Assembly (NCBI GenBank): GCA_017642895.1
Contig: JAEPON010000001.1
Coordinates: 248,001 to 312,000 of the forward strand
Direction of reading: 5' to 3'
Source: Roseitalea sp.
Lineage (GTDB): Bacteria; Pseudomonadota; Alphaproteobacteria; Rhizobiales; Rhizobiaceae
DNA length: 64,000 bases
Shown: one piece after another, positions 1-64,000 of the stretch
How positions within the stretch are numbered: the stretch's first letter is position 1
Layout of the letters: each line of letters begins with the position of its first letter
Notes under the pieces: generated by a model
Seen by the model: the letters and a program-made list of their open reading frames with translations, nothing else
Database searches by the model: none
What the model was told of the DNA's origin: nothing
Program-made: the position numbers and the translations under genes

Positions 1-105
1 GCGTTCCTGTCCGGCCGAGATCGCCGGTTCCTCATAGGGATCGAAAGGCGCGTCGGAGACATAGTGCCATTGCCCGTCGGACTGTTGCCGTGGCTGATCC
101 GTCAT
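1..105 (-). CDS. ABC transporter permease, OppC/DppC type (N-terminal fragment)
   Basis: Only the first 35 codons are inside the window; the gene runs off the left edge. It starts with ATG at 105, and that codon overlaps the stop of the upstream permease in an ATGA junction (102-105), so the two are translationally coupled. The visible residues form a short hydrophilic, proline- and glutamine-rich N-terminus (MTDQPRQQSDGQWHYV...), which is usual ahead of the first membrane helix in OppC-type permeases. The assignment as second permease rests on position: it follows ATPase, binding protein and OppB-type permease in one operon. No membrane segment is visible yet, so this is inference from context. 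Confidence 0.7.
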   Translation of the reverse strand, partial: MTDQPRQQSDGQWHYVSDAPFDPYEEPAISAGQER

Positions 106-1100
106 TTGAGCGCCTTGCCTTCCAGCCGGATGCGCGGATCGAGCACCGCCAGCAGCAGATCGGAGATCAGGACCCCGATCACCGTCAGCACCGCCAGCAG
201 CATCAGGAACGAGCCGGCCAGATACATGTCCTGGGTCTTCAGCGCACGGATGAGCAAGGGGCCCGTGGTTTCCAGCGACAAGACGATGGCGATCACCTCG
301 GCGCCCGAGATCACGGCCGGAAGGATGCCGCCAATGTCGGCGATGAAGAAATTCAGCGACATGCGCAGCGGGTATTTCACCAGGCCCCGGAACGGCGGCA
401 CGCCCTTGGCGCGGGCTGTCACCACATATTGCTTGTTCAGTTCATCCAGCAGGTTGGCGCGGATGCGCCGGATCATCGCCGCCGTGCCCGCCGTGCCGAT
501 GACGATGACCGGGATCACCAGATGGGCGCCGATCGACAGGAACTTTTCAACCGACATGGGTTGCCCGATGAATTGCGGATCCATCAGCCCGCCGATCGAG
601 ACGCCGAACACGACATTGGCCGCATACATCATCACCAGCGCCAGCAGGAAGTTGGGCGTTGCGATGCCCAAAAGGCCGAGAAACGTCAGGCCATAATCGC
701 CCCAGCTATATTTGTGCGTCGCCGAATAGATGGCGATGGGGAACGCGACGATCCAGGTGAAGATGATCGTCAGGAACGACAGGAGGATGGTGAAGAACAG
801 CCGGGAGCCGATCAGCTCCGACACGGGACGCTCATGCTCGAACGAGTAGCCGAAATCGCCGTGCAGCATGCCGGTGAGCCAGAGCCAGTAGCGATGCAGG
901 AACGGCTTGTCGAAGCCATATTCGGTGCGCAGGAACTCGATCTTGGCGGAGTCGATGAGTTCGCCGGATGCGCGCAGTTCGGCCAGATAGCTTTCGAAAT
1001 AGTCGCCGGGCGGCAGCTCGATGATGATGAAGATCAAAAAGCTGGTCAGAAGCAGGGTCGGCACCATCGCCGCGATGCGCTTGATGATGTAGCCCGCCAT
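102..1100 (-). CDS. ABC transporter permease, OppB/DppB type
   Basis: A 332-residue inner-membrane permease of the peptide/nickel importer family, close to the usual family length. The start MAGYIIKRIAAMVPTLLLTS gives the typical cytoplasmic Lys/Arg patch followed at once by a first helix. A periplasmic loop of about 70 residues and roughly five further helices follow. A cytoplasmic stretch near residues 230-250 (VTARAKGVP) is the EAA-type loop that docks on the ATPase. The ATG at 1100 lies 5 bases after the binding-protein stop and the gene overlaps the next permease by 4 bases. Together with the neighbours it should import an oligopeptide or similar solute; the substrate cannot be read from sequence. 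Confidence 0.9.
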   Translation of the reverse strand: MAGYIIKRIAAMVPTLLLTSFLIFIIIELPPGDYFESYLAELRASGELIDSAKIEFLRTEYGFDKPFLHRYWLWLTGMLHGDFGYSFEHERPVSELIGSRLFFTILLSFLTIIFTWIVAFPIAIYSATHKYSWGDYGLTFLGLLGIATPNFLLALVMMYAANVVFGVSIGGLMDPQFIGQPMSVEKFLSIGAHLVIPVIVIGTAGTAAMIRRIRANLLDELNKQYVVTARAKGVPPFRGLVKYPLRMSLNFFIADIGGILPAVISGAEVIAIVLSLETTGPLLIRALKTQDMYLAGSFLMLLAVLTVIGVLISDLLLAVLDPRIRLEGKALK

Positions 1101-1105
1101 CGCGC

Positions 1106-3013
1106 CTACTCTTCGAACCAGAAAGTGTCGGGCCGGTAGACACCGAAATAGGCCAGTGGCGAAAAGGCGTGGATGGCGTCTTCGGGCACGTTTCGAAGCC
1201 GCTTGCTGACGACCACGGGCTGCCGGGTCTGGTTGGCGATGCCGATGGAGAGGACCTGGTCGGCCGTGATGTCGAGCATCTGGCGCCAGATGCGATACCG
1301 TTCGGCGTCGCTTTCCGATGTTCGCCAGGCGCCATAGAGCCCGAGAAGCGTCTTGGCCGGTTCGGTATCGGCCGCCGAACCGGATGTGCCGATCGACTCG
1401 GTGTGCTGCCCCCAGATCGGCCATTGCGGCTGGACGGCCGATACGGGCGCAAGCTCTTCGGGCGCCATCGCCGCGATCGCCATGCCCGTGTTCAGGCCCG
1501 GCGCCAGGGTGACCATCGTCTGCCCCGAAACCAGCCGCCGCCGGACAATGTCTCTTGACGAGGAACGGATGAACAGGCCGACGCCGATCTTCCGCCAATA
1601 GTCGGTGATCAGTTCGAGCGCGTCCACGGCGGACGTGTCTTCGCCGAACGTCTCGACGATGATCTCCATCGGCCTGCCATCGGGGAGCAGCCGTATGCCA
1701 TCCTTGCTGCGCTCGGTGAAGCCGGCCTCATCGAGAAGGGTGTTGGCGAGCGCCGGATCGTGGCGTGCCCAGGCCCTGGCATAGCGCGGATCGTAAAGCG
1801 GAGAGGCCGGCAAAATGCTGTTGGCCGATTCGGTGGCAAGGCCGTAGTAGAGCTGCTGGTTGATCTCGAAGCGGTCGATGGCGAGCGACAGGGCCCTGCG
1901 GACGCGCACGTCGCGGAAAGCGCGCCGCCAGATCGGATCGGCGATGTTCATGTTGGGATAGAGCGTCAGCCGGGATCCGGTTCCGTCCCGCCACAACAGC
2001 ACACGATAGCCGCTGTCGGCTTCGCGCGCTTTCAGGAACGTGTAATCGTCAAAGCGCAGATAGCGCGATTGCAGATCGGTGTCGCCCGCTCCGGTCTTGG
2101 CCGGAATGAGATCGCCAGATGCAATGGAGACGGCGATTTCGTCGATATAGGGAAGCTGTTGTCCGGCCGGGTCGACCCGGTGGAAATAGGGATTGCGCGC
2201 GAACACATAGCGTTCGCTCGGCCCCTTCGTGGTGTTGGACCACGGCCCGAGCGTCGGCAGATCCGGGTTTTCGGCGCGGTATTGCCGTGCCTTGCGGGTG
2301 TGCAGCGCGGCCCAACTGTCGACGCGTTCGGCCGCGATCTTCGCGGCAAGGTCGTCAGGGTCGGCATACCGGGTGTGAAACTGTTTCAGATAATGGGCCG
2401 GCGCATAGATATAGAGCGGGCTGGCGCCGGCGATCGCCGGCAGGAAGATCGGGTTCGGCGTGTCCCATGTGTAGCGCACCGTCCATTCATCGATGATTTC
2501 GAACCTCGGCGGCTTGCCGTCCGACATCATGATCGCCGGCGGGCTGCCATTGCCGGCCTCGTCGTTCAGCGCCACATCTTCCCAATAATAGCGAAAATCC
2601 TCGCTGGTGAACGGGTGGCCGTCAGACCAGCGATGGCCCTTTCTCAGCCGGAACGTGAACTCCCTGTTGTCGCGAACCGTGAAGCTTTCGACAATGTCGG
2701 GCACCAGTTCGAGGTGTTCATTGTAGCCGACCAGCCGCGCATAGCTGTAGACGGTGATCATGCGCAGGTCCTTGGGCGACTCCATCAGTGTCCGCAGTAT
2801 GCAGCAATAGCGGCCCGGCGTTCTGCCGAGCGCTTCCAGATCGACGACCAGCGGGTTGGCCGGCAGGCGTTCGGCCATTGGAAGCAGTTCGCCTGACCGG
2901 ACCTGGTCCTCAAGATAAGGGATTTCGACCAGACCTTCGGCGCGCGCGGCGGTCGCAAGGGCAAGACCCAGCAAGGCATGCATCATGCCGCGGAAAACAG
3001 CCATGCGTGTCAT
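1106..3013 (-). CDS. ABC transporter substrate-binding protein, family 5 (peptide type)
   Basis: A periplasmic solute-binding protein of 635 residues, long for the family but normal for the larger peptide/opine-type members. The chosen ATG (3013) has a strong GGAGGGG ribosome site just upstream and gives a clean Sec signal peptide, MTRMAVFRGMMHALLGLALATAARA, cleaved near residue 24. The motif VRDNREFTFRLRKGHRWSDG near residues 115-135 is the family-5 signature region (the strand before W-S-D-G). It lies between the fused ATPase (11-base gap) and the OppB-type permease (5-base gap), so it supplies substrate to that permease pair. Di- or oligopeptides are the default guess; sugars, opines or antibiotics are possible. 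Confidence 0.88.
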   Translation of the reverse strand: MTRMAVFRGMMHALLGLALATAARAEGLVEIPYLEDQVRSGELLPMAERLPANPLVVDLEALGRTPGRYCCILRTLMESPKDLRMITVYSYARLVGYNEHLELVPDIVESFTVRDNREFTFRLRKGHRWSDGHPFTSEDFRYYWEDVALNDEAGNGSPPAIMMSDGKPPRFEIIDEWTVRYTWDTPNPIFLPAIAGASPLYIYAPAHYLKQFHTRYADPDDLAAKIAAERVDSWAALHTRKARQYRAENPDLPTLGPWSNTTKGPSERYVFARNPYFHRVDPAGQQLPYIDEIAVSIASGDLIPAKTGAGDTDLQSRYLRFDDYTFLKAREADSGYRVLLWRDGTGSRLTLYPNMNIADPIWRRAFRDVRVRRALSLAIDRFEINQQLYYGLATESANSILPASPLYDPRYARAWARHDPALANTLLDEAGFTERSKDGIRLLPDGRPMEIIVETFGEDTSAVDALELITDYWRKIGVGLFIRSSSRDIVRRRLVSGQTMVTLAPGLNTGMAIAAMAPEELAPVSAVQPQWPIWGQHTESIGTSGSAADTEPAKTLLGLYGAWRTSESDAERYRIWRQMLDITADQVLSIGIANQTRQPVVVSKRLRNVPEDAIHAFSPLAYFGVYRPDTFWFEE

Positions 3014-3023
3014 CGCCCCTCCG

Positions 3024-4883
<1,860 letters not shown>

Positions 4884-5284
4884 CGCGTCTCCGTTGAGCC
4901 CCGTCGTCTGGCCGCACGAATGCCGGCCCCTGGTTGCATCGACCTCGTGTGCGCCCGACCCGATGGTCGCGGACGTTCCTGATCGACAATTGCGCGATCA
5001 CAGAGCAAGCCAGAACGCCGCTGATGTCAATATGGCGGGCGCACCACAAACGCGTGACTTCCGCGTGACTTGACCGTTTTTGCTCGTGTGCTCTACAGCG
5101 CTCGCACGCGCATCATCACCACGGTTTGATTGTGACGGTGGACAGGGATAGCGTTATGAGCCCACGGGCTTGCGGGAAGCGCCATTGTGGCTGCAAAGCC
5201 TGCCCGTGCAGTCCCACCGCGCGGCGCCGTTGCAGATCGCGCTGATTTCGGGCGCGCTTTCATTTCGGACAAAAGGCATTGAAG
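4884..5284. other. Divergent intergenic region, no gene seen
   Basis: This stretch of 401 bases separates the start of the peptide-importer operon (leftward) from the MscS-type channel gene (rightward). Both promoters must lie here. Open frames that cross it lack ribosome sites and family features. I see no tRNA, terminator or clear operator palindrome in it. Confidence 0.5.
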
Positions 5285-7708
5285 ATGAACGTTTTGCACA
5301 ACATGGCCGAGATGTGGAACCGCCGAACGCCCCAAGCGCCTGCGGCCTTGTTGCTGCTTGTCGCAGCCCTTCTTCTGGCGCTTGCCAACCCCGCCTGGGC
5401 GCAACTGCCCGGCCTCGGTTCCTCGTCCGATTCCGCGTCGGAGAGCACGAACGGATATCAAAACCTGATCGATCAGGCGCGCGAGGATGGCGCGACGGTC
5501 ATCGTCATCGCGCCCAATGCGGAGGAAGATGCCGCGGCCCAATCGGGGTCCATGATGCCGCAGACACAATTGCTGCAGGCGCGCAAGGAATTCATCGCCC
5601 TGATTGCCCGAACCCCTCTGGTGATCGAGCAGTCGCTGGCCCATTTCGAAACGCTGTCGCCGGACGGTACCTATTTCTGGCTCTGGCGAGCAATCGGTGT
5701 CGGATTGCTGGGTATCGTGGTGGCCTTCCTGGTCAGCCGGCTGATCCGGGAGTGGATGCGCAACCACTTCGCGGACTCGTTCATTGAGAACCCGGAAACG
5801 CGCGCGCAGAAGATTTCCTATCTGATGCTGCGATCGACCCTGATTATCGTGGGCAATGCGATCAGCTTCGCCGTGGCGGTCGTCGTGGCGATCATCCTCG
5901 ACAGCGAGCATGAGCCGAGCCGGGCAACGATCTTCGCGATACTGTCGGCCTACTTCATCTATCGCGCTATCCGTTACGGTTTCATGCTGAACCTGTTCGC
6001 GCCCGACCTGCCCAAGCATCGCCTGATCACGTTGAACGACAAGTCATCGCGTTCGCTCTACACCACATGGTGGTGCATCGTGATCGTGACCGTGATCCAG
6101 TTCGTGTTTGCAGGATGGTCGGAAGCGGTCGGCATGCCACTCGACGCACAGCACCTCTTGTACATCATCGCCATCCTGTCGTGCGGGTTCATGATCACCG
6201 GGCTGACGGTCGTGCACCGCCGTGCCTATGGCGAGATCCTCGCCGGCGAAGGCCAGGATTTGCAACTGGATGACCGACGCCGAATTCTCGAACTCGTCGC
6301 CGTCATTCTTTCGATCGGCTATCTCGCGGGAGCCTCGCTTCTCAGCATCTACAGGATCGTGCTCGGGCTGCCGGGCGACTTTGCCATCATTCTGGCGCCT
6401 GTCGTCGTGACCATGATCGCGGTGGCTGCCTACGGCATCGCGTTCATAGGCATTGACTGGTTTTATGCACGTCGCACGCGCATTTTTCGAAAGCGCTACG
6501 AGGAGGCGGTGGAGCAAAACAGGCGCGAGGAGGAGGCACGCCTGGCGGCGATGGAGAAGTTCCGCTCCGAGGAGATGAGCGAGAACGAAGACATGCAGAT
6601 GTCGCCGCCGGCGGCCAAGGTCGAGCCCGTGTTCGAATATCAACCGATCTTCCGGGAGTTTTTCGAACGAAGCACGGTGGGTCTTATCTTCACCGTCTCC
6701 GTGGGAGAGCTGGCGCGGATTCTGGGCGCCGACATGGGCCGCGAAGGCGGTCATCCGTTCGCCGCTTTTCTGGACATGTTGCTGATCGCCTATGTGGCCT
6801 ACCAGCTTCTCAAGGCGACCAACCGTTACATCGACGAGAAGATCCGGCAGGAGGGCGGCACGCTCGACAATGAGACGCCCGAGCCCGGTGAAGGGGAGGG
6901 TGGTGTCGGTCAGAGCAGGCTCGCCACGCTCTTGCCGATCGCCCGAAACGTGCTTGTGGCGGTCGTCGTCGTCGTCGCCGGCACCATTGCGCTGTCCAAT
7001 CTCGGGGTCGATGTCGCGCCGCTGTTTGCCGGTGCCGGCGTCATCGGCATCGCAATCGGCTTCGGCGCCCAGACCCTGATCCGGGACGTGTTCTCGGGGG
7101 CGTTCTTCCTTCTCGATGATGCCTTTCGGAAGGGCGAATATGTCGAGCTGACTGGCGTGAAGGGGGTGGTCGAGAAGATATCGATCCGCTCTTTCCAGCT
7201 TCGTCACCATCTTGGCGCGCTTCACACCATTCCCTTTGGTGAGATCACGTCGTTGACCAACTATTCGCGCGACTGGGTGATGATGAAGCTGCCGATCCGG
7301 CTGACCTATGGCACCGATGTGGAACGGGTCCGGAAGCTGGTCAAGAAACTGGGCCAGGAACTGCTGTCCCATCCCGATATCGGCGACTCGTTCCTGCAAC
7401 CGCTCAAGTCCCAGGGCGTCTACAAGATGGAAGATTCGGCGATGATCGTCCGCGTCAAGTTCATGACCAAGCCGGGCGAGCAATTCGTTGCCCGCAAGAT
7501 CATCTATGAGCGCATCCGGCAGTTGTTCGAGCAGGAGGGGATCCCGTTCGCAAACCGCGAGGTGACCGTCCGGCTGCAGGATGGGCCGCGTGCCGAGGAC
7601 CTCAACGATCAGGAGAAACAGGCCGTATCGGCCGCCGCGCGGCGAATTCTCGACGACGAGGATGCGGAAAAAGCGGCGGCTGCCGCGGTCGCCCAGCCGG
7701 GTCGTTGA
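5285..7708 (+). CDS. Large MscS-family mechanosensitive channel
   Basis: An 807-residue membrane protein. The ATG at 5285 follows an AAAAGG ribosome site by 8 bases; a TTG two codons earlier is less likely. A signal peptide ends near residue 39 (NPAWA-Q). Several helices follow at about 120-400, then a charged cytoplasmic coiled segment rich in Glu/Arg (about 395-440). The conserved MscS pore and beta domain follow at about 540-770: the pore helix with GIAIGFGAQTLIRDVFSG near 590, then the GEYVELTGVKGVVEKISIRSFQLR beta segment and the alpha/beta C-domain. The length is between small MscS and MscK/MscM types. It would open under hypo-osmotic tension. It stands alone, with no operon partner. 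Confidence 0.92.
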   Translation: MNVLHNMAEMWNRRTPQAPAALLLLVAALLLALANPAWAQLPGLGSSSDSASESTNGYQNLIDQAREDGATVIVIAPNAEEDAAAQSGSMMPQTQLLQARKEFIALIARTPLVIEQSLAHFETLSPDGTYFWLWRAIGVGLLGIVVAFLVSRLIREWMRNHFADSFIENPETRAQKISYLMLRSTLIIVGNAISFAVAVVVAIILDSEHEPSRATIFAILSAYFIYRAIRYGFMLNLFAPDLPKHRLITLNDKSSRSLYTTWWCIVIVTVIQFVFAGWSEAVGMPLDAQHLLYIIAILSCGFMITGLTVVHRRAYGEILAGEGQDLQLDDRRRILELVAVILSIGYLAGASLLSIYRIVLGLPGDFAIILAPVVVTMIAVAAYGIAFIGIDWFYARRTRIFRKRYEEAVEQNRREEEARLAAMEKFRSEEMSENEDMQMSPPAAKVEPVFEYQPIFREFFERSTVGLIFTVSVGELARILGADMGREGGHPFAAFLDMLLIAYVAYQLLKATNRYIDEKIRQEGGTLDNETPEPGEGEGGVGQSRLATLLPIARNVLVAVVVVVAGTIALSNLGVDVAPLFAGAGVIGIAIGFGAQTLIRDVFSGAFFLLDDAFRKGEYVELTGVKGVVEKISIRSFQLRHHLGALHTIPFGEITSLTNYSRDWVMMKLPIRLTYGTDVERVRKLVKKLGQELLSHPDIGDSFLQPLKSQGVYKMEDSAMIVRVKFMTKPGEQFVARKIIYERIRQLFEQEGIPFANREVTVRLQDGPRAEDLNDQEKQAVSAAARRILDDEDAEKAAAAAVAQPGR

Positions 7709-7740
7709 GCCTGGCCGCGAGCGGTTTGTGCGAGCCGACC

Positions 7741-8730
7741 CTATACGCCGTGATAGCGGCGATACCAGGCGACAAAGCGTTCCAGGCCTTCCCGCAGCGG
7801 TGTTGAGGGCGAAAAGCCGAAATCGCGTTTCAGCGCACTGACATCGGCAAACGTGCGGCTCACGTCTCCCGGCTGGGCCGGCAATTCGTGCGTCACCGCC
7901 GTCTTGCCGATGATCTCTTCGAGCGTGCTGACCAGATTGCCCAGATGTTCGGGGTTTCCGTTGCCGATATTGTAGATCTTGTAGGACGTGTCGGGTGCAG
8001 CGCCGACATCCGGGCGGCCGGCAGTTGCGACCCTGACCACGCCCTCGGCAATATCGTCGATGAACGTGTAGTCGCGCCACGTGTCGCCGTGGTTGAACAG
8101 CTTGATCGGACGGCCCTCGAAGATGGCTTTGGTGAACAGATAGACCGCCATGTCGGGGCGACCCCACGGGCCATAGACCGTGAAAAAACGCAGCCCGGTC
8201 GCCGGCAATGCGTACAAGTGATTGTAGCTGTGCGCCATGATCTCGTTGGCGCACTTGGTCGCCGCATAGAAGCTGACCGGTTTGTCGACCCGGTCGCTTT
8301 CGCGATAGGGCATGTCATCACGCTCGCCATAGACCGAACTCGAGCTGGCGAACACCAGGTGATCGACGTTTGATCGACGGCACCCTTCCAGAACGTTGAG
8401 AAACCCGACAAGATTGCTCTCGGCGTAGGAATGGGGGTTCTCGAGCGAATAGCGAATGCCGGGCTGGGCCGCCAAATGGATGACCAGCGTCGGCCGCAGC
8501 TCGGTGAAGAGCCGGTCCACCGAGGAGCGGTCGGCAATGTCGATCTGCTCGAACGCAAAGCCAGGCTGTTTCGACAGTTCGGCGAGCCTGGCCCGCTTCA
8601 GATCGACATCGTAGTAGCCGTTGATGTCGTCAATGGTGGAGACACGGTGGCCGCCGTCAAGCAGGCGCCTGGCGACATGCATGCCGATGAAACCGGCGGC
8701 TCCGGTTACGAGAATTGTGGGATCGGACAT
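7741..8730 (-). CDS. NAD-dependent epimerase, UDP-glucuronate 4-epimerase type
   Basis: A 329-residue short-chain epimerase of the extended SDR class. The NAD-binding motif TGAAGFIG is at residues 9-16. The active-site serine region is ASSSSVYG near 130, and YAATK near 155 supplies the catalytic Tyr and Lys. The pattern IDDINGYYDVDLKRARL after the Rossmann strand and RFFTVYGPWGRPDMA later are characteristic of CapI/LpsL-type UDP-glucuronate 4-epimerases, which make UDP-galacturonate for capsule or LPS. The next gene upstream makes UDP-glucuronate, the expected substrate. UDP-glucose 4-epimerase activity is less likely. Confidence 0.88.
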   Translation of the reverse strand: MSDPTILVTGAAGFIGMHVARRLLDGGHRVSTIDDINGYYDVDLKRARLAELSKQPGFAFEQIDIADRSSVDRLFTELRPTLVIHLAAQPGIRYSLENPHSYAESNLVGFLNVLEGCRRSNVDHLVFASSSSVYGERDDMPYRESDRVDKPVSFYAATKCANEIMAHSYNHLYALPATGLRFFTVYGPWGRPDMAVYLFTKAIFEGRPIKLFNHGDTWRDYTFIDDIAEGVVRVATAGRPDVGAAPDTSYKIYNIGNGNPEHLGNLVSTLEEIIGKTAVTHELPAQPGDVSRTFADVSALKRDFGFSPSTPLREGLERFVAWYRRYHGV

Positions 8731-8816
8731 GCGAATGCCTGCTCGGTTTGGATGGATGCGCGTGGCAGACCGGTGTTTGCTTCCCGCGACGTTTCGAGAC
8801 GGTGGAACTCACGGTC

Positions 8817-10211
8817 TCACGAAACGGGGCGCTCGTCGTCGGTTGCCGACGCCGGCTTGGGGTTCGGCGCATCCCAAACCTTGCCGTTTTCGGAGCTCGG
8901 GCCGATTTGCGGCTTGCCGATGGCCGTGATGGCGAACCCGTGGCGGGCAAACCGCCTGCCGTCCCAGCAATTTCTCAGATCGACCGCGATTGGCGAATGC
9001 ATGACATTGGCCAGGGCTTCAGGATCAAGCTCAACCAGTTCGGGCCATTGTGTCATCAGCACAACCGCATGGGCACCGGTGGCTGCCTCCATCGCGCTGC
9101 CGGCGAGCATGACGCCCGGGAACGAGCCCATCGCTTCCGCACCTGCCTTGGGATCGTAGGCGCATATATGGGCGCCACGGTCCTGCAGCGCCCGGATGAT
9201 CCCGATTGCCGGCGAGTCGCGGACATCGTCGGTACCGGGCTTGAAGGTCAGCCCCAGAACGGCGATCGTCTTGCGGTAGACGTCGCCGCCCAGCGCGGCT
9301 TCGATCTTGCGCGCCATGCGCCGTTTGCGCGTCTCGTTGACGCTGATCGTCTTCTCCACCAAGCCCATCGACGTTCCGGCATCGTTGGCGCTCTTGATCA
9401 GCGCATAGATGTCCTTGGGAAAGCACGATCCACCGAATCCCGGGCCGGCTTCGAGAAACCGGGGCCCGATCCTCTCGTCGAGGCCCATGGCAAGCGCCAC
9501 ATCGCTCACATCGGCGCCCGCGCCCTCGCACATGTCGGCGATCTCGTTGATGAATGAGACCTTCATGGCCAGAAAAGCGTTGGATGCGTATTTGATCAGT
9601 TCCGATGACCGGCGCGAGGTCACCACGAACGGGACGTCCCGCTCGATCAAGGGCGCATAGAGCGCGCGCATGACCGACAAGGCATGGCTGCCATCGGTCC
9701 CGACGACAATCCGGTCCGGTTCGCGGAAATCGGCGACCGCATTGCCTTCGCGCAGGAATTCGGGGTTCGAGACCACATTCAGGTCCGTCCGTCCGTGCAA
9801 TTCATGAAGAAGGCGGGCAATCCGGTCGCCGGTCCCGACCGGGACCGTCGATTTGGTGACGACGACCATCGGACGTGTTGCCGCCTGGGCGATTTCCTCG
9901 GCCGCCTGCATCACAAAACGCAAGTCGGCAACGCCGTCTTGCGGGCGCGGCGGCGTTCCAACGGCAATCATGACAACGTCACAATCGGCCAGGGCAGCGC
10001 GCAGATCGGTCGAAAAGAACAACCGCCCGGCAGCCGCGCCGTCCGCGACCAGAGCTTCCAGCCCCGGTTCGTAGATCGGAATCCGGCCGGCATTCAGCCC
10101 GGAGATCCGCTCCGCCATTTTGTCCACGCAAGTGACCGTGTGTCCGATCTCCGCGAGGCAGGCGGCCGTAACGAGGCCAACATATCCCGCACCGACTATT
10201 GAAACGCGCAT
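8817..10211 (-). CDS. ugd: UDP-glucose 6-dehydrogenase
   Basis: A 464-residue cytosolic enzyme that oxidises UDP-glucose twice with NAD to UDP-glucuronate. The start MRVSIVGAGYVGLVTAACLAE gives the N-terminal Rossmann motif directly, so I place the ATG at 10211 although an open frame extends further upstream. The catalytic cysteine motif FGGSCFPKD is near residue 260, followed by the central dimer helix and a second Rossmann domain near 320 (VLGLTFKPGTDDVRDS). The length matches bacterial Ugd. It lies 86 bases upstream of the 4-epimerase, in the same direction. Its product feeds both that epimerase and the decarboxylase encoded upstream. Confidence 0.95.
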   Translation of the reverse strand: MRVSIVGAGYVGLVTAACLAEIGHTVTCVDKMAERISGLNAGRIPIYEPGLEALVADGAAAGRLFFSTDLRAALADCDVVMIAVGTPPRPQDGVADLRFVMQAAEEIAQAATRPMVVVTKSTVPVGTGDRIARLLHELHGRTDLNVVSNPEFLREGNAVADFREPDRIVVGTDGSHALSVMRALYAPLIERDVPFVVTSRRSSELIKYASNAFLAMKVSFINEIADMCEGAGADVSDVALAMGLDERIGPRFLEAGPGFGGSCFPKDIYALIKSANDAGTSMGLVEKTISVNETRKRRMARKIEAALGGDVYRKTIAVLGLTFKPGTDDVRDSPAIGIIRALQDRGAHICAYDPKAGAEAMGSFPGVMLAGSAMEAATGAHAVVLMTQWPELVELDPEALANVMHSPIAVDLRNCWDGRRFARHGFAITAIGKPQIGPSSENGKVWDAPNPKPASATDDERPVS

Positions 10212-10493
10212 TTTTCCAGATCGCCCATTCTGATTGGCGTTTTGTTTCGAGAGCAACCGTATGCCGACCCAACGCGGTTTCCGGCGTTTGGATGGTATGC
10301 CACCCAACATGATGCCAAGTGGAAGGTGTGGTGACCACGCCGGTGTGGCGCGCAATGGCCCGGTTTTGCCAACGCTTTGGCCGGACAAGTCCGCCGGTCG
10401 TGCTGCGGGTGCTCCTTTGGGCGGGAACCTACGCACGCCGGTAGGCATCTTCAAGAGGTGCACATCAAAGAAGCGTGCCACGATGGACCGTCC

Positions 10494-11447
10494 TCAAGCG
10501 GCCCCTTCGGTCAGCAACCGATCGAAATGAGCGATCGTTTTGGACAAACCCTCGGGCAATCCGGTCGCCGGCTCCCAGTCCAGCACCTGCCTTGCAAGGG
10601 TTATGTCCGGCTTGCGCCGCCGCGGGTCGTCGCCCGGCAGCGGACGGTGCACAATCGGCGATGCGCTGGCGGTCATCTCCACAACCATCTCGGCGAGTTG
10701 CCGGATGGTGAACTCGGCAGGATTGCCGATATTGATCGGGCCGGTCATCTCCGGCGGCGTCGCAAGAAGGTCGATCAGCGCCGTTACCATGTCCTCGACG
10801 TAACAAAATGACCGCGTCTGCGAACCGTCACCATAGATGGTGATCGGATCACCCTTGAGGGCCTGGACCACGAAATTGGACACCACCCGCCCGTCGTCGG
10901 TGCTCATGCGCGGGCCGTATGTGTTGAAGATGCGGGCGACCTTGATCTGCAGCCCGTGTTGCCGCCGGTAATCGAAGAAAAGCGTTTCCGCACAACGCTT
11001 TCCTTCGTCGTAACAGGCGCGCGGTCCAATCGGGTTGACATTGCCCCAATAGTCTTCCGTCTGCGGATGGACCAAGGGATCGCCATACACTTCCGATGTC
11101 GATGCCTGCAGGATGGGCGCACCCTTCCGGTTCGCCAGCTCCAGCATGTTGATGGCGCCCAGAACGGAGACCTTTGTCGTCTGAACGGGGTCATGCTGGT
11201 AGTGAACGGGTGAGGCGGGGCAGGCGAGGTTGAAAATCGCGTCCACTTCGGCCGTCAACGGAGACACGATGTCGTGCTCCATCAGCTCAAAGCGGGGGTC
11301 GCCGATCAATCCGGCGACATTCGATCGGCTTCCGGTGAATAAATTGTCGACACACAGAACACGGTCCCCCCTAGCCAGGATAGCCTCGCAAAGGAATGAA
11401 CCAATGAAACCGGCGCCGCCGGTTACCAGATATCGTCTTCCGCTCAT
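10494..11447 (-). CDS. UDP-glucuronate decarboxylase (UDP-xylose synthase)
   Basis: A 317-residue extended [16 protein letters not shown] at residues 8-20 binds [12 protein letters not shown] near 118 and CYDEGKR near 148 hold the catalytic Ser, Tyr and Lys. RACYDEGKR and [11 protein letters not shown] are typical of UXS enzymes that convert UDP-glucuronate to UDP-xylose with NAD recycling, rather than of dTDP-glucose dehydratase. An AGGTGG ribosome site precedes the ATG at 11447. A 282-base gap with no recognisable gene separates it from ugd downstream. With ugd and the 4-epimerase it forms a UDP-glucuronate branch point for polysaccharide sugars; no glycosyltransferase is nearby. Confidence 0.88.
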
Positions 11448-11845
11448 GATCCACCTGAGAACTGTGTGGGCCGTTCGGCCGGACAGCCCTCGGCGCTCGT
11501 AGAGGAAATCGGCGACAAGAGCCAGAGGCAACGTCCGGTCAAATCCGCCGCCGGATTGTTCTGAACGGGGGCCTGCGAGAGGCAGCAATCCCTGTGGGCC
11601 GTCGCCGGCAATCTGTTTGCTTTTCCCGGAGCGCATCTTGCAAAGCCGTCCATCGAACGGTTTGGCGCGTTCAACCTGTTGATCGCCATCGGCCCGTGCA
11701 ACACCGCGTTCGCACCCGGCCCTGCCCTTTTTCAGGGACGGCGGCGACACGGTTGCAATCGCGATCATCGTCCTTTGGCGCCGGCTTTGCAGTGTTGGCG
11801 ACGTTTACAGCAAAGCTGAGCATTGTCGAACGGCGTTCTCGCTGG
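11448..11845. other. Intergenic region, no gene seen
   Basis: This 398-base gap separates the start of the UDP-glucuronate decarboxylase gene from the end of the RES toxin gene. Open frames in it are extensions or shadows with no domain features. It probably carries the promoter of the decarboxylase and the 3-prime end of the toxin transcript; I could not mark either. Confidence 0.4.
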
Positions 11846-12328
11846 TCAGGCGAACAGGCGCTCGTCCCACCAGACCGGCGCTTCAAGGCCGGGCTTGATT
11901 GCGGAGAACTCGGCGTGATCGGCGTTGACGATGACGTTCTGCTCAATGCGTGCGACGACCGACGGCACGAGCAGGACGACGCTTCGTGCTTCGTCGTACC
12001 AGCCGCGAGCGAAACGCCGTGCCGCCTCGCCGCTGTGCTTATACCAGTCGGGCAGAATGTCCGGCGTGACCATTTCATAGCTAAGCCCTGCGGGAATGAC
12101 TATCTCGATGAAGTGCTGGTTCGGCGGAAGTGCGCCGTTCCAATGGACGAGCTTCTCCAGCATGGCGGTCGAATAGTGAAGCGAGGCATAGATGACCCGG
12201 TCACCGACCTGGTGCCAGCGTCCTTGGACCCTCCGTGCGCCTTCGACACTGAACACTGGATATTCACCGGCCGGATCGCCGATTCGGTAGGCGGTCAGCG
12301 CTTCGGGCAGCTTTCTGTGAGACGTCAA
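11846..12328 (-). CDS. RES-domain toxin (NAD+-degrading family)
   Basis: A 160-residue protein of the RES family, whose studied members (for example MbcT) deplete cellular NAD+. The conserved Arg (R15 in AYRIG), GRW (36-38), Tyr (Y47 in VIYAS), Glu (E58 in AMLEKL) and Ser (S116 in EARSVV) are all present with normal spacing, so it should be active. The start appears to be a TTG at 12328 that overlaps the antitoxin stop in a TTGA junction; no ATG lies at a reasonable position. A weak start coupled to the antitoxin would keep toxin output low. It forms a type II toxin-antitoxin pair with the upstream gene. Confidence 0.88.
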   Translation of the reverse strand: MTSHRKLPEALTAYRIGDPAGEYPVFSVEGARRVQGRWHQVGDRVIYASLHYSTAMLEKLVHWNGALPPNQHFIEIVIPAGLSYEMVTPDILPDWYKHSGEAARRFARGWYDEARSVVLLVPSVVARIEQNVIVNADHAEFSAIKPGLEAPVWWDERLFA

Positions 12329-12792
12329 AGGGCGACGCCGGCATCGGCGCGCCGCAGAAGGTTGAGCACCGCATCGGTCCCGGCGGAGCTTGATCGGGCC
12401 ATGTCAAACGGCGTTGAACCCGCCAACAGTGGATGCGGCCGGCTCAGAAAGCTCGAAATCTGCTTTGTGTCTCCATGGTAGGCGCGACTAACCGCATCAA
12501 CGACGCGACCGAGTTCGTAAAGACGTTCGCTGTGTTCCCTGGAAAGCCGAGTGCGGTTCTTGCGAACCCGGCGCAAAGTGGCTTCCGGGACCACGGGGCC
12601 AATCACCAGGTTGTTGCCGAGCAGATTGCCCAAAGCGCTGACCGATTTCGGCTTCAGGCCAGCGGTCACACGTTGCGCCAAGCTCACCTCGTCCAGATGA
12701 TCGGCATCATCGAGTGCCAGGAGTTGCGCAACCCGTATAGATTCGCTGGTCGGCATGGCGGTGGGTTCTGCATAGGCTGCGAGTGGGCTCAT
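12325..12792 (-). CDS. DUF2384 (Xre/MbcA/ParS) antitoxin
   Basis: A 155-residue antitoxin paired with the RES toxin. The C-terminal part (about residues 85-155) has the DUF2384 features: a short helical segment with HSERLYELGRVVDAVSRAY, followed by FLSRPHPLLAGSTPFDMARSSAGTDAVLNLL-type sequence in which the L-x-G-x-x-P-x-D motif is clear. The N-terminal half is predicted helical and may bind DNA for autorepression, as in other Xre-RES pairs. I chose the ATG at 12792; a TTG at 12810 behind an AGGTGA site is an alternative that would add six residues. The stop overlaps the toxin start by 4 bases. Confidence 0.85.
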   Translation of the reverse strand: MSPLAAYAEPTAMPTSESIRVAQLLALDDADHLDEVSLAQRVTAGLKPKSVSALGNLLGNNLVIGPVVPEATLRRVRKNRTRLSREHSERLYELGRVVDAVSRAYHGDTKQISSFLSRPHPLLAGSTPFDMARSSSAGTDAVLNLLRRADAGVAL

Positions 12793-13185
12793 TGTTGTTC
12801 TCACGATCAATCGTCACCTGACGCCAACATAGGCGTCATATGGCGAATGAACAAGGGTCAGAGCGGAATTCGCCGGGTTAGCTCTCGGAAAACTGCTGTT
12901 TTTCCATGACCGATTTTTCGGGGCCGGGCGCAGGTTTGGACCGTAGAATCCCCATTTCGGACGTTAGCGGCGGCGCATCAGATGACTGGGTCGGGCAGCA
13001 AGGGGTCTTTCACATTGCGTCCCGCAAACATCCGCAAAGGCGAAGGCCTCGTTTTTGGCACGGCGGTCAAAAACGAGGCCCGACTTGACGCGGACATTCG
13101 GTATGGCACGGCGGCCTGCCGATCACGCGGCGAAATCGGCCGGTAGGCACTCCGATTGCGCGCCGACGGTTGTCTGAGTTGTTTC
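12793..13185. other. Intergenic region with a perfect inverted repeat, no gene seen
   Basis: This 393-base gap lies between the antitoxin start and the 3-prime end of the small membrane-protein gene. It should contain the toxin-antitoxin promoter near 12800-12860. Its only clear structure is the 13-bp inverted repeat at 13045-13080. A 60-codon open frame at 12906-13088 crosses that repeat, lacks a ribosome site and resembles nothing I know, so I do not call it a gene. Confidence 0.4.
13045..13080. repeat. Perfect 13-bp inverted repeat (stem-loop)
   Basis: GGCCTCGTTTTTG at 13045-13057 and its exact complement CAAAAACGAGGCC at 13068-13080 flank a 10-base spacer. The A/T run is inside the stem and the GC part outside, unlike a classical intrinsic terminator, and no T tract follows on either strand. 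It could end the leftward membrane-protein transcript, form a protein site, or be a copy of a dispersed palindrome. Confidence 0.6.
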
Positions 13186-13551
13186 TCACCCGTTGATGCT
13201 GGTGGCGTGCGTCTTTCGTGCCGGGCGCCACAAGGCTGCAAACAATGCGGCAGCGGCCAGCCAGTCAGCCGCGATGATGGCCAAGGTCCACCATTGCGGC
13301 ACGGGCGAAGGGGCCCACAGCGACCCAAGGGCCACGGTTCCGCCGATCATCATCGCGATGAAGGCGACATAGGCCAGCCAGCGCCAGCCGCGCGTCAAGC
13401 CGAAAGCGAGCAGCGCGTAGACCAGCCCGACCGGGGTCAGACGCAAAGCGTCGGCAGAAAAGCCGCCGATGATAAACGCGAAGACATGCAGCGCCGCACT
13501 GATCGCAATGAACAGCGCGCCCAGGCGGTAGGGTCCATTCAGAAACGACAT
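13186..13551 (-). CDS. Small four-helix integral membrane protein
   Basis: A 121-residue hydrophobic protein with about four membrane helices (residues 8-29, 40-55, 58-78 and 84-107) and a short Lys/Arg C-terminal tail, so both ends are probably cytoplasmic. I do not recognise the family. An AGGAAAGG ribosome site lies upstream of the ATG at 13551. It follows the di-heme cytochrome gene after 15 bases in the same direction, so it is probably the last gene of the IorAB operon. A membrane anchor or electron-transfer partner for that oxidoreductase is a possibility suggested only by position. Confidence 0.7.
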   Translation of the reverse strand: MSFLNGPYRLGALFIAISAALHVFAFIIGGFSADALRLTPVGLVYALLAFGLTRGWRWLAYVAFIAMMIGGTVALGSLWAPSPVPQWWTLAIIAADWLAAAALFAALWRPARKTHATSING

Positions 13552-13566
13552 GGTGCGAAACCTTTC

Positions 13567-14184
13567 CTAGCCGTCATTGGCGCAGGGCATGCCGGCAACA
13601 CCCCAGGTCAGCACGTCGTCCACGTGCGCCTGCAGGCTGTAGGGCGCCGGCTCGCGTCCACCGCCGGGGTTCCAGGCCCAGTGCAGGATCAGATCATGGT
13701 CGAGATGGGCAGCCAGATCGAGGAAGGTCCGGTTGCCGTTGCGGTCGGGGTCGCGGAGCTGGTTGCAAATCTCGTCGGACGATTTGCCGAACCATTCCGC
13801 TTCGACCGGCGCCAACTGCCAGGCCATCGCCACCTGCGGGGCCGCGTGGGGCACATCGTTCAGCCCGGCGCGCTCGAAATGGCAGGTCGCGCATGTCACA
13901 TATTCAAGACCAATGCGGCTTTCGCCGGCATTGATGTTCATGCCGTGCGGCCGGGCTTCGCCATAGCTCGGCCCGGACCACATGGGGACATTGTCCTCGC
14001 CCACATGACAGTTCGAACAGCGCGGATGCGAGGCAACCTCGAAAATGCGGTCCCATGCGGCAAGCCCGTCCTCGCGCGTGACCGACCCTTCGGCAGGCGG
14101 TTCGATGACGACATTTTCGCCGGCGGCCCAGACGAGCGGCGCGCCCAACAGCATGGCGGCCGCTGCAATTGCAATCTTTCTCAT
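13567..14184 (-). CDS. Periplasmic di-heme c-type cytochrome, isoquinoline 1-oxidoreductase-associated subunit
   Basis: A 205-residue secreted protein. The ATG at 14184 gives a signal peptide, MRKIAIAAAAMLLGAPLVWA, cleaved near residue 20. Two heme c motifs are visible: CSNCH (56-60) and CATCH (98-102). This small heme protein type accompanies IorAB in rhizobia, where it is named an isoquinoline 1-oxidoreductase subunit. It should accept electrons from the periplasmic IorAB enzyme and pass them to the respiratory chain. It lies 10 bases after the iorB stop. An open frame extends upstream of this start, but the signal peptide fixes the start choice. Confidence 0.82.
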   Translation of the reverse strand: MRKIAIAAAAMLLGAPLVWAAGENVVIEPPAEGSVTREDGLAAWDRIFEVASHPRCSNCHVGEDNVPMWSGPSYGEARPHGMNINAGESRIGLEYVTCATCHFERAGLNDVPHAAPQVAMAWQLAPVEAEWFGKSSDEICNQLRDPDRNGNRTFLDLAAHLDHDLILHWAWNPGGGREPAPYSLQAHVDDVLTWGVAGMPCANDG

Positions 14185-14194
14185 CGCCGGTTCC

Positions 14195-16435
14195 TTAGAC
14201 GAAATCGATATGATGCCACAGCGGAAGCTCGCGAATGCGCTGTCCGGTGGCGGCGAAGATGGCGTTGGCGAGCGCCGGCGCGGCGGGCGGCACGGGCGGT
14301 TCGCCCACGCCCCGGATCTTGTGGCCGTTTTCCAGCCCGCGGACCATGATCTGGGGGCATTGGTGCATGCGCATGCCCTCATGGGCGTGATAGTTGGTCT
14401 GCTCGGCCATGCCGTCCGAATAGGTGATCTCGCAGTTCATGGCGTGGCCGAGACCGAAGATGACGCCGCCCTGGACGAGGTTCTCGAAATTGACCGGATC
14501 GACGACGGTGCCCACGTCGCAAGCGACCCAGACCTTGTCGATGCGGATGCCGCGGTCGGTCGCGGTGACCTCGACCACCTCGGCGGTCGGCACGCCGAAA
14601 CTCTCGACGAACGCGACGCCACGGCCCTTGCCCGGCGCCAGTTCGCTGCCCCAGTCGGACATCTCCGCCACCGTTTCCAGCACCTTGCGGGAGACATCGT
14701 GACTCATCAGGCGGATGCGTTCCTCCATCGGGTCGGCGCCCGCCTGGTGGATCAGTTCGTCAAGGAAACAGTCGAACGCAAAGCCACCGCCCGGTGCGCC
14801 GACCGCGCGCCAGGACGAGACCGGCGCCAGTTCGGGCACGCGATAGGCCCGCATGCGGAAACTTGGGATGTCATAGGGATTGTTCCACGCGCCGGCCGCG
14901 ATCTGGCTGTCGGGACCGGGCACGGGAATGTTGGCGCGGCCCATCTGCGAGGCGATCACCGAGGGCGCTGCGCCCTCAAGATCGATCGAGACCACCTTGC
15001 CGTCCGAGACCGTGCCCCTGCCGCGCGCCGTGGAAATGTGGCGCGGGAAATCATGCGCGAAATCCTCTTCGCGGCTGTAGACCAGCTTGACCGGCGTGCC
15101 GCGCATCTGGTTGGCGATTTCGGTGGCCTGCTTGACATGCTCGAACTCGAGCCGGTGGCCGAAGCTGCCGCCAATGAACTGGTTGTGCAGCTTGACCTGT
15201 TCGGGCCGGTGACCGGTGATGCCGGCGACCAAAACCTGCAACTGCCGCTGCAGCTGGTGGCCGGTCCACACCTCCACCATGTCGTCATCGACGCGGACGA
15301 TGGCGCCGAGCGGCTCCAGTGGCGCATGCGCCACATAGGGCGATCGATATTCGGCCGCGAACACGTTGCCCTCGGCCTGGGCTGCATCGACATCGCCGTC
15401 ATTGCGCCATTCGCTGTCGAGGCGGTCGGGCGTGAAAGATGCGGCGACGGCCTCCCAGTGATCGGCCTGTTCGGCGGGGTAGGGCGCCGGGCCCCAGTCG
15501 AGCTCCAGCGCGTCGGCGGCCTTGAACGCGCGCCATGTGTTGTCGGCGATCACGGCGAGCCCCCCCGTGATCTCGACCACATCCCTGACCCCGCGCATGG
15601 CAAGCGCGGCCGAGGCATCGTAGCCGTTCAGTTTGCCGCCCTGATGCGGGTTCACCTTGATGGCGGCGATGACCATTCCCTCGACGTCGAGATCGATCGT
15701 GTAGTCGAGCGTGCCGGTCGACTTGCCGACAATGTCGAGCCGCTGCATCGGCTTGCCGATGAGCCGCCATTGCGACGGGTTGCGCAGTTCGATATCGGCC
15801 ACCGGCTGGATTTCGGCGGCCTCGGCGGCGAGTTCAGTGTATTTGAGTTCGGTGCCGTCGGGCAATTGCACCGCGCCGTTGGCGGTTTGAAGCTGATCGA
15901 CCGGAACGCCCGTGCGTTGCGAAGCGGCCAGTTTCAGCGTTTCGCGTGCCACAGCGCCCGCCCGGCGCAGCTTGTCGAAACTGTCGGGCATGGCGGTCGA
16001 GCCGCCCGTGCCCTGAAGGCCCAGCAATTTCATCACGCCGCCCATGATGCCGCGTGTCGTCTCTGCCGGAAAGCTCTCGTCGGTCGCCATGAAGGGCGCG
16101 CCTTCTTCGGCCATGGCCGTGTTCCAGTAGGCCGGGCTCGGATCGCCGAAGCTGATCTCGAACTGGCCAAACTCGACATCGAGTTCCTCGGCGATCAGTG
16201 CGGCCTGGGCCGAGGCCACGCCCTGTCCCTTGTCAGCGTGCGGGGTGACGAGCGTGATCTTCTCGCTGTCGATCAGCACCCAGGGGTTGAAGGTCGCAGC
16301 GCCGTCGGGAAGTTCGGCGGCAAGCGGATTGTCATAAGGGCGGCGGACCATGTAGGTGCCGAAGGCAACGCCCCCCATGATCGCGGCCGACCCGATCAGG
16401 AATGAGCGTCGTGCGATTGTGCGTGCGCGTCCCAT
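14195..16435 (-). CDS. iorB: IorB-type molybdopterin-binding oxidoreductase large subunit
   Basis: A 746-residue protein of the xanthine dehydrogenase/aldehyde oxidase superfamily. It begins with a twin-arginine signal, ARRSFLIGSAAIMGG (residues 8-22), so the folded cofactor-loaded enzyme is exported with its small subunit. Aldehyde-oxidase-type cofactor segments are present: VGAPGGGFAFDCFLDEL near 460-480, and the C-terminal VKGGV-like region appears as LVQGGVIFGLGHAMNCEI near 640-660. The length fits IorB, which runs without a separate FAD subunit. The true substrate (aldehyde, N-heterocycle or other) cannot be told from sequence. It is preceded by iorA with only 3 bases between, and followed by the di-heme cytochrome. 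Confidence 0.9.
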   Translation of the reverse strand: MGRARTIARRSFLIGSAAIMGGVAFGTYMVRRPYDNPLAAELPDGAATFNPWVLIDSEKITLVTPHADKGQGVASAQAALIAEELDVEFGQFEISFGDPSPAYWNTAMAEEGAPFMATDESFPAETTRGIMGGVMKLLGLQGTGGSTAMPDSFDKLRRAGAVARETLKLAASQRTGVPVDQLQTANGAVQLPDGTELKYTELAAEAAEIQPVADIELRNPSQWRLIGKPMQRLDIVGKSTGTLDYTIDLDVEGMVIAAIKVNPHQGGKLNGYDASAALAMRGVRDVVEITGGLAVIADNTWRAFKAADALELDWGPAPYPAEQADHWEAVAASFTPDRLDSEWRNDGDVDAAQAEGNVFAAEYRSPYVAHAPLEPLGAIVRVDDDMVEVWTGHQLQRQLQVLVAGITGHRPEQVKLHNQFIGGSFGHRLEFEHVKQATEIANQMRGTPVKLVYSREEDFAHDFPRHISTARGRGTVSDGKVVSIDLEGAAPSVIASQMGRANIPVPGPDSQIAAGAWNNPYDIPSFRMRAYRVPELAPVSSWRAVGAPGGGFAFDCFLDELIHQAGADPMEERIRLMSHDVSRKVLETVAEMSDWGSELAPGKGRGVAFVESFGVPTAEVVEVTATDRGIRIDKVWVACDVGTVVDPVNFENLVQGGVIFGLGHAMNCEITYSDGMAEQTNYHAHEGMRMHQCPQIMVRGLENGHKIRGVGEPPVPPAAPALANAIFAATGQRIRELPLWHHIDFV

Positions 16436-16438
16436 GGC

Positions 16439-16900
16439 TCAAGCCTCCCGCAGTTTGGCGGCGGCGGTCTTGATCGCGGCGCGAATGCGTGGATAGGTGC
16501 CGCAGCGGCACAGATTACCGCTCATCACAAGATCGATGTCCTCGTCTGTCGGCTCGGCATTGAAGTCGAGCATCGAGGCCGCCTGCATGATCTGGCCCGA
16601 CTGGCAGTATCCGCATTGCGCGACCTGATGCTCGATCCAGGCTTCCTGAACCGCATGCAGTGTCCCGGGTGTGCCCAGTCCCTCGATCGTGGTGATCTCG
16701 GCGCCTTCGGCAGACATGGCCGCGATCTGGCAGCTCCGCACGGCCATGCCATCCAGATGGACCGTGCATGCGCCGCACTGGGCCACGCCGCAGCCATATT
16801 TGACGCCAGTGACGCCCAGTTCATCGCGCAGGACCCACAGAAGCGGCATGTCGTCTTCGACATCCACCTCATGAACCTGGCCGTTGACGGTGAGTTGCAT
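16439..16900 (-). CDS. iorA: IorA-type [2Fe-2S] oxidoreductase small subunit
   Basis: A 153-residue protein with two iron-sulfur clusters. The plant-ferredoxin-type cluster uses C37, C42, C45 and C57 ([10 protein letters not shown]...C). The second cluster uses the QCGYCQSGQ and [12 protein letters not shown] motifs in the C-terminal half. The ATG at 16900 is preceded by GGAG at a good distance; an ATG six codons upstream is possible but would lengthen the protein beyond the family norm. It carries electrons from the molybdenum site of IorB to the cytochrome. It is first in the operon, divergent from a TetR regulator across a 101-base promoter region with a large palindrome. Confidence 0.92.
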
Positions 16901-16919
16901 GGCGGTCTCCGCAAGCATG

Positions 16920-16964
16920 ATTGGACAATAAGACGAATAGACGCTAAACGTCATTATGTCCAAT
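16920..16964. promoter_or_regulatory. Palindromic operator between iorA and the TetR gene
   Basis: ATTGGACAATAAGACG (16920-16935) and CGTCATTATGTCCAAT (16949-16964) are near-perfect inverted copies, with outer ATTGGACA/TGTCCAAT arms identical. A TTGACA hexamer follows at 16965-16970 for the rightward gene. The position over both start regions suits binding of the adjacent TetR protein to both promoters. Binding itself is inferred. Confidence 0.7.
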
Positions 16965-17001
16965 TTGACAATGGAACGCAAGCGGGGAAAAACCGCCCGA
17001 G

Positions 17002-17568
17002 ATGAGTGAGCGGAACACCAGGATTCTTGAGGCGGCCCAAAGCGTCTTCGCCCGCTACGGCGTCGGCAAGACGACGATGAACGACATCGCGCGCGAGGCG
17101 GGTGTGGCGCGGCAGACGCTCTACAACAGCTATCCCGGCAAGGACGAGGTCGTGCGCGCCGTGGTGCAGAATTCGTTCGAGCAGACCTTCCGGCAGGTTT
17201 CGGACGCTTGGCAACAGGCTCAAACGGTGGAAGACAAGCTGGACAAGTTCTTCGAGCTGGGCCCGCTGGCTTGGTACGACGCCGTGGAATCATCGCCCGA
17301 CGCCGCCGAGTTCCTCGACGGCGTCCACATCGTCGCCAGGGAAGAGATGGACCGCGCCGGCCGGCGCGGCACCGAGGCGTTCAGCGACATGCTGTGGGAA
17401 CATGCGCCCGGTCTGGCGAACGCGCCCGGCGGGATCGATGCGATTGCCGAGTTCATCTATTCCACGGCCATCAACGCTAAGAAGAATGCCGGGAACAGGC
17501 AGGTCCTCGAGCAAAGGCTTGCGGTTTTGAAAGCGTCGGTGCTGGCTATGGCAGCCGCAGCGTCCTGA
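17002..17568 (+). CDS. TetR-family regulator, probably of iorAB
   Basis: A 188-residue repressor. Residues 1-55 form the TetR DNA-binding domain ([49 protein letters not shown]), with the usual helix-turn-helix and the Y-N-S-Y in place of Y-Y-H-F. The remaining all-helical part would bind a ligand. It is divergent from iorA, and the palindrome between them is the likely operator. By the rule for divergent TetR pairs it should repress iorAB and itself until an inducer, perhaps the IorAB substrate, binds. No other gene shares its transcript. Confidence 0.9.
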
Positions 17569-18055
17569 TCCTGGTTCATGTCATTGCGGATTTGAGGGCG
17601 CTCTGTGCGCCCGGTGTTCGTTTTGGTGCGACATTGCTCCAACACGTTGCGGTCGTTCCGCCGCCAGAAACGGTCGTTCTGATCTTATGATGCACCGTAA
17701 GATCCAATCTGCGCGAGATGCGCCCGCATCTCGCGTTTCTTGGTCAACTGCCGACTTGATGTCCCAAAAGTCGGAAACGTCTCCAACGCAGACGGAGATC
17801 TCGGGCGGCGGACGCACGCGCATGCAGTTTATGCGTACGTCCCAAGCATCCGGTCGGATGCGCGTGGAAGATGGGCGCGGCGGTCGGCTTTCTTGCGCCT
17901 CCCATGCGCCGTTTGAACCAGCAGCAATGGTGTATCGACCAGCCAGCCAAGTGCTGCGCGAAACGCCAAAATCAGAATATCGCCAAAAGGCCGTTGACCC
18001 TACAGTTCCGTCAGGGCGCAAAGGGATCGTCATCACAATGAGAAGGAGGCGCGTG
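17569..18055. other. Intergenic region, no gene seen
   Basis: This 487-base gap lies between the TetR and MerR genes. A long open frame continues in from the MerR gene on the left, but it lacks family sequence and a ribosome site, so I treat it as non-coding. It contains the perfect 11-bp inverted repeat at 17712-17735 and the AAGGAGG ribosome site of the MerR gene near 18044-18050. Confidence 0.45.
17712..17735. repeat. Perfect 11-bp inverted repeat, possible terminator
   Basis: CGCGAGATGCG (17712-17722) and CGCATCTCGCG (17725-17735) are exact inverted copies with a 2-base spacer. They are followed by TTTCTT. This GC-rich hairpin lies about 145 bases after the TetR stop and could end that transcript, though the T tract is short. 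A protein-binding site is the alternative. Confidence 0.45.
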
Positions 18056-18820
18056 ATGGCCAAGACGAAAGCTTACAGGATCAAGGAGGCCGCGCTGATT
18101 GCAGGCGTCTCCGTGCGCACGTTGCACTACTATGACGAGATCAAGCTGCTGACGCCAAGCGATCGGTCTGCTGCGGGCTACCGCATGTATGACGACAGTG
18201 ATCTGTTGCGGCTGCAGCAAATCCTGATCGGACGATCGCTCGGTCTGGCTTTGGAGGATATCCGCCGATCGCTGGACGATCCGGCGTTCGACTTGGCGGA
18301 AAGCCTGCGCCGACAGCGCAACCAACTGATCGAGCGCGTGGACGAAACACACAAGATGATCGCTGCGATCGATCGCACGCTGGACGATCTTGCCGATCGG
18401 GACCGCGCGGTCGACTTCAAGCTGATCTTCGACGGTTTTGATCCGGCCGACCACGAAGAGGAAGTGCGCACCCGTTGGGGCGAGACGAACGCCTATGCGC
18501 AAAGCGCCAAGCGAACGAAGGACTACACCGAAGCCGATTGGCGGGCGATGAAGGCGGAAGCGGCGGAAATCTGGTCGGCTGCGGCCGAGGCGATGCATGC
18601 CGCTGCGGCACCGACCTCCGAAACGGCGGCCGATATCGTCGAACGGCACCGCCTGCACATCTGCCGTTGGTTCTACGACCTGTCTCCAGCCATGCATGCC
18701 GATCTCGCCGATAAGTGGGCGGCTGACGAGCGTTTCGCTGCTCATATCGACAAACACACCGATGGGCTCACGGCTTGGATGGTTCCGGCGGTAAAGGCGG
18801 CTACTCGCCTTCGCGTCTGA
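18056..18820 (+). CDS. MerR-family regulator with TipAS antibiotic-recognition domain
   Basis: A 254-residue regulator. The ATG at 18056 sits behind a strong AAGGAGG site. Residues 6-75 are the MerR winged helix (YRIKEAALIAGVSVRTLHYYDEIKLLTPS...GYRMYDDSDLLRLQQI), followed by a dimerisation coiled coil (about 85-125). Residues 140-250 resemble the TipAS domain, with the F-x-x-Y-x-x-E/W-R and WFYDLSPAMHADLADKW-type helices, which in TipAL binds thiopeptide-like drugs. It would activate a promoter after ligand binding. No target gene is adjacent: the next 900 bases downstream have no intact gene, so it may control itself or a distant locus. Confidence 0.85.
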   Translation: MAKTKAYRIKEAALIAGVSVRTLHYYDEIKLLTPSDRSAAGYRMYDDSDLLRLQQILIGRSLGLALEDIRRSLDDPAFDLAESLRRQRNQLIERVDETHKMIAAIDRTLDDLADRDRAVDFKLIFDGFDPADHEEEVRTRWGETNAYAQSAKRTKDYTEADWRAMKAEAAEIWSAAAEAMHAAAAPTSETAADIVERHRLHICRWFYDLSPAMHADLADKWAADERFAAHIDKHTDGLTAWMVPAVKAATRLRV

Positions 18821-19718
18821 CTTGGGCCCGCCAGGTGCCTTCCTTGCTCCTGATGATCGTTCCCATCGACCCGTGCAGTTTTGTTCACGGTTCATGCTAC
18901 TGAAATGTATCATAAATCACTGAAAAACAAAGAGAAAATTCTTGCCATCGCACCGATGATGGATTGAAGCAAAATTTCTATGTTTCAATTGTTTGAGTGA
19001 CGTCGTCTACAGTATGTGTACACCAATAGATCAAACAAAGTCCGATTTGCGGCGTTGTCCAACTGCTTTTCCAGGCTCCAGATGTCCGTTTCAGACTGGT
19101 TGGAGGAAGTTGGGGCCGTCTGGTTTCACTGCTGTAAGCTCCAGACGACGAAGACAAGTCCCACATCGACTCTGTGATCCAGAAAACGGTCACTTACGGT
19201 CGATCCAGATGTCGTACGAACTTCGAAGGCGCTTCGCCCCATGACCTGAAGTCGCCGGCTCAAATAGTCCGCAACCAACCCACGATAGCCCAGTGGCTCG
19301 CACGAGGGTGCTAGATCATTGGATCAAAAAGCCGTGCCGAAACGCCACAATGCGGGGATCGTGTTTCTGGCGGGGCTCCGGAAAGGGCAGGCGCCAACCA
19401 CCGAGACGCCAGCGCGTTGGCCAAAAGCATCACGTGCCAAAGAACGGGAGCCGAACGGCGCGCGCCCACACGTCCGCGCGGCAAATGCGGCTCTACACGC
19501 CGCCATTGCTCATCGTTGAGCCAAAACAGACCTCTCGCCATCCAAGCCTCCTTCAATGGCAAACTTGAATCCCACCAACAGTTTACTGGAAAACGCCCAA
19601 TTGGGTGCGGAGCGCAGAGTTCAATCCGACTGGAGTGAACTGGGACTCCCAAATCAGCTTGTTGCTGAATTCAGCCTTTGTACCGGGATCAAGGGGCTGG
19701 GTCAGTCACTATGGTCCA
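18821..19718. other. AT-richer intergenic stretch with an IS remnant
   Basis: About 900 bases without an intact gene between the MerR and AraC genes. The segment 18880-19020 is clearly AT-richer than its surroundings. Short open frames on both strands (for example 18978-19193) match nothing I recognise. Near 19380-19540 there is a transposase-like fragment, listed separately. The mix of low GC and transposase debris suggests an old insertion or recombination scar at the left border of the aromatic catabolic region. Confidence 0.5.
19311..19541 (-). pseudogene. IS5-family transposase fragment
   Basis: Reading leftward from the ATG at 19541, the first about 27 residues, MARGLFWLNDEQWRRVEPHL followed by PRGRVG, match the N-terminus of IS5-family transposases. 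A GGAGG site precedes the ATG. After this the sequence no longer follows the family, and the frame ends within about 75 codons, against about 250-270 for an intact gene. No DDE catalytic motifs or clear terminal inverted repeats were found. I take it as a deleted relic. Its exact ends are uncertain. Confidence 0.55.
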
Positions 19719-20696
19719 TCAGGCCTGGCTGGGCAGTTCGCCGAAGCGGGCGCGGTAATCGCGCGAAAACCGGCCGAGATGCGAAAAGCCGCAGGCGAAT
19801 GCGGTTTCGGTCACGCTTTCGCGGTTCTGACGGGCCGACAGGTGATAGCGCGCCGCATCCAGCCGCACATCGCGCAGATAGCGGATGGGCGACCGGCCGA
19901 ACGCGTTCTTGAAGCCGATCTGGAGGTTGCGCGGGTGCACGCCGGCGCTGGCCGCAATGTCGTCAAGGCAGATCGGCTCGGCATAGCGGCCGTGGATGAA
20001 CTCCACCGCCCGACGCAAATGGACCGGACGCGCAGCGCCGGCATCGGCGCGCATCATGTGCGCGACGTTGCTCGGCTGCAGTGTAAGCAGCAGGCGCGCG
20101 AACTCACGCTCCGTCGACATGTCATGCAAGCCGGGTCTTCCCGTGAAAAGCCGGCCCTCATCGGCGGCGCCAACCATCGTCAGTGCCAGCATCCGCAGCT
20201 TGCGTCCGGCCCTTGCGCGCAAGTCGATGGCCGGGTCGAACCGCACCGGGCCGGGCAGGGAAGCGGCGGCCGCCTCCTCGGCGACCCGGTGCAGAAACCG
20301 CTCGTCGATCTGGACGAGCAGCTTGCGGCAATCGGCGCGCCATTGCATGCGCGTCGGCCGGTCCGGGTTCAGAATCGTTCCGCGCTCCGGGCCGGCGCAA
20401 ACTTCCTCGCCCCTGTGGTCGATCAGTGCCGCGCCGGTCAGCGGAAGCTGGAGTAGGTAGAAGTCGCCCAGCATGCCGGGATCGATGTCGACGTCGCCGC
20501 CATAGCCCAGCACATTCAGCGAGATATGGGCGCCGTCCACATGGTTGTGGCGCACCGACACGCCGTCGCCGCCGGTCAGCGTCAGCCGGTGATCGCAAAA
20601 CCGGCCGGCCACCGCGTGCCGGGCTGCGTCGAGATCGTCCGTGCGCAGCACCGCAAACGCGCCGAGGAGCTTATCTGTCCATGGTGTGCGATCCAT
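19719..20696 (-). CDS. AraC-family transcriptional regulator
   Basis: A 325-residue regulator. The N-terminal ligand domain (about 1-200) has the pattern of the AraC_binding_2/FeaR-AntR-like group, with the mid-domain FYLLQLPLTGAALI. The C-terminal double helix-turn-helix (about 215-320) is clear: AVEFIHGRYAEPICLDDIAASAGVHPRNLQIGFKNAFGRSPIRYLRDVRLDAAR...TETAFACGFSHLGRFSRDYRARFGELP. I chose the ATG at 20696 over an in-frame TTG at 20720. It is divergent from the cupin-kynurenine operon across 139 bases. This group often responds to aromatic acids, so it is a likely activator of that operon. Confidence 0.88.
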   Translation of the reverse strand: MDRTPWTDKLLGAFAVLRTDDLDAARHAVAGRFCDHRLTLTGGDGVSVRHNHVDGAHISLNVLGYGGDVDIDPGMLGDFYLLQLPLTGAALIDHRGEEVCAGPERGTILNPDRPTRMQWRADCRKLLVQIDERFLHRVAEEAAAASLPGPVRFDPAIDLRARAGRKLRMLALTMVGAADEGRLFTGRPGLHDMSTEREFARLLLTLQPSNVAHMMRADAGAARPVHLRRAVEFIHGRYAEPICLDDIAASAGVHPRNLQIGFKNAFGRSPIRYLRDVRLDAARYHLSARQNRESVTETAFACGFSHLGRFSRDYRARFGELPSQA

Positions 20697-20723
20697 TGGC
20701 GGAGCGTAGCGTCGGGCCAATTT

Positions 20724-20740
20724 ATTTCAAGCTCAAAATA
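20724..20740. promoter_or_regulatory. TTTCAAGC motif in the AraC/kynurenine-operon promoter region
   Basis: ATTTCAAGCTCAAAATA lies between the divergent AraC gene and the cupin gene. A near-identical element (ATTTCAAGCCTAAAATTT on the minus strand, 29014-28997) lies in the other divergent promoter region of the aromatic cluster. The shared sequence suggests one regulator, perhaps the MarR or AraC protein of this region, acts on both. This is inferred from two sites only. Confidence 0.45.
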
Positions 20741-20835
20741 TCGAAGCACGAATTGGATTCGCAATCTGGATAAGCGAGCCGAAGAATCGGGTGCATGCTG
20801 ACCAATGCCAATGCGATATGTCGAGGGAGGACACC

Positions 20836-21276
20836 ATGGACCAGGGCATCACACCGGCCGCCGACGGGCTGGACGGCAAGAGCTGGAACGTTGTCGGCCA
20901 CACCTATACGCCCAAGCTGCACACCCCCAACGCCTTTTTGTGGCACGCGGCCGTTCCCGACGGCACCTTCGTGCCGCCGCATATCCACCCCACGCAGGAT
21001 GAGTGGATCATCATGCTTGACGGCGCGCTCGAAGTGGAGTTCGGCAGCGATGTCCACAAGGCCGGCCCCGGCGACACGATCCGCATGCCGATGGGCGTGG
21101 CGCATGCCATCTTCAATCGTTCGGGCGCTGCGGCAACATGCGTCTTCGGTGTCGCGCCGGCGCGCAAGCTGTTCGATCTGTTCGTCGCGCTCGATGGCGT
21201 GACCGATCCCGAAGAGCTGGTTCGCCTGTCGGCCATGCATGAGGTCGATTTTCTGCCGCCGCCGAACGCGGCCTGA
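20836..21276 (+). CDS. Cupin-domain protein
   Basis: A 146-residue single-domain cupin. The metal-binding motif 1 is PPHIHPTQDEW (about residues 50-60) with two His and a Glu, and motif 2 PMGVAHAIFNRSG (about 92-104) supplies the last His. It ends in HEVDFLPPP. A second cupin at 34543-34992 is a paralog, sharing the WNVVGHTY/WNILGQTY start, HIHPTQDE and the VDFLPP end. A GGGAGG site precedes the ATG. It heads the kynurenine operon. Its role is unknown; a dioxygenase, isomerase or decarboxylase acting on a ring-derived intermediate is possible. Confidence 0.85.
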   Translation: MDQGITPAADGLDGKSWNVVGHTYTPKLHTPNAFLWHAAVPDGTFVPPHIHPTQDEWIIMLDGALEVEFGSDVHKAGPGDTIRMPMGVAHAIFNRSGAAATCVFGVAPARKLFDLFVALDGVTDPEELVRLSAMHEVDFLPPPNAA

Positions 21277-21292
21277 TCGGCGGAGGCATATC

Positions 21293-22780
21293 ATGGTCAA
21301 GCGCAAGAAAGTCGCCGTCATTGGCGGCGGGGTCAGTGGTCTGGCCGCCGCCAAGGCATTCGACGAAAAGGGTCACCGGGTCTGCGGGTTCGAGCGCAGT
21401 CACGATTTCGGCGGCGTTTGGGAACTGTCGCGCTCCTATCCGGACGTGCAGACCCAATCGCCAAAGGACCTCTATTGTTTCACCGATCATCCCATGCCGG
21501 ATGATTATCCCGAATGGCCCAAGGGCCCGCAGGTGCACGCCTATCTGCATTCCTATGCCCAAAAGCACCGGCTCGCGCGGCTTTTCCAGCTCAACATTGC
21601 GGTTGCGTCGATGGCGCGCCGGGCCGATGGCGAACCCGGCTGGACGCTGACCCTTGAGGCCGGCGGCCAAAGCTGGACCGAGGATTTCGACTTCGTCGCC
21701 ATCTGCACGGGCCAGTTTTCGGAAAAGAACATCATCAGCCATCCGGGGCAGGAGGCGTTCATCGCCCAGGGCGGGCAGTTGATGCATTCGTCGGAATACA
21801 CCGATCCGGATGTCTGCGCGGGAAAGAATGTGGTCGTTCTGGGCGGCTCGAAATCGGCGACCGATATTGCCGTCAACGCGGCCAAAAGCGGTGCGAAATC
21901 CGTCACGCTCGTCTATCTCGAAAATGTCTGGCGGATTCCGTATTTCGTCGGCGGCATCAACTTCAAGCGCCTGCTCTACATGCGGGCGCAGGAGATGCAG
22001 TTCAACGGCTGGGGCAGGGGCTTGGCCGCCCGCACGCTGGCCGCCATTACCAAACCGCTGGTCTGGGCGAACTTCCGCGGGCTGGAAACGCTGCTCAAGC
22101 TGCAACTGGGCCTGAAGAAGCACAATATGGTGCCCGACGTTCCGATCGAGAAGGACATTTCCTGTTCGGTTCCGATCGTCACGCCGGGGCTGTTCGAATG
22201 TCTGAATGCGGGCACGATCAAGCCGGTGATCGGCACGTTCGACCGGTACGAAGACGGCAGGTTGCGTCTGACCAATGACGAGACGGTCGATTGCGACGTG
22301 GCGATCCTAGCCGTCGGCTGGAAGCTTGGTGTGCCCTATCTGCCGCAGCAATACCGGGACAAGCTGATCGAAGAGGACGGGCAGTATCGCGTCTATCGTC
22401 TGGCGGTGAACCCGGACCTGCCCGACATGGGATTCGTCGGTTTCAACTCGAGCTTCTGCACGGTGCTTTCTGCCGAGATCGTCGCCAACTGGCTGGTGCG
22501 CTATGCCGACGGCAAGCTTGCCAACCAGCCCGACCGTGTCGAGATGGAAGCAAACATCGACGAGATGCTCGACTGGAAACGCAATGAGCGGCCTGCCGCG
22601 CAAATCTATGGCGGGCTCTGCTCGGCGCCGTTCCACTTCAAGCATTTCGACGAACTGATGCAGGACATGGGCGCGCGGCAATGGAAACGCTCCAATCCGC
22701 TGGCCGAAAATTTCAGCTATCCCGACGCGGCCGCCTACGGCACATTCCTGTCGACGACACCGGACTATCAGGCGGGGTGA
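21293..22780 (+). CDS. Flavin-containing monooxygenase (FMO-like, NAD(P)H-dependent)
   Basis: A 495-residue flavoprotein. FAD-binding GGGVSGLAAAK is at 11-21 and a second nucleotide-binding motif VLGGSKSATDIA near 180-195. The ATG-type motif appears as AVGWKLGVPYLP near 340. It resembles the FMO/Baeyer-Villiger-like group rather than kynurenine 3-monooxygenase, which has a different fold signature. It lies 16 bases after the cupin and 7 bases before the formamidase. The natural substrate is not evident; oxidation of an indole- or kynurenine-derived compound fits the context. A GGAGG site precedes the ATG at 21293. Confidence 0.85.
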   Translation: MVKRKKVAVIGGGVSGLAAAKAFDEKGHRVCGFERSHDFGGVWELSRSYPDVQTQSPKDLYCFTDHPMPDDYPEWPKGPQVHAYLHSYAQKHRLARLFQLNIAVASMARRADGEPGWTLTLEAGGQSWTEDFDFVAICTGQFSEKNIISHPGQEAFIAQGGQLMHSSEYTDPDVCAGKNVVVLGGSKSATDIAVNAAKSGAKSVTLVYLENVWRIPYFVGGINFKRLLYMRAQEMQFNGWGRGLAARTLAAITKPLVWANFRGLETLLKLQLGLKKHNMVPDVPIEKDISCSVPIVTPGLFECLNAGTIKPVIGTFDRYEDGRLRLTNDETVDCDVAILAVGWKLGVPYLPQQYRDKLIEEDGQYRVYRLAVNPDLPDMGFVGFNSSFCTVLSAEIVANWLVRYADGKLANQPDRVEMEANIDEMLDWKRNERPAAQIYGGLCSAPFHFKHFDELMQDMGARQWKRSNPLAENFSYPDAAAYGTFLSTTPDYQAG

Positions 22781-22787
22781 CAGAGAG

Positions 22788-23591
22788 ATGAAAGACTGGG
22801 ACGACGCGTTTGCCAACATGGCCCATGTGCCGGGCTCGGGCGAATTGCCGGGCCGCTGGGCAGCCGCTGCCGCCGCCTACCGCGCGGGCGGCGCACGGGT
22901 GGAAACCGACATTGCCTATGGCGATGCGCCGCGCGAACGGCTTGATATCGTGTGGCCCGACGACACGCCCAAGGGGCTCGCCGTGTTCGTCCATGGCGGC
23001 TACTGGATGCGCTTGTCGAAATCGGACTGGACGCATTATGCCGAGGGCGCCCGCGCCCGGGGATGGGCGGTGGCGCTGCCCAGCTACACGCTCACACCCG
23101 ACGCGCGCATCGCCGAGATCACCGCGCAGATCGGACGGGCGCTGACGGTCGCCGCCGAACGTGTCGCCGGCCCCATCCGCCTGTCGGGCCATTCGGCGGG
23201 CGGCCATCTGGTCACCCGCATGATCTGCGACGACACGCCCTTTCCGCCGGACGTTTTGGCGCGCATCGAGCACACGCTGTCGATCAGCGGACTGCACGAT
23301 CTGCGGCCCCTGATGCACACCGCCATGAACGAGACGTTGCGCCTTGATGCGGCGGAAGCGGACGCGGAAAGCGCCGTGCTGCGCCGTCCGGCTGGCGAGC
23401 CACGCGTGACCGCCTGGGTCGGCGGCGGCGAGCGCCCCGAATTCATCCGTCAGGCACGCATTCTGGCCGCCGTCTGGGAGGGGCTCGATGCGCAGACCGC
23501 GTGTCTGGTCGATGGCGATCACAACCATTTCACCGTGATCGAAGGGTTGCGGTCGCCCGACAGCGCCATCACGCGCATGTTTGTCGGCTAG
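22788..23591 (+). CDS. Alpha/beta-hydrolase, probable kynurenine formamidase (arylformamidase)
   Basis: A 267-residue alpha/beta-hydrolase. HGGYW near residues 65-69 forms the oxyanion loop, GHSAGGH near 126-132 contains the nucleophile Ser, and VDGDHNHFTVIEGL near 243-256 supplies the catalytic His. Eukaryotic and some bacterial kynurenine formamidases belong to this HGGxW group. Directly downstream lie tryptophan dioxygenase and kynureninase. It would therefore hydrolyse N-formylkynurenine to kynurenine and formate, replacing the metal-dependent KynB found in many bacteria. No kynB homolog is seen here. The function is inferred from family and context. Confidence 0.85.
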   Translation: MKDWDDAFANMAHVPGSGELPGRWAAAAAAYRAGGARVETDIAYGDAPRERLDIVWPDDTPKGLAVFVHGGYWMRLSKSDWTHYAEGARARGWAVALPSYTLTPDARIAEITAQIGRALTVAAERVAGPIRLSGHSAGGHLVTRMICDDTPFPPDVLARIEHTLSISGLHDLRPLMHTAMNETLRLDAAEADAESAVLRRPAGEPRVTAWVGGGERPEFIRQARILAAVWEGLDAQTACLVDGDHNHFTVIEGLRSPDSAITRMFVG

Positions 23592-23679
23592 TCGGGCTCA
23601 TATAGGGTTTCGGGATCGGTTCTGACCCTAGCCGGGCGTCAGCGTGCATGGCGGGGCCCGAAAGATGGGAGATTACATC

Positions 23680-24513
23680 GTGACCGAAGCCTACGATCCG
23701 GCCGATGACGGCGCCAAGACATCGTTTGCGCGCGACATGAGCTATGGCGATTATCTGTCGCTCGATCCGCTGCTAACCGCGCAGAGCCCGCTCTCCAATG
23801 CCCATGACGAGATGCTGTTCATCATTCAGCACCAGACGTCGGAACTCTGGATGCGGCTGGCGCTGCACGAACTCAATGCCGCACGCGATGCGTTGGCCGG
23901 GGGCGACTTTCCCCCCGTTTTCAAGATGTTGACCCGCGTTGCCCGCATCTTCGAGCAGTTGAACGGCGCTTGGGACGTGCTGCGCACCATGACGCCCAGC
24001 GAATATACCGCGTTCCGCGAGGACCTCGGAGCGTCGTCCGGATTCCAGTCGCACCAATATCGGCTGATCGAATTCGTGCTGGGCAACCGCAATCCGGCGA
24101 TGATGAAGGTGCATGAACACCGGCCCGAACTCCATGCCAGGCTGACCGCCGAACTGGCGCGAAAATCACTCTACCATGTCGCGCTCGACCAAGTGTCGAG
24201 CCAGTTGGGGCGCGACCTTTCGCCCGAGATCTATCGCATGGACGCGCCGCATCGCGCCGATGACGCTGTGATGGCGGCGTGGGCCGAAATCTATACCGAT
24301 CCGCGCCGGCACTGGTCGCTCTACGAACTGGCCGAAAAGCTTGTCGATCTGGAAGATTATTTCCGGCGCTGGCGCTTCAACCATGTGACGACGGTTGAGC
24401 GGATCATCGGCTTCAAGCGTGGCACGGGCGGGACGTCGGGCGTCAAATATCTGCGCCGGATGCTTGAGGTCGAACTGTTTCCCGAACTGTGGAACGTCAG
24501 GGGGCAATTGTGA
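23680..24513 (+). CDS. kynA: Tryptophan 2,3-dioxygenase
   Basis: A 277-residue heme dioxygenase that opens the indole ring of L-tryptophan to give N-formylkynurenine. The segments [22 protein letters not shown] at the start, [14 protein letters not shown] near 48-61, [18 protein letters not shown] near 115-132 and [16 protein letters not shown] near 245-260 are all TDO signatures. I chose the GTG at 23680, which has a GGGAG site 8 bases upstream and gives the usual N-terminus; an ATG at 23665 would add five residues. The stop overlaps the start region of kynU. It is the first committed step of the pathway in this operon. Confidence 0.95.
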
Positions 24514-24527
24514 GCGGAGCGGCGACC

Positions 24528-25730
24528 ATGAGCAGCGCGGCGGTGACACTGCCCGTCAAGGAGCGGTTCAACCTGCCCGACGGGATGATCTATCTTGACG
24601 GCAACTCGCTCGGCCCGCTGCCGCGCGCGGTTCCCGCCCGTCTGGCATCGATGGTCGGGGACGAATGGGGCGGCCATCTGATCAGGGGCTGGAACGTCGA
24701 TGGCTGGATGGCGCAGCCGGTCAGTGTCGCCGACCGGATCGGCCGGCTGATCGGCGCGCCGCAAGGTTCTGTGGTGCTGGGCGACACGCTCTCCATCAAG
24801 GTCCATCAGGCGTTGTCGGCCGCCTTGGCCATGCGGCCGAACCGCCGTGTGGTTCTGTCCGACAACGGCAACTTCCCGACCGATCTCTACATGGCCGAGG
24901 GCCTGATCGGGCAGTTGGACCAGGGGCACGAATTGCGCGTCGTCGATCCCGAAGCGGTGGCCGACGCGATCACCGGCGAGGCGGCGGCGGTGATGCTCAC
25001 CCATGTCGATTACCGGACCGGACGCATGCACGACATGGCCGCGATCACGAAGCTGGCGCATGAGGCCGGGGCCGTGATGATCTGGGATCTCGCCCACAGC
25101 GCCGGCGCGGTGCCGGTCGATCTGGCGGCCTGCAAGGCCGAATTCGCAGTCGGCTGCACCTACAAATATCTCAATGGCGGCCCCGGCGCGCCGGCCTTCA
25201 TCCATGTGCGTCCGGACATTGTCGATGATGTCGAGCCGGCACTGAGCGGCTGGCTGGGCCATGACGCGCCGTTCGCCTTCGAGCCGCACTACCGGCCCGC
25301 CGCGGGCATCGAACGGATGCGGGTGGGCACGCCGCCCATCATCCAGATCGCCGCACTCGACGAGGCGCTGAAGGTCTGGGACGATATCGACATGGATGAT
25401 GTGCGCGCGGCGAGCATCGCGCTGTGCGAGACGTTCATCGCCGAGGTCGAGGCACGATGCCCGCAACTGACGCTGGCCAGCCCGCGCGATGCCGGAATGC
25501 GCGGCAGCCAGGTCTCGTTTGCGTTCGAGCACGGTTATGCGGCAATGCAGGCGCTGATCGCGCGCGACGTGATCGGCGACTTCCGGGCGCCCGACATCAT
25601 GCGGTTCGGCTTCACGCCTCTCTATATCGACGACGGCGATGTGCGGACGGCGGTCGATGTTCTGGCCGAAGTGCTCGACAAGCGTCTATGGGACGATCCG
25701 GCCTATCAGGCGCGCGGGCGGGTGACGTGA
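24528..25730 (+). CDS. kynU: Kynureninase
   Basis: A 400-residue PLP enzyme of aminotransferase fold class I that splits kynurenine to anthranilate and alanine. IYLDGNSLGPLP at about 18-29 is the family N-terminal signature. WDLAHSAGAVP near 190 holds the PLP-contacting Asp/His, and CTYKYLNGGPGAP near 210-222 contains the Schiff-base Lys. ATG 24528 follows a GGAG; a GTG at 24510 that overlaps the kynA stop (GTGA) and has AGGGGG upstream is equally possible and adds six residues. It ends the operon, converging on the FadJ-like gene 6 bases further. Its product anthranilate is the expected substrate of the CoA pathway encoded to the right. Confidence 0.95.
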   Translation: MSSAAVTLPVKERFNLPDGMIYLDGNSLGPLPRAVPARLASMVGDEWGGHLIRGWNVDGWMAQPVSVADRIGRLIGAPQGSVVLGDTLSIKVHQALSAALAMRPNRRVVLSDNGNFPTDLYMAEGLIGQLDQGHELRVVDPEAVADAITGEAAAVMLTHVDYRTGRMHDMAAITKLAHEAGAVMIWDLAHSAGAVPVDLAACKAEFAVGCTYKYLNGGPGAPAFIHVRPDIVDDVEPALSGWLGHDAPFAFEPHYRPAAGIERMRVGTPPIIQIAALDEALKVWDDIDMDDVRAASIALCETFIAEVEARCPQLTLASPRDAGMRGSQVSFAFEHGYAAMQALIARDVIGDFRAPDIMRFGFTPLYIDDGDVRTAVDVLAEVLDKRLWDDPAYQARGRVT

Positions 25731-25736
25731 CCCGCG

Positions 25737-27698
25737 CTAAGCGCGGTCCTCGGCACCCTGCCGTCCCTTCATGAACATCGGCCCGCCACGCCAGCGCGGG
25801 AAGCCGTAGCCGCTGGTCATGACGACATCGATATCGCCGGGCTTGGACGCAATGCCCTCATCGAGAACCGCCTGCGCCTCTGTCTGCATGGCCGCCAGGA
25901 TGCGGTCCATGATTGCTTCGTCCGTCAGGCTGGCGGGTTCGATGCCCTTGCGGGCGCGCTCGGCTTCGATCAGCGCGGTCACTTCGGCATCGGCAATAGG
26001 CTTTCCGTCCTCGTAGCGATACCAGCCGGCGCCGGTCTTCCGGCCGAAACGGTCCTGCGCGCACAGCCTGTCGGCGATCGCCACATAGCGCTCGTTTGGA
26101 TCGCGGGTCGCGGCGCGGCGTTTGCGCATCGCCCAGGCAATGTCGAGGCCGGCGAGATCCTGCATCTCGAAGACGCCGATGGGAAAGCCGAAATCGCGCA
26201 TGGCGCGATCGACATCGGCGGGCAGGGCGCCGTCCTCGATCAGATAGTCTGCCTCCCGCCGATAGGCCGACATGATGCGGTTGGCGATGAAGCCGTCGCA
26301 CACACCCGACAGGACGGCGGTTTTCCTCAGGCGCTTTGCGAACGCCGCGGCGGTGGCCACGACATCGTCGGCGACGCGCTCCGGCACGACGATCTCCAGC
26401 AGCTTCATGATGTGGGCGGGCGAAAAGAAGTGCAGGCCGATCACCCGCGAGGGGTCGGCGACCGTCGACGCGATGGCATCGACATCGAGATAGGACGTGT
26501 TGGTCGCAAGGATCGCATCGGCCCTCGTGGCGGCGTCCAGCGTGGCGAACACCGCCTTCTTGACGTCCATCTCCTCGAAGATCGCCTCGATCACCAGATC
26601 GGCCCGGGACAAGGGCGCATAGCCGTCGTGGGCCGAAAAGCGGGCGCCGATATCGGCACGCGCCGTCTCATCGATGATCCCGCGTTTGGCGCTTTGATCG
26701 AGGATCGACGACACGCGTTCGTGCGCCGCGCGCGCGGCCTCGCCGTCACGCTCGACGAGCAGCACAGTGAGGCCGGAGAGAAGGCAAGCCGCGGCGATGC
26801 CTGCGCCCATCGTGCCGCCGCCGACCACGCCGACCGTGTCGAACGGTCTGGGCGTGCCCTTGCAGCGCGGATCGGACAGCGTCGCGCGTTCTGCCATGAA
26901 GATGTGCCGCAGCGCTGCCGACTGATCGGAGGCTTTGAGCGCGAGGAAGGCCTCACGCTCGGCGGCCAATGCCTCGTCAGCCGGCAGTTCGAGTGCCCGC
27001 GCGACGGCGTTGACCGCTGCTTCAATCGATTGCTGGCCGCGCGCCTTGCCGATCAACTTAGCCTTTTGCGCGGCGAAAGCGTCCGCGTCGGTGGGGTGCC
27101 GGACTGGCCGTTCAAGCGTTCGCGGCTCGTCTCCGGTCATCAATCGCGCCATATCCTTTGCGGCGGCCAGAAGGTCCCCTTCAGAGATGCCGTCGACCAG
27201 CCAGGCGCGATGTGCCGCCGCTGCACCGACCGGCTTGCCGCCGGCGACCATCGTCAGCGCCATCTCCGCCGGAACAAGGCGCGGCAGCCGCACCGTGCCG
27301 CCGGCTCCGGGGATCAGGCCGAGATTGACTTCCGGCAATCCAAGCTTGGCGTCTGCATCGGCAATGCGTGTCCGGCAGGCCATCGCCAGTTCGAGCCCGC
27401 CGCCAAGGGCGGTGCCGTGGATTGCCGCCACCCAGGGCCTGTCGGCAGCTTCGATCGCCGCGACCAGATCGGGCAGATGCGGTTCCTTCGGCGGCTGGGC
27501 GAACTCGCGAATGTCGGCGCCGGCGACGAATGTCCGGCCCGCGCAGCGCAAAATGACGGCGCGGACGGCCGGGTCGGCATCGCAGGCGGCGACCGCGTCG
27601 GCCAGGCCCTGACGGACGGCGTGTGACGCCGCATTGACTGGCGGATTATCGATGGTGACGACGGCGCAATCGCCGTCCCGTTCAAGGGTGACGGCCAT
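25737..27698 (-). CDS. FadJ-like bifunctional enoyl-CoA hydratase / 3-hydroxyacyl-CoA dehydrogenase
   Basis: A 653-residue fusion. The N-terminal crotonase domain (about 1-190) has the oxyanion segments AGADIREF (59-66) and [13 protein letters not shown] near 93-106. The 3-hydroxyacyl-CoA dehydrogenase NAD domain starts with [18 protein letters not shown] near 285-302 and includes [10 protein letters not shown] and [17 protein letters not shown]. Two C-terminal dehydrogenase domains follow. This layout is the short FadJ/MFE-1 type without thiolase. It lies 3 bases after the glutaryl-CoA dehydrogenase gene and should act on crotonyl-CoA made by that enzyme, giving acetoacetyl-CoA. It could also serve the ring-cleavage beta-oxidation steps. 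Confidence 0.9.
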
Positions 27699-27701
27699 GG
27701 G

Positions 27702-28934
27702 TCACTGAAACGCCTGAAGGCCGGTCTGGCCGCGGCCCAGGATCAGCGCATGCACATCATGCGTGCCCTCATAGGTGTTGACCGCTTCAAGGTTCATCAC
27801 ATGACGGATGACACCATATTCGTCCGAAATGCCGTTGCCGCCATGCATGTCGCGCGCCTCGCGCGCGATGGCGAGCGCCTTGCCGCAATTGTTGCGCTTC
27901 ATCAGGCTGATCAGTTCGGCGGACGCCGTGTGGTCGTCGAACATCCGGCCGAGCCTGAGCGCGCCCAGAAGACCCAGGCTGATATCGGTCTGCATGTCGG
28001 CGAGCTTCTTCTGGATCAGTTGCGTGGCGGCGAGAGGCTTGCCGAACTGCTTGCGGTCCATCGTGTAGTCGCGCGCGGCGAACCAGCACGCCTCGGCGGC
28101 GCCCATCGCACCCCATGCGATGCCGTAACGGGCACGGTTGAGGCAGCCAAACGGGCCGGCCAACCCCTCGGCGTGCGGCAGCAGATTGTCCTCGGGCACA
28201 AAGACATCATCCATCTGGATCATGCCCGTGGTCGAGGCGCGCAGGCTGAACTTGCCGTCGATCTTCGGTGTTTCCAGCCCGTCCATTCCGCGTTCGAGAA
28301 TGAACCCCTTGATCGCGTTGTCGTGCGCGTCTGACTTCGCCCAGACAATGAACAGATCGGCAATCGGGCTGTTGGTGATCCAGTTCTTTGCGCCCGACAG
28401 CCGGTAGCCGCCATCGACCGGCCGGGCGCGGGTGATCATGCCGCCGGGGTCGGAGCCGTGGTCGGGCTCGGTCAGGCCGAAGCAGCCGACCCATTCGCCG
28501 CTTGCAAGCTTGGGCAGATTTTTCAACCGCTGGGCTTCGGTGCCATAGGCGAAGATCGGGTGCATGACGAGACTGGACTGGACCGAAAGGGCCGAGCGAT
28601 AGCCCGAATCGACGCGTTCTACCTCGCGGGCGACCAGACCGTAGCCGACATAGTTGGCGCCGACGCCGCCATACGCCTCCGGAATCGTCGAACCGAGCAG
28701 GCCCAGTTCGCCCATTTCGGTCATGATCTCGCGGTGGAACACTTCGTGCCGGTTGGCCTCGACGACGCGCGATGCCAGCTTGTCCTGGCAATAGGCGGCG
28801 GCGCTGTCGCGGATCATCCGTTCCTCGTCGGTCAACTGGTCCTCGATGAGAAACGGGTCTTCCCAGTTCAGCCGTGCCGGCCGGGCGCGGGCGGTTTCGG
28901 GCGTCTGCCCCATATGCGTCGCTGTGTCGGCCAT
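27702..28934 (-). CDS. gcdH: Glutaryl-CoA dehydrogenase
   Basis: A 410-residue FAD-dependent acyl-CoA dehydrogenase that oxidises and decarboxylates glutaryl-CoA to crotonyl-CoA. The family hallmarks are clear: [78 protein letters not shown], and the catalytic Glu in [17 protein letters not shown] near 385-400. AAGGGAG precedes the ATG at 28934. The FadJ-like gene follows. It is divergent from the fused 2-aminobenzoyl-CoA enzyme gene, with the TTTCAAGC inverted repeat between them. Glutaryl-CoA is the expected product of ring opening of the CoA-bound aromatic, so the pair completes the route. Confidence 0.94.
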
Positions 28935-28985
28935 CGGCGATCTCCCTTGCTGCGGCGCGCGGACGCTACCGTTCCGAACCGGATG

Positions 28986-29013
28986 TTTCAAGCAAGAAAT
29001 TTTAGGCTTGAAA
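28986..29013. promoter_or_regulatory. TTTCAAGC/GCTTGAAA inverted repeat in divergent promoter region
   Basis: TTTCAAGC (28986-28993) and GCTTGAAA (29006-29013) form a perfect 8-bp inverted repeat with a 12-base AT-rich spacer between gcdH and the fused monooxygenase gene. Half of it, with flanking bases, matches the element at 20724-20740. The size and symmetry suit a MarR dimer, and a MarR gene is the third gene of the rightward operon. Binding is inferred. Confidence 0.55.
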
Positions 29014-29060
29014 TAGATATGGCCTCGTGCAACGCTTCGTCTCGCAGCAGGGAGAGGCAG

Positions 29061-31355
29061 ATGCGCATTGCGTGCCTTGGAGGAGGGCCGGCGGGTCTTT
29101 ATTTCGCGATCTCGATGAAGCTTCGCGATCCGTCGCACGAGATCGTCGTGATCGAACGCAACCGGCCGGACGACACGTTCGGATGGGGCGTTGTGCTGTC
29201 CGATGAAACGCTCGGCAATCTGGCCGAGAACGACCCGGTCAGCGCCGAGGCGATCGGTGCCAGCTTCGCCTATTGGGATGACATCGCCCTTCACTTCGAA
29301 GGGCAGCGGCTGGTCTCCACGGGCCACGGGTTTTGCGGCATCGGCCGCATGAAACTATTGGAACTGTTGCAGCATCGCGCCCGCGAACTGGGCATCGAGA
29401 TGCGTTTCGAGACCGAGATCGAAAGTGCAGAGCAATACCGGCGCGACTTCGATCTGGTCGTCGCCAGTGACGGGCTGAACTCCAAGACCCGGACCCTTTA
29501 CGCCGGCACGTTCAAACCGGACATCGACCAGCGCCTGTGCCAGTTCGTCTGGCTCGGCACCCGTCAGACCTTCGCCGACGCCTTCACCTTCATCTTCGAA
29601 AAGACCGAGCATGGCTGGGTCTGGGCCCATGCCTACCAGTTCGACGATGAGACCGCGACATTCATCGTCGAATGCGCGCAGGACACGTTCGACGCGTTCG
29701 GCTTCGGGGAGATGAGCCAAGAGGAGAGCATCGCGGTCTGCGAAACCATCTTCAAGGATCATCTTGGCGGGCACAGCCTGATGACCAATGCCAACCACAT
29801 TCGCGGTTCGGCCTGGCTGCGTTTTCCGCGGGTCCTGTGCGAAAAGTGGAGCCACGAAAACGTCGTGCTGCTCGGGGATGCGGCGGCGACGGCGCATTTT
29901 TCGATCGGGTCCGGCACCAAGCTGGCGTTCGAATCCGCCATCGCGCTGGCCGACTATCTGCACACCGAAGCCGATATGACGGCGGCGTTCGCCAAATATG
30001 AGGATGAGCGACGGCGGGAAGTGCTGCGGCTGCAATCGGCGGCGCGCAACTCGCTGGAATGGTTCGAGCATGTCGATCGCTATCTGCACCTTGATCCGGT
30101 GCAGTTCTATTATTCGATGCTGACCCGGTCGCAGCGGATCAGCCACGAAAACCTTCGCTTGCGCGATCCTGACTGGCTGCATTCGGCGGAGCAATGGTTC
30201 CAGGAAAGCGCCGGCGTTGGCGCCAACGCGCCGGTGCGCACGCCGATGTTCGCCCCTTTTCGGCTGCGCGGGATGGACCTCAGGAACCGGGTCGTCGTCT
30301 CGCCGATGGCCCAGTACAAGGCTGTCGACGGTTGCCCCACGGACTGGCATTTCGTTCATTATGCCGAGCGCGCCAAGGGCGGCGCCGGGCTCGTCTACAC
30401 GGAAATGACCTGCGTCTCGCCCGAAGGCCGGATCACGCCTGGCTGCCCGGGCCTTTACGCGCCCGACCACGAAGCCGCATGGCGCCGCCTGACCGACTTC
30501 GTACACGCCGAGACCGACGCGAAGATCTGCTGCCAGATCGGCCATTCCGGTCGCAAGGGCTCGACCCAGCTCGGGTGGGAGGAGATGGATGCGCCATTGC
30601 TTGCCGACAATTGGGAGACGGTGTCGGCATCGCCGATCCCGTGGTCCGACCGCAATCCAGCTCCACGCGAGATGAGCCGGGCCGACATGGACGCCGTGCG
30701 CGACCAGTTCGTCGCCGCGGCCGAAATGGCCGACCGCGCCGGTTTCGACATGATCGAACTGCATGCGGCGCACGGCTATCTGATCTCGTCCTTCATCTCG
30801 CCTTTGTCCAACCGGCGCACCGACGATTATGGCGGCAGTCTTGAGAACCGCATGCGCTGGCCGCTGGAGGTGTTTTCGGCGATGCGCGCGGTCTGGCCCG
30901 CCGAAAAGCCGATGTCGGTGCGCATCTCCGCAAACGACTGGGTCGGCGAGGAGGGCGTGACACCGGACGATGCGGTCGCGGTCGCACGGATGTTCGAAGA
31001 GGCCGGCGCCGACATCATCGATGTGTCGGCCGGTCAGACCTCGACCGAGGCCCGGCCGGTCTATGGCCGCATGTTCCAGACACCGTTTTCTGACCGCATC
31101 CGCAACGAGACGGGCGTTGCCACGATGGCCGTCGGCAACATTTACGAAGCCGATCATGTCAATTCGATCCTGATGGCGGGACGCGCCGATCTGGTCTGCC
31201 TGGCGCGTCCGCATCTGGCCGACCCCTATTGGACGTTTCATGCCGGCGCCGGGATTGGCGACCGCCACGAAAAATGGCCCGACCCGTATCTGGCGGGCCG
31301 CGACCAGTTGTGGCGGCTGGCCGACCGTGAGGCGGACATGGCGGTGCGCGTATGA
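29061..31355 (+). CDS. 2-aminobenzoyl-CoA monooxygenase/reductase type fusion (FAD hydroxylase + old-yellow-enzyme domain)
   Basis: A 764-residue two-domain flavoprotein. Residues 1-385 form an aromatic-ring hydroxylase with FAD motif [12 protein letters not shown] at 4-15 and a [20 protein letters not shown] motif near 270-290. Residues 390-764 form an NADH:flavin oxidoreductase barrel starting [23 protein letters not shown], with the [32 protein letters not shown] signature near 565-595. This fusion is shared by the enzyme of Azoarcus evansii that hydroxylates and reduces anthraniloyl-CoA, and by salicylyl-CoA 5-hydroxylases. The nearby kynureninase and aryl-CoA ligase favour anthraniloyl-CoA. 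It begins the long rightward operon; GGAGAGG precedes the ATG. Confidence 0.88.
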
Positions 31356-32107
31356 CGCTCGAGGGTCGCCATACGGTGATCACGGGCGGCGGCTCCGGCG
31401 TCGGGGCGGCAACGGCGCGCGCATTCGCCGATGCCGGCGCAATGGTCACGGTGATGGGCCGGCGCGAGGAACCGCTGCGCGACCAGGCTGACCATGAGAG
31501 GATCGGCTATCAGGTTTGCGATGTGACGGATGCCGATGCGGTGACGAAGGCGTTTGCGGCTGCGCGCGATGGGTTCGGGCCGGTCTCGATCGTCGTCGCC
31601 AATGCGGGCGATGCGGCGTCCAAACCGTTTTCGTCCATGCAGGCGATCGATCTCGATGTCATGCTGGCGGTCAACGTGACCGGCGTCTTCAACGCCTACA
31701 AGGCCGCGCTGGCCGACATGCAGGCGCTGGGTTGGGGGCGCATGATCGCGACCGCCTCCACGGCGGGCCTCAAGGGCTATGGCTATGTGTCGGGCTACTG
31801 CGCGGCCAAGCATGGCGTTGTCGGGCTGACGCGAGCGCTGGCGATCGAACTGGCGCGCACCGGCATCACCGTCAATGCCATCTGTCCCGGCTTCATCGAG
31901 ACACCGCTTCTGGACCGGTCGATCGAAACGATCACGACGAAGACCGGCATGAGCGCCGAACAGGCGGCCAAATCATTGCGCGCCGGCAATCCGCAGGATC
32001 GCTTCATCCAGCCTGATGAAGTGGCGCAGACCGCGCTGTGGCTGGCGAGCGATGCGGCCCGTTCGGTCAACGGCCATGCGCTGAGCCTGTCGGGAGGCGA
32101 GATATGA
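31352..32107 (+). CDS. Short-chain dehydrogenase/reductase
   Basis: A 251-residue classical [15 protein letters not shown] at 11-22 binds the cofactor, NAG near 85 is present, and the catalytic Tyr and Lys are in SGYCAAKHG near 149-157. The C-terminal substrate loop and LSGGEI end are normal. It is joined to the fused monooxygenase by an ATGA overlap, and to the following MarR gene by another. In this operon it probably acts as a 3-hydroxyacyl-CoA dehydrogenase or reduces the cyclic oxo intermediate made by the fusion enzyme. The exact step is inferred. Confidence 0.87.
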
Positions 32108-32577
32108 TCCCCGACACGCGCCCCTCCGCCGAGCCGCTGTCCAAGCAGAGGCTGCGCCTGTGGCTCCGGTTCCTGAAGGCGCAGGGCTCCATCGAGGCCG
32201 AAATCCGGCGGCGGCTGCGCGACCAGTACGGGTCCACCCTGCCGCGCTTCGATGTGATGTCGGCGCTGGCGCGGTTTCCCGACGGTTTGAAGATGAGCGA
32301 GATCTCCGGCTTGCTGAAGGTCTCGAACGGCAATGTCACCGGCATTGTCGACCGTCTGACGCAGGACGGGCTGGCGCTCAGGGTGGCGGTTCCCGGCGAC
32401 CGAAGGGCGCAACTGGTGCGGCTGACGCCAGCGGGCCAAACGGCCTTTGCCGAACTGGCGCAAGCCCATGAAGCATGGCTCGACGAGATGCTCGGCGGCC
32501 TTGATCAGGACGAGCTGGACGGCTTCGGGCAATTGCTCGACGGTGTGTTCGACCATCTCGGCGAAGGCGGGGATTAG
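32104..32577 (+). CDS. MarR-family regulator
   Basis: A 157-residue winged-helix protein. The core [67 protein letters not shown] (about 48-115) shows the recognition helix and the D-x-R wing of MarR. It overlaps the SDR stop by 4 bases, so it is cotranscribed with the pathway. MarR proteins in aryl-CoA catabolic operons usually repress until an aryl-CoA thioester binds. Anthraniloyl-CoA is the plausible ligand here, and the inverted repeat at 28986-29013 the plausible operator. Confidence 0.9.
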
Positions 32578-32581
32578 GACG

Positions 32582-33382
32582 GTGCGCAGCGACACATCTC
32601 ATTTCAAATGCACGATAGACGGTCCGGTGGCGCGGATTGCGCTGAACCGCCCCGAGCGTAAGAACCCGCTGACATTCGACAGCTATGCGGAACTGCGCAA
32701 CTGGTTTCGCGACCTTCACTATGATGACGAGGTGCATGCCGTCGTGTTCCTGCCCAATGGCGGCAATTTCAGCTCCGGCGGCGATGTGCACGACATTATC
32801 GGCCCGCTGACGCAGATGAGCATGAAGGAGCTTCTGGCCTTCACCCGGATGACGGGCGATCTGGTCAAGGCGATGATCCATTGCGGCAAGCCGATCATTG
32901 CCGCCGTCGAAGGCGTGTGTGCGGGCGCCGGCGCAATCATCGCCATGGCATCGGACCTGCGCATTGCAACACCCGATGCCAAGGTCGCGTTTTTGTTCAA
33001 CCGGGTCGGCCTTGCCGGCTGCGACATGGGCGCCTGCGCCATGCTGCCGCGCATCATCGGGCAGGGGCGGGCCAACGAACTGCTGTATCTGGGCCGCTCG
33101 ATGAGCGCCGAGGAAGGTCATGCCTGGGGGTTTTTCAACCGCCTTGCGGAGCCCGCCGAACTGGAGGCTGCGGCGATGGAGATGGCCGGGCGCATCTGCG
33201 CGGGGCCGACATTTGCCAATGCGATGACCAAGACGATGCTGGCGCAGGAGTGGTCGATGTCGCTCGAGCAGGCGATCGAGGCGGAAGCGCAGGCGCAGGC
33301 CATCTGCATGCAGGGCAATGATTTCCGCCGCGCCTTTGAGGCGTTCGCGGCCAGAAAGAAGCCGGTCTTCGAGGGCGATTGA
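32582..33382 (+). CDS. Enoyl-CoA hydratase/isomerase family protein
   Basis: A 266-residue crotonase. [12 protein letters not shown] near 60-71 and [38 protein letters not shown] near 103-140 supply the two oxyanion NH groups and the active-site region. The start is a GTG at 32582, five bases after the MarR stop with GGGGATTAGG upstream; the long open frame upstream belongs to the overlapping MarR gene. It is expected to hydrate or hydrolytically open a CoA-bound ring product of the fusion enzyme. Its last base overlaps the ATG of the next dehydrogenase (TGATG). Confidence 0.88.
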
Positions 33383-34524
33383 TGGCGGACCGGAGCTTCC
33401 TCGGCTGGCCCTTTTTCGACGATCGGCATCGCGCGCTCGCCGATACGGTCGATGGCTGGGCGGAAGCCCATCTGGGCGGCATCGACCATGGCGATGTCGA
33501 TGCGGCCTGCCGCGCACTGGTCGCTGATCTCGGCGCAGCGGGGTTCCTGCAACACACCGGCGCGGAAGGCGGCAAGCTGGATGTCAGGACACTGTGCCTG
33601 ATCCGCGAGACGCTGGCGCGCCATGACGGGCTCGCCGATTTCGCCTTTGCCATGCAGGGGCTCGGTACCGGCGCGATCTCCCTTTTCGGGAGGCCGGACC
33701 AGAAGGCGCAATGGCTGCCGGCAACCCGGTCCGGCGAAGCGATTTCGGCCTTCGCGCTCACCGAGCCGCAATCGGGTTCCGATGTCGCCAACAGCACGAT
33801 GACGGCCGTGCGCGATGGCGACGATTTCGTTCTCGATGGCGAAAAGACCTGGATCTCCAATGGCGGCATCGCCGATGTCTACACGCTGTTTGCGCGGACC
33901 GGTGAAGCGCCCGGCGCCAAGGGCCTCTCGGCCTTCGTCGTTCCCGCCGGCCTCGACGGTTTCGAGGTGACCGAGCGGCTGCAGACCATCGCGCCGCATC
34001 CGCTAGCGACCCTGCGGTTTTCCGGGTGCCGGATCCCGGCTTCGTTGATGATCGGCAAACCCGGCGAGGGGTTCAGGATCGCTATGTCGGTGCTCGACAT
34101 CTTCCGTTCGACCGTGGGCGCGGCCGCGCTGGGCTTTGCGCGGCGGGCGCTGGATGAGTCGGTTGAACGTGTGCGGCGCCGGCATGTTCAGGGCGCGCCG
34201 CTTTCCGATCTTCAAATGGTCCAGGGCCATATCGCCGACATGGCGCTCGATATCGATGCGGCGGCGCTTCTTGTCTATCGCGCCGCGTGGACCAAGGATA
34301 TGGGCGCGCCGCGCGTGACCCGCGAGGCGGCGATGGCCAAGCTCTTCGCCACCGACCGTGCGCAAGAGGTGATCGACAAGGCCGTCCAGCTTCATGGGGC
34401 CGATGGCGTCCGCTCCGGTCACGCCGTCGAAACGCTCTACCGCGAAATCCGGGCCCTGCGCATTTACGAGGGTGCGTCGGATGTCCAGAAAGTCGTCATA
34501 GCCCGCCAGACACTTGGCGGCTGA
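33382..34524 (+). CDS. Acyl-CoA dehydrogenase
   Basis: A 380-residue FAD-dependent acyl-CoA dehydrogenase. [18 protein letters not shown] near 122-139 and the flavin segment [18 protein letters not shown] near 155-172 are present. The catalytic base is probably the Glu of [19 protein letters not shown] near 360-375. It begins with ATG at 33382, overlapping the hydratase stop by one base. It differs from the gcdH gene at 27702 and probably oxidises an earlier cyclic or open-chain CoA intermediate. The AGGAGG motif after its stop serves the cupin. Confidence 0.9.
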
Positions 34525-34542
34525 AAGAGGAGGAGAACCGCA

Positions 34543-34992
34543 ATGAAAGATCTCGAAAAAGGCATCACCGAAAACGGGGTTGGCTACAAGGAGACGACCT
34601 GGAACATTCTCGGTCAGACCTATTATCCGAAGGCCGTCTGCGAGAGCACCTTCGCGTTCGAGACCAACTCGGCGCCGGGCGACTCCGTGCCCGTGCACAT
34701 TCACCCGACGCAGGACGAGTTCATTCTCGTGCAGGAAGGCGAACTCGACCTCAAGCTTGACGGCAAATGGACCAAGGCGCGCGAAGGCGATCTGGTGCGC
34801 ATGCCGCGCGGCATTCCGCACGGCTATTTCAACAAGTCCGACAAGCCGTGCCGGGCGCTGTTCTGGGTCTCGCCCGCCGGCAAGCTGAAGGAATTGTTCG
34901 AGGAACTGCACAACATGACCGATGTCGAGGCCGTTGTGAAAGTGTCGGCGGAGCACGATGTCGACTTCCTGCCGCCGGAAGCCAACGAGTGA
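34543..34992 (+). CDS. Cupin-domain protein (paralog of 20836-21276)
   Basis: A 149-residue cupin. VPVHIHPTQDEFILVQEGEL near 50-69 carries motif 1 with two His and a Glu; MPRGIPHGYFNKSD near 88-101 carries motif 2. The ends match the cupin of the kynurenine operon: a WNILGQTYYPK start region and DVDFLPPEA near the C-terminus. An AGGAGG site precedes the ATG. Its place between an acyl-CoA dehydrogenase and the CoA ligase suggests an enzymic role on a ring intermediate, or protection of a labile one. I cannot name the reaction. Confidence 0.85.
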   Translation: MKDLEKGITENGVGYKETTWNILGQTYYPKAVCESTFAFETNSAPGDSVPVHIHPTQDEFILVQEGELDLKLDGKWTKAREGDLVRMPRGIPHGYFNKSDKPCRALFWVSPAGKLKELFEELHNMTDVEAVVKVSAEHDVDFLPPEANE

Positions 34993-34995
34993 TCC

Positions 34996-36621
34996 ATGCC
35001 GGTGCCTTCCGCCCATACCGACACATTTGCGCGTGACAATCTTCCGCCGCGCGACCAGTGGCCCGACCTGCTGCTCGACGGTTTCGATTATCCCGAACAC
35101 CTGAATGCGGCGGTCGAACTGACCGATGCTATGGTCGACAAGGGCTTTGGCGACCATACGGCGCTGATCGGCAATGGCCGGCGGCGGACCTACAAGGAAC
35201 TGACCGACTGGACCAACCGGCTTGCGCACGCGCTGGTCGACGATATCGGCGTGAAACCGGGCAATCGGGTGCTGATCCGCTCGGCCAACAACCCGGCCAT
35301 GGTGGCCTGCTGGTTGGCCGCGACCAAGGCCGGCGCCGTCGTCATCAACACGATGCCGATGCTGCATGCCGCCGAGCTGTCCAAGTATGCCGACAAGGCG
35401 GAGATCGCGTTCGCGCTGTGCGACACGCGGCTGATGGAGGAGATGGAGGCTTGCGCCGGCACCAACGCCTTCATCAAGCGCGTCGTCGGCTTTGACGGCA
35501 CCTCGAACCATGATGCGGAACTCGACCAGTTGGCGCTTGAGAAACCGGTCCGGTTCGATGCCATTGAGACCGCGCAAGACGATGTCGCGCTGCTTGGCTT
35601 CACATCAGGCTCGACGGGCGAGCCCAAGGCGACCATGCATTTCCACCGCGACCTGATGATCATCGCCGACGGTTATGCCAAGGAGGTTCTGGGCGTGACG
35701 CCGGACGATGTCTTTGTCGGTTCGCCGCCGCTGGCGTTCACGTTCGGTTTGGGGGGACTGGCCATCTTTCCGCTGCGCTTCGGTGCGACCGCCACGCTGC
35801 TCGAAAATGCCAGCCCGCCCAACATGATCGAGATCATCGAGAAATACAAAGCGACGGTTTGTTTCACCGCGCCGACCGCCTATCGCGCCATGTTGCGCGG
35901 CATGGAAGAGGGCGCCGATCTGACCTCGCTGCGCGCGGCGGTCTCGGCGGGCGAGACGTTACCGGCGCCGGTCTACGAGGAATGGCGGCAGAAGACCGGC
36001 AAACCGATGCTTGACGGCATAGGCGCGACGGAATTGCTTCACATTTTCATCTCCAACCGGTTTGATGATCACAAGCCGGCCTGTACCGGCAAGCCGGTCA
36101 CCGGGTATGAGGCGAAAGTGGTGGACAACAACGGGAACAGCGTCGCAACGGGGGAGATGGGACGGCTGGCGGTGCGCGGGCCGACCGGCTGCCGCTATCT
36201 GCGTGGCGAGAGCCAGAAGAACTATGTCCTGGACGGCTGGAATATCACGGGCGATACGTTCCGGATCGACGAGGATGGCTATTTCCATTTCGCCGCGCGC
36301 AATGACGACATCATCGTATCCGCCGGCTACAACATTGCCGGTCCCGAAGTCGAAGCGGCATTGCTCGCCCACCCCGATGTCGCCGAATGCGCCGTCATCG
36401 GCGCGCCGGACGAGGAACGCGGAACGATCGTTCAAGCGCACATCGTCACCGCCCCGGGGACATCGCCCAATGAGGCTCTGGTCAAGACACTCCAGGATCA
36501 CGTCAAGGCGACGATTGCGCCCTACAAATATCCGCGCAGCATCGTCTTCGTCGATGCCTTGCCCAAGACGCAAACCGGCAAGGTGCAGCGTTTCAGGCTG
36601 AAGCCGTCACCCCGTCACTGA
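34996..36621 (+). CDS. 2-aminobenzoate/benzoate-type CoA ligase
   Basis: A 541-residue AMP-forming acyl-CoA synthetase. The P-loop-like motif GFTSGSTGEPKATMHFHRD near 197-215, the aryl-site segment FTFGLGGLAIFPLRFGA, the ATELLHIFIS motif near 345 and the catalytic Lys in KTQTGKVQRF near 527 are clear. The sequence has the look of benzoate-CoA ligase relatives, which include the anthranilate-CoA ligases of the aerobic CoA-dependent pathway. It would activate anthranilate for the fusion enzyme. Three bases separate it from the cupin. Benzoate or another aryl acid remains possible. Confidence 0.88.
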   Translation: MPVPSAHTDTFARDNLPPRDQWPDLLLDGFDYPEHLNAAVELTDAMVDKGFGDHTALIGNGRRRTYKELTDWTNRLAHALVDDIGVKPGNRVLIRSANNPAMVACWLAATKAGAVVINTMPMLHAAELSKYADKAEIAFALCDTRLMEEMEACAGTNAFIKRVVGFDGTSNHDAELDQLALEKPVRFDAIETAQDDVALLGFTSGSTGEPKATMHFHRDLMIIADGYAKEVLGVTPDDVFVGSPPLAFTFGLGGLAIFPLRFGATATLLENASPPNMIEIIEKYKATVCFTAPTAYRAMLRGMEEGADLTSLRAAVSAGETLPAPVYEEWRQKTGKPMLDGIGATELLHIFISNRFDDHKPACTGKPVTGYEAKVVDNNGNSVATGEMGRLAVRGPTGCRYLRGESQKNYVLDGWNITGDTFRIDEDGYFHFAARNDDIIVSAGYNIAGPEVEAALLAHPDVAECAVIGAPDEERGTIVQAHIVTAPGTSPNEALVKTLQDHVKATIAPYKYPRSIVFVDALPKTQTGKVQRFRLKPSPRH

Positions 36622-36631
36622 AGAGGCCGTC

Positions 36632-36868
36632 ATGCAGTGTGTTTTCGTTCAGTTCAGATGTCGTCCAGGGACCACCTATGACGTGGCCGATGAGATCGCG
36701 CGGCGGGAGATCCACTCCGAACTCTACTCAACGAGCGGTGAGTACGACCTTCTGGCCAAGCTCTATTGCCCCGAGGACGAGGACATTGGTCGTTTCATCA
36801 ACGACAGGCTGCTCGACATTGACGGGATCGAACGGTCGCTGACGACGCTGACATTCAGGGCGTTTTGA
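36632..36868 (+). CDS. Stand-alone Lrp/AsnC ligand-binding (RAM) domain protein
   Basis: A 78-residue protein that consists of only the C-terminal effector domain of Lrp/AsnC regulators: MQCVFVQFRCRPGTTYDVADEI, then STSGEYDLLAKLYCPEDEDIGRFINDRLLDIDGIERSLTTLTF. There is no DNA-binding helix-turn-helix. Such single-domain RAM proteins assemble as dimers or higher forms and may bind amino acids. It lies 10 bases after the ligase and 34 before the transporter genes. A sensor or modulating role for an amino acid such as tryptophan or anthranilate is possible, unproven. Confidence 0.82.
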   Translation: MQCVFVQFRCRPGTTYDVADEIARREIHSELYSTSGEYDLLAKLYCPEDEDIGRFINDRLLDIDGIERSLTTLTFRAF

Positions 36869-36902
36869 CATCAACAAGCAACCATCAAACTGGGAGAGAA
36901 AG

Positions 36903-38042
36903 ATGAAACTGAAGAGCATGATGATAGCCGCCATGGCGGCGGCCGTTGCGCTGCCGGCCAGCGCGATCGCCGAGACCAAGGTCGGAATGATCACAACCCT
37001 TTCGGGCGGCGGCGCCGGGCTGGGCATCGACGTGCGCGACGGCTTCCTTCTGGCGATCAAGCAATCGGGCCGGGACGATATCGAGGTCATCGTCGAGGAC
37101 GATCAGCGCAAGCCCGATGTCGCGGTTCAACTGGCCGACAAGATGGTCCAGGCCGAACAGGTCGACGTGCTGACCGGCATCATCTGGTCCAACCTGGCGA
37201 TGGCTGTGGTGCCGTCGGTGACCGCTCAGGGCAAGTTCTACCTCTCACCCAACGCCGGACCTTCGGCGCTCGCCGGGCAGGCCTGCCATCCCAACTATTT
37301 CAATGTCGCCTGGCAGAACGACAATCTGCACGAGGCGGCGGGCGCCTATGCCAACAGCGCCGGCTATGGCAAGTCCTTCATCCTGGCGCCCAACTATCCG
37401 GCCGGGCAGGATGCTTTGACCGGCTACAAGCGCTTCTTTGAGGGCGAACTGGCGGGTGAAATCTACACAACGCTCGGCCAGACCGACTATGCCGCCGAAA
37501 TCGCGCAAATCCGCGCGTCGGACGCCGACAGTGTGTTCTTCTTCCTGCCCGGTGGCATGGGCATCGCCTTTCTGAAACAGTATCAGGATTCGGGCATCGA
37601 CATTCCCGTGGTCGGTCCGGCCTTCTCGTTCGATCAAGGCATTTTGCAGGCGGTCGGTGATGCGGCGCTCGGCGTGGTCAACACCTCGCAGTGGAGCAAG
37701 GACATCGACAATCCCACCAATGCGGCCTTCGTCGAGAGCTTTCAGGCCGAATATGACCGTCTTCCCTCGCTCTATGCGAGCCAGGGTTTCGACACCGCCA
37801 ACTTGCTGATCTCTGCGCTTGAAAAGGCCGAAGTGTCTGACGCCGATGCGTTCCGAGACGCGCTGCGGGCCGCCGAGTTCGACAGCACGCGCGGCGATTT
37901 CGAATTTGGTCCGAACCATCACCCGATCCAGACCATTTACGCGCGTGAGGTGATCAAGGAGGGCGATGTGTTCACCAACAAGCTGATCGGCCCGGCGCTC
38001 GAGAACCACGCCGACGCCTATGCCGGCGACTGCCAGATGTAA
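36903..38042 (+). CDS. ABC transporter substrate-binding protein, Liv/branched-chain type
   Basis: A 379-residue periplasmic protein. A signal peptide MKLKSMMIAAMAAAVALPASAIA is cleaved near residue 23. The mature part begins ETKVGMITTLSGGGAGLGIDVRDGFLLAIKQ, the type-1 periplasmic fold of the Liv family, where many members bind aromatic acids rather than leucine. It follows the CoA ligase region and precedes two permeases and two ATPases, so the set is a complete importer. Context suggests anthranilate, tryptophan or a related aromatic as substrate. A strong hairpin follows its stop at 38050-38076. Confidence 0.9.
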   Translation: MKLKSMMIAAMAAAVALPASAIAETKVGMITTLSGGGAGLGIDVRDGFLLAIKQSGRDDIEVIVEDDQRKPDVAVQLADKMVQAEQVDVLTGIIWSNLAMAVVPSVTAQGKFYLSPNAGPSALAGQACHPNYFNVAWQNDNLHEAAGAYANSAGYGKSFILAPNYPAGQDALTGYKRFFEGELAGEIYTTLGQTDYAAEIAQIRASDADSVFFFLPGGMGIAFLKQYQDSGIDIPVVGPAFSFDQGILQAVGDAALGVVNTSQWSKDIDNPTNAAFVESFQAEYDRLPSLYASQGFDTANLLISALEKAEVSDADAFRDALRAAEFDSTRGDFEFGPNHHPIQTIYAREVIKEGDVFTNKLIGPALENHADAYAGDCQM

Positions 38043-38049
38043 GCCAACC

Positions 38050-38076
38050 GGCCGGCTCCCGGAGCGGGAGCCGGCC
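38050..38076 (+). terminator. Hairpin after the binding-protein gene
   Basis: An 11-bp perfect stem, GGCCGGCTCCC (38050-38060) and GGGAGCCGGCC (38066-38076), with a 5-base loop lies just after the stop. No T tract follows, and the permease gene starts 18 bases later. It is more likely an mRNA-stabilising or partial-termination element that raises binding-protein output over the permeases, as is common in such operons, than a full terminator. Confidence 0.6.
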
Positions 38077-38093
38077 TCCAAAGCCATTTTCCC

Positions 38094-39014
38094 ATGTCCT
38101 TCATCCTCCTTGTCGAGCAGGTCCTGAACGGTCTGCAATTCGGCATCATGCTGTTCCTGATGGCCGCTGGCCTGACGCTGATCTTCGGCGTCATGGGGCT
38201 GATCAATCTGGCGCACGGCTCGCTCTACATGATCGGTGCCTTTGCCGCCGCCGCGGTTGCCGGCTACACCGGATCGTTCGTTCTGGCGCTTGCGGCGGCG
38301 CTGGCGGCGGCGGCGATCGTGGGCGCAGTCGTCGAACTGGTCGTGATCCGCAGGCTCTACGACAAGGATCATCTCGATCAGGTGCTGGCGACCTTTGCGC
38401 TGATCCTGGTTTTCTCGGAAGGCACGCGCTGGCTGTTCGGCTCATTTCCGCTGTTTCTCGACATTCCTGACTATCTGTCGGGGCCGGTCACACTGCCGGG
38501 CGGCATCCAATATCCGCTCTACCGGCTGTTCCTGATCGTGGTCGGGCTGCTGATCGCGATTGGACTTGGCGCGCTGATCACGAAAACCCGGATCGGCATC
38601 CAGATCCGCGCCGGCGAAAACGATCGCGAGATGATCGCCGCGCTCGGCATCGACATTTCGCGCCTTTATACGCTGGTCTTTGCCCTGGGCGCCGGGCTTG
38701 CGGGCATCGCTGGTGCCCTTGTCGGCGCTATCCAGTCTGTTCAGGTCGGCATGGGCGAACCGGTGCTGATCCTTGCCTTTGTGGTCATCGTCATTGGCGG
38801 GATCGGCTCGATGAAGGGGGCCTTGATCGGCGCCATTCTCGTCGGTCTCACCGACACGCTCGGCGGCATCTTCCTGCCCGAACTGCTCAAGCTTGTCACC
38901 GATCCGGCAACGGCGACATCGATCGGCTCTTCGCTGGCGTCGATGGCGATCTACATCCTGATGGGGGCCATCCTGATCTGGCGGCCGACAGGCCTGTTCG
39001 GAGCCAGGTCATGA
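38094..39014 (+). CDS. Liv-type ABC permease (LivH family)
   Basis: A 306-residue permease with about eight membrane helices. LNGLQFGIMLFLMAAGLTLIFGVMGLINLAHGSLYMIGAF near 10-50 is the LivH N-terminal signature. The cytoplasmic EAA-like loop is around TRIGIQIRAGENDREMIAALGIDISRLYT near 165-195. It overlaps the next permease by 4 bases (ATGA). It forms the heterodimeric channel with the LivM-type protein of the same importer. Confidence 0.92.
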   Translation: MSFILLVEQVLNGLQFGIMLFLMAAGLTLIFGVMGLINLAHGSLYMIGAFAAAAVAGYTGSFVLALAAALAAAAIVGAVVELVVIRRLYDKDHLDQVLATFALILVFSEGTRWLFGSFPLFLDIPDYLSGPVTLPGGIQYPLYRLFLIVVGLLIAIGLGALITKTRIGIQIRAGENDREMIAALGIDISRLYTLVFALGAGLAGIAGALVGAIQSVQVGMGEPVLILAFVVIVIGGIGSMKGALIGAILVGLTDTLGGIFLPELLKLVTDPATATSIGSSLASMAIYILMGAILIWRPTGLFGARS

Positions 39015-39994
39015 TCGGCGAGCGCTATCTCAACGCCGCCATCCTGGCGATTTTCTTCGTCGTGCCGGCTTGGGCCTATTGGGCCAACGAGCCATTCACG
39101 ATCACGCTGATGACGCGCGCGGCGATCTTCGCGCTGGCGGCAGTGGGCCTGAACATCGCGCTGGGTCTGGGCGGGCTGGTGAGTCTGGGCCACGCGGTGT
39201 TTTTCGGCATTGGCGGCTACGCCATGGGCGTTCTCGCCTTTCACGCGCAGACCTTCACACCGCTGATGGAATGGCCGTTTGTGATCGAAGGCACCAAGTC
39301 GATGCCGGTCATCTGGCTGACGGCCATCGTCCTGTCGGCGCTGGCCGCGTTGGTGATCGGGCATCTGTCGTTGCGCACGTCGGGCGTCTATTTCATCATG
39401 ATCACGCTGGCATTCGGCCAGATGTTTTTCTTCTTCTCGATCAGTTGGTCCGCCTATGGCGGCGAGGACGGTCTGTCCATTTATGTGCGCAACGGCTTTC
39501 CCGGCCTCAACACACTGCAACCGATCCAGTTTTACGGCTTGTGTCTTTCGATCCTGTGCGTCGTCCTCTGGTTCACACACCGGTTGGCCCGATCGCCGTT
39601 CGGTCTGGCACTGAACGCGGCGCGCCAAGTGCCGCAGCGCGTCGAAACCGTGGGCCTTGACCCAACCCGGCTCAAACTGGTGGCCTTCGTGATCTCGGGC
39701 GCCATCACCGGGCTGGCCGGCGCGCTGTTCGCCGACCTCAACCGGTTCGTCAGCCCGACAATGTTCTCCTGGCAGATGAGCGGCGAGATCATGGTGTTCA
39801 TCATCATTGGCGGCGTCGCCCGCCTGTTCGGACCGGTCGCCGGCGCGCTGGTGTTCGTGGCGCTCGAGCATTTTCTCGGCGGTCTGAGCGAGTATTGGCT
39901 GGTCTATCTCGGCGCGCTGTTGCTGGTGATCGTGCTGTTCGGCCGCGGGGGGGTGATCGGGATCGTGTCCGGCCGGGAGAAAGCCCATGGCTGA
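39011..39994 (+). CDS. Liv-type ABC permease (LivM family)
   Basis: A 327-residue permease. The LivM hallmarks are ALAAVGLNIALGLGGLVSLGHAVFFGIGGYAMGVL near 38-72 and the coupling loop LARSPFGLALNAARQVPQRVETVGLDPTRLKLVAFVISG near 196-234. About nine or ten membrane helices are predicted. It overlaps the LivH-type gene by 4 bases and the first ATPase gene by 8 bases. It pairs with the LivH-type subunit for uptake of an aromatic or amino acid solute. Confidence 0.92.
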   Translation: MIGERYLNAAILAIFFVVPAWAYWANEPFTITLMTRAAIFALAAVGLNIALGLGGLVSLGHAVFFGIGGYAMGVLAFHAQTFTPLMEWPFVIEGTKSMPVIWLTAIVLSALAALVIGHLSLRTSGVYFIMITLAFGQMFFFFSISWSAYGGEDGLSIYVRNGFPGLNTLQPIQFYGLCLSILCVVLWFTHRLARSPFGLALNAARQVPQRVETVGLDPTRLKLVAFVISGAITGLAGALFADLNRFVSPTMFSWQMSGEIMVFIIIGGVARLFGPVAGALVFVALEHFLGGLSEYWLVYLGALLLVIVLFGRGGVIGIVSGREKAHG

Positions 39995-40732
39995 ACCGGT
40001 TCTGGCGACCCATGGCATCTCGAAGAGCTTCGGCGCGCTGAAGGCGTGCGACGATGTTTCGATCGATCTTCGGCCGGGCGAAATTCACGCCATCATCGGC
40101 CCCAACGGCGCGGGCAAGTCGACGCTGATCGCGCAGATCTGCGGCACGCTGAGGCCGGACTCGGGCAGCGTCCATCTGCTCGAACGCGATGTTACCCAGC
40201 ACAGTACGCGCGCCCGCGCCAAGGCCGGGCTCGGCCGCACCTTCCAGATCTCGGCCCTGGCGATGCAGGACACCGTGCTTCAGAACGCGGTTCTGGGAGC
40301 CTTGGGCGCCTCGGGCCGGCCATGGCGCTTCCTTGCGCCGGCGCTCAACGACGCCGATCTGCGCGCCCGCGCCGAGGCGGCGCTGGAGCGCGTCGGTCTT
40401 CAGGATCATGCGGCGACGCGCACGGCCGAACTGAGCCATGGCCAGCGGCGTCAGCTTGAGGTCGCCGTCGCGCTGACGCTGGCGCCCCGCGTCTTCGTCA
40501 TGGACGAGCCGATGGCGGGCCTGGGTTCGGAAGGCTCCAAACGTCTGACAGGCTTTTTGGACGAACTGCGCCACGAGGCACCGATCCTGTTGGTCGAGCA
40601 CGACATGGACGCCGTATTCTCGCTCGCTGACCGGATCAGCGTCCTGGTTTACGGCAAGGTGATCGCCAGCGGTACCGTCGAGGACATCCAGTCGGACAGG
40701 CAGGTCCGGGAAGCCTATCTGGGAGAGGATGC

Positions 40733-40736
<4 letters not shown>
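39987..40736 (+). CDS. Liv-type ABC ATPase (LivG family)
   Basis: A 249-residue nucleotide-binding subunit. Walker A GPNGAGKST is at about 38-46. Instead of the usual SGGQ-type signature the sequence is LSHGQRRQLEVAVAL near 151-165, the form typical of LivG proteins. Walker B is VFVMDEPMAGL near 171-181. The start ATG at 39987 overlaps the LivM stop. It joins with the LivF-type protein as the ATP-hydrolysing pair of this importer. Confidence 0.92.
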
Positions 40737-41419
<683 letters not shown>

Positions 41420-41491
41420 TGCGGTTCATTGTCGGACGCCGCGTCCGGACCATGCCCGCCTGAAGACCGAACAGCTTATGGACCAACGATC

Positions 41492-41887
41492 ATGACGACC
41501 AAGACGATACAGCCGGACCATTGGGCGCCCGCCAAGGGATATTCCAATGGCATGCTGACGCCCGATGGCACGCTGTACATTGGCGGGCAGATCGGCTGGA
41601 ACAAGGACCAGGTGTTCGAGACGCACGACTTTGTCGGGCAGCTGGAACAGACGCTGCGCAACATTGCCGCGATCCTGGAGGCGGCCGGCGGCGCTGTGAC
41701 CGACATCACCCGGCTGACTTGGTTCATCACCGACAAGCAGGCCTACGTCGCCCGGCAAAAGGAGGTGGGCTCTGCCTACCGCGCTGTGTTCGGCAAGCAT
41801 TTTCCCGCCATGTCGGTTGTCGTCGTCAGCGGTCTGATCGAGGACGAGGCGCTGATCGAGATCGAGGCCACGGCACATTTGCCCTGA
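41492..41887 (+). CDS. RidA (YjgF/YER057c/UK114) family protein
   Basis: A 131-residue trimer-forming protein. The ATG at 41492 is chosen because the upstream extension lacks family sequence. YSNGMLTPDGTLYIGGQIGWNKDQVF near 17-42, LRNIAAILEAAGGAVTDITRLTWFITDK near 55-82 and FPAMSVVVVSGLIEDEALIEIEATAHLP near 102-131 define the family. The canonical RidA active-site Arg position near the end is occupied by Ser-Gly, so it is not a standard RidA. Family members hydrolyse enamines or imines. A role in releasing ammonia from the 2-amino intermediate of the anthraniloyl-CoA route fits its place at the operon end. Confidence 0.85.
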   Translation: MTTKTIQPDHWAPAKGYSNGMLTPDGTLYIGGQIGWNKDQVFETHDFVGQLEQTLRNIAAILEAAGGAVTDITRLTWFITDKQAYVARQKEVGSAYRAVFGKHFPAMSVVVVSGLIEDEALIEIEATAHLP

Positions 41888-42054
41888 ATTCGGCCTTCAT
41901 GGTCGGATTTTGTCGCCCGCTGTCTGTGAGCGCAGATCGGAAACTGTTTGGGTCCGGACGCTTGCACGACAGCGGTGTTCGTGAAATCCCATCAAGCCGA
42001 GCGGCTGCCACCAAAGGTCGTCGTTGACGACAGAGGCACCAACCGACACGCCCG

Positions 42055-42743
42055 ACCTTCACTCCGGCCAAGCGCGCCAGGGGCGTACGCAGATCAGGGG
42101 CAATGTTGGACGACTGCACCCGCATTTGTGCCATGGCGTCTTCAAGCCGTTCGGCCGTTACATTGATGCGTTTGGCCAGCAGCGACAGATCGTCCTCTGG
42201 ACCGGCAGGCGCGATCCGCGTGTTGAGATGTCCCTGAGCGATCTTAGCCAATCCAGTGTTGATCGCACCGAGCCGCGCCTGGCCGCTTCGCGCGAGCTAC
42301 AGCCCTGCAAGTGCTGTTGCGATCAATGTGCCGAAGAAGGTTAGCTGTAGCCGGCCGGCGAGAATATCGTGAAGCTCTTCCTGCCGCTCGGTGTTCTCAC
42401 CCAGTCGGATTTGGCCGTGCGGGGTCGTCCTCACCAAATATCGAAACTCGACGCTGCGGGGCTCTTCGCTGTCGATGGTCTCGAACCCGTCGGCGGAGTC
42501 GCCTTTGACCACCTCGGCGGTTTGTCCGGCGACGGGTGTGGGAAACGCCTCGCCTCGCTCAAGGGCGGCCTGTGCCGCGAGCATGCGGATGGTCAGTCGC
42601 TCGTCGACCGTTCGCAGCATCTCACGTTGAACAAGCCAATACGCCCCACCCCATGCGACGAGCGTAATCAGCGAGAACAAAGTGAGCAGCCAGAGTGTGT
42701 GCCGAACCGCAGACAGACGCAGCGCGGCTTTAACGCGGTCCAA
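42055..42743 (-). pseudogene. Broken sensor histidine kinase
   Basis: The N-terminal half, from a likely TTG start at 42743, reads LDRVKAALRLSAVRHTLWLLTLFSLITLVAWGGAYWLV and a periplasmic part, then a second helix ending LTFFGTLIATALAGL at a stop at 42297. About 15 bases later, in another frame, the HAMP and dimerisation parts continue: ARLGAINTGLAKIAQGHLNTRI ... MRVQSSNIAPDLRTPLARL. The phosphoacceptor His expected before DLRTPL is Pro (CAT to CCT). The ATPase domain is missing after about 42055. Frameshift, lost His and truncation show a dead gene. Confidence 0.8.
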
Positions 42744-42993
42744 AAACGTACCCCGCCCCGCGAATGGTTCGGATAAGCGTATCACCAAAGGGCTTCTCGA
42801 TCTTGCCACGCAATCTGCTGATGTATGTCTCGATGACGCTGGTGGTGGGGTCAAAATGAATGTCCCATACCTTTTCGAGCAGCATTGTACGCGTCTGAAC
42901 CCGGCCTTTTGAGCGCATGAACACTTCGAGCAGCAGAAACTCCTTGGCTTGCCAGACGGCCTTTTGGGAGTTTCGTGGCCGTCAGTTAGCCAG
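42730..42993 (-). pseudogene. Truncated OmpR-type response regulator (C-terminal domain only)
   Basis: The frame from a stop at 42994 to its end at 42730 encodes only a winged-helix DNA-binding domain: QAKEFLLLEVFMRSKGRVQTRTMLLEKVWDIHFDPTTSVIETYISRLRGKI and IRTIRGAGYVFGPR. The receiver domain with its phosphorylated Asp is absent; upstream sequence on this strand carries stops. It overlaps the broken kinase gene by 14 bases, the usual order for a two-component pair, so both decayed together. Confidence 0.8.
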
Positions 42994-43173
42994 AGCTTCT
43001 CTCAGCCGCTGGACGCGCTCGGTCTCGTGATAGCTGCAGCGACGACAGGGTATCTGTTGACCAGCTTTGCAAGCGGTGCCGTGCTGCGCTTGCCGCCCAT
43101 CGGAAGGGGCCCCTTCATCCAGATTCTTGACACGGCGCGTTCAAATTCGGTTGTCAAATCGGATATTGTATGA
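42949..43173 (+). pseudogene. MFS transporter fragment
   Basis: On the plus strand, the stretch GVSWPSVSQSFSQPLDALGL then VIAAATTGYLLTSFASGAVL (about 42967-43090) looks like the first two helices of a major facilitator transporter. The frame ends at 43173 with no further helices. It overlaps the 5-prime remains of the response regulator on the other strand, so a deletion joined two partial genes. The identification rests on a short segment. Confidence 0.5.
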
Positions 43174-43184
43174 AAATATGCAAT
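43165..43184. promoter_or_regulatory. ATTGTAT/ATGCAAT inverted repeat upstream of the first CUT2 operon
   Basis: ATTGTATGAAAATATGCAAT contains ATTGTAT and ATGCAAT as inverted half-sites 6 bases apart, 28 bases before the binding-protein start. Similar ATTGNAT elements occur before four other transcription units of this region. This suits a GntR-family operator, and a GntR gene lies at 54613. Binding is inferred. Confidence 0.5.
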
Positions 43185-43211
43185 CTGTTTGATCCGGTAA
43201 GGAGCATGTCA

Positions 43212-44195
43212 ATGACATATTTCATAGACAGACGACTTTTGTTGGGCTTGGCCACGAGCTTTGGGCTGGCTTTGGGGTGTTCGGCGCCTTCGATGGCGCA
43301 GGATTACCCGTACGGTCCGCCACCTTGGATGATCGGCTTTTCGCAGGATACGATGGACCACCCGTGGCGCGCCTACATGGTCACCAGTGCCCAAGCTCAA
43401 TCCGAGCAATATCCCGACCTGATCGAAGACTTCATCTTTACGGATGCGGGGGGCACCAACGAAAAGCAGATCGCTGATGTCGAGGATCTGATTTCACGCG
43501 GCGTGGATCTGATCATGATGAGCCCGCGTGAGGCTCAGGCGCTTGTGCCGGCCGTCGAAGCGATCAAAGAGGCTGGCATTCCACTTGTGGTGCTCGACCG
43601 TGAAGTGGTTGGCGAGGACTACAATGTGTTCATCGGTGGCAACAATCTGCAAATTGGCGAAGAACTCGGCAAGTATGTACTCGAGCAGGTTGGAGAGGAA
43701 TTCAAATATCTTGAAATTGAGGGAATTCCTGGCGCCACGCCCACAATTCAGCGCCATGAAGGTTTTACGTCTCAGATCGAAGGCAAGCCCAGCATTGAGC
43801 GACTCGATGCTCAGCCGGCCAATTACGATCTGGCGCCAGCCATCCCGATCATGGAGGATTGGCTCACAAAGTATCGAGGCCAGTTCCAGGTCATTTACGC
43901 TCACAATGACCCTATGATTCTTGGCGCTATCAACGTGCTCAAGGAGGCTGGATTTGAACCCGGCGACGTCTTCCTCGTTGGTGTTGACGGGCAGCGCGAG
44001 GCATTCGAGGCAATCCAGGATGGATGGCTTCAAGCCACCGCCATTTATGCAACGGGCGGAGCGCTTGGCCTCGACATGGCCGTGCGCGTGCTGCAGGGCC
44101 AGCCGGTACCCCAGCGGATCACGACCGAGACACCGGTGATAACGCCGGACAACGTAGCTGAGTTCTACGATTCGGAATCACAGTACGTCAGGTGA
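43212..44195 (+). CDS. CUT2 sugar-type ABC substrate-binding protein
   Basis: A 327-residue periplasmic binding protein of the ribose/galactose type (Peripla_BP_4). The ATG at 43212 lies 7 bases after AAGGAG and is preferred to ATGs at 43170 and 43206. The signal peptide MTYFIDRRLLLGLATSFGLALGCSAPSMA is cleaved near residue 29. Typical segments are IGFSQDTMDHPWRAYMV near 42-58, DLIMMSPREAQALVPAVEAIKEAGIPLVVLDR near 98-129 and VIYAHNDPMILGAINVLKEAG near 225-245. It starts an operon with ATPase, two permeases and a TPR-like protein. The bound solute is unknown; downstream genes suggest it need not be a simple sugar. Base composition is AT-richer than the genes to the left. Confidence 0.9.
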   Translation: MTYFIDRRLLLGLATSFGLALGCSAPSMAQDYPYGPPPWMIGFSQDTMDHPWRAYMVTSAQAQSEQYPDLIEDFIFTDAGGTNEKQIADVEDLISRGVDLIMMSPREAQALVPAVEAIKEAGIPLVVLDREVVGEDYNVFIGGNNLQIGEELGKYVLEQVGEEFKYLEIEGIPGATPTIQRHEGFTSQIEGKPSIERLDAQPANYDLAPAIPIMEDWLTKYRGQFQVIYAHNDPMILGAINVLKEAGFEPGDVFLVGVDGQREAFEAIQDGWLQATAIYATGGALGLDMAVRVLQGQPVPQRITTETPVITPDNVAEFYDSESQYVR

Positions 44196-44293
44196 AACCA
44201 AAGGCTTTGCCGACAGGTGGCATGGATTGGCCATGCCACCGGTATGGTTTGAGTGCGTCAATGCAAACAGCCAATACAGTTATGGAGCAACAG

Positions 44294-45850
44294 ATGGAGG
44301 TTCAGAAGCCCGACGTATTCATCGCCATGCAAGGAATATCAAAGGCGTATCCCGGCGTTCAGGCACTATCGAACGTCGACTTCTCCATCCACAGCGGCGA
44401 AATCTTAGCCCTCGTCGGCGAAAACGGTGCGGGCAAGTCAACGCTGATGCGTATTCTTGCAGGCGCGAGCAGGCCCGATGCGGGCAGCATTGTTGCTGAT
44501 GGTCGTGAAGTCACATTTGACTCAACGGCAGCAGCGCACTCTCTGGGTATTAGCACAATATATCAAGAGCTCATGCTCATCCCGGATCTTAGTGTCCTCG
44601 AGAACGTTTATCTTGGCCATCTAAGGGAAAATCGGTGGGGCATGCTCGATTGGTCAGGCATGCGCCGTGACGCCGGCGATCTGCTTTCGCGTTTGGGGTA
44701 TGCTGGATCGCTTGACACACCGGTTTGCGAGCTGAGCGTTGCAGAACAGCAATTGGTTGAAATCGCCAAAGCTCTGACCCGCAAGTGTCGTTTGCTCATT
44801 ATGGATGAGCCGACGGCACCTTTAAATCGCGAAGAGGTCGAGCATTTTTTCGATATTGTCCGTGGTCTGCAAGCCTCAGGTCTTTCGATTGTCTTCATCA
44901 CGCATCATCTCAACGAAATTTTTGAGATCTGCCATCGTGTTGTCGTTTTGCGGCAAGGCGAGCGAGTAGGCGAAGCGATGGTGTCTGAACTCAGTGAATC
45001 CCGTTTGGTGGAACTGATGTTGGGACGCACGATGGCCCACGGGTTGCAGTCTAAGCGCTCGATCGCTCACCTGAACGCCAAGATCGCGTTGGACGTTCAA
45101 GCTATATCGACACCAGATTTGCTGAAGGATGTCTCCTTCAGCGTCCACAAAGGAGAAGTGGTCGGATTGGCGGGGCTGATGGGCTCTGGGCGCACGGAGA
45201 TTTTGCGCGTCCTCTATGGGGTCGACAAGCCGTCGGCAGGAACCATCAAAATTGACGGTGAGCCCGTCATGTTTTCAGGTCCCCGCGAAGCATTGGCCGG
45301 GGGCGTTGGTCTGGGTCCGGAGGATCGCAAGAGCGAGGGACTCGTGCTTTCAATGCCCATCCGGTTCAATGCCACACTGGCCTCGATGGACCGCTATTCC
45401 GGGACGTTCGCCATTCTAAAAGGCAAGGAAGCAGCGCGCGTCAAGGCGCTCTGCGAGCGTCTAGAGGTCAAGTACAACTCGATTGAGGACTCGGTTGGCA
45501 AGCTCAGTGGCGGCAATCAGCAAAAGATCATTCTCGCGCGGCTTCTCGATGCCGATGTCGACATATTTCTCTTGGACGAGCCAACGAGAGGGATCGATAT
45601 CGGCGCGAAGGAAGCGATTTTCGAACTCGTCAGGGAGCTTGCTGACAAAGGCGCTGCTGTTGTTTTCGTTTCCTCTGTCATCGAAGAACTGCTGCGCGTC
45701 TGCGACAGCATCGTCTGTCTCAACCTGGGCCGGGTAACCGGGGTCCAGCAGCGAGAAGACTTCTCGATGCCGCAGATCATGCTCAATGTGATGGGTAGTG
45801 ATTCCGACACTCTAGGGAATTCGCCGGACCCGGCGAGTCTTCTGGCATGA
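44294..45850 (+). CDS. CUT2 sugar-type ABC ATPase (RbsA/MglA type)
   Basis: A 518-residue protein with two nucleotide-binding domains. Domain 1 has Walker A GENGAGKST at 42-50, signature LSVAEQQLVEIAKAL near 150 and Walker B LLIMDEPTAPL. Domain 2 has the degenerate GLMGSGRTEILR near 295, as normal in this family, then LSGGNQQKIILARLL and FLLDEPTRGIDIGAKEAIFELV. The ATG at 44294 follows GGAG by 7 bases and gives the family length; upstream ATGs and a GTG overlapping the previous stop lack good ribosome sites. It energises the two permeases downstream. Confidence 0.92.
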   Translation: MEVQKPDVFIAMQGISKAYPGVQALSNVDFSIHSGEILALVGENGAGKSTLMRILAGASRPDAGSIVADGREVTFDSTAAAHSLGISTIYQELMLIPDLSVLENVYLGHLRENRWGMLDWSGMRRDAGDLLSRLGYAGSLDTPVCELSVAEQQLVEIAKALTRKCRLLIMDEPTAPLNREEVEHFFDIVRGLQASGLSIVFITHHLNEIFEICHRVVVLRQGERVGEAMVSELSESRLVELMLGRTMAHGLQSKRSIAHLNAKIALDVQAISTPDLLKDVSFSVHKGEVVGLAGLMGSGRTEILRVLYGVDKPSAGTIKIDGEPVMFSGPREALAGGVGLGPEDRKSEGLVLSMPIRFNATLASMDRYSGTFAILKGKEAARVKALCERLEVKYNSIEDSVGKLSGGNQQKIILARLLDADVDIFLLDEPTRGIDIGAKEAIFELVRELADKGAAVVFVSSVIEELLRVCDSIVCLNLGRVTGVQQREDFSMPQIMLNVMGSDSDTLGNSPDPASLLA

Positions 45851-46809
45851 AACGTTTGCGGTTCATCGACAGCAACATCCTGATTCTGGCTAGCTTGTTT
45901 TTGATTGCTGGCTTGGTTTCACCGCACTTCTGGACACCGGAGAACCTGCTCAACGTCGCCCGGGCCGCTTCTCTTATCGGGATCATCGCAATCGGTATGA
46001 ACGTTGTCATCATCACTGGTGGAATAGATCTTTCTGTCGGATCGGTGGTTGCGTTGGTCGGCGCGCTCGCGGCGTCTTTCACCATCTTGGGCTTACCGAT
46101 TTATGCAACCGTTTTCTTGACGCTTGCGGTTGCGGCGTTGGTCGGGCTTGTCAATGGATCGATGGTCGCCCACCTGGGTTTTCAACCGTTTGTAGCCACA
46201 TTGGTCATGATGACGATCGTGCGCGGCGTGGGGCTGGTCTATACGGACGGACAACCGATTTATGTCGACTATCCGCCGGCGATTGAGTTTCTGTCTCGCG
46301 GCGAGCTGCTTGGTTTGCCCGTACCCGCCATTTTGTTCGTCCTTGTCACACTTGTGACTTGGTATGTGATGCGGTTTCGAACGATTGGCCGCCAAATGTA
46401 CACAATCGGTTCCAACGAACGGGCGGCCTGTCTTGCCGGCGTTCCGGTTCGCCGCACCAAGCTGATTGCCTATGTTTACTGCTCCGTCCTTGCGGGCCTG
46501 TCTGGACTAATATTGACGGCCCGCATGGGCTCTGGCGAGCCGGGACAGGCTGGTGTGCTGTGGGAGCTCGACGCGATCGCTGCGGTCGTGATCGGAGGAA
46601 CCGCGTTGCTGGGCGGGCGAGGCTCGGTTTGGGGCGCTTTTGTAGGTGCCCTGGTTATTGGCATCCTGTCCAATCTCTTCAATTTGATGGGCGTCGATCC
46701 CGAGTGGCAGAACGTGGCTAAGGGGGCGATCATCCTTCTTGCCGTTTTGGTTCCGGTGGCTCGAGGATGGATTGGAGTGAATGGCGATCGAGGGATGCGC
46801 CATGGCTGA
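45847..46809 (+). CDS. CUT2 sugar-type ABC permease (RbsC family), first
   Basis: A 320-residue permease with about eight to ten helices. LIGIIAIGMNVVIITGGIDLSVGSVVALVGALAASF near 45-80 is the RbsC signature, and the ELDAIAAVVIGGTALLGGRGSVWGAFVGALVIGILSNLFNLMGV segment near 240-285 matches the C-terminal coupling region. It overlaps the ATPase stop by 4 bases and the TPR-like gene by 8 bases. A second, different permease follows two genes on, so the channel is probably a heterodimer. Confidence 0.92.
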   Translation: MKRLRFIDSNILILASLFLIAGLVSPHFWTPENLLNVARAASLIGIIAIGMNVVIITGGIDLSVGSVVALVGALAASFTILGLPIYATVFLTLAVAALVGLVNGSMVAHLGFQPFVATLVMMTIVRGVGLVYTDGQPIYVDYPPAIEFLSRGELLGLPVPAILFVLVTLVTWYVMRFRTIGRQMYTIGSNERAACLAGVPVRRTKLIAYVYCSVLAGLSGLILTARMGSGEPGQAGVLWELDAIAAVVIGGTALLGGRGSVWGAFVGALVIGILSNLFNLMGVDPEWQNVAKGAIILLAVLVPVARGWIGVNGDRGMRHG

Positions 46810-47713
46810 CTTCACCTTGAAAGGCCAGCGACGCCAACCGGCGCGATTCAGTTGGTTCCGGTTTGCTGGGGTCTTTGCGATCTTCCTGGTCACCGTCAAC
46901 CTCGCTGCTTTAGGAGCTGCGCCAGCCTTGTTTGAGGTTGACCGGGCGCGAGGGCCCTACACGGCCGCTAACAATTTCGAACTAACGCGCGTCTATGCGC
47001 AAGCCTTGGAAGGTTACACTGAGGTTGCCAAGAACCATCCTGAGAGCCGCTACTTTTCGCTTGCCCGGATCGGCATTGCCAATTCGTTAGCAGGACTTGG
47101 CCATCGTGCCGAGGCGGCTGAGTTATACGACCAGTTGCTCGTCGATCTAATCGAGGATCCGGATTACGCGTTACATCGACTGACGATTTTGTCCCGTCTT
47201 GCGAGCATTCTCGAAGATGCTGGTGATGCTGACGCTTTCCAGGAGGTCTATACGAGTCTTTTGACTGATTATCCCGATGCGGAAGCAACGCGCAGGGCCG
47301 CGCGATATGCCGAAGACCTCAAGGCCGCACAGGCGGCAGCTGAAGCGGACGCGTCCCATTTCGACGATCTTGTCACTGTGTCGTCTGATCAGGCGCCTGT
47401 CGTAGGCGAACCTTTCTCGATTGTCGTAACGATCATGCCGGGAGCGGTCGAGCCCGGTCCGTTTGGCCTGGCGGTCAATCTAGCGTTTTGGGAGCACGTC
47501 GATCTTGTTGGTATCACGCCGTCGCCAGCGTCAACATCGGAGTTCTGGGCACGACGTTTCTTTCAGTTCACCTTACCAGATGACGGATTGGAGATAGCGT
47601 TTTTGATGCGCGCTGAAAGCGCGGGAGATTTTGTTTTTGATCTGGATCTGGAGAAGGCGTTTGAGTTGGTCGAATTGGGCCTTGTCGTCCCTGTGGAGGT
47701 AGCTGCGCCGTGA
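46802..47713 (+). CDS. Membrane-anchored TPR-like protein of unknown function
   Basis: A 303-residue protein I do not recognise as a named family. After a basic N-terminus (1-20) there is one membrane helix (about 21-43, FRFAGVFAIFLVTVNLAALGAA). Residues 60-190 are helical with TPR-like repeats (ELTRVYAQALEGYTEVAKNHPESRYFSLARIGIANSLAGLGHRAEAAELYDQLL; ILSRLASILEDAGDADAFQEVYTSLLTDYPDAEATRRAARY). Residues 200-300 look like a beta-sandwich (VSSDQAPVVGEPFSIVVTIMPG ... FFQFTLPDDGLEIAFLMRAESAGDFVFDLDLE). It starts inside the first permease gene and its stop overlaps the second permease start, so it is tightly coupled to both. It probably faces the periplasm and may assist the importer or its binding protein. 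Confidence 0.75.
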   Translation: MADFTLKGQRRQPARFSWFRFAGVFAIFLVTVNLAALGAAPALFEVDRARGPYTAANNFELTRVYAQALEGYTEVAKNHPESRYFSLARIGIANSLAGLGHRAEAAELYDQLLVDLIEDPDYALHRLTILSRLASILEDAGDADAFQEVYTSLLTDYPDAEATRRAARYAEDLKAAQAAAEADASHFDDLVTVSSDQAPVVGEPFSIVVTIMPGAVEPGPFGLAVNLAFWEHVDLVGITPSPASTSEFWARRFFQFTLPDDGLEIAFLMRAESAGDFVFDLDLEKAFELVELGLVVPVEVAAP

Positions 47714-48729
47714 ACAACTACCGTTTGTTCCGACTGTTGAGAGACAATCCGATTGTGATCGTCATGGTCATGCTTTTTGCCCTGTTCAGCGTCATCGCTG
47801 ACGGCTTTGCGGATGGCGACAACATTAGCAACATTCTGTTGCAATCGTCGATGTTGGGACTGGTCGCGATTGGCATGTCCTTTGTTATTCTGACCGGCGG
47901 AATCGATCTTTCCGTTGGTTCGGTCGTCGCCTTGTCGACCATACTGGTCGCCGGGATTGCGAACAGTTGGCCACCCATTCTCGGCATCAACGCGGGGCTC
48001 TTGGCCGGCGCTGGTATTGGCTTCGTCAATGGAGCCCTGATTGCAATAGTCGGTCTGCAACCGATCATCGCGACATTGGCGACGATGGCAATCGTGCGCG
48101 GGCTTGGCATGTGGCTGTCTGACTCGCGGCCGATCTTTGGCACTTTACCCGAAGCATATTTCGGACTGGCCAATGCAGAAGTTTTTGGCGTGCCGGTGCC
48201 CGTCTTGGTGTTTTCCGGCGTTGCTGCGATCTCGATCTGGTTCCTGCACTACACGCGCACGGGGCGACAGATTTATCAGGTGGGCGGGAACGAGGAGGCA
48301 GCTAACCTGGCCGGCATCGGCGTGGCACGGATCAAGATACTGGCATACACGCTTTGTGGACTGCTTTCGGCGATTGCCGGACTTGTTCTCACGGCGCGGA
48401 TGCAATCTGGCGACGCGGTACGAACGGGGCTCGGCTGGGAGCTTGATGCGATCGCGGCAGCGGCGGTTGGAGGGCTGTCGCTGATGGGTGGTCGTGGCCA
48501 CCTGATCGGCGCGGTCTGCGGTGTTTTGATTATTGGCATGTTGTCGAATGCATTCAACCTGATGGGTGTCAATCCATACTGGCAACGCATCGTTGTCGGT
48601 TTTGTTCTAGCGCTTGCGGTGGTGGCCTACAGCGATGCGGTCCGGCATCGCATCACAGCGTTTCGCCAGCGAAGACGGCCGACAGTTGCTTCATCAAAAC
48701 CGCCTCACTCAGTTCTGGGCCAGGGATAA
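47710..48729 (+). CDS. CUT2 sugar-type ABC permease (RbsC family), second
   Basis: A 339-residue permease starting with GTG at 47710 in a GTGA overlap with the TPR-like gene. LGLVAIGMSFVILTGGIDLSVGSVVALSTILVAGI near 48-82 and ELDAIAAAAVGGLSLMGGRGHLIGAVCGVLIIGMLSNAFNLMGV near 240-285 are the family signatures. A C-terminal cytoplasmic tail of about 25 residues (RQRRRPTVASSKPP...) is longer than usual. It is similar in length and layout to the first permease but clearly a different protein. It completes the first CUT2 importer. Confidence 0.92.
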   Translation: MNNYRLFRLLRDNPIVIVMVMLFALFSVIADGFADGDNISNILLQSSMLGLVAIGMSFVILTGGIDLSVGSVVALSTILVAGIANSWPPILGINAGLLAGAGIGFVNGALIAIVGLQPIIATLATMAIVRGLGMWLSDSRPIFGTLPEAYFGLANAEVFGVPVPVLVFSGVAAISIWFLHYTRTGRQIYQVGGNEEAANLAGIGVARIKILAYTLCGLLSAIAGLVLTARMQSGDAVRTGLGWELDAIAAAAVGGLSLMGGRGHLIGAVCGVLIIGMLSNAFNLMGVNPYWQRIVVGFVLALAVVAYSDAVRHRITAFRQRRRPTVASSKPPHSVLGQG

Positions 48730-48743
48730 CTCGGAGACATTTT

Positions 48744-49334
48744 ATGGGCGCGACATTGCCGTTTCTGCGCGATGCTCAATGGTTTGGCGAGCCGCCAACG
48801 TGGGACTGGACCGCTGGCGGATTGGAAGTCGTCACGGGAGATCGGACCGATTTCTGGCAGGAGACATTTTATGGTTTCCATCGCGACGATGGACATTTTT
48901 TGGGTGCTCCGGCGCCGCGCGAATTCAGTGCTACTGTCACTTTCGAAGGTGACTACGAAACGCTGTACGACCAGGCGGGCATGATGTTGCGCCTCAACGA
49001 GCGGACTTGGCTCAAGACCGGTATCGAGTTCTCCGACGATGTGACAAATTTTTCCGTCGTTGTCACACGCGAACGGTCAGATTGGTCGGTTATTGGCGTG
49101 CCGCTTGTTTCAGGGCCGCAGCAGGTTCGGTTGACCCGTTTGGGCAACGCCGTGCTTGTCCACTTTCGAAACCAGGCCGGCAACTGGAACCTGATGCGGG
49201 TGGCAGATTTCCCCAACACCGACGGCGCTTGGATTGGACCGATGGCCTGTTCGCCGCAACGTGCCGGGTTTCGCGCCCGGTTTTCCGACTTCGCCATCGA
49301 TAAGCCGATCGAAAATGCTCTGCATAGCAATTGA
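48744..49334 (+). CDS. DUF1349 concanavalin-like protein
   Basis: A 196-residue protein with the DUF1349 pattern: WTAGGLEVVTGDRTDFWQETFYGFHRDDGHFLG near 22-54, GDYETLYDQAGMMLRLNERTWLKTGIEFSDDVTNFSVVVTRERSDWSVI near 69-117. The fold is a beta-sandwich of the laminin-G/concanavalin type, thought to bind carbohydrate-like ligands; the enzymic role, if any, is not established. No signal peptide is seen, so it is cytosolic. It lies 14 bases after the second permease and 9 before the racemase-family gene, so it belongs to the catabolic operon. Confidence 0.85.
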   Translation: MGATLPFLRDAQWFGEPPTWDWTAGGLEVVTGDRTDFWQETFYGFHRDDGHFLGAPAPREFSATVTFEGDYETLYDQAGMMLRLNERTWLKTGIEFSDDVTNFSVVVTRERSDWSVIGVPLVSGPQQVRLTRLGNAVLVHFRNQAGNWNLMRVADFPNTDGAWIGPMACSPQRAGFRARFSDFAIDKPIENALHSN

Positions 49335-49343
49335 GGTGCCCCG

Positions 49344-50372
49344 ATGAGACTGGACAGGACGATAACCGTTGTTGGCGCGCACGCTGAAGGCGAGGTCGGG
49401 CGGGTGATCACCGGCGGTGTCCTTGCGCCGCCCGCCGGCTCCATGTTTGAGAGAATGCAGACTATCGAGCGCGACATGCCGTGGTTGCGCGACATGTTGC
49501 TCTTTGACCCGCGCGGCAGTGTGAATGCAGCGGTCAATCTGATCACGCCGCCGATCGACCCGACGGCGGATTTCGGTATGATCGTGATGGAGTCGGACTA
49601 TTTCGTGCCCATGTCGGGGTCCAATCTGATCTGCACAGTGACCGTCGCCCTCGATACTGGCATCATCGAAATGTCAGAGGGTATCAACACCGTTCGTGTC
49701 GACACGCCGGCCGGGTTGGTCGAGGTCGACGCAGACTGCGCCAATGGCAAATGTCGAAGCGTTACGTTCCGCAACGTCCCCTCTTTCGTTTTGCACGACA
49801 ATGCACGCATCGACGTTCCCGAACTGGGACCATTGTGGGTCGATGTCGCCTATGGCGGCATGATCTACGTTCTGGTCAAGATCGATGACGTGCCCGTCAG
49901 CTTGCGGTCCGAAGATGCGCGCCGGCTGGTCGAGCTTGGCGAGAACATCAAGTCGGCGGCAGCCATGCAATTGCCGAGCATACATCCGCGCAATCCCGAG
50001 ATCCATACCATCAACCAGACGGCATTTGTGGGGCCCGTCGAAACGACGGATGGAATGCGGGTGTCAAAGAATGCCGTTGTTGTGTCTCCTGGCCGTTTGG
50101 ATCGTTGCCCGTGCGGCACAGGCACCTCGGCGCGCATGGCCGTGATGCACGCGCATGGCGAATTGAGTGTTGGAGAGTTGTTTCAACACACCTCCATTCT
50201 GGACACGCAGTTTCGATGTCGCATTGTCGAAACGACGTCGGTGGGAACCCACCCGGCGATCGTTCCCGAGATCACCGGTCGGGCGTGGATCACGGGGATC
50301 AGCCAATATGGCGTCGACCCCGATGATCCTTTCCCCAGTGGCTATCGGCTGGGCGACACTTGGTTTCGTTGA
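49344..50372 (+). CDS. Proline racemase-family enzyme (hydroxyproline epimerase/dehydratase type)
   Basis: A 342-residue enzyme of the proline racemase superfamily. The first catalytic position is Ser91 in VPMSGSNLICT, where racemases have Cys (MCGH). The second is Cys257 in DRCPCGTGTSARMA. EGEVGRVITGG near 15-25 is the family N-terminus. Members of this superfamily with altered catalytic pairs act on hydroxyprolines (4-hydroxyproline 2-epimerase or trans-3-hydroxyproline dehydratase) rather than proline. Downstream genes for KGSA dehydrogenase and a pyrroline-carboxylate deaminase-like lyase support 4-hydroxyproline breakdown. The exact reaction needs a test. Confidence 0.88.
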   Translation: MRLDRTITVVGAHAEGEVGRVITGGVLAPPAGSMFERMQTIERDMPWLRDMLLFDPRGSVNAAVNLITPPIDPTADFGMIVMESDYFVPMSGSNLICTVTVALDTGIIEMSEGINTVRVDTPAGLVEVDADCANGKCRSVTFRNVPSFVLHDNARIDVPELGPLWVDVAYGGMIYVLVKIDDVPVSLRSEDARRLVELGENIKSAAAMQLPSIHPRNPEIHTINQTAFVGPVETTDGMRVSKNAVVVSPGRLDRCPCGTGTSARMAVMHAHGELSVGELFQHTSILDTQFRCRIVETTSVGTHPAIVPEITGRAWITGISQYGVDPDDPFPSGYRLGDTWFR

Positions 50373-50390
50373 CACGCTTGGGTGGTTGTG

Positions 50391-51827
50391 ATGGTCGATC
50401 CAAAAATGAACGTGATTGGCGCCGAGATGCGCGGCGTTGAGTTCTCACCCAATCTGAACCCGTCCGATCAATCCGATGTTGTCGGCGAATATGCGTCCGG
50501 ATCGGCCAAGGATGTGGAGGAGGCCGTGGCTGCGGCGCGCGAGGCCTTTGCGTCATGGTCGCATTCGGGCACTGCCGAACGGCACGGTGTGCTGCGCCGC
50601 GCGTCGGACGAGATTTTGGCGCGCAAGGACGAGCTCGGCCGGCTTTTGGCGCGCGAAGAGGGCAAGACGCTGGCCGAGGCGACCGCCGAAGTAGGGCGGG
50701 CGGCGCAAATCTTCGATTTCTTCTCTGGTGAAGTGCTGCGTCTTTCCGGTGAAGTCATTCCCAGTGTCCGCCCCGGTATCAAAATCGAGGTGACGCGGGA
50801 CCCCGTCGGCGTGGTCGGACTGATCACACCGTGGAATTTTCCCATCGCAATTCCTGCCTGGAAGCTTGCCCCGGCGATCGCCTATGGAAACACGACCATT
50901 CTCAAGCCGGCCGATCTGGTGCCGGCGTGCGCATGGGAACTGGTCGATATCGTGCGTCGTGCCGGTGCACCGAGTGGTGTCGTCAATCTGGTGATGGGGC
51001 GTGGCTCGGTCGTCGGACAGGCGATGCTTGATCATCCGGGGATCGATGCGATCAGTTTCACAGGTTCTCAGGAGACAGGTAAGCGGGTTGCAGAAGCATC
51101 CATTGCCGTCGGGCGCAGGTTTCAGCTTGAGATGGGCGGCAAGAACCCGCTTGTCATTTTAGATGACGCAAATCTGGATGTTGCGGTTCAGTGTGCACTG
51201 AACGGCGCGTTTTTTTCCACCGGGCAACGTTGCACGGCTTCCTCCCGGCTGATTGCGACGGAGGGCATCCACGACGCGTTCGTGGATGCCCTGAAATCTG
51301 CGATGGCCCAATGTCGCGTCGGCCATGCGCTGGATCCGGAAACCAGTATCGGCCCGGTCGCCAGTTCCGCTCAACTCCATCAAGATATGGACTATATCGA
51401 CATAGGCCGCGCCGAGGGCGCCGAACTTGTGCAGGGCGGTGAGCGGATCAATGCCGAAACAGAAGGTTTTTTTCTCACACCTGCGTTGTTCACGCAGAGC
51501 AGCAACACGATGCGCATTTCGCGTGAGGAGATTTTCGGGCCGGTCGCCAGCGTGATCAAAGCGCAGGACTATGAACATGCTCTGCACCTCGCCAACGATA
51601 CAGAAATGGGGCTGGTTGCAGGAATCTGCACGACGGCTTTGAAGCACGCCGAGCATTTCAAGCGACACGCCGAAGCCGGGATGGTGATGGTCAACCTGCC
51701 GACGGCGGGCGTCGATTTTCACGTGCCGTTCGGCGGGCGCAAGGGGTCGAGTTTCGGGCCGAGAGAGCAGGGGCGCTACGCTGCGGAGTTTTTCACGCAC
51801 GTGAAGACGTCCTACACACAGCCCTGA
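50391..51827 (+). CDS. Aldehyde dehydrogenase, alpha-ketoglutarate semialdehyde type
   Basis: A 478-residue NAD(P)-dependent aldehyde dehydrogenase. The nucleophile is Cys281 (GQRCTASSR) and the general base Glu247 (LEMGGKNP). TPWNFPIAIPAWKLAPAIAYGNT near 146-168 and the end RKGSSFGPREQGRYAAEFFTHVKTSY are typical of 2,5-dioxovalerate (alpha-ketoglutarate semialdehyde) dehydrogenases. These convert the last intermediate of hydroxyproline, arabinose or glucarate catabolism to 2-oxoglutarate. ATG 50391 is chosen, with GGTGG upstream. It follows the racemase-family gene after 18 bases. The lyase that would make its substrate is downstream, after a small gap with its own possible promoter. Confidence 0.88.
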   Translation: MVDPKMNVIGAEMRGVEFSPNLNPSDQSDVVGEYASGSAKDVEEAVAAAREAFASWSHSGTAERHGVLRRASDEILARKDELGRLLAREEGKTLAEATAEVGRAAQIFDFFSGEVLRLSGEVIPSVRPGIKIEVTRDPVGVVGLITPWNFPIAIPAWKLAPAIAYGNTTILKPADLVPACAWELVDIVRRAGAPSGVVNLVMGRGSVVGQAMLDHPGIDAISFTGSQETGKRVAEASIAVGRRFQLEMGGKNPLVILDDANLDVAVQCALNGAFFSTGQRCTASSRLIATEGIHDAFVDALKSAMAQCRVGHALDPETSIGPVASSAQLHQDMDYIDIGRAEGAELVQGGERINAETEGFFLTPALFTQSSNTMRISREEIFGPVASVIKAQDYEHALHLANDTEMGLVAGICTTALKHAEHFKRHAEAGMVMVNLPTAGVDFHVPFGGRKGSSFGPREQGRYAAEFFTHVKTSYTQP

Positions 51828-51865
51828 CCGCACGGATCGGCTACCGGCTAGACATCAACCCGAAT

Positions 51866-51876
51866 ATTGTATAACT
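51866..51876. promoter_or_regulatory. ATTGTAT element upstream of the DHDPS-family gene
   Basis: ATTGTATAACT lies in the 82-base gap between the aldehyde dehydrogenase and the lyase gene, with AT-rich flanks. It shares the ATTGNAT half-site seen before the other units of this region. Only one good half is present, so it is weak evidence. Confidence 0.35.
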
Positions 51877-51909
51877 TTATCCTAAATTCGCTCAACGATG
51901 GAGGACCCC

Positions 51910-52821
51910 ATGACCAAGTGGACCGGCGTTTTTCCGGCCGTTACAACAAAGCTATCTGAAAACGGCGAGATCGATGTCGAGGCCACGCAGTCCTCGATCA
52001 ATCGGCTGATTGAAAATGGTGTCTCCGGTGTGATCGTCCTGCCCATGCTGGGCGAGAACGCGTCAATGTCGATTGATGAGAAGGTCGCCGTCATTGAAGC
52101 GGCCAAGGAGACCGTCAACGGCCGCGTGCCATTGTTGACCGGGCTTGCCGAGATCACCTCCACGGACGCTGTTGCGAGGGCGCGCCAATTTCATGCGCTC
52201 GGCGTGGACGGCCTGATGGTGTTCCCGAGCATCGGATACAAGACCGACGCACGGGAGACCGAGCAATGGTATCGTGCCGTCGCCAGCGCCAGCCCGCTGC
52301 CGATCATGGTCTACAACAATCCGATTGCATATGGCGTGGATGTGACGCCGGAGATTCTGCAAGCGCTTTCAGATTGCGAGACAATCGTCGCGGTCAAGGA
52401 AGAGACCGGCGACGTTCGCCGGGTCACGGACATGTTCGTGGCGCTTGGCGATCGCTATCGGATCTTCTGCGGCGTCGATGATCAGATCGTCGAGAGCATG
52501 TCATTGGGCTCCGTCGGCTGGGTGTCTGGCATGACCAATGCCTGGCCCAAGGAGTGTGTTGGGATCTTTGATCTGTGCACGGCGGGGCGCTACGAGGAAG
52601 CGCGTGAAATCTATCGCATCCTGACACCGGCGTTCCATCTCGACACCCATGTCAAACTTGTTCAGTACATCAAGCTAGCCGAGCATGTTGTCTATGGGGC
52701 GCCGGAATGGTGTCGCGCGCCCCGCCTGGCTCTGGTCGGCGATGAGCGGGAGCGGGTCTTGTCCATCCTTCGGAACACGGTCAGCGATCTTGACGCTTAT
52801 GCGACAAGCCGGGCCGCCTAG
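51910..52821 (+). CDS. DHDPS-family lyase, probable 1-pyrroline-4-hydroxy-2-carboxylate deaminase
   Basis: A 303-residue class I aldolase-fold protein. The Schiff-base Lys is K163 (AVKEETGD), with Tyr135 in MVYNNPIAYG and LGEN at 47-50 in place of the GTTGE loop. The pattern DDQIVESMSLGSVGWVSGMTNAWPKE and VKLVQYIKLAEHVV...RAPRLAL matches the LhpC-like deaminase of hydroxyproline catabolism, which gives alpha-ketoglutarate semialdehyde. GGAGG precedes the ATG at 51910. Other DHDPS-family roles (2-keto-3-deoxysugar-acid dehydratase) remain possible. It converts the product that the preceding aldehyde dehydrogenase can oxidise. Confidence 0.85.
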   Translation: MTKWTGVFPAVTTKLSENGEIDVEATQSSINRLIENGVSGVIVLPMLGENASMSIDEKVAVIEAAKETVNGRVPLLTGLAEITSTDAVARARQFHALGVDGLMVFPSIGYKTDARETEQWYRAVASASPLPIMVYNNPIAYGVDVTPEILQALSDCETIVAVKEETGDVRRVTDMFVALGDRYRIFCGVDDQIVESMSLGSVGWVSGMTNAWPKECVGIFDLCTAGRYEEAREIYRILTPAFHLDTHVKLVQYIKLAEHVVYGAPEWCRAPRLALVGDERERVLSILRNTVSDLDAYATSRAA

Positions 52822-52862
52822 GCCGGTGGATGTTTTGTCGGCATTTTCCAGGGGCTCATTGA

Positions 52863-54545
52863 ATGGCAGGTAAGGCGGATCGATACGACTACATCATCGT
52901 GGGCGCAGGCGCCGCCGGTTCGGTGGTGGCCGCGCGGCTGGCGGAAGATAGCGGCGCCCGTGTTCTCGTACTTGAGGCCGGGCCGACCGACCAGAGCGTG
53001 TTCGTGCGCATGCCGGCAGCGATGTCCTATCCTCTGACCGACGCCCGGCGCATTTGGGACTTTGAGACCGGGCCGGAGCCGGGGTTGGATGACCGCGTCT
53101 TGCCCCATGTGCGCGGCAAGATGCTCGGCGGGTCGGGCTCGCTCAACGGCATGGTTTATGTGCGCGGCAACCCGCGCGATTTTGATAATTGGGCCGCGCG
53201 GGGACTAGGGAGCTGGTCGTTCGCTCATTGCCTGCCCTATTTCAAGAAGCTGGAACGGTTCGACGGCGGCGCAAATGACTATCGAGGAGCATCCGGACCG
53301 ATCGCGGTGACGTCGCTGAAGGCCGACCTTCCCGTTTTTCAGTCTTTTCTTGAGGCTGGACAACAGGCCGGTCACACGCTCAATCTGGACTATAACGCCT
53401 TCCGGCAGGAAGGCGTGCATATCTACCAGGCCAACATCGACAACGGCATTCGCGCCAGCGGCGGGCGCCAGTATTTGCGGCCAGCCGTTGGTCGCAGGCG
53501 GGTCAAACTGCGCCTCAACGCCAATGTCGAGCGCGTTTTGTTCAAGGGCAGGCAGGCGGTCGGCGTCGAATATCGCGCCGGCGCCGAACTGCGCCGGGTT
53601 TATGCCGATACCGAGGTCATCTTGTGTGGCGGTGCCTTCAACACGCCGCAACTTCTCCTGCTTTCCGGGGTTGGACCCGAGGCCGAACTTGCCGAGCACG
53701 GCCTTGATTGTGTCGCCAACGTTCCCGGTGTCGGCAAAGGGCTGGTCGATCATCCGGCGGTTTCGGTCCGCTATCACGCCCGCCACGACGGCGTATCGCC
53801 GGCGGTCGGCATGGGACTGATCGGCATGGCGCTTGTCGGCGCCAACTGGCTGTTCCTGCGCCGCGGGCTCGGTGTCACGAACCTTTGGGAAGTCGGCACC
53901 TTCTTCAGAAGCAGTGATGATGTCGAATACGCCGACATCCAGCACGAGTTTCTGCCGATGCTGGGCGAACTCATGCATGGCGAGGTGAAAATCGAGGCCG
54001 GGTTTCAGTATCAGACTTGCCTGATGCGCCCCAAAAGCCGCGGCGAAGTTCGGCTCAGGAGCGCGGACCCCAGGGCAAAACCGAAGATCGTGGCAAACTA
54101 TCTCGTTCATCCTGAAGACCGCCGCGATCTCGCCAACGGCGTCCGCCATACCGACGAAATCGCGCAGCAGCGGGCCTGGGACGATATGCGCGGCCAGCCT
54201 GTCGTTTCGGGGCTACGGTCGATGAGCGATACCGATTTGAACGCCTGGATGAACGCCCATATCGGCACGCAATATCATCCCTGCGCGACCTGTCGCATGG
54301 GGACCGATGACATGGCCGTTGTCGATGATGAGGGGCGCGTGAACGGGGTGGAACAGCTTCGCATCGTTGATGCCTCGGTCTTCCCGACGATTACGAGCGG
54401 AAATCTGCATTGCCCGACAATGATGGTCGCAGAGAAGATCGCCGATCGCATCAGAAAAAGACCAGCATTGCCCGAAATACATGTCGGGTACGCCGATGCA
54501 ATCCCGCCCGGCAATGCCAAAAATCATGTGGTCTCCGACGCTTGA
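52863..54545 (+). CDS. GMC-family FAD oxidoreductase (choline dehydrogenase-like)
   Basis: A 560-residue flavoprotein. The FAD motif VGAGAAGSVVAARLAE is at 13-28, GGSGSLNGMVYVRGNPRDFDNWA near 90-112, and the GMC C-terminal part holds His472 in YHPCATCRMG, the usual catalytic His, then VDASVFPTITSGNLHCPTMMVAEKIAD near 500-526, where the second catalytic His/Asn is LHC. The family oxidises alcohols; the substrate is not evident. It follows the lyase by 41 bases. In a hydroxyproline-like pathway the missing oxidation step could be done by this enzyme, though known D-hydroxyproline dehydrogenases belong to other flavoprotein families. Confidence 0.9.
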   Translation: MAGKADRYDYIIVGAGAAGSVVAARLAEDSGARVLVLEAGPTDQSVFVRMPAAMSYPLTDARRIWDFETGPEPGLDDRVLPHVRGKMLGGSGSLNGMVYVRGNPRDFDNWAARGLGSWSFAHCLPYFKKLERFDGGANDYRGASGPIAVTSLKADLPVFQSFLEAGQQAGHTLNLDYNAFRQEGVHIYQANIDNGIRASGGRQYLRPAVGRRRVKLRLNANVERVLFKGRQAVGVEYRAGAELRRVYADTEVILCGGAFNTPQLLLLSGVGPEAELAEHGLDCVANVPGVGKGLVDHPAVSVRYHARHDGVSPAVGMGLIGMALVGANWLFLRRGLGVTNLWEVGTFFRSSDDVEYADIQHEFLPMLGELMHGEVKIEAGFQYQTCLMRPKSRGEVRLRSADPRAKPKIVANYLVHPEDRRDLANGVRHTDEIAQQRAWDDMRGQPVVSGLRSMSDTDLNAWMNAHIGTQYHPCATCRMGTDDMAVVDDEGRVNGVEQLRIVDASVFPTITSGNLHCPTMMVAEKIADRIRKRPALPEIHVGYADAIPPGNAKNHVVSDA

Positions 54546-54566
54546 CGCTTGCATATATATCGTTGA

Positions 54567-54577
54567 ATTGGATACAT
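54567..54577. promoter_or_regulatory. ATTGGATACAT element upstream of the GntR gene
   Basis: ATTGGATACAT lies 36 bases before the GntR GTG start, close to the ATTGGATCCAAT-type operators known for VanR-like GntR proteins. It matches the half-site found before the other operons of this region, so autoregulation is plausible. Confidence 0.4.
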
Positions 54578-54612
54578 GAGTATCGCTTTCATTGAACAGT
54601 CAAGGACACTCC

Positions 54613-55287
54613 GTGACCAAGCTGGCGCTCCAACGACCGACTGTAACGAGCATGGTTGTCAGCCACATTGCCGACAAGATCGTTTCCGGCGAACTCCCCG
54701 GCGGTTCGCAGATCCGGCAAGAGGCGATTGCCAACGAACTTGGCGTCAGCCGCGTCCCTGTGCGTGAAGCCTTGTTGCAACTCGAAGCGGACGGGCTGGT
54801 TCAGATCGCCACGCATCGGGGTGCGATTGTCTCCAATCTGTCCAAGGCCGATGCGGTCGATGTTTTCGAAGCGCGCCGGACTCTGGAACTGTTTTTGTTG
54901 GAGAAGGCCGTGGAAGCCGCCGGCGCTGAGGACTACGAGCGCGCCGAGGACATTCTGCGCCGCTATGATGATGCCGTGCAGCAAAATGCCAGCCCCGCGC
55001 GGCTGAGCCAGTTGAACTGGGATTATCATCTCGGCTTGCTGCAACCGGCCGACAGGCCGCGCACTTTGAACGTTATCAAGACGCTCTACACGTCGCTCGA
55101 CCGATACTTGCGATTGCAGATTCGTCCACGATCGGCACAGGCGGCGGCCATACGGGATCATTGGCAGATCTACGAAGCCTATGTGAAGCGCGACACCAAA
55201 ACGGTCGTCGCTCTGTCCAAAGAGCACATAGACCACGCCTACGAGGAAGTGCTTCTTCGGCTCGACCAGATGCCCTTGTCCGAATAG
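54613..55287 (+). CDS. GntR-family (FCD domain) transcriptional regulator
   Basis: A 224-residue regulator. Residues 10-75 form the GntR winged helix (VTSMVVSHIADKIVSGELPGGSQIRQEAIANELGVSRVPVREALLQLEADGLVQIATHRGAIVSNLS), followed by an all-helical FCD effector domain. The GTG at 54613 with AGGA upstream is the best start; a TTG at 54592 is possible. FCD regulators sense organic acids and often bind ATTGNATNCAAT-like palindromes. Such elements occur upstream of this gene and of the neighbouring units, so it probably controls the whole 43-63 kb region. Confidence 0.9.
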   Translation: MTKLALQRPTVTSMVVSHIADKIVSGELPGGSQIRQEAIANELGVSRVPVREALLQLEADGLVQIATHRGAIVSNLSKADAVDVFEARRTLELFLLEKAVEAAGAEDYERAEDILRRYDDAVQQNASPARLSQLNWDYHLGLLQPADRPRTLNVIKTLYTSLDRYLRLQIRPRSAQAAAIRDHWQIYEAYVKRDTKTVVALSKEHIDHAYEEVLLRLDQMPLSE

Positions 55288-55331
55288 TGCATGCGCAGTC
55301 GGTCTATGCGCGTTTTCGAATAACTTTTTGA

Positions 55332-55343
55332 ATTGCATACAAT
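55332..55343. promoter_or_regulatory. ATTGCATACAAT palindrome upstream of the aldehyde dehydrogenase
   Basis: ATTGCATACAAT is a near-perfect 12-base palindrome 32 bases before the ATG at 55375, within an AT-rich promoter-like segment. It is the cleanest copy of the ATTGNAT...CAAT element in this region and lies right after the GntR gene. Confidence 0.55.
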
Positions 55344-55374
55344 CTAGCAAAATACAGGATGAAGCAGAGCAGTT

Positions 55375-56850
55375 ATGGATATTCGTGAATACGGAATATG
55401 GATTGATGGTCGCGAGCATGAGCCCGCTGACCGTGACGTGCTTCGCAGGTCGTCCCCCTCCACAGGACAACATGTCGCCACCTTCGCGCTGGCGGAGCCC
55501 TCCGACGTTGATCGCGCCGTGGACGCCGCCCGCAAGGCATTCGATGACGGCGTCTGGTCGCTTCGGCCGGCCAGCGCCCGCGGTCAGATCTTGTTGCGTT
55601 TTGCCGATTTGATTGAGGAGGCGCTGCCGGGGCTGGCCCGGATGGAGGCCCATGAGGCCGGAAAGACGATCTCTGCAGCCCGGGAGGAACTCAACTGGTC
55701 GCTGGAACTGCTGCGCTATGCGGCCAGCCTGGCCTGGAACATGCCCGGACGATTGGTCGACCAAGAGGGAAGGGACAAAATTGGGCTTGTGACCTACGAG
55801 CCGTTGCCCGTTGTCGGCATGATCCTGCCGTGGAACTTCCCGACGGTGACCCTTTTTCAGAAACTGCCCTATGCATTGGTGGCAGGCTGTTCAGTTGTCA
55901 TCAAGCCGTCTGAATTCACCGCCGGCACGACTCTTGAATATGCGCGGTTGGCGAAAAAAGCGGGCGTTCCGGACGGCGTCGTGGCCGTCTTGCCCGGAAC
56001 CGGTCCGGTGGTCGGCGACCGCATGTGCCGCCATCCCGACATAGACATGATTTCATTTACCGGATCGACCAGCGTGGGTCGACATATTGCGAGCGTGGCG
56101 GGCGAAAGCCTCAAGAAGGTGGCGCTGGAATTGGGCGGCAAGGGCGCGAACATTGTCTTTGCCGACGCCGATCTTGATGCGGCGCTCGAAGGCGCCCTTG
56201 CCGCGTTCACGATCAATCAAGGCGAAGAGTGTTGCGCCGGAGGCCGGTTACTCGTTCAGGACACGATCGCTGATGCATTCGTTGAGAGACTGGCTGCCAA
56301 AACCGAACAGATGCGCCTAGGCACGCCGGATGATGACGACGCCGAGCTGGGGCCGATGATCCACGAGGCGCATTTGACGCGCGTGCTCGGCTATATTGAC
56401 GGTGCCAAACGCGATGGCGCACAACTGCTCGCCGGCGGCGGACGGGCGAATGACGATCGTCTGAGCGAGGGCTTTTTCGTCCAGCCAACGGTGTTCTCGG
56501 ACGTCACGCCGGACATGTCGATCTTTCGCGAGGAGGTCTTCGGCCCGGTTGTTGCCGTCACGCGTTTTCACGATCGCGAAGACGCAATCGCGCTGGCGAA
56601 CGCGACATCATACGGCCTGGCCAATGGCGTGTGGACTTCGGATCTGGACAACGCGATTGCGATGTCTCGGGCGCTTCAAAGCGGCTTTGTCTATGTCAAT
56701 TCCTATCTTGAAACGGTGCCGCAATTGCCGTTTGGCGGGGTCAAGCAGAGCGGTCTGGGTCGTGAAAACGGCCCCGAAGGTCTGTTGGAGTTTATGCAGA
56801 CAAAATCGACCTTCATTAAGCTGAAGCCAGCCCGCCAATACACCCAATAG
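55375..56850 (+). CDS. Aldehyde dehydrogenase (betaine/hydroxybutyraldehyde-like)
   Basis: A 491-residue aldehyde dehydrogenase distinct from the one at 50391. Glu252 (LELGGKG) and Cys286 (GEECCAGGR) are the catalytic pair; the residue two before the Cys is Glu284 where most have Gln. ILPWNFPTVTLFQKLPYALVAGC near 150-172 and the end LPFGGVKQSGLGRENGPEGLLEFMQTKST are typical of the betaine-aldehyde/gamma-aminobutyraldehyde group. It has its own promoter region with the ATTGCATACAAT palindrome. The Gfo/Idh/MocA gene follows after 13 bases. The aldehyde is not identifiable from sequence. Confidence 0.9.
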   Translation: MDIREYGIWIDGREHEPADRDVLRRSSPSTGQHVATFALAEPSDVDRAVDAARKAFDDGVWSLRPASARGQILLRFADLIEEALPGLARMEAHEAGKTISAAREELNWSLELLRYAASLAWNMPGRLVDQEGRDKIGLVTYEPLPVVGMILPWNFPTVTLFQKLPYALVAGCSVVIKPSEFTAGTTLEYARLAKKAGVPDGVVAVLPGTGPVVGDRMCRHPDIDMISFTGSTSVGRHIASVAGESLKKVALELGGKGANIVFADADLDAALEGALAAFTINQGEECCAGGRLLVQDTIADAFVERLAAKTEQMRLGTPDDDDAELGPMIHEAHLTRVLGYIDGAKRDGAQLLAGGGRANDDRLSEGFFVQPTVFSDVTPDMSIFREEVFGPVVAVTRFHDREDAIALANATSYGLANGVWTSDLDNAIAMSRALQSGFVYVNSYLETVPQLPFGGVKQSGLGRENGPEGLLEFMQTKSTFIKLKPARQYTQ

Positions 56851-56863
56851 CAGGAGATTAGCG

Positions 56864-57892
56864 ATGAAGCCGGTCCGATTTGGAATTGTGTCAACAGCCA
56901 AGATCGGTCGAGAATGGGTGATCCCGGCGATGCTGAAGGTTCCCGAGTGCGAGGTGGTGGCTATTTCATCGCGTGATCAAGAGCGGGCAGCGCAAGTCGC
57001 ACAACAGTTCGGTATCCCGCGCAGTTATGGATCGCTTGATGCCATGCTGCATGATCCCGACGTTGAGGCCGTCTATATTCCGACGCCGAACAATCGCCAC
57101 TTTCCCGATGCGATCGCTGCGGCGCGCGCCGGGCGGCACGTCTTGTGCGAAAAACCGATTGCGCTGACGATGCAGGAAGCGGCTGAACTCGCTGCTGTTC
57201 AGGAACAAACCGGCGTGCAGATGTCCGAGGCGTTCATGGTGCGCTATCACCCCAGATGGCTCAAGGCGCGCGACATTGTACGCGAGGGCCGGCTGGGCCG
57301 GGTGACCCAGATTCATGCGACCTACAGCGTCATGAACGACAATCCGGACGACATACGATTTCGGCCCGAACTCGGCGGAGGAGCGCTGGGCGATGTCGGC
57401 GTATACCCGATCACCGCGGCACGTTTCCTGTTTGAAAGTGAACCCGTTGCCGCAACGGCGCGGTTCGAGACCGCACGCCCGAACGGTGTGGACATCGCTG
57501 TTGCAGGGCTGCTGGAGTTTCCCGAAGACCGCAACCTACTCTTCAGCGGCGCGCTCCGCCAGGCTTGGGCGCACTGGATCATGGTGAGCGGAACCGAGGG
57601 ATGGATGGAGGTCCCGATTTCGGTGTGGCCAAAGCCGGACCAAGAGACCGTCATCCGTATTCGCGGCCAGAATGACATCCGCGACGATCAGATCGAAACG
57701 CTCCGCTTTGAGCCCACAAACCAGTACGAGCACGAAGTCAGGGCGTTTGCGCTGGCCGTTCGCGGCGAAGCTGGCCAGCCTTGGCCAATCACCGATGCGG
57801 TTGCCGGCATGCGGGTGCTCGACGCGGTGCGCGCGTCCGCCGCCAGCGGACAAAAGGTCCTTATAGACTCCAGTGGCCTGCACGCCTGCTGA
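56864..57892 (+). CDS. Gfo/Idh/MocA-family oxidoreductase
   Basis: A 342-residue NAD(P)-dependent sugar or inositol dehydrogenase-type protein. The N-terminal Rossmann motif begins RFGIVSTAKIGREWV, slightly altered from GxGxxG. The EKP motif is present in HVLCEKPIALTM near 93-104, and GGGALGDVGVYPI near 170-182 is the C-domain signature with the catalytic Asp/His region. It follows the aldehyde dehydrogenase and ends a two-gene unit; 239 bases separate it from the next binding protein. It suggests that a polyol, sugar or cyclitol-like compound is oxidised in the pathway. Confidence 0.9.
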   Translation: MKPVRFGIVSTAKIGREWVIPAMLKVPECEVVAISSRDQERAAQVAQQFGIPRSYGSLDAMLHDPDVEAVYIPTPNNRHFPDAIAAARAGRHVLCEKPIALTMQEAAELAAVQEQTGVQMSEAFMVRYHPRWLKARDIVREGRLGRVTQIHATYSVMNDNPDDIRFRPELGGGALGDVGVYPITAARFLFESEPVAATARFETARPNGVDIAVAGLLEFPEDRNLLFSGALRQAWAHWIMVSGTEGWMEVPISVWPKPDQETVIRIRGQNDIRDDQIETLRFEPTNQYEHEVRAFALAVRGEAGQPWPITDAVAGMRVLDAVRASAASGQKVLIDSSGLHAC

Positions 57893-58073
57893 GACAAGTT
57901 GACGTTGCGGTCGAAAACCTGCGGCGGTTTCTGGTCGACATGTCCGGTCGCTCGCCCTCATTGCGCCGAGCCATGTCTCCGCAACGCCGGCGGGACACCG
58001 GCCCGATCGCCATCATTGCTGCCTCATTCACTGCATTGTTGCACAGGCATCGATCGCAAAGTTGACTAACAAT

Positions 58074-58118
58074 ATGCAATATGTTTTCATTCAAAGTGTA
58101 GAAATTGCTTGATTGTAT
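58074..58118. promoter_or_regulatory. ATGCAAT and ATTGTAT elements upstream of the second CUT2 operon
   Basis: ATGCAAT (58074-58080) and ATTGTAT (58112-58118) lie upstream of the binding-protein start at 58132, the second overlapping the ribosome-site region. Between them, ATGTTTTCATTCAA matches the segment ATATTTTCATACAA of the complementary strand at 43165-43184 in all but two positions, tying this promoter to that of the first CUT2 operon. Confidence 0.45.
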
Positions 58119-58131
58119 CCGGGAGGCAGAC

Positions 58132-59076
58132 ATGAGATTGACAACGATAATTGCCGTCGCGTTGAGCGCGACGGTCCTGACAACGCCGACGCTGGCCCAG
58201 AACCAGAGCGTCGGTCTGGTCGTTGCACGCACGGGCGATCCCGTTTTCGCGATGATGGAATGCGGTGCTCGCCGCGCGGCCATGGAGCTGGGGTTCGATA
58301 TCCAGGTGAACGGCCCGCCGGAGTGGAACGCGCAGCAGCAGATTCCGATAGTGCGCGCGATGATAGCCAGCCAGCCGGACGCCGTCGTCATTGATCCGAC
58401 CGATGCGGTTGCCTTGCAGGCGCCGCTTCGCGAGGCTCTGGATGCCGGCATGAAAGTCGTCACCGTCGATTCCGAGCTCGGCGGCGATCTGGGCATACCG
58501 CATATCGGCACCGACGGCATCGAGGGCGGACGCGAAGCGGGACGGCAACTGGTCGATCTGATCCACGGTCAAGGGACTGTACTGGTCGTTGGCGTTGCGC
58601 CGGGCATTGCGATCACCGACCAGCGCCACGCCGGTTTCATGGAGATCATGGGCCAACATCCAGACATTACGGTGCTTGAGAAGCAATTTGCCGGCGATGA
58701 TCCCGGCAAAGTGTCGGAGGCGATCCGTGGTGCACTGGCCGCGCATCCCGATCTTGCCGGCATCCATGCTGATGCAACGTTGATCGGCGAATTTGTCGGC
58801 GCTACTTTGCGCAATCTGGATCGCGCGGACATTCCAGCCGTGGCCTTCGATGCCAGCCCGACGGAGGTCGACTGGCTGAAGCAGGGATATCTTGACGTGC
58901 TGCTGCCGTTCAACCCTGATGAACTGGGCTATCTCGGTGTCCACAACGCGGCACAACAGCTTGCCGGCGAGGAAGTGGAACCGCTTGTCCTGAAAGGGTA
59001 TTTTGCGGTGACGCGCGATAATCTGGAAACACCGGAAGCGCAATCGACGATCTACACGTTCGACTGCAACGGTTGA
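58132..59076 (+). CDS. CUT2 sugar-type ABC substrate-binding protein, second system
   Basis: A 314-residue periplasmic binding protein. The signal peptide MRLTTIIAVALSATVLTTPTLA is cleaved near residue 22. QSVGLVVARTGDPVFAMMECGARRAAMELGFDIQV near 25-59, DAVVIDPTDAVALQAPLREALDAGMKVVTVDS near 82-113 and TDGIEGGREAGRQLVDLI near 125-142 are the ribose-type fold. GGGAGG lies upstream of the ATG. It starts the operon with a dimethylformamidase-like gene, a single-domain ATPase and a permease. Only weak resemblance to the first system's binding protein is visible, so it should bind a different or modified solute. Confidence 0.9.
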   Translation: MRLTTIIAVALSATVLTTPTLAQNQSVGLVVARTGDPVFAMMECGARRAAMELGFDIQVNGPPEWNAQQQIPIVRAMIASQPDAVVIDPTDAVALQAPLREALDAGMKVVTVDSELGGDLGIPHIGTDGIEGGREAGRQLVDLIHGQGTVLVVGVAPGIAITDQRHAGFMEIMGQHPDITVLEKQFAGDDPGKVSEAIRGALAAHPDLAGIHADATLIGEFVGATLRNLDRADIPAVAFDASPTEVDWLKQGYLDVLLPFNPDELGYLGVHNAAQQLAGEEVEPLVLKGYFAVTRDNLETPEAQSTIYTFDCNG

Positions 59077-59082
59077 ACAGCC

Positions 59083-61218
59083 ATGCCGATGCCAGCAAAC
59101 CCATCGCGCCACGATATGCGCCAAGAACCAAGCGGCTATCTTAACGCGATAAGCGTTCGGCCGGGACAGACCGTTGCGCTGCATCTGAGCGGGCGGGGAG
59201 AGACCGACATCGGTCTCGTCCGCTTGCAAAAGTCCGGGCCGGAGCAATGCGATAGCCTTCAAGTGGACAGCGTGCCCACAATCAAGGCGCCGCTCGAGAG
59301 CCAGCGCTTGTCGCCTGGCAGCGGCTTTGAGTTTCGTTTGCCGGCTGAATGCTTGGGCGAAGACGACTGGTTGCTGGATTTCATGGTTATGCCCACGCTG
59401 GTCAGGGATGACGGTCATGTTCTGGCGGCCGTCAGCGCTGGCGGTGAAACCTGTCGGCTGACGATCTTTCCAGATCAAATCCGCCTCGAGATGCACGGCC
59501 AGCCCCCGGTATCGGGCGGGGTTGGCCTTGAGGTCGGGAGGTGGTCGCAGGTCAAACTGCGCGCCCGGCGATCAAAGCGGCAGGTCGTGGCCTCTGTTTC
59601 GGACGCTGTCGATGTCACAATGGCCTGGTGCCCGGAAGGCGACGTGACGATCACGTTGGGTCGCCATCCGCGAGGGACCGGCGGGCGCGGTGCCAACGCG
59701 CGCATCGAAGCGCCGCGCGTTGCGCTTGTCGCCGGCGATGATCCGTCGATCCGCAGACCACTATGCGCCTTTGATTTCGCAGCCGCGTTCGCTTCGACCG
59801 ACCTTGTTGCCAGCTTCGGAGAACCCATTGATGGGCGCTTTATCAATCATCCGACACGGCGCGTCCTGGGCCGGGGTAGAACAGACGTCCTCCAGGCCGA
59901 CCCGGACTCGGACGCACGCCTTCATTGTGCCATCCACGTCCACGAATACGACCTTACCGACGCCGAATGGGATGAAACCGGGCGGTTGCGGGTTCCAGAC
60001 GGTATCGAAAGTGGCGTCTACGCGGTCCAGGCGACATCCGGGACGGAGCGGCTGCGGCTGCCGTTCGTTGTCCGGCCCACACCGGGCAAGGAAAAGCGAT
60101 GCCTGCTGCTCCTTCCCACCTACACCTATCTGGCCTACGCCAATGAACGCCTGGCCTTCTCTGAACGTGGCGCTGCGCTGACATCAGAAACCGGCGGCGC
60201 GGCACTTTCGGAGATGGACAAGGCGCTGGATGCTGCGCCCGAACTCGGCGCTTCGCTCTATGACCGCCATGCTGACGGAAGCGGCGTGCATTATTCGTCG
60301 CGCAGGCGGCCGATTCTGAACTTCTCGCCCGACTACCGCGCCTGGTGGTGCACTCGCGCACCGCGCCATTTCCTTGCCGATCTGAACATTGCCCAGTGGC
60401 TGGATCATTTCTCCTTTGAGTACGATGTCGCAACCGACGAGGACCTACATCGTGAAGGCGAGGGCCTTCTTGACCTCTACGATGTTCTCATGACCGGAAC
60501 GCATCCTGAATATACGACTGCAAGAATGTTGTCGGCACTGCACCGTTTTGCGGACAACGGGCACATCCTCTATCTGGGTGCCAACGGCTTTTACTGGGTT
60601 ACCGGCGCCGATCCGCAAGACACAGGGGTGATCGAAAGCCGGCGCGGCTTTGCAGGAACACGCAACTGGAATTCCGACCCGCTGGAAGTGCGGTTGTCGA
60701 CGACGGGAGAGCCGGGCGGGTTGTGGCGGCACCGCGGCCTGGCACCTAACCGGTTGACGGGGCTTGGCTTTGGCGCCGTGGGCTTCACGAAGGGCTCTGG
60801 CTACAAGCGAACGGACGCATCCTACGAACCTGCATTTGCGTGGATTTTCGACGGCATTGAAGATGCCGTCATCGGCGATTTCGGCGACATCGTGGGCGGC
60901 GCGGCCGGCGATGAACTCGACCGGATGGACCCGGCGCTCGGCACGCCCGATGGCACCGTCCTGCTGGCCTCGTCGTCGCATGACCGGACGTTTCTGCCTG
61001 CGATCGAAGACGAGATCGAAATTCAACACGAGCTCGGCGGCGACAACAATCCAAATGTGCGCGCCGACATGGTCTATCTCGAACGCCCCGGCGGCGGCCG
61101 CTTGTTTGGAACCGGCTCGATCAATTGGTGCGGCAGCCTTGCGCACAACGGCTTTGACAACTCCGTTTCGCGCGTCACGCACAATGTGCTCACCGCGTTT
61201 CTTGGTGGCCGGCGATGA
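59083..61218 (+). CDS. N,N-dimethylformamidase large-subunit-like protein with N-terminal lectin-like domain
   Basis: A 711-residue protein. Residues 80-210 look like a laminin-G/concanavalin-type sandwich (FEFRLPAECLGEDDWLLDFMVMPTL ... VGRWSQVKLRARRSKRQVVASV). Residues 340-705 match the large subunit domain of N,N-dimethylformamidase: LLLLPTYTYLAYAN near 347, HPEYTTARMLSALHRFADNGHILYLGANGFYWVTG near 474-508 and the late HNVLTAFL end. The known enzyme hydrolyses an amide with a mononuclear iron held by two Tyr and a Glu; Tyr477 is a likely ligand. No separate small subunit gene is seen. It sits in an ABC operon, between binding protein and ATPase, so it probably cleaves an imported amide or N-acyl compound. 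Confidence 0.8.
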   Translation: MPMPANPSRHDMRQEPSGYLNAISVRPGQTVALHLSGRGETDIGLVRLQKSGPEQCDSLQVDSVPTIKAPLESQRLSPGSGFEFRLPAECLGEDDWLLDFMVMPTLVRDDGHVLAAVSAGGETCRLTIFPDQIRLEMHGQPPVSGGVGLEVGRWSQVKLRARRSKRQVVASVSDAVDVTMAWCPEGDVTITLGRHPRGTGGRGANARIEAPRVALVAGDDPSIRRPLCAFDFAAAFASTDLVASFGEPIDGRFINHPTRRVLGRGRTDVLQADPDSDARLHCAIHVHEYDLTDAEWDETGRLRVPDGIESGVYAVQATSGTERLRLPFVVRPTPGKEKRCLLLLPTYTYLAYANERLAFSERGAALTSETGGAALSEMDKALDAAPELGASLYDRHADGSGVHYSSRRRPILNFSPDYRAWWCTRAPRHFLADLNIAQWLDHFSFEYDVATDEDLHREGEGLLDLYDVLMTGTHPEYTTARMLSALHRFADNGHILYLGANGFYWVTGADPQDTGVIESRRGFAGTRNWNSDPLEVRLSTTGEPGGLWRHRGLAPNRLTGLGFGAVGFTKGSGYKRTDASYEPAFAWIFDGIEDAVIGDFGDIVGGAAGDELDRMDPALGTPDGTVLLASSSHDRTFLPAIEDEIEIQHELGGDNNPNVRADMVYLERPGGGRLFGTGSINWCGSLAHNGFDNSVSRVTHNVLTAFLGGRR

Positions 61219-61964
61219 CCGCCCCTGCGTTGAAGGCGCGCGGCATCGTCAAGCGCTACGGGCACATTGAAGCGCTGCGCGGGGTCGATTTTCAGGTCGA
61301 TCACGGCGAGGTCGTTGCGCTCATCGGTGACAACGGTGCCGGCAAGAGTACGCTCTCGAAGATCCTGGTCGGTGCGATCGAACCGACAGAAGGGACAATC
61401 GAGTTTGAGGGCGGCCCCGTTGTCTTCAAAGGACCAGCCGACGCGCGTCGACACGGGCTTGAGATCGTCTATCAGGATCTCGCGCTCGCGCCGCATCTCG
61501 AACCGGCGGAGAACTTCTACCTGGGACGAGAGATTTATAGGGGCGGTGCGTTGGGGCGGTGGCTTGGTCTGCTGGATCGGGCAACGATGCGTCGCCGCGC
61601 CATCGAAGCGATGCGAACCTTGAACGTCAATCTCAAGGACGAGCGCGGCCGGATCTCCGAGCTCTCCGGCGGCCAGCAGCAAGGTGTCGCGGTGGCGCGC
61701 GCCGCGTTCTGGGCGTCTAGTGTGCTGTTCCTCGACGAACCGACGGCTGCGCTCGGCGTGCGCCAGCGCTCGGGCGTACACGACATGATCAAGAAGGTTC
61801 AACAAAATGGCCTCGGCATCGTTCTGATCAGCCACGACCTGCCGGAAGTGATGGATGTCGCAGACCGAATTCACGTGCTTCGGCGCGGTGAGACGGCGAA
61901 GATCTACGAACGGGGCGAAACCGACACGATGGGGTTGGTCGCCGCGATAACCGGTGCCCATTGA
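61215..61964 (+). CDS. CUT2-type ABC ATPase, single domain (FrcA-like)
   Basis: A 249-residue ATPase with one nucleotide-binding domain, in contrast to the double-domain protein of the first system. Walker A GDNGAGKST is at about 38-46, LSGGQQQGVAVARAAFW near 152-168 is the signature, and Walker B VLFLDEPTAALGVRQ near 172-186 follows. FrcA-type single-domain ATPases are known in rhizobial fructose transporters. It overlaps the previous gene by 4 bases and the permease start region. It drives the single permease downstream. Confidence 0.92.
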   Translation: MTAPALKARGIVKRYGHIEALRGVDFQVDHGEVVALIGDNGAGKSTLSKILVGAIEPTEGTIEFEGGPVVFKGPADARRHGLEIVYQDLALAPHLEPAENFYLGREIYRGGALGRWLGLLDRATMRRRAIEAMRTLNVNLKDERGRISELSGGQQQGVAVARAAFWASSVLFLDEPTAALGVRQRSGVHDMIKKVQQNGLGIVLISHDLPEVMDVADRIHVLRRGETAKIYERGETDTMGLVAAITGAH

Positions 61965-61966
61965 AG

Positions 61967-62956
61967 ATGGCGAGGCGGGCGGCAGACAGTAACGGACTGA
62001 TGAGGCTGTTGGCCTCGGGTCGATTCCGGTGGTTGTGGCTTCTTGTGTGCTTGTTGGGCCTGTTCGCCTTCTTTGCGGCGTGGAATCCAACCGCGGTTCT
62101 GTCGACCTACAACGTTCGCAACATCATCGGCGACGCTTCAACGCTTTTGATTGTTGCGGTTGGCGTGACATTCGTGGTCGCAACCGCCGGCATCGACCTG
62201 TCATTGGGTGCGGTGCTGATATTTTGTCAGGTCATTGCGGCCAAGACCATGATAGCCGTCGGCGGTTCGGGTTGGGACGCAACGCTTGCCGGAACCGCAG
62301 CCGCGCTTCTGGCCGGTATTGCCTGGGGGACCCTGAACGGCGTAATGGTGGCCCGTTTGCGCATCCCGCCTCTTATTGCAACGCTCGGCACATTGGGCAT
62401 GGCCGGCGGAACCGCGCTTCTGATTACGAACGGTATCAATGTTCGTACCGGAATCCCCGATGAGTTGACGTTGGTTATCGGCGCCGGCCGGTTGTTCAAC
62501 CTGCTGCCCTACACATCGGTCGTTGCCATTGTGGTCGTTGCCGCCGCTGTGTTTGCTCTCAATTACACGCGCTTTGGTCTGCATGTGCTTGGCATCGGTT
62601 CCAACGAGGTCGCAGTCGAACGAACCGGCGTCAATGTCGCCTCGGTCAAGATCAGAGTCTATGCGCTGTCGGGCGCCTGCGCCGGACTTGGCGCGGTGGT
62701 GGACTTGGCGCGCTTCTCAACGACGGCCGTTGGTGCCTATTCCACGCTCAGCCTGGAGGCGATCGCGGCGGCCGTCATTGGCGGCACCAGCCTGTTTGGC
62801 GGCGTTGCCTCGATCATAGGGGCGGTGATCGGAGTCTTCATCCCGGCGGTGCTGCGAAACGGTTTTGTGATCCTGGGCGTTTCATCCTTTTGGCAGCAGA
62901 TCGCCGTTGGCATCATTCTGGTCACCGCCGTCTACATCGATCAACGGCGACGCTGA
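61967..62956 (+). CDS. CUT2-type ABC permease (RbsC/FrcC family), second system
   Basis: A 329-residue permease. STLLIVAVGVTFVVATAGIDLSLGAVLIFCQVIAAK near 46-81 is the family signature, and SLEAIAAAVIGGTSLFGGVASIIGAVIGVFIPAVLRNGFVILGV near 260-303 the C-terminal part. ATG 61967 is used; a TTG at 61961 overlapping the ATPase stop (TTGA) is the alternative. As the only permease of this set, it probably forms a homodimer. A possible terminator hairpin follows at 63024-63056. Confidence 0.9.
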   Translation: MARRAADSNGLMRLLASGRFRWLWLLVCLLGLFAFFAAWNPTAVLSTYNVRNIIGDASTLLIVAVGVTFVVATAGIDLSLGAVLIFCQVIAAKTMIAVGGSGWDATLAGTAAALLAGIAWGTLNGVMVARLRIPPLIATLGTLGMAGGTALLITNGINVRTGIPDELTLVIGAGRLFNLLPYTSVVAIVVVAAAVFALNYTRFGLHVLGIGSNEVAVERTGVNVASVKIRVYALSGACAGLGAVVDLARFSTTAVGAYSTLSLEAIAAAVIGGTSLFGGVASIIGAVIGVFIPAVLRNGFVILGVSSFWQQIAVGIILVTAVYIDQRRR

Positions 62957-63023
62957 TCAAATCGATGACCAGTAGTTATTTGTTTACAGCGGGTCTGGTT
63001 TCACCGAATCGAACGAAAAGGAT

Positions 63024-63056
63024 GCCCGGCGGCAAGCGCTCCCGCCGCCACCGGGC
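63024..63056 (+). terminator. Possible intrinsic terminator after the second CUT2 operon
   Basis: GCCCGG (63024-63029) pairs with CCGGGC (63051-63056), and GGC (63031-63033) with GCC (63047-63049) after one mismatch, giving a GC-rich stem of nine pairs with a 13-base loop. It is followed by TGCCTTTCG, a poor T tract. It lies 68 bases after the permease stop. Confidence 0.4.
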
Positions 63057-63190
63057 TGCCTTTCGAAAGCATAATCGGGGATTGATGGAGAGAGCGGGCT
63101 GACCAGGCGGGCGTATTTCTCTGGAACAGGATTTGCTGCCGTCAGAGCAGGTTGCTGCTTCACACCTCGTTTCCTTTCGTCTGCATCATC

Positions 63191-63996
63191 ATGTCTGGCG
63201 ATCTGACTATGGCGAAGTCCGATACGCCGCCGGAGATCAGCGTCGGCAGAATCCGATCCTTTCTGGCGGTGGCCGAGCATGGCAGCATTCGCGGCGCATT
63301 GGCCGGGCTGGATTTGGCGTTCACCGAAACCCGCAGTGCTGGCTCGGCGGCCGGCGGCGACCTGGCGATCGCCTACTATCCGTCTTTGGCGTCGGGCAAT
63401 CTGCGCCAGTTGCTGGCAGCCCGCGCCCAAAAGTGGCCGCGTATCCGGGCGGAATACACCGAGGCTCCTTCGGAGGATCAGTTGGCGGGTTGCGCGGCCG
63501 TGAGTTCGATGCGGTCTTCCTGATCGGCGTTGAGGCAATGCAGGATTTCGACAGCGTGCCGCTCTGGACCGAGCGGGTCCATGTTGCCCTGCCGGAAGAC
63601 CATATCCTGGCCAAACCCGATGCCTTGACCCGGCAGCATATCCGCTACGAACCTTTCGTCGTGCGGCGTTGGGCCAGCGGATCGATGATCTGGCACCGGC
63701 TCGCCGACCGGATGATCGCCGACGGGATCGAGCCGAGTCGCACAACATGCCGTATCGCGCGGCGATCTCTCTTGGGGCTCGTCGCCATCGGGCGCGGCCT
63801 CACCGTCGTTTCGGATGCGGCAACCAGCATGACCATTCCGGGCGTCGTCTATCGCCCTGTCGATGATCCGGACGCGACGATCACCGTGCGCCTTGCCTGG
63901 ATGCCCGAGAACGACAATCCGGCATTGCCCCGGTTCGTCAGTTTTGCGAAGAGCTTTGTCCAGGATCCGGCGGCGGCTGCTTCGCCATCGACGTAG
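63191..63996 (+). pseudogene. LysR-family regulator, deleted and frameshifted
   Basis: The start, from ATG 63191 or 63209, reads ISVGRIRSFLAVAEHGSIRGALAG, the beginning of a LysR helix-turn-helix. The recognition helix and linker are missing: it jumps at about 63310 into the effector domain (GDLAIAYYPSLASGNLRQLLAARAQKWPRIRAEYTEA). Near 63490 the frame shifts by one base, and the effector domain goes on as LRGREFDAVFLIGVEAMQDFDSVPLWTERVHVALPEDH to the stop at 63994-63996. Without a DNA-binding helix and with a frameshift it is dead. It once may have regulated the operon to its left. Confidence 0.85.
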
Positions 63997-64000
63997 CGCC

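Follow-up and report, generated by a model that had tools for sequence, protein, structure and literature searches.

A dimethylformamidase-family hydrolase without a detectable small subunit in a CUT2-type importer operon of Roseitalea sp.

Within an importer operon of a Roseitalea sp. (assembly of 4.33 Mb in 38 contigs), computational analysis finds a hydrolase with the full fold and the known metal-site residues of dimethylformamidase (DMFase), for which no small subunit is detectable. The gene lies in the 64,000-nt stretch of DNA that we analyzed (hereafter the window). We put the probability at roughly 60% that its product is a cytoplasmic single-chain hydrolase of the DMFase family, acting on a small polar amide imported by a CUT2-type transporter, likeliest a carbohydrate-like one, with neighboring dehydrogenases oxidizing the products. 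We regard it as a deep and divergent lineage of an established family that does without the small subunit and sits in an unusual importer operon, rather than as a new kind of system. A limited literature search found no paper describing a DMFase-family gene inside a CUT2 importer operon.

The hydrolase, a predicted metal-dependent enzyme of 711 aa, is encoded on the forward strand (59083–61218, ATG start); ORFs were called mechanically, and lengths and starts are therefore approximate. The initial annotation had read it as DMFase-like from the motifs HPEYTTARM and YLGANGFYW. Both are present in the translation, and the family assignment was upheld by profile and PDB searches as well as by a full-length structural match. 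PF20254 (DMFA2_C) matched residues 266–692, equivalent to profile positions 15–373 of 374, with an E-value of 2.4e-85 (287.7 bits against a curated cut-off of 27), and a sequence search of the PDB retrieved the large subunit of DMFase (6lvb, E = 1e-84) and N-acetyl-(R)-beta-phenylalanine acylase (8huy, E = 1e-80). These values place the family match far beyond chance. None of the NCBIfam models reported the protein at E = 0.001, no signal peptide was seen by eye, and a search of the organism's own genome gave one match to the DMFA2_C family.

An AlphaFold2 model of the hydrolase, built on a 57-row alignment, reached a pLDDT of 90.9 and a pTM of 0.93. The top rank in VIA-align was taken by 6lvb, the large subunit DmfA2 of the Paracoccus enzyme (Z 51.8 over 690 residues, 2.9 Å, 31% identity). 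Mutants of 6lvb followed, and 8huy scored Z 49.8 (31% identity). All remaining rows listed fell far below these two enzymes, for example a GH42 arabinopyranosidase with Z 16.6 over 224 residues, and Foldseek likewise placed acylase and DMFase chains on top. The DMFase large subunit is described as an Ig-like plus pentraxin part joined to a ThuA-like catalytic domain (PMC7686228), and all three domains were recovered in the single chain studied here. Alignment to DmfA2 sets their borders at residues ∼12–76 plus ∼292–337 (Ig-like), ∼77–291 (pentraxin/LamG-like) and ∼338–710 (ThuA-like, catalytic), the pentraxin region being shorter than in DmfA2 (∼215 versus 264 residues).

The N-terminal region had also been taken for a possible carbohydrate-binding sandwich. 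The beta-sandwich itself stood up (residues ∼75–262, with laminin-G and pentraxin folds at Z ∼12–14 among the matches listed). It gives no pointer to a sugar, however, because it corresponds to the Ig/pentraxin part of DMFase, an enzyme that acts on a non-sugar substrate. None of the Pfam lectin models scored on this region of the hydrolase; DmfA2 itself scores Laminin_G_3. N-terminal sugar binding was therefore discarded as evidence on the substrate.

The Fe(III) ligands of DMFase are Y399, Y440 and E521; in addition, H519 is reported to be essential and N547 is depicted in the active site (PMC7686228). By sequence alignment these residues correspond to Y352, Y393, E476, H474 and N501 of the hydrolase, so that the predicted 2-Tyr-1-Glu ligand set and the essential His are all kept. 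In a first alignment, the Y352, Y393, H474 and E476 positions were conserved in 75 of 75 rows each and N501 in 72, and in a second one with 85 rows the counts were 85 (Y352), 85 (Y393), 84 (H474), 85 (E476) and 79 (N501). A loss of the metal ligands, which would have contradicted the original reading, is ruled out by both alignments. The position matching the DMFase pocket residue F693 is non-aromatic (I or E by alignment), and the substrate choice of DMFase can therefore not be transferred to the hydrolase.

DMFase without its small subunit is reported to be inactive (PMC7686228). Small-subunit genes were sought with an iterative profile made from genes adjoining family members; Pfam contained no model that matched the three small-subunit proteins tested. 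The profile had no match among the window ORFs, and in its 21-row form it gave nothing credible in the whole genome (best E = 0.2, within a 528-aa frame). The earlier observation that no small subunit is encoded thus extends from the window to the genome: these searches found no ∼15 kDa partner, and one hidden elsewhere in the genome was ruled out. This sets the hydrolase apart from DmfA2, which needs its small subunit. We compiled 155 unique large subunits of ≥500 aa after removal of three duplicates (154 without the window). An adjacent small-subunit gene was present at 65 of these 154 loci. No such gene was detectable for 46 of the 50 members whose ORF was no longer than 735 aa, and for 43 of the 104 with a longer ORF. 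Judged by such profile matches, the window hydrolase belongs to the small-subunit-free type, as the acylase also seems to: the PDB listing of 8huy (related entries 8i59 and 8i5a) gives one molecule, with chains A and B being one kind of chain. The title of that entry names it for an N-acyl beta-amino acid.

Unlike DmfA2, the hydrolase is part of a CUT2 importer operon. Its placement between a binding protein and an ATPase, noted in the initial annotation, was confirmed by the coordinates of the flanking forward-strand genes: a substrate-binding protein of CUT2 type (58132–59076; Peripla_BP_4, E = 2.6e-50) precedes it, and an ABC ATPase (61215–61964; 249 aa, one ABC_tran domain) and a ribose-permease-like ABC permease (61967–62956, also open from TTG 61961; BPD_transp_2, E = 3.8e-35) follow. 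The four genes overlap or are separated by at most 6 bases, with 6 bases between the stop codon of the binding protein and the hydrolase ATG and a 4-base ATGA overlap between the hydrolase stop and the ATPase start. For the binding protein, ATG 58132 with a preceding GGGAGG is a likelier start than TTG 58105, and by eye the protein begins with a signal-peptide-like stretch. Its best-scoring solved relatives are named sugar- or ribose-binding ABC proteins (top match 5dkv, E = 5.3e-49). The combination of a Peripla_BP_4 binding protein with a BPD_transp_2 permease defines the class that we take to be CUT2 (ribose-type). The single-domain ATPase differs from the RbsA type with its two fused nucleotide-binding domains; FrcA-type single-domain CUT2 ATPases are known. 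A promoter scan gave 2 sites versus 2.6 in shuffles and a terminator scan 12 versus 8.8, and neither led further.

Several further forward-strand genes lie upstream. The nearest, a Gfo/Idh/MocA oxidoreductase (56864–57892), ends about 240 bases before the binding-protein start; its best PDB matches are 4had, 2glx (1,5-anhydro-D-fructose reductase) and 3rbv (sugar 3-ketoreductase). It is preceded by an aldehyde dehydrogenase (55375–56850) that resembles betaine aldehyde dehydrogenase and scores under the equivalog cut-off, by a GntR/FCD transcriptional regulator (54592–55287), likely a local one, and by a GMC oxidoreductase (52863–54545) that passes the NCBIfam cut-off for the choline-dehydrogenase subfamily (644.6 versus 605) and stays under the betA equivalog (581 versus a cut-off of 732.1). 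Beyond these are a DHDPS-family gene (51898–52821), a second aldehyde dehydrogenase, resembling alpha-ketoglutaric-semialdehyde dehydrogenase (50382–51827), and a proline-racemase-family gene (49344–50372). The base composition of the region stands out: GC3 is 0.59–0.74 for genes at 43170–62956 and 0.78–0.85 for those at 31–41 kb (ORFs picked mechanically), with mixed values downstream (mostly 0.73–0.83, a few lower) and 0.63–0.71 also in a few other window ORFs. Furthermore, close homologs of the binding protein, the GMC oxidoreductase and the Gfo/Idh/MocA protein were missing from four congeners at stringent cut-offs. Together, the low GC3 and the absence from congeners suggest that the 43–63 kb block is an acquired catabolic island.

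Relatives of the hydrolase are widespread. Using E ≤ 1e-3 and evenly drawn, overlapping samples that each included the organism's own genome, we found family matches in 37 of 201 relatives, and in 83 of 397, 68 of 385 and 13 of 299 genomes sampled at the level of order, class and phylum, respectively. Within the order sample, 75 of the 83 matches fell below 1e-50 and eight were remote. The four other species of the genus, 14 control genomes and the viral contigs gave no family match. A first contig search with the single hydrolase protein returned nothing. The best full-length match in the genome samples, at locus L128, shares 42% identity, and matches to the catalytic part reached 48%. In a scan of named genomes that gave 558 confirmed stretches, of which the best 80 were kept, the closest relative is encoded by Mesorhizobium sp. 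MAG-134 (L175; 51% identity over residues 17–707).

The Mesorhizobium locus also shares much of the gene neighborhood, with identities of 79% for the binding protein, 74% for the ATPase, 73% for the permease, 64% for the GMC oxidoreductase and 62% for the aldehyde dehydrogenase. The cluster further contains members of the proline-racemase family (47%) and of the DHDPS family (26%); the hydrolase is located directly before the DHDPS-family gene, and an amidase-signature gene is nearby. In Mesorhizobium the three importer genes make up an operon of their own, and the hydrolase is encoded 7 kb away; the position within the operon is therefore not conserved. No counterpart of the Gfo/Idh/MocA or GntR gene was found in the 22-kb Mesorhizobium stretch.

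L053 (a near-copy of L168), L043 (598 aa) and L139, L142 and L158 (each >1,000 aa) were excluded from a further alignment, leaving 70 rows. A first tree, which did not contain L175, joined two long branches, those of the window and L168. In a tree of 54 chosen rows with L175 added, the window and L175 joined with a support of 100. They fall into a wider group of eight rows together with L055, L183, L168/L246 and L197/L199, which has a weak support of 90 and is unresolved inside.

Linkage to CUT2 genes recurs elsewhere in the family. At 7 of the 154 loci, a gene for a CUT2 binding protein or permease lay no more than 1.5 kb from the hydrolase gene and in the same orientation, compared with 1 of 163 control genes from the same loci. 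The control is rough, and 80 of the loci had been picked for similarity to the query. At L128, a DegT aminotransferase and the hydrolase are followed by a permease, a single ATPase and a binding protein. L197 (Leucobacter) and L199 (Microbacterium) combine an AP_endonuc_2 sugar-epimerase-like TIM barrel, a single ATPase, a permease, a binding protein and the hydrolase, with an SDR and an FGGY kinase nearby, and at L246 (Aeromicrobium) the hydrolase adjoins a two-domain ATPase and a permease. No small subunit was detected at any of these four loci; the other three of the seven (L056 from Agrobacterium vitis, L149 and L226) have one. On the 54-row tree the CUT2 label was weakly clustered, with six changes and 28 of 500 shuffles as low. 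The flanks of most loci hold importers of another type (Dpp, Pot, TRAP) or no recognized importer, and other members have genes for polyamines, D-amino acids or dipeptides or TRAP genes in their vicinity.

In the reading that we favor, the substrate would enter through the CUT2-type ABC importer of the hydrolase's own operon. Like DMFase, the hydrolase would bind a mononuclear Fe(III), with H474 probably helping to activate water, and would cleave a carboxamide (N-acyl) bond without a small subunit, after which the neighboring GMC, aldehyde and Gfo/Idh/MocA dehydrogenases could oxidize the products. The most likely substrate would be an N-acylated amino sugar or amino polyol, or an aldonamide-like compound. 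A carbohydrate-like amide is favored by the type of importer, by the sugar enzymes beside the Leucobacter and Microbacterium hydrolases and by the DegT gene at L128, and hydrolysis of an imported sugar-linked amide, as first suggested from the operon, is plausible on this analysis. Speaking against the favored reading are the operon position that Mesorhizobium does not share, the missing Gfo/Idh/MocA and GntR counterparts there, the low count and weak clustering of CUT2 linkage (with a small subunit at three of the seven loci) and the flanks of most loci, which show other importer types or none recognized.

The hydroxyproline-like genes at 49344–52821 also allow for an N-acyl imino acid. The hydrolase might then be an amidase releasing hydroxyproline or a similar imino acid from its N-acyl form, a tertiary amide, and the products of these genes would go on to degrade it; this is a specific version of the explanation above and overlaps with it. 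Their superfamilies match those of the hydroxyproline pathway in its published description (PMC4113996), and the set as a whole resembles hydroxyproline catabolism, to which the hydrolase may be tied. DMF is likewise a tertiary amide, the Mesorhizobium cluster contains the DHDPS- and proline-racemase-family genes mentioned above, and the flank of L135 carries the labels DHDPS, aldehyde dehydrogenase, DadA and proline-racemase family. Against this, all three genes score under their equivalog cut-offs (t3Hyp dehydratase 398.7 of 550, dapA 168.9 of 206.15 and KGSA dehydrogenase 525.1 of 770 bits), and no D-amino-acid-oxidase-type gene was present among the Pfam-scanned genes at 43170–62956, where the GMC protein gave a weak DAO match (1.3e-6) over its first 33 residues only. 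In addition, the Mesorhizobium DHDPS protein is just 26% identical to that of the window, a proline-racemase-family label occurred at 2 of the 154 loci among the matches listed, and the importer is of the sugar type. We consider the imino-acid version unlikely.

It is quite improbable that the metal site catalyzes a non-amide reaction, which would mean that the family name is misleading and that a sugar derivative is the target of the ThuA-like domain. The catalytic domain does share the ThuA-like fold assigned to it in DMFase (PMC7686228), with 4jqs matching at Z 14.8 over 216 residues (10% identity, within residues 338–711 only), and CUT2 importers and, at L197 and L199, sugar-type enzymes are its neighbors. 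However, the two family members with solved structures, DMFase and, going by the title of its PDB entry, the acylase, both hydrolyze amides, and all ligands are retained along with the essential His.

The hydrolase could also be a passenger, present in the importer operon by chance and unrelated to the imported compound. Such a reading would suit the Mesorhizobium importer operon that lacks the gene, the acquired look of the whole 43–63 kb block and the scatter of CUT2 pairing on the tree. It is made very doubtful by the clustering of the hydrolase with the same importer in both the window genome and Mesorhizobium, and by the recurrence of single-ATPase CUT2 pairing in other lineages (L128, L197 and L199). 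Finally, genuine activity on formamide or dimethylformamide, for which the fold and metal-site residues shared with DMFase would speak, can practically be dismissed, as DMFase depends on a small subunit of which none was found here and small formamides hardly need a ribose-type importer.

Returning to hydrolysis of a carbohydrate-like amide, a broader version can be put forward tentatively: a small-subunit-free branch of the DMFase family might be devoted to carbohydrate-linked amides taken up by single-ATPase CUT2 importers. If so, these amides would be N-acylated amino sugars or polyols, glycosylamides or aldonamides, the role would cover the window organism, its Mesorhizobium relative, L128, Leucobacter and Microbacterium, and the 2-Tyr-1-Glu iron site would be put to use in hydrolyzing sugar amides, far from solvent degradation. 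Although the description of that site comes from a single solvent-degrading enzyme (PMC7686228), a relative is present in roughly one in five of the genomes sampled from the order (83/397). The operon-linked binding proteins offer a handle on this family, as the ligand of the 58132–59076 protein could name the substrate of the small-subunit-free lineage; the worth of the finding lies in this testable route to the hydrolase substrate. Rhizopine or inosamine catabolism was considered as a further substrate class, with Gfo/Idh/MocA and CUT2 genes nearby, and is a lead only; the rhizopine-binding-protein model scored 63.7 bits, far under its cut-off of 420. A plasmid search with the binding protein returned 13 records at 32–36% identity.

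The hydrolase operon is part of a run of consecutive catabolic and import genes on the forward strand that extends over ∼20 kb (43170–62956) and looks like an acquired island. Across this block, the GC3 of the genes was 0.59–0.74, compared with 0.78–0.85 for the genes at 31–41 kb (window ORFs). We detected close homologues of four of its proteins in none of four congeners, using stringent cut-offs for three of them (the binding protein, GMC and Gfo/Idh/MocA proteins).

The block opens with a second importer (43170–49334) of the CUT2 (ribose) type, comprising a binding protein, a two-domain ATPase and two permeases, whose genes are separated by a TPR/YbgF-like ORF (46781–47713); a DUF1349 gene lies behind the importer within the same interval. 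It is followed by a hydroxyproline-like set of proline-racemase-family, semialdehyde-dehydrogenase-like and DHDPS-family genes (49344–52821), all of which missed the equivalog cut-offs. The active-site motifs of the proline-racemase-family protein are MSGSN and CPCGTG, the first with Ser at the usual Cys position. Downstream of the hydrolase operon, a LysR-type regulator gene (63133–63996) looks broken, with its helix-turn-helix-like part (identified by eye) and its substrate domain (Pfam) in separate reading frames. A further ABC importer (36903–41419), of the urea/branched-chain amino-acid type with two ATPases, gave UrtA/B/C-like matches below cut-off.

Among 154 unique loci of DMFase-family large subunits (≥500 aa, window excluded), small-subunit-like genes adjoin 65, for example at L054:2314–2739, L056:8649–9050 (Agrobacterium vitis), L172:9025–9363 and L173:8784–9182. 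Several plasmid records label such genes 'hypothetical protein', and none of three of the encoded proteins searched against Pfam had a matching model. Separately, the family member at L240:4290 carries Gln at the aligned catalytic His position, otherwise conserved in the family alignment.
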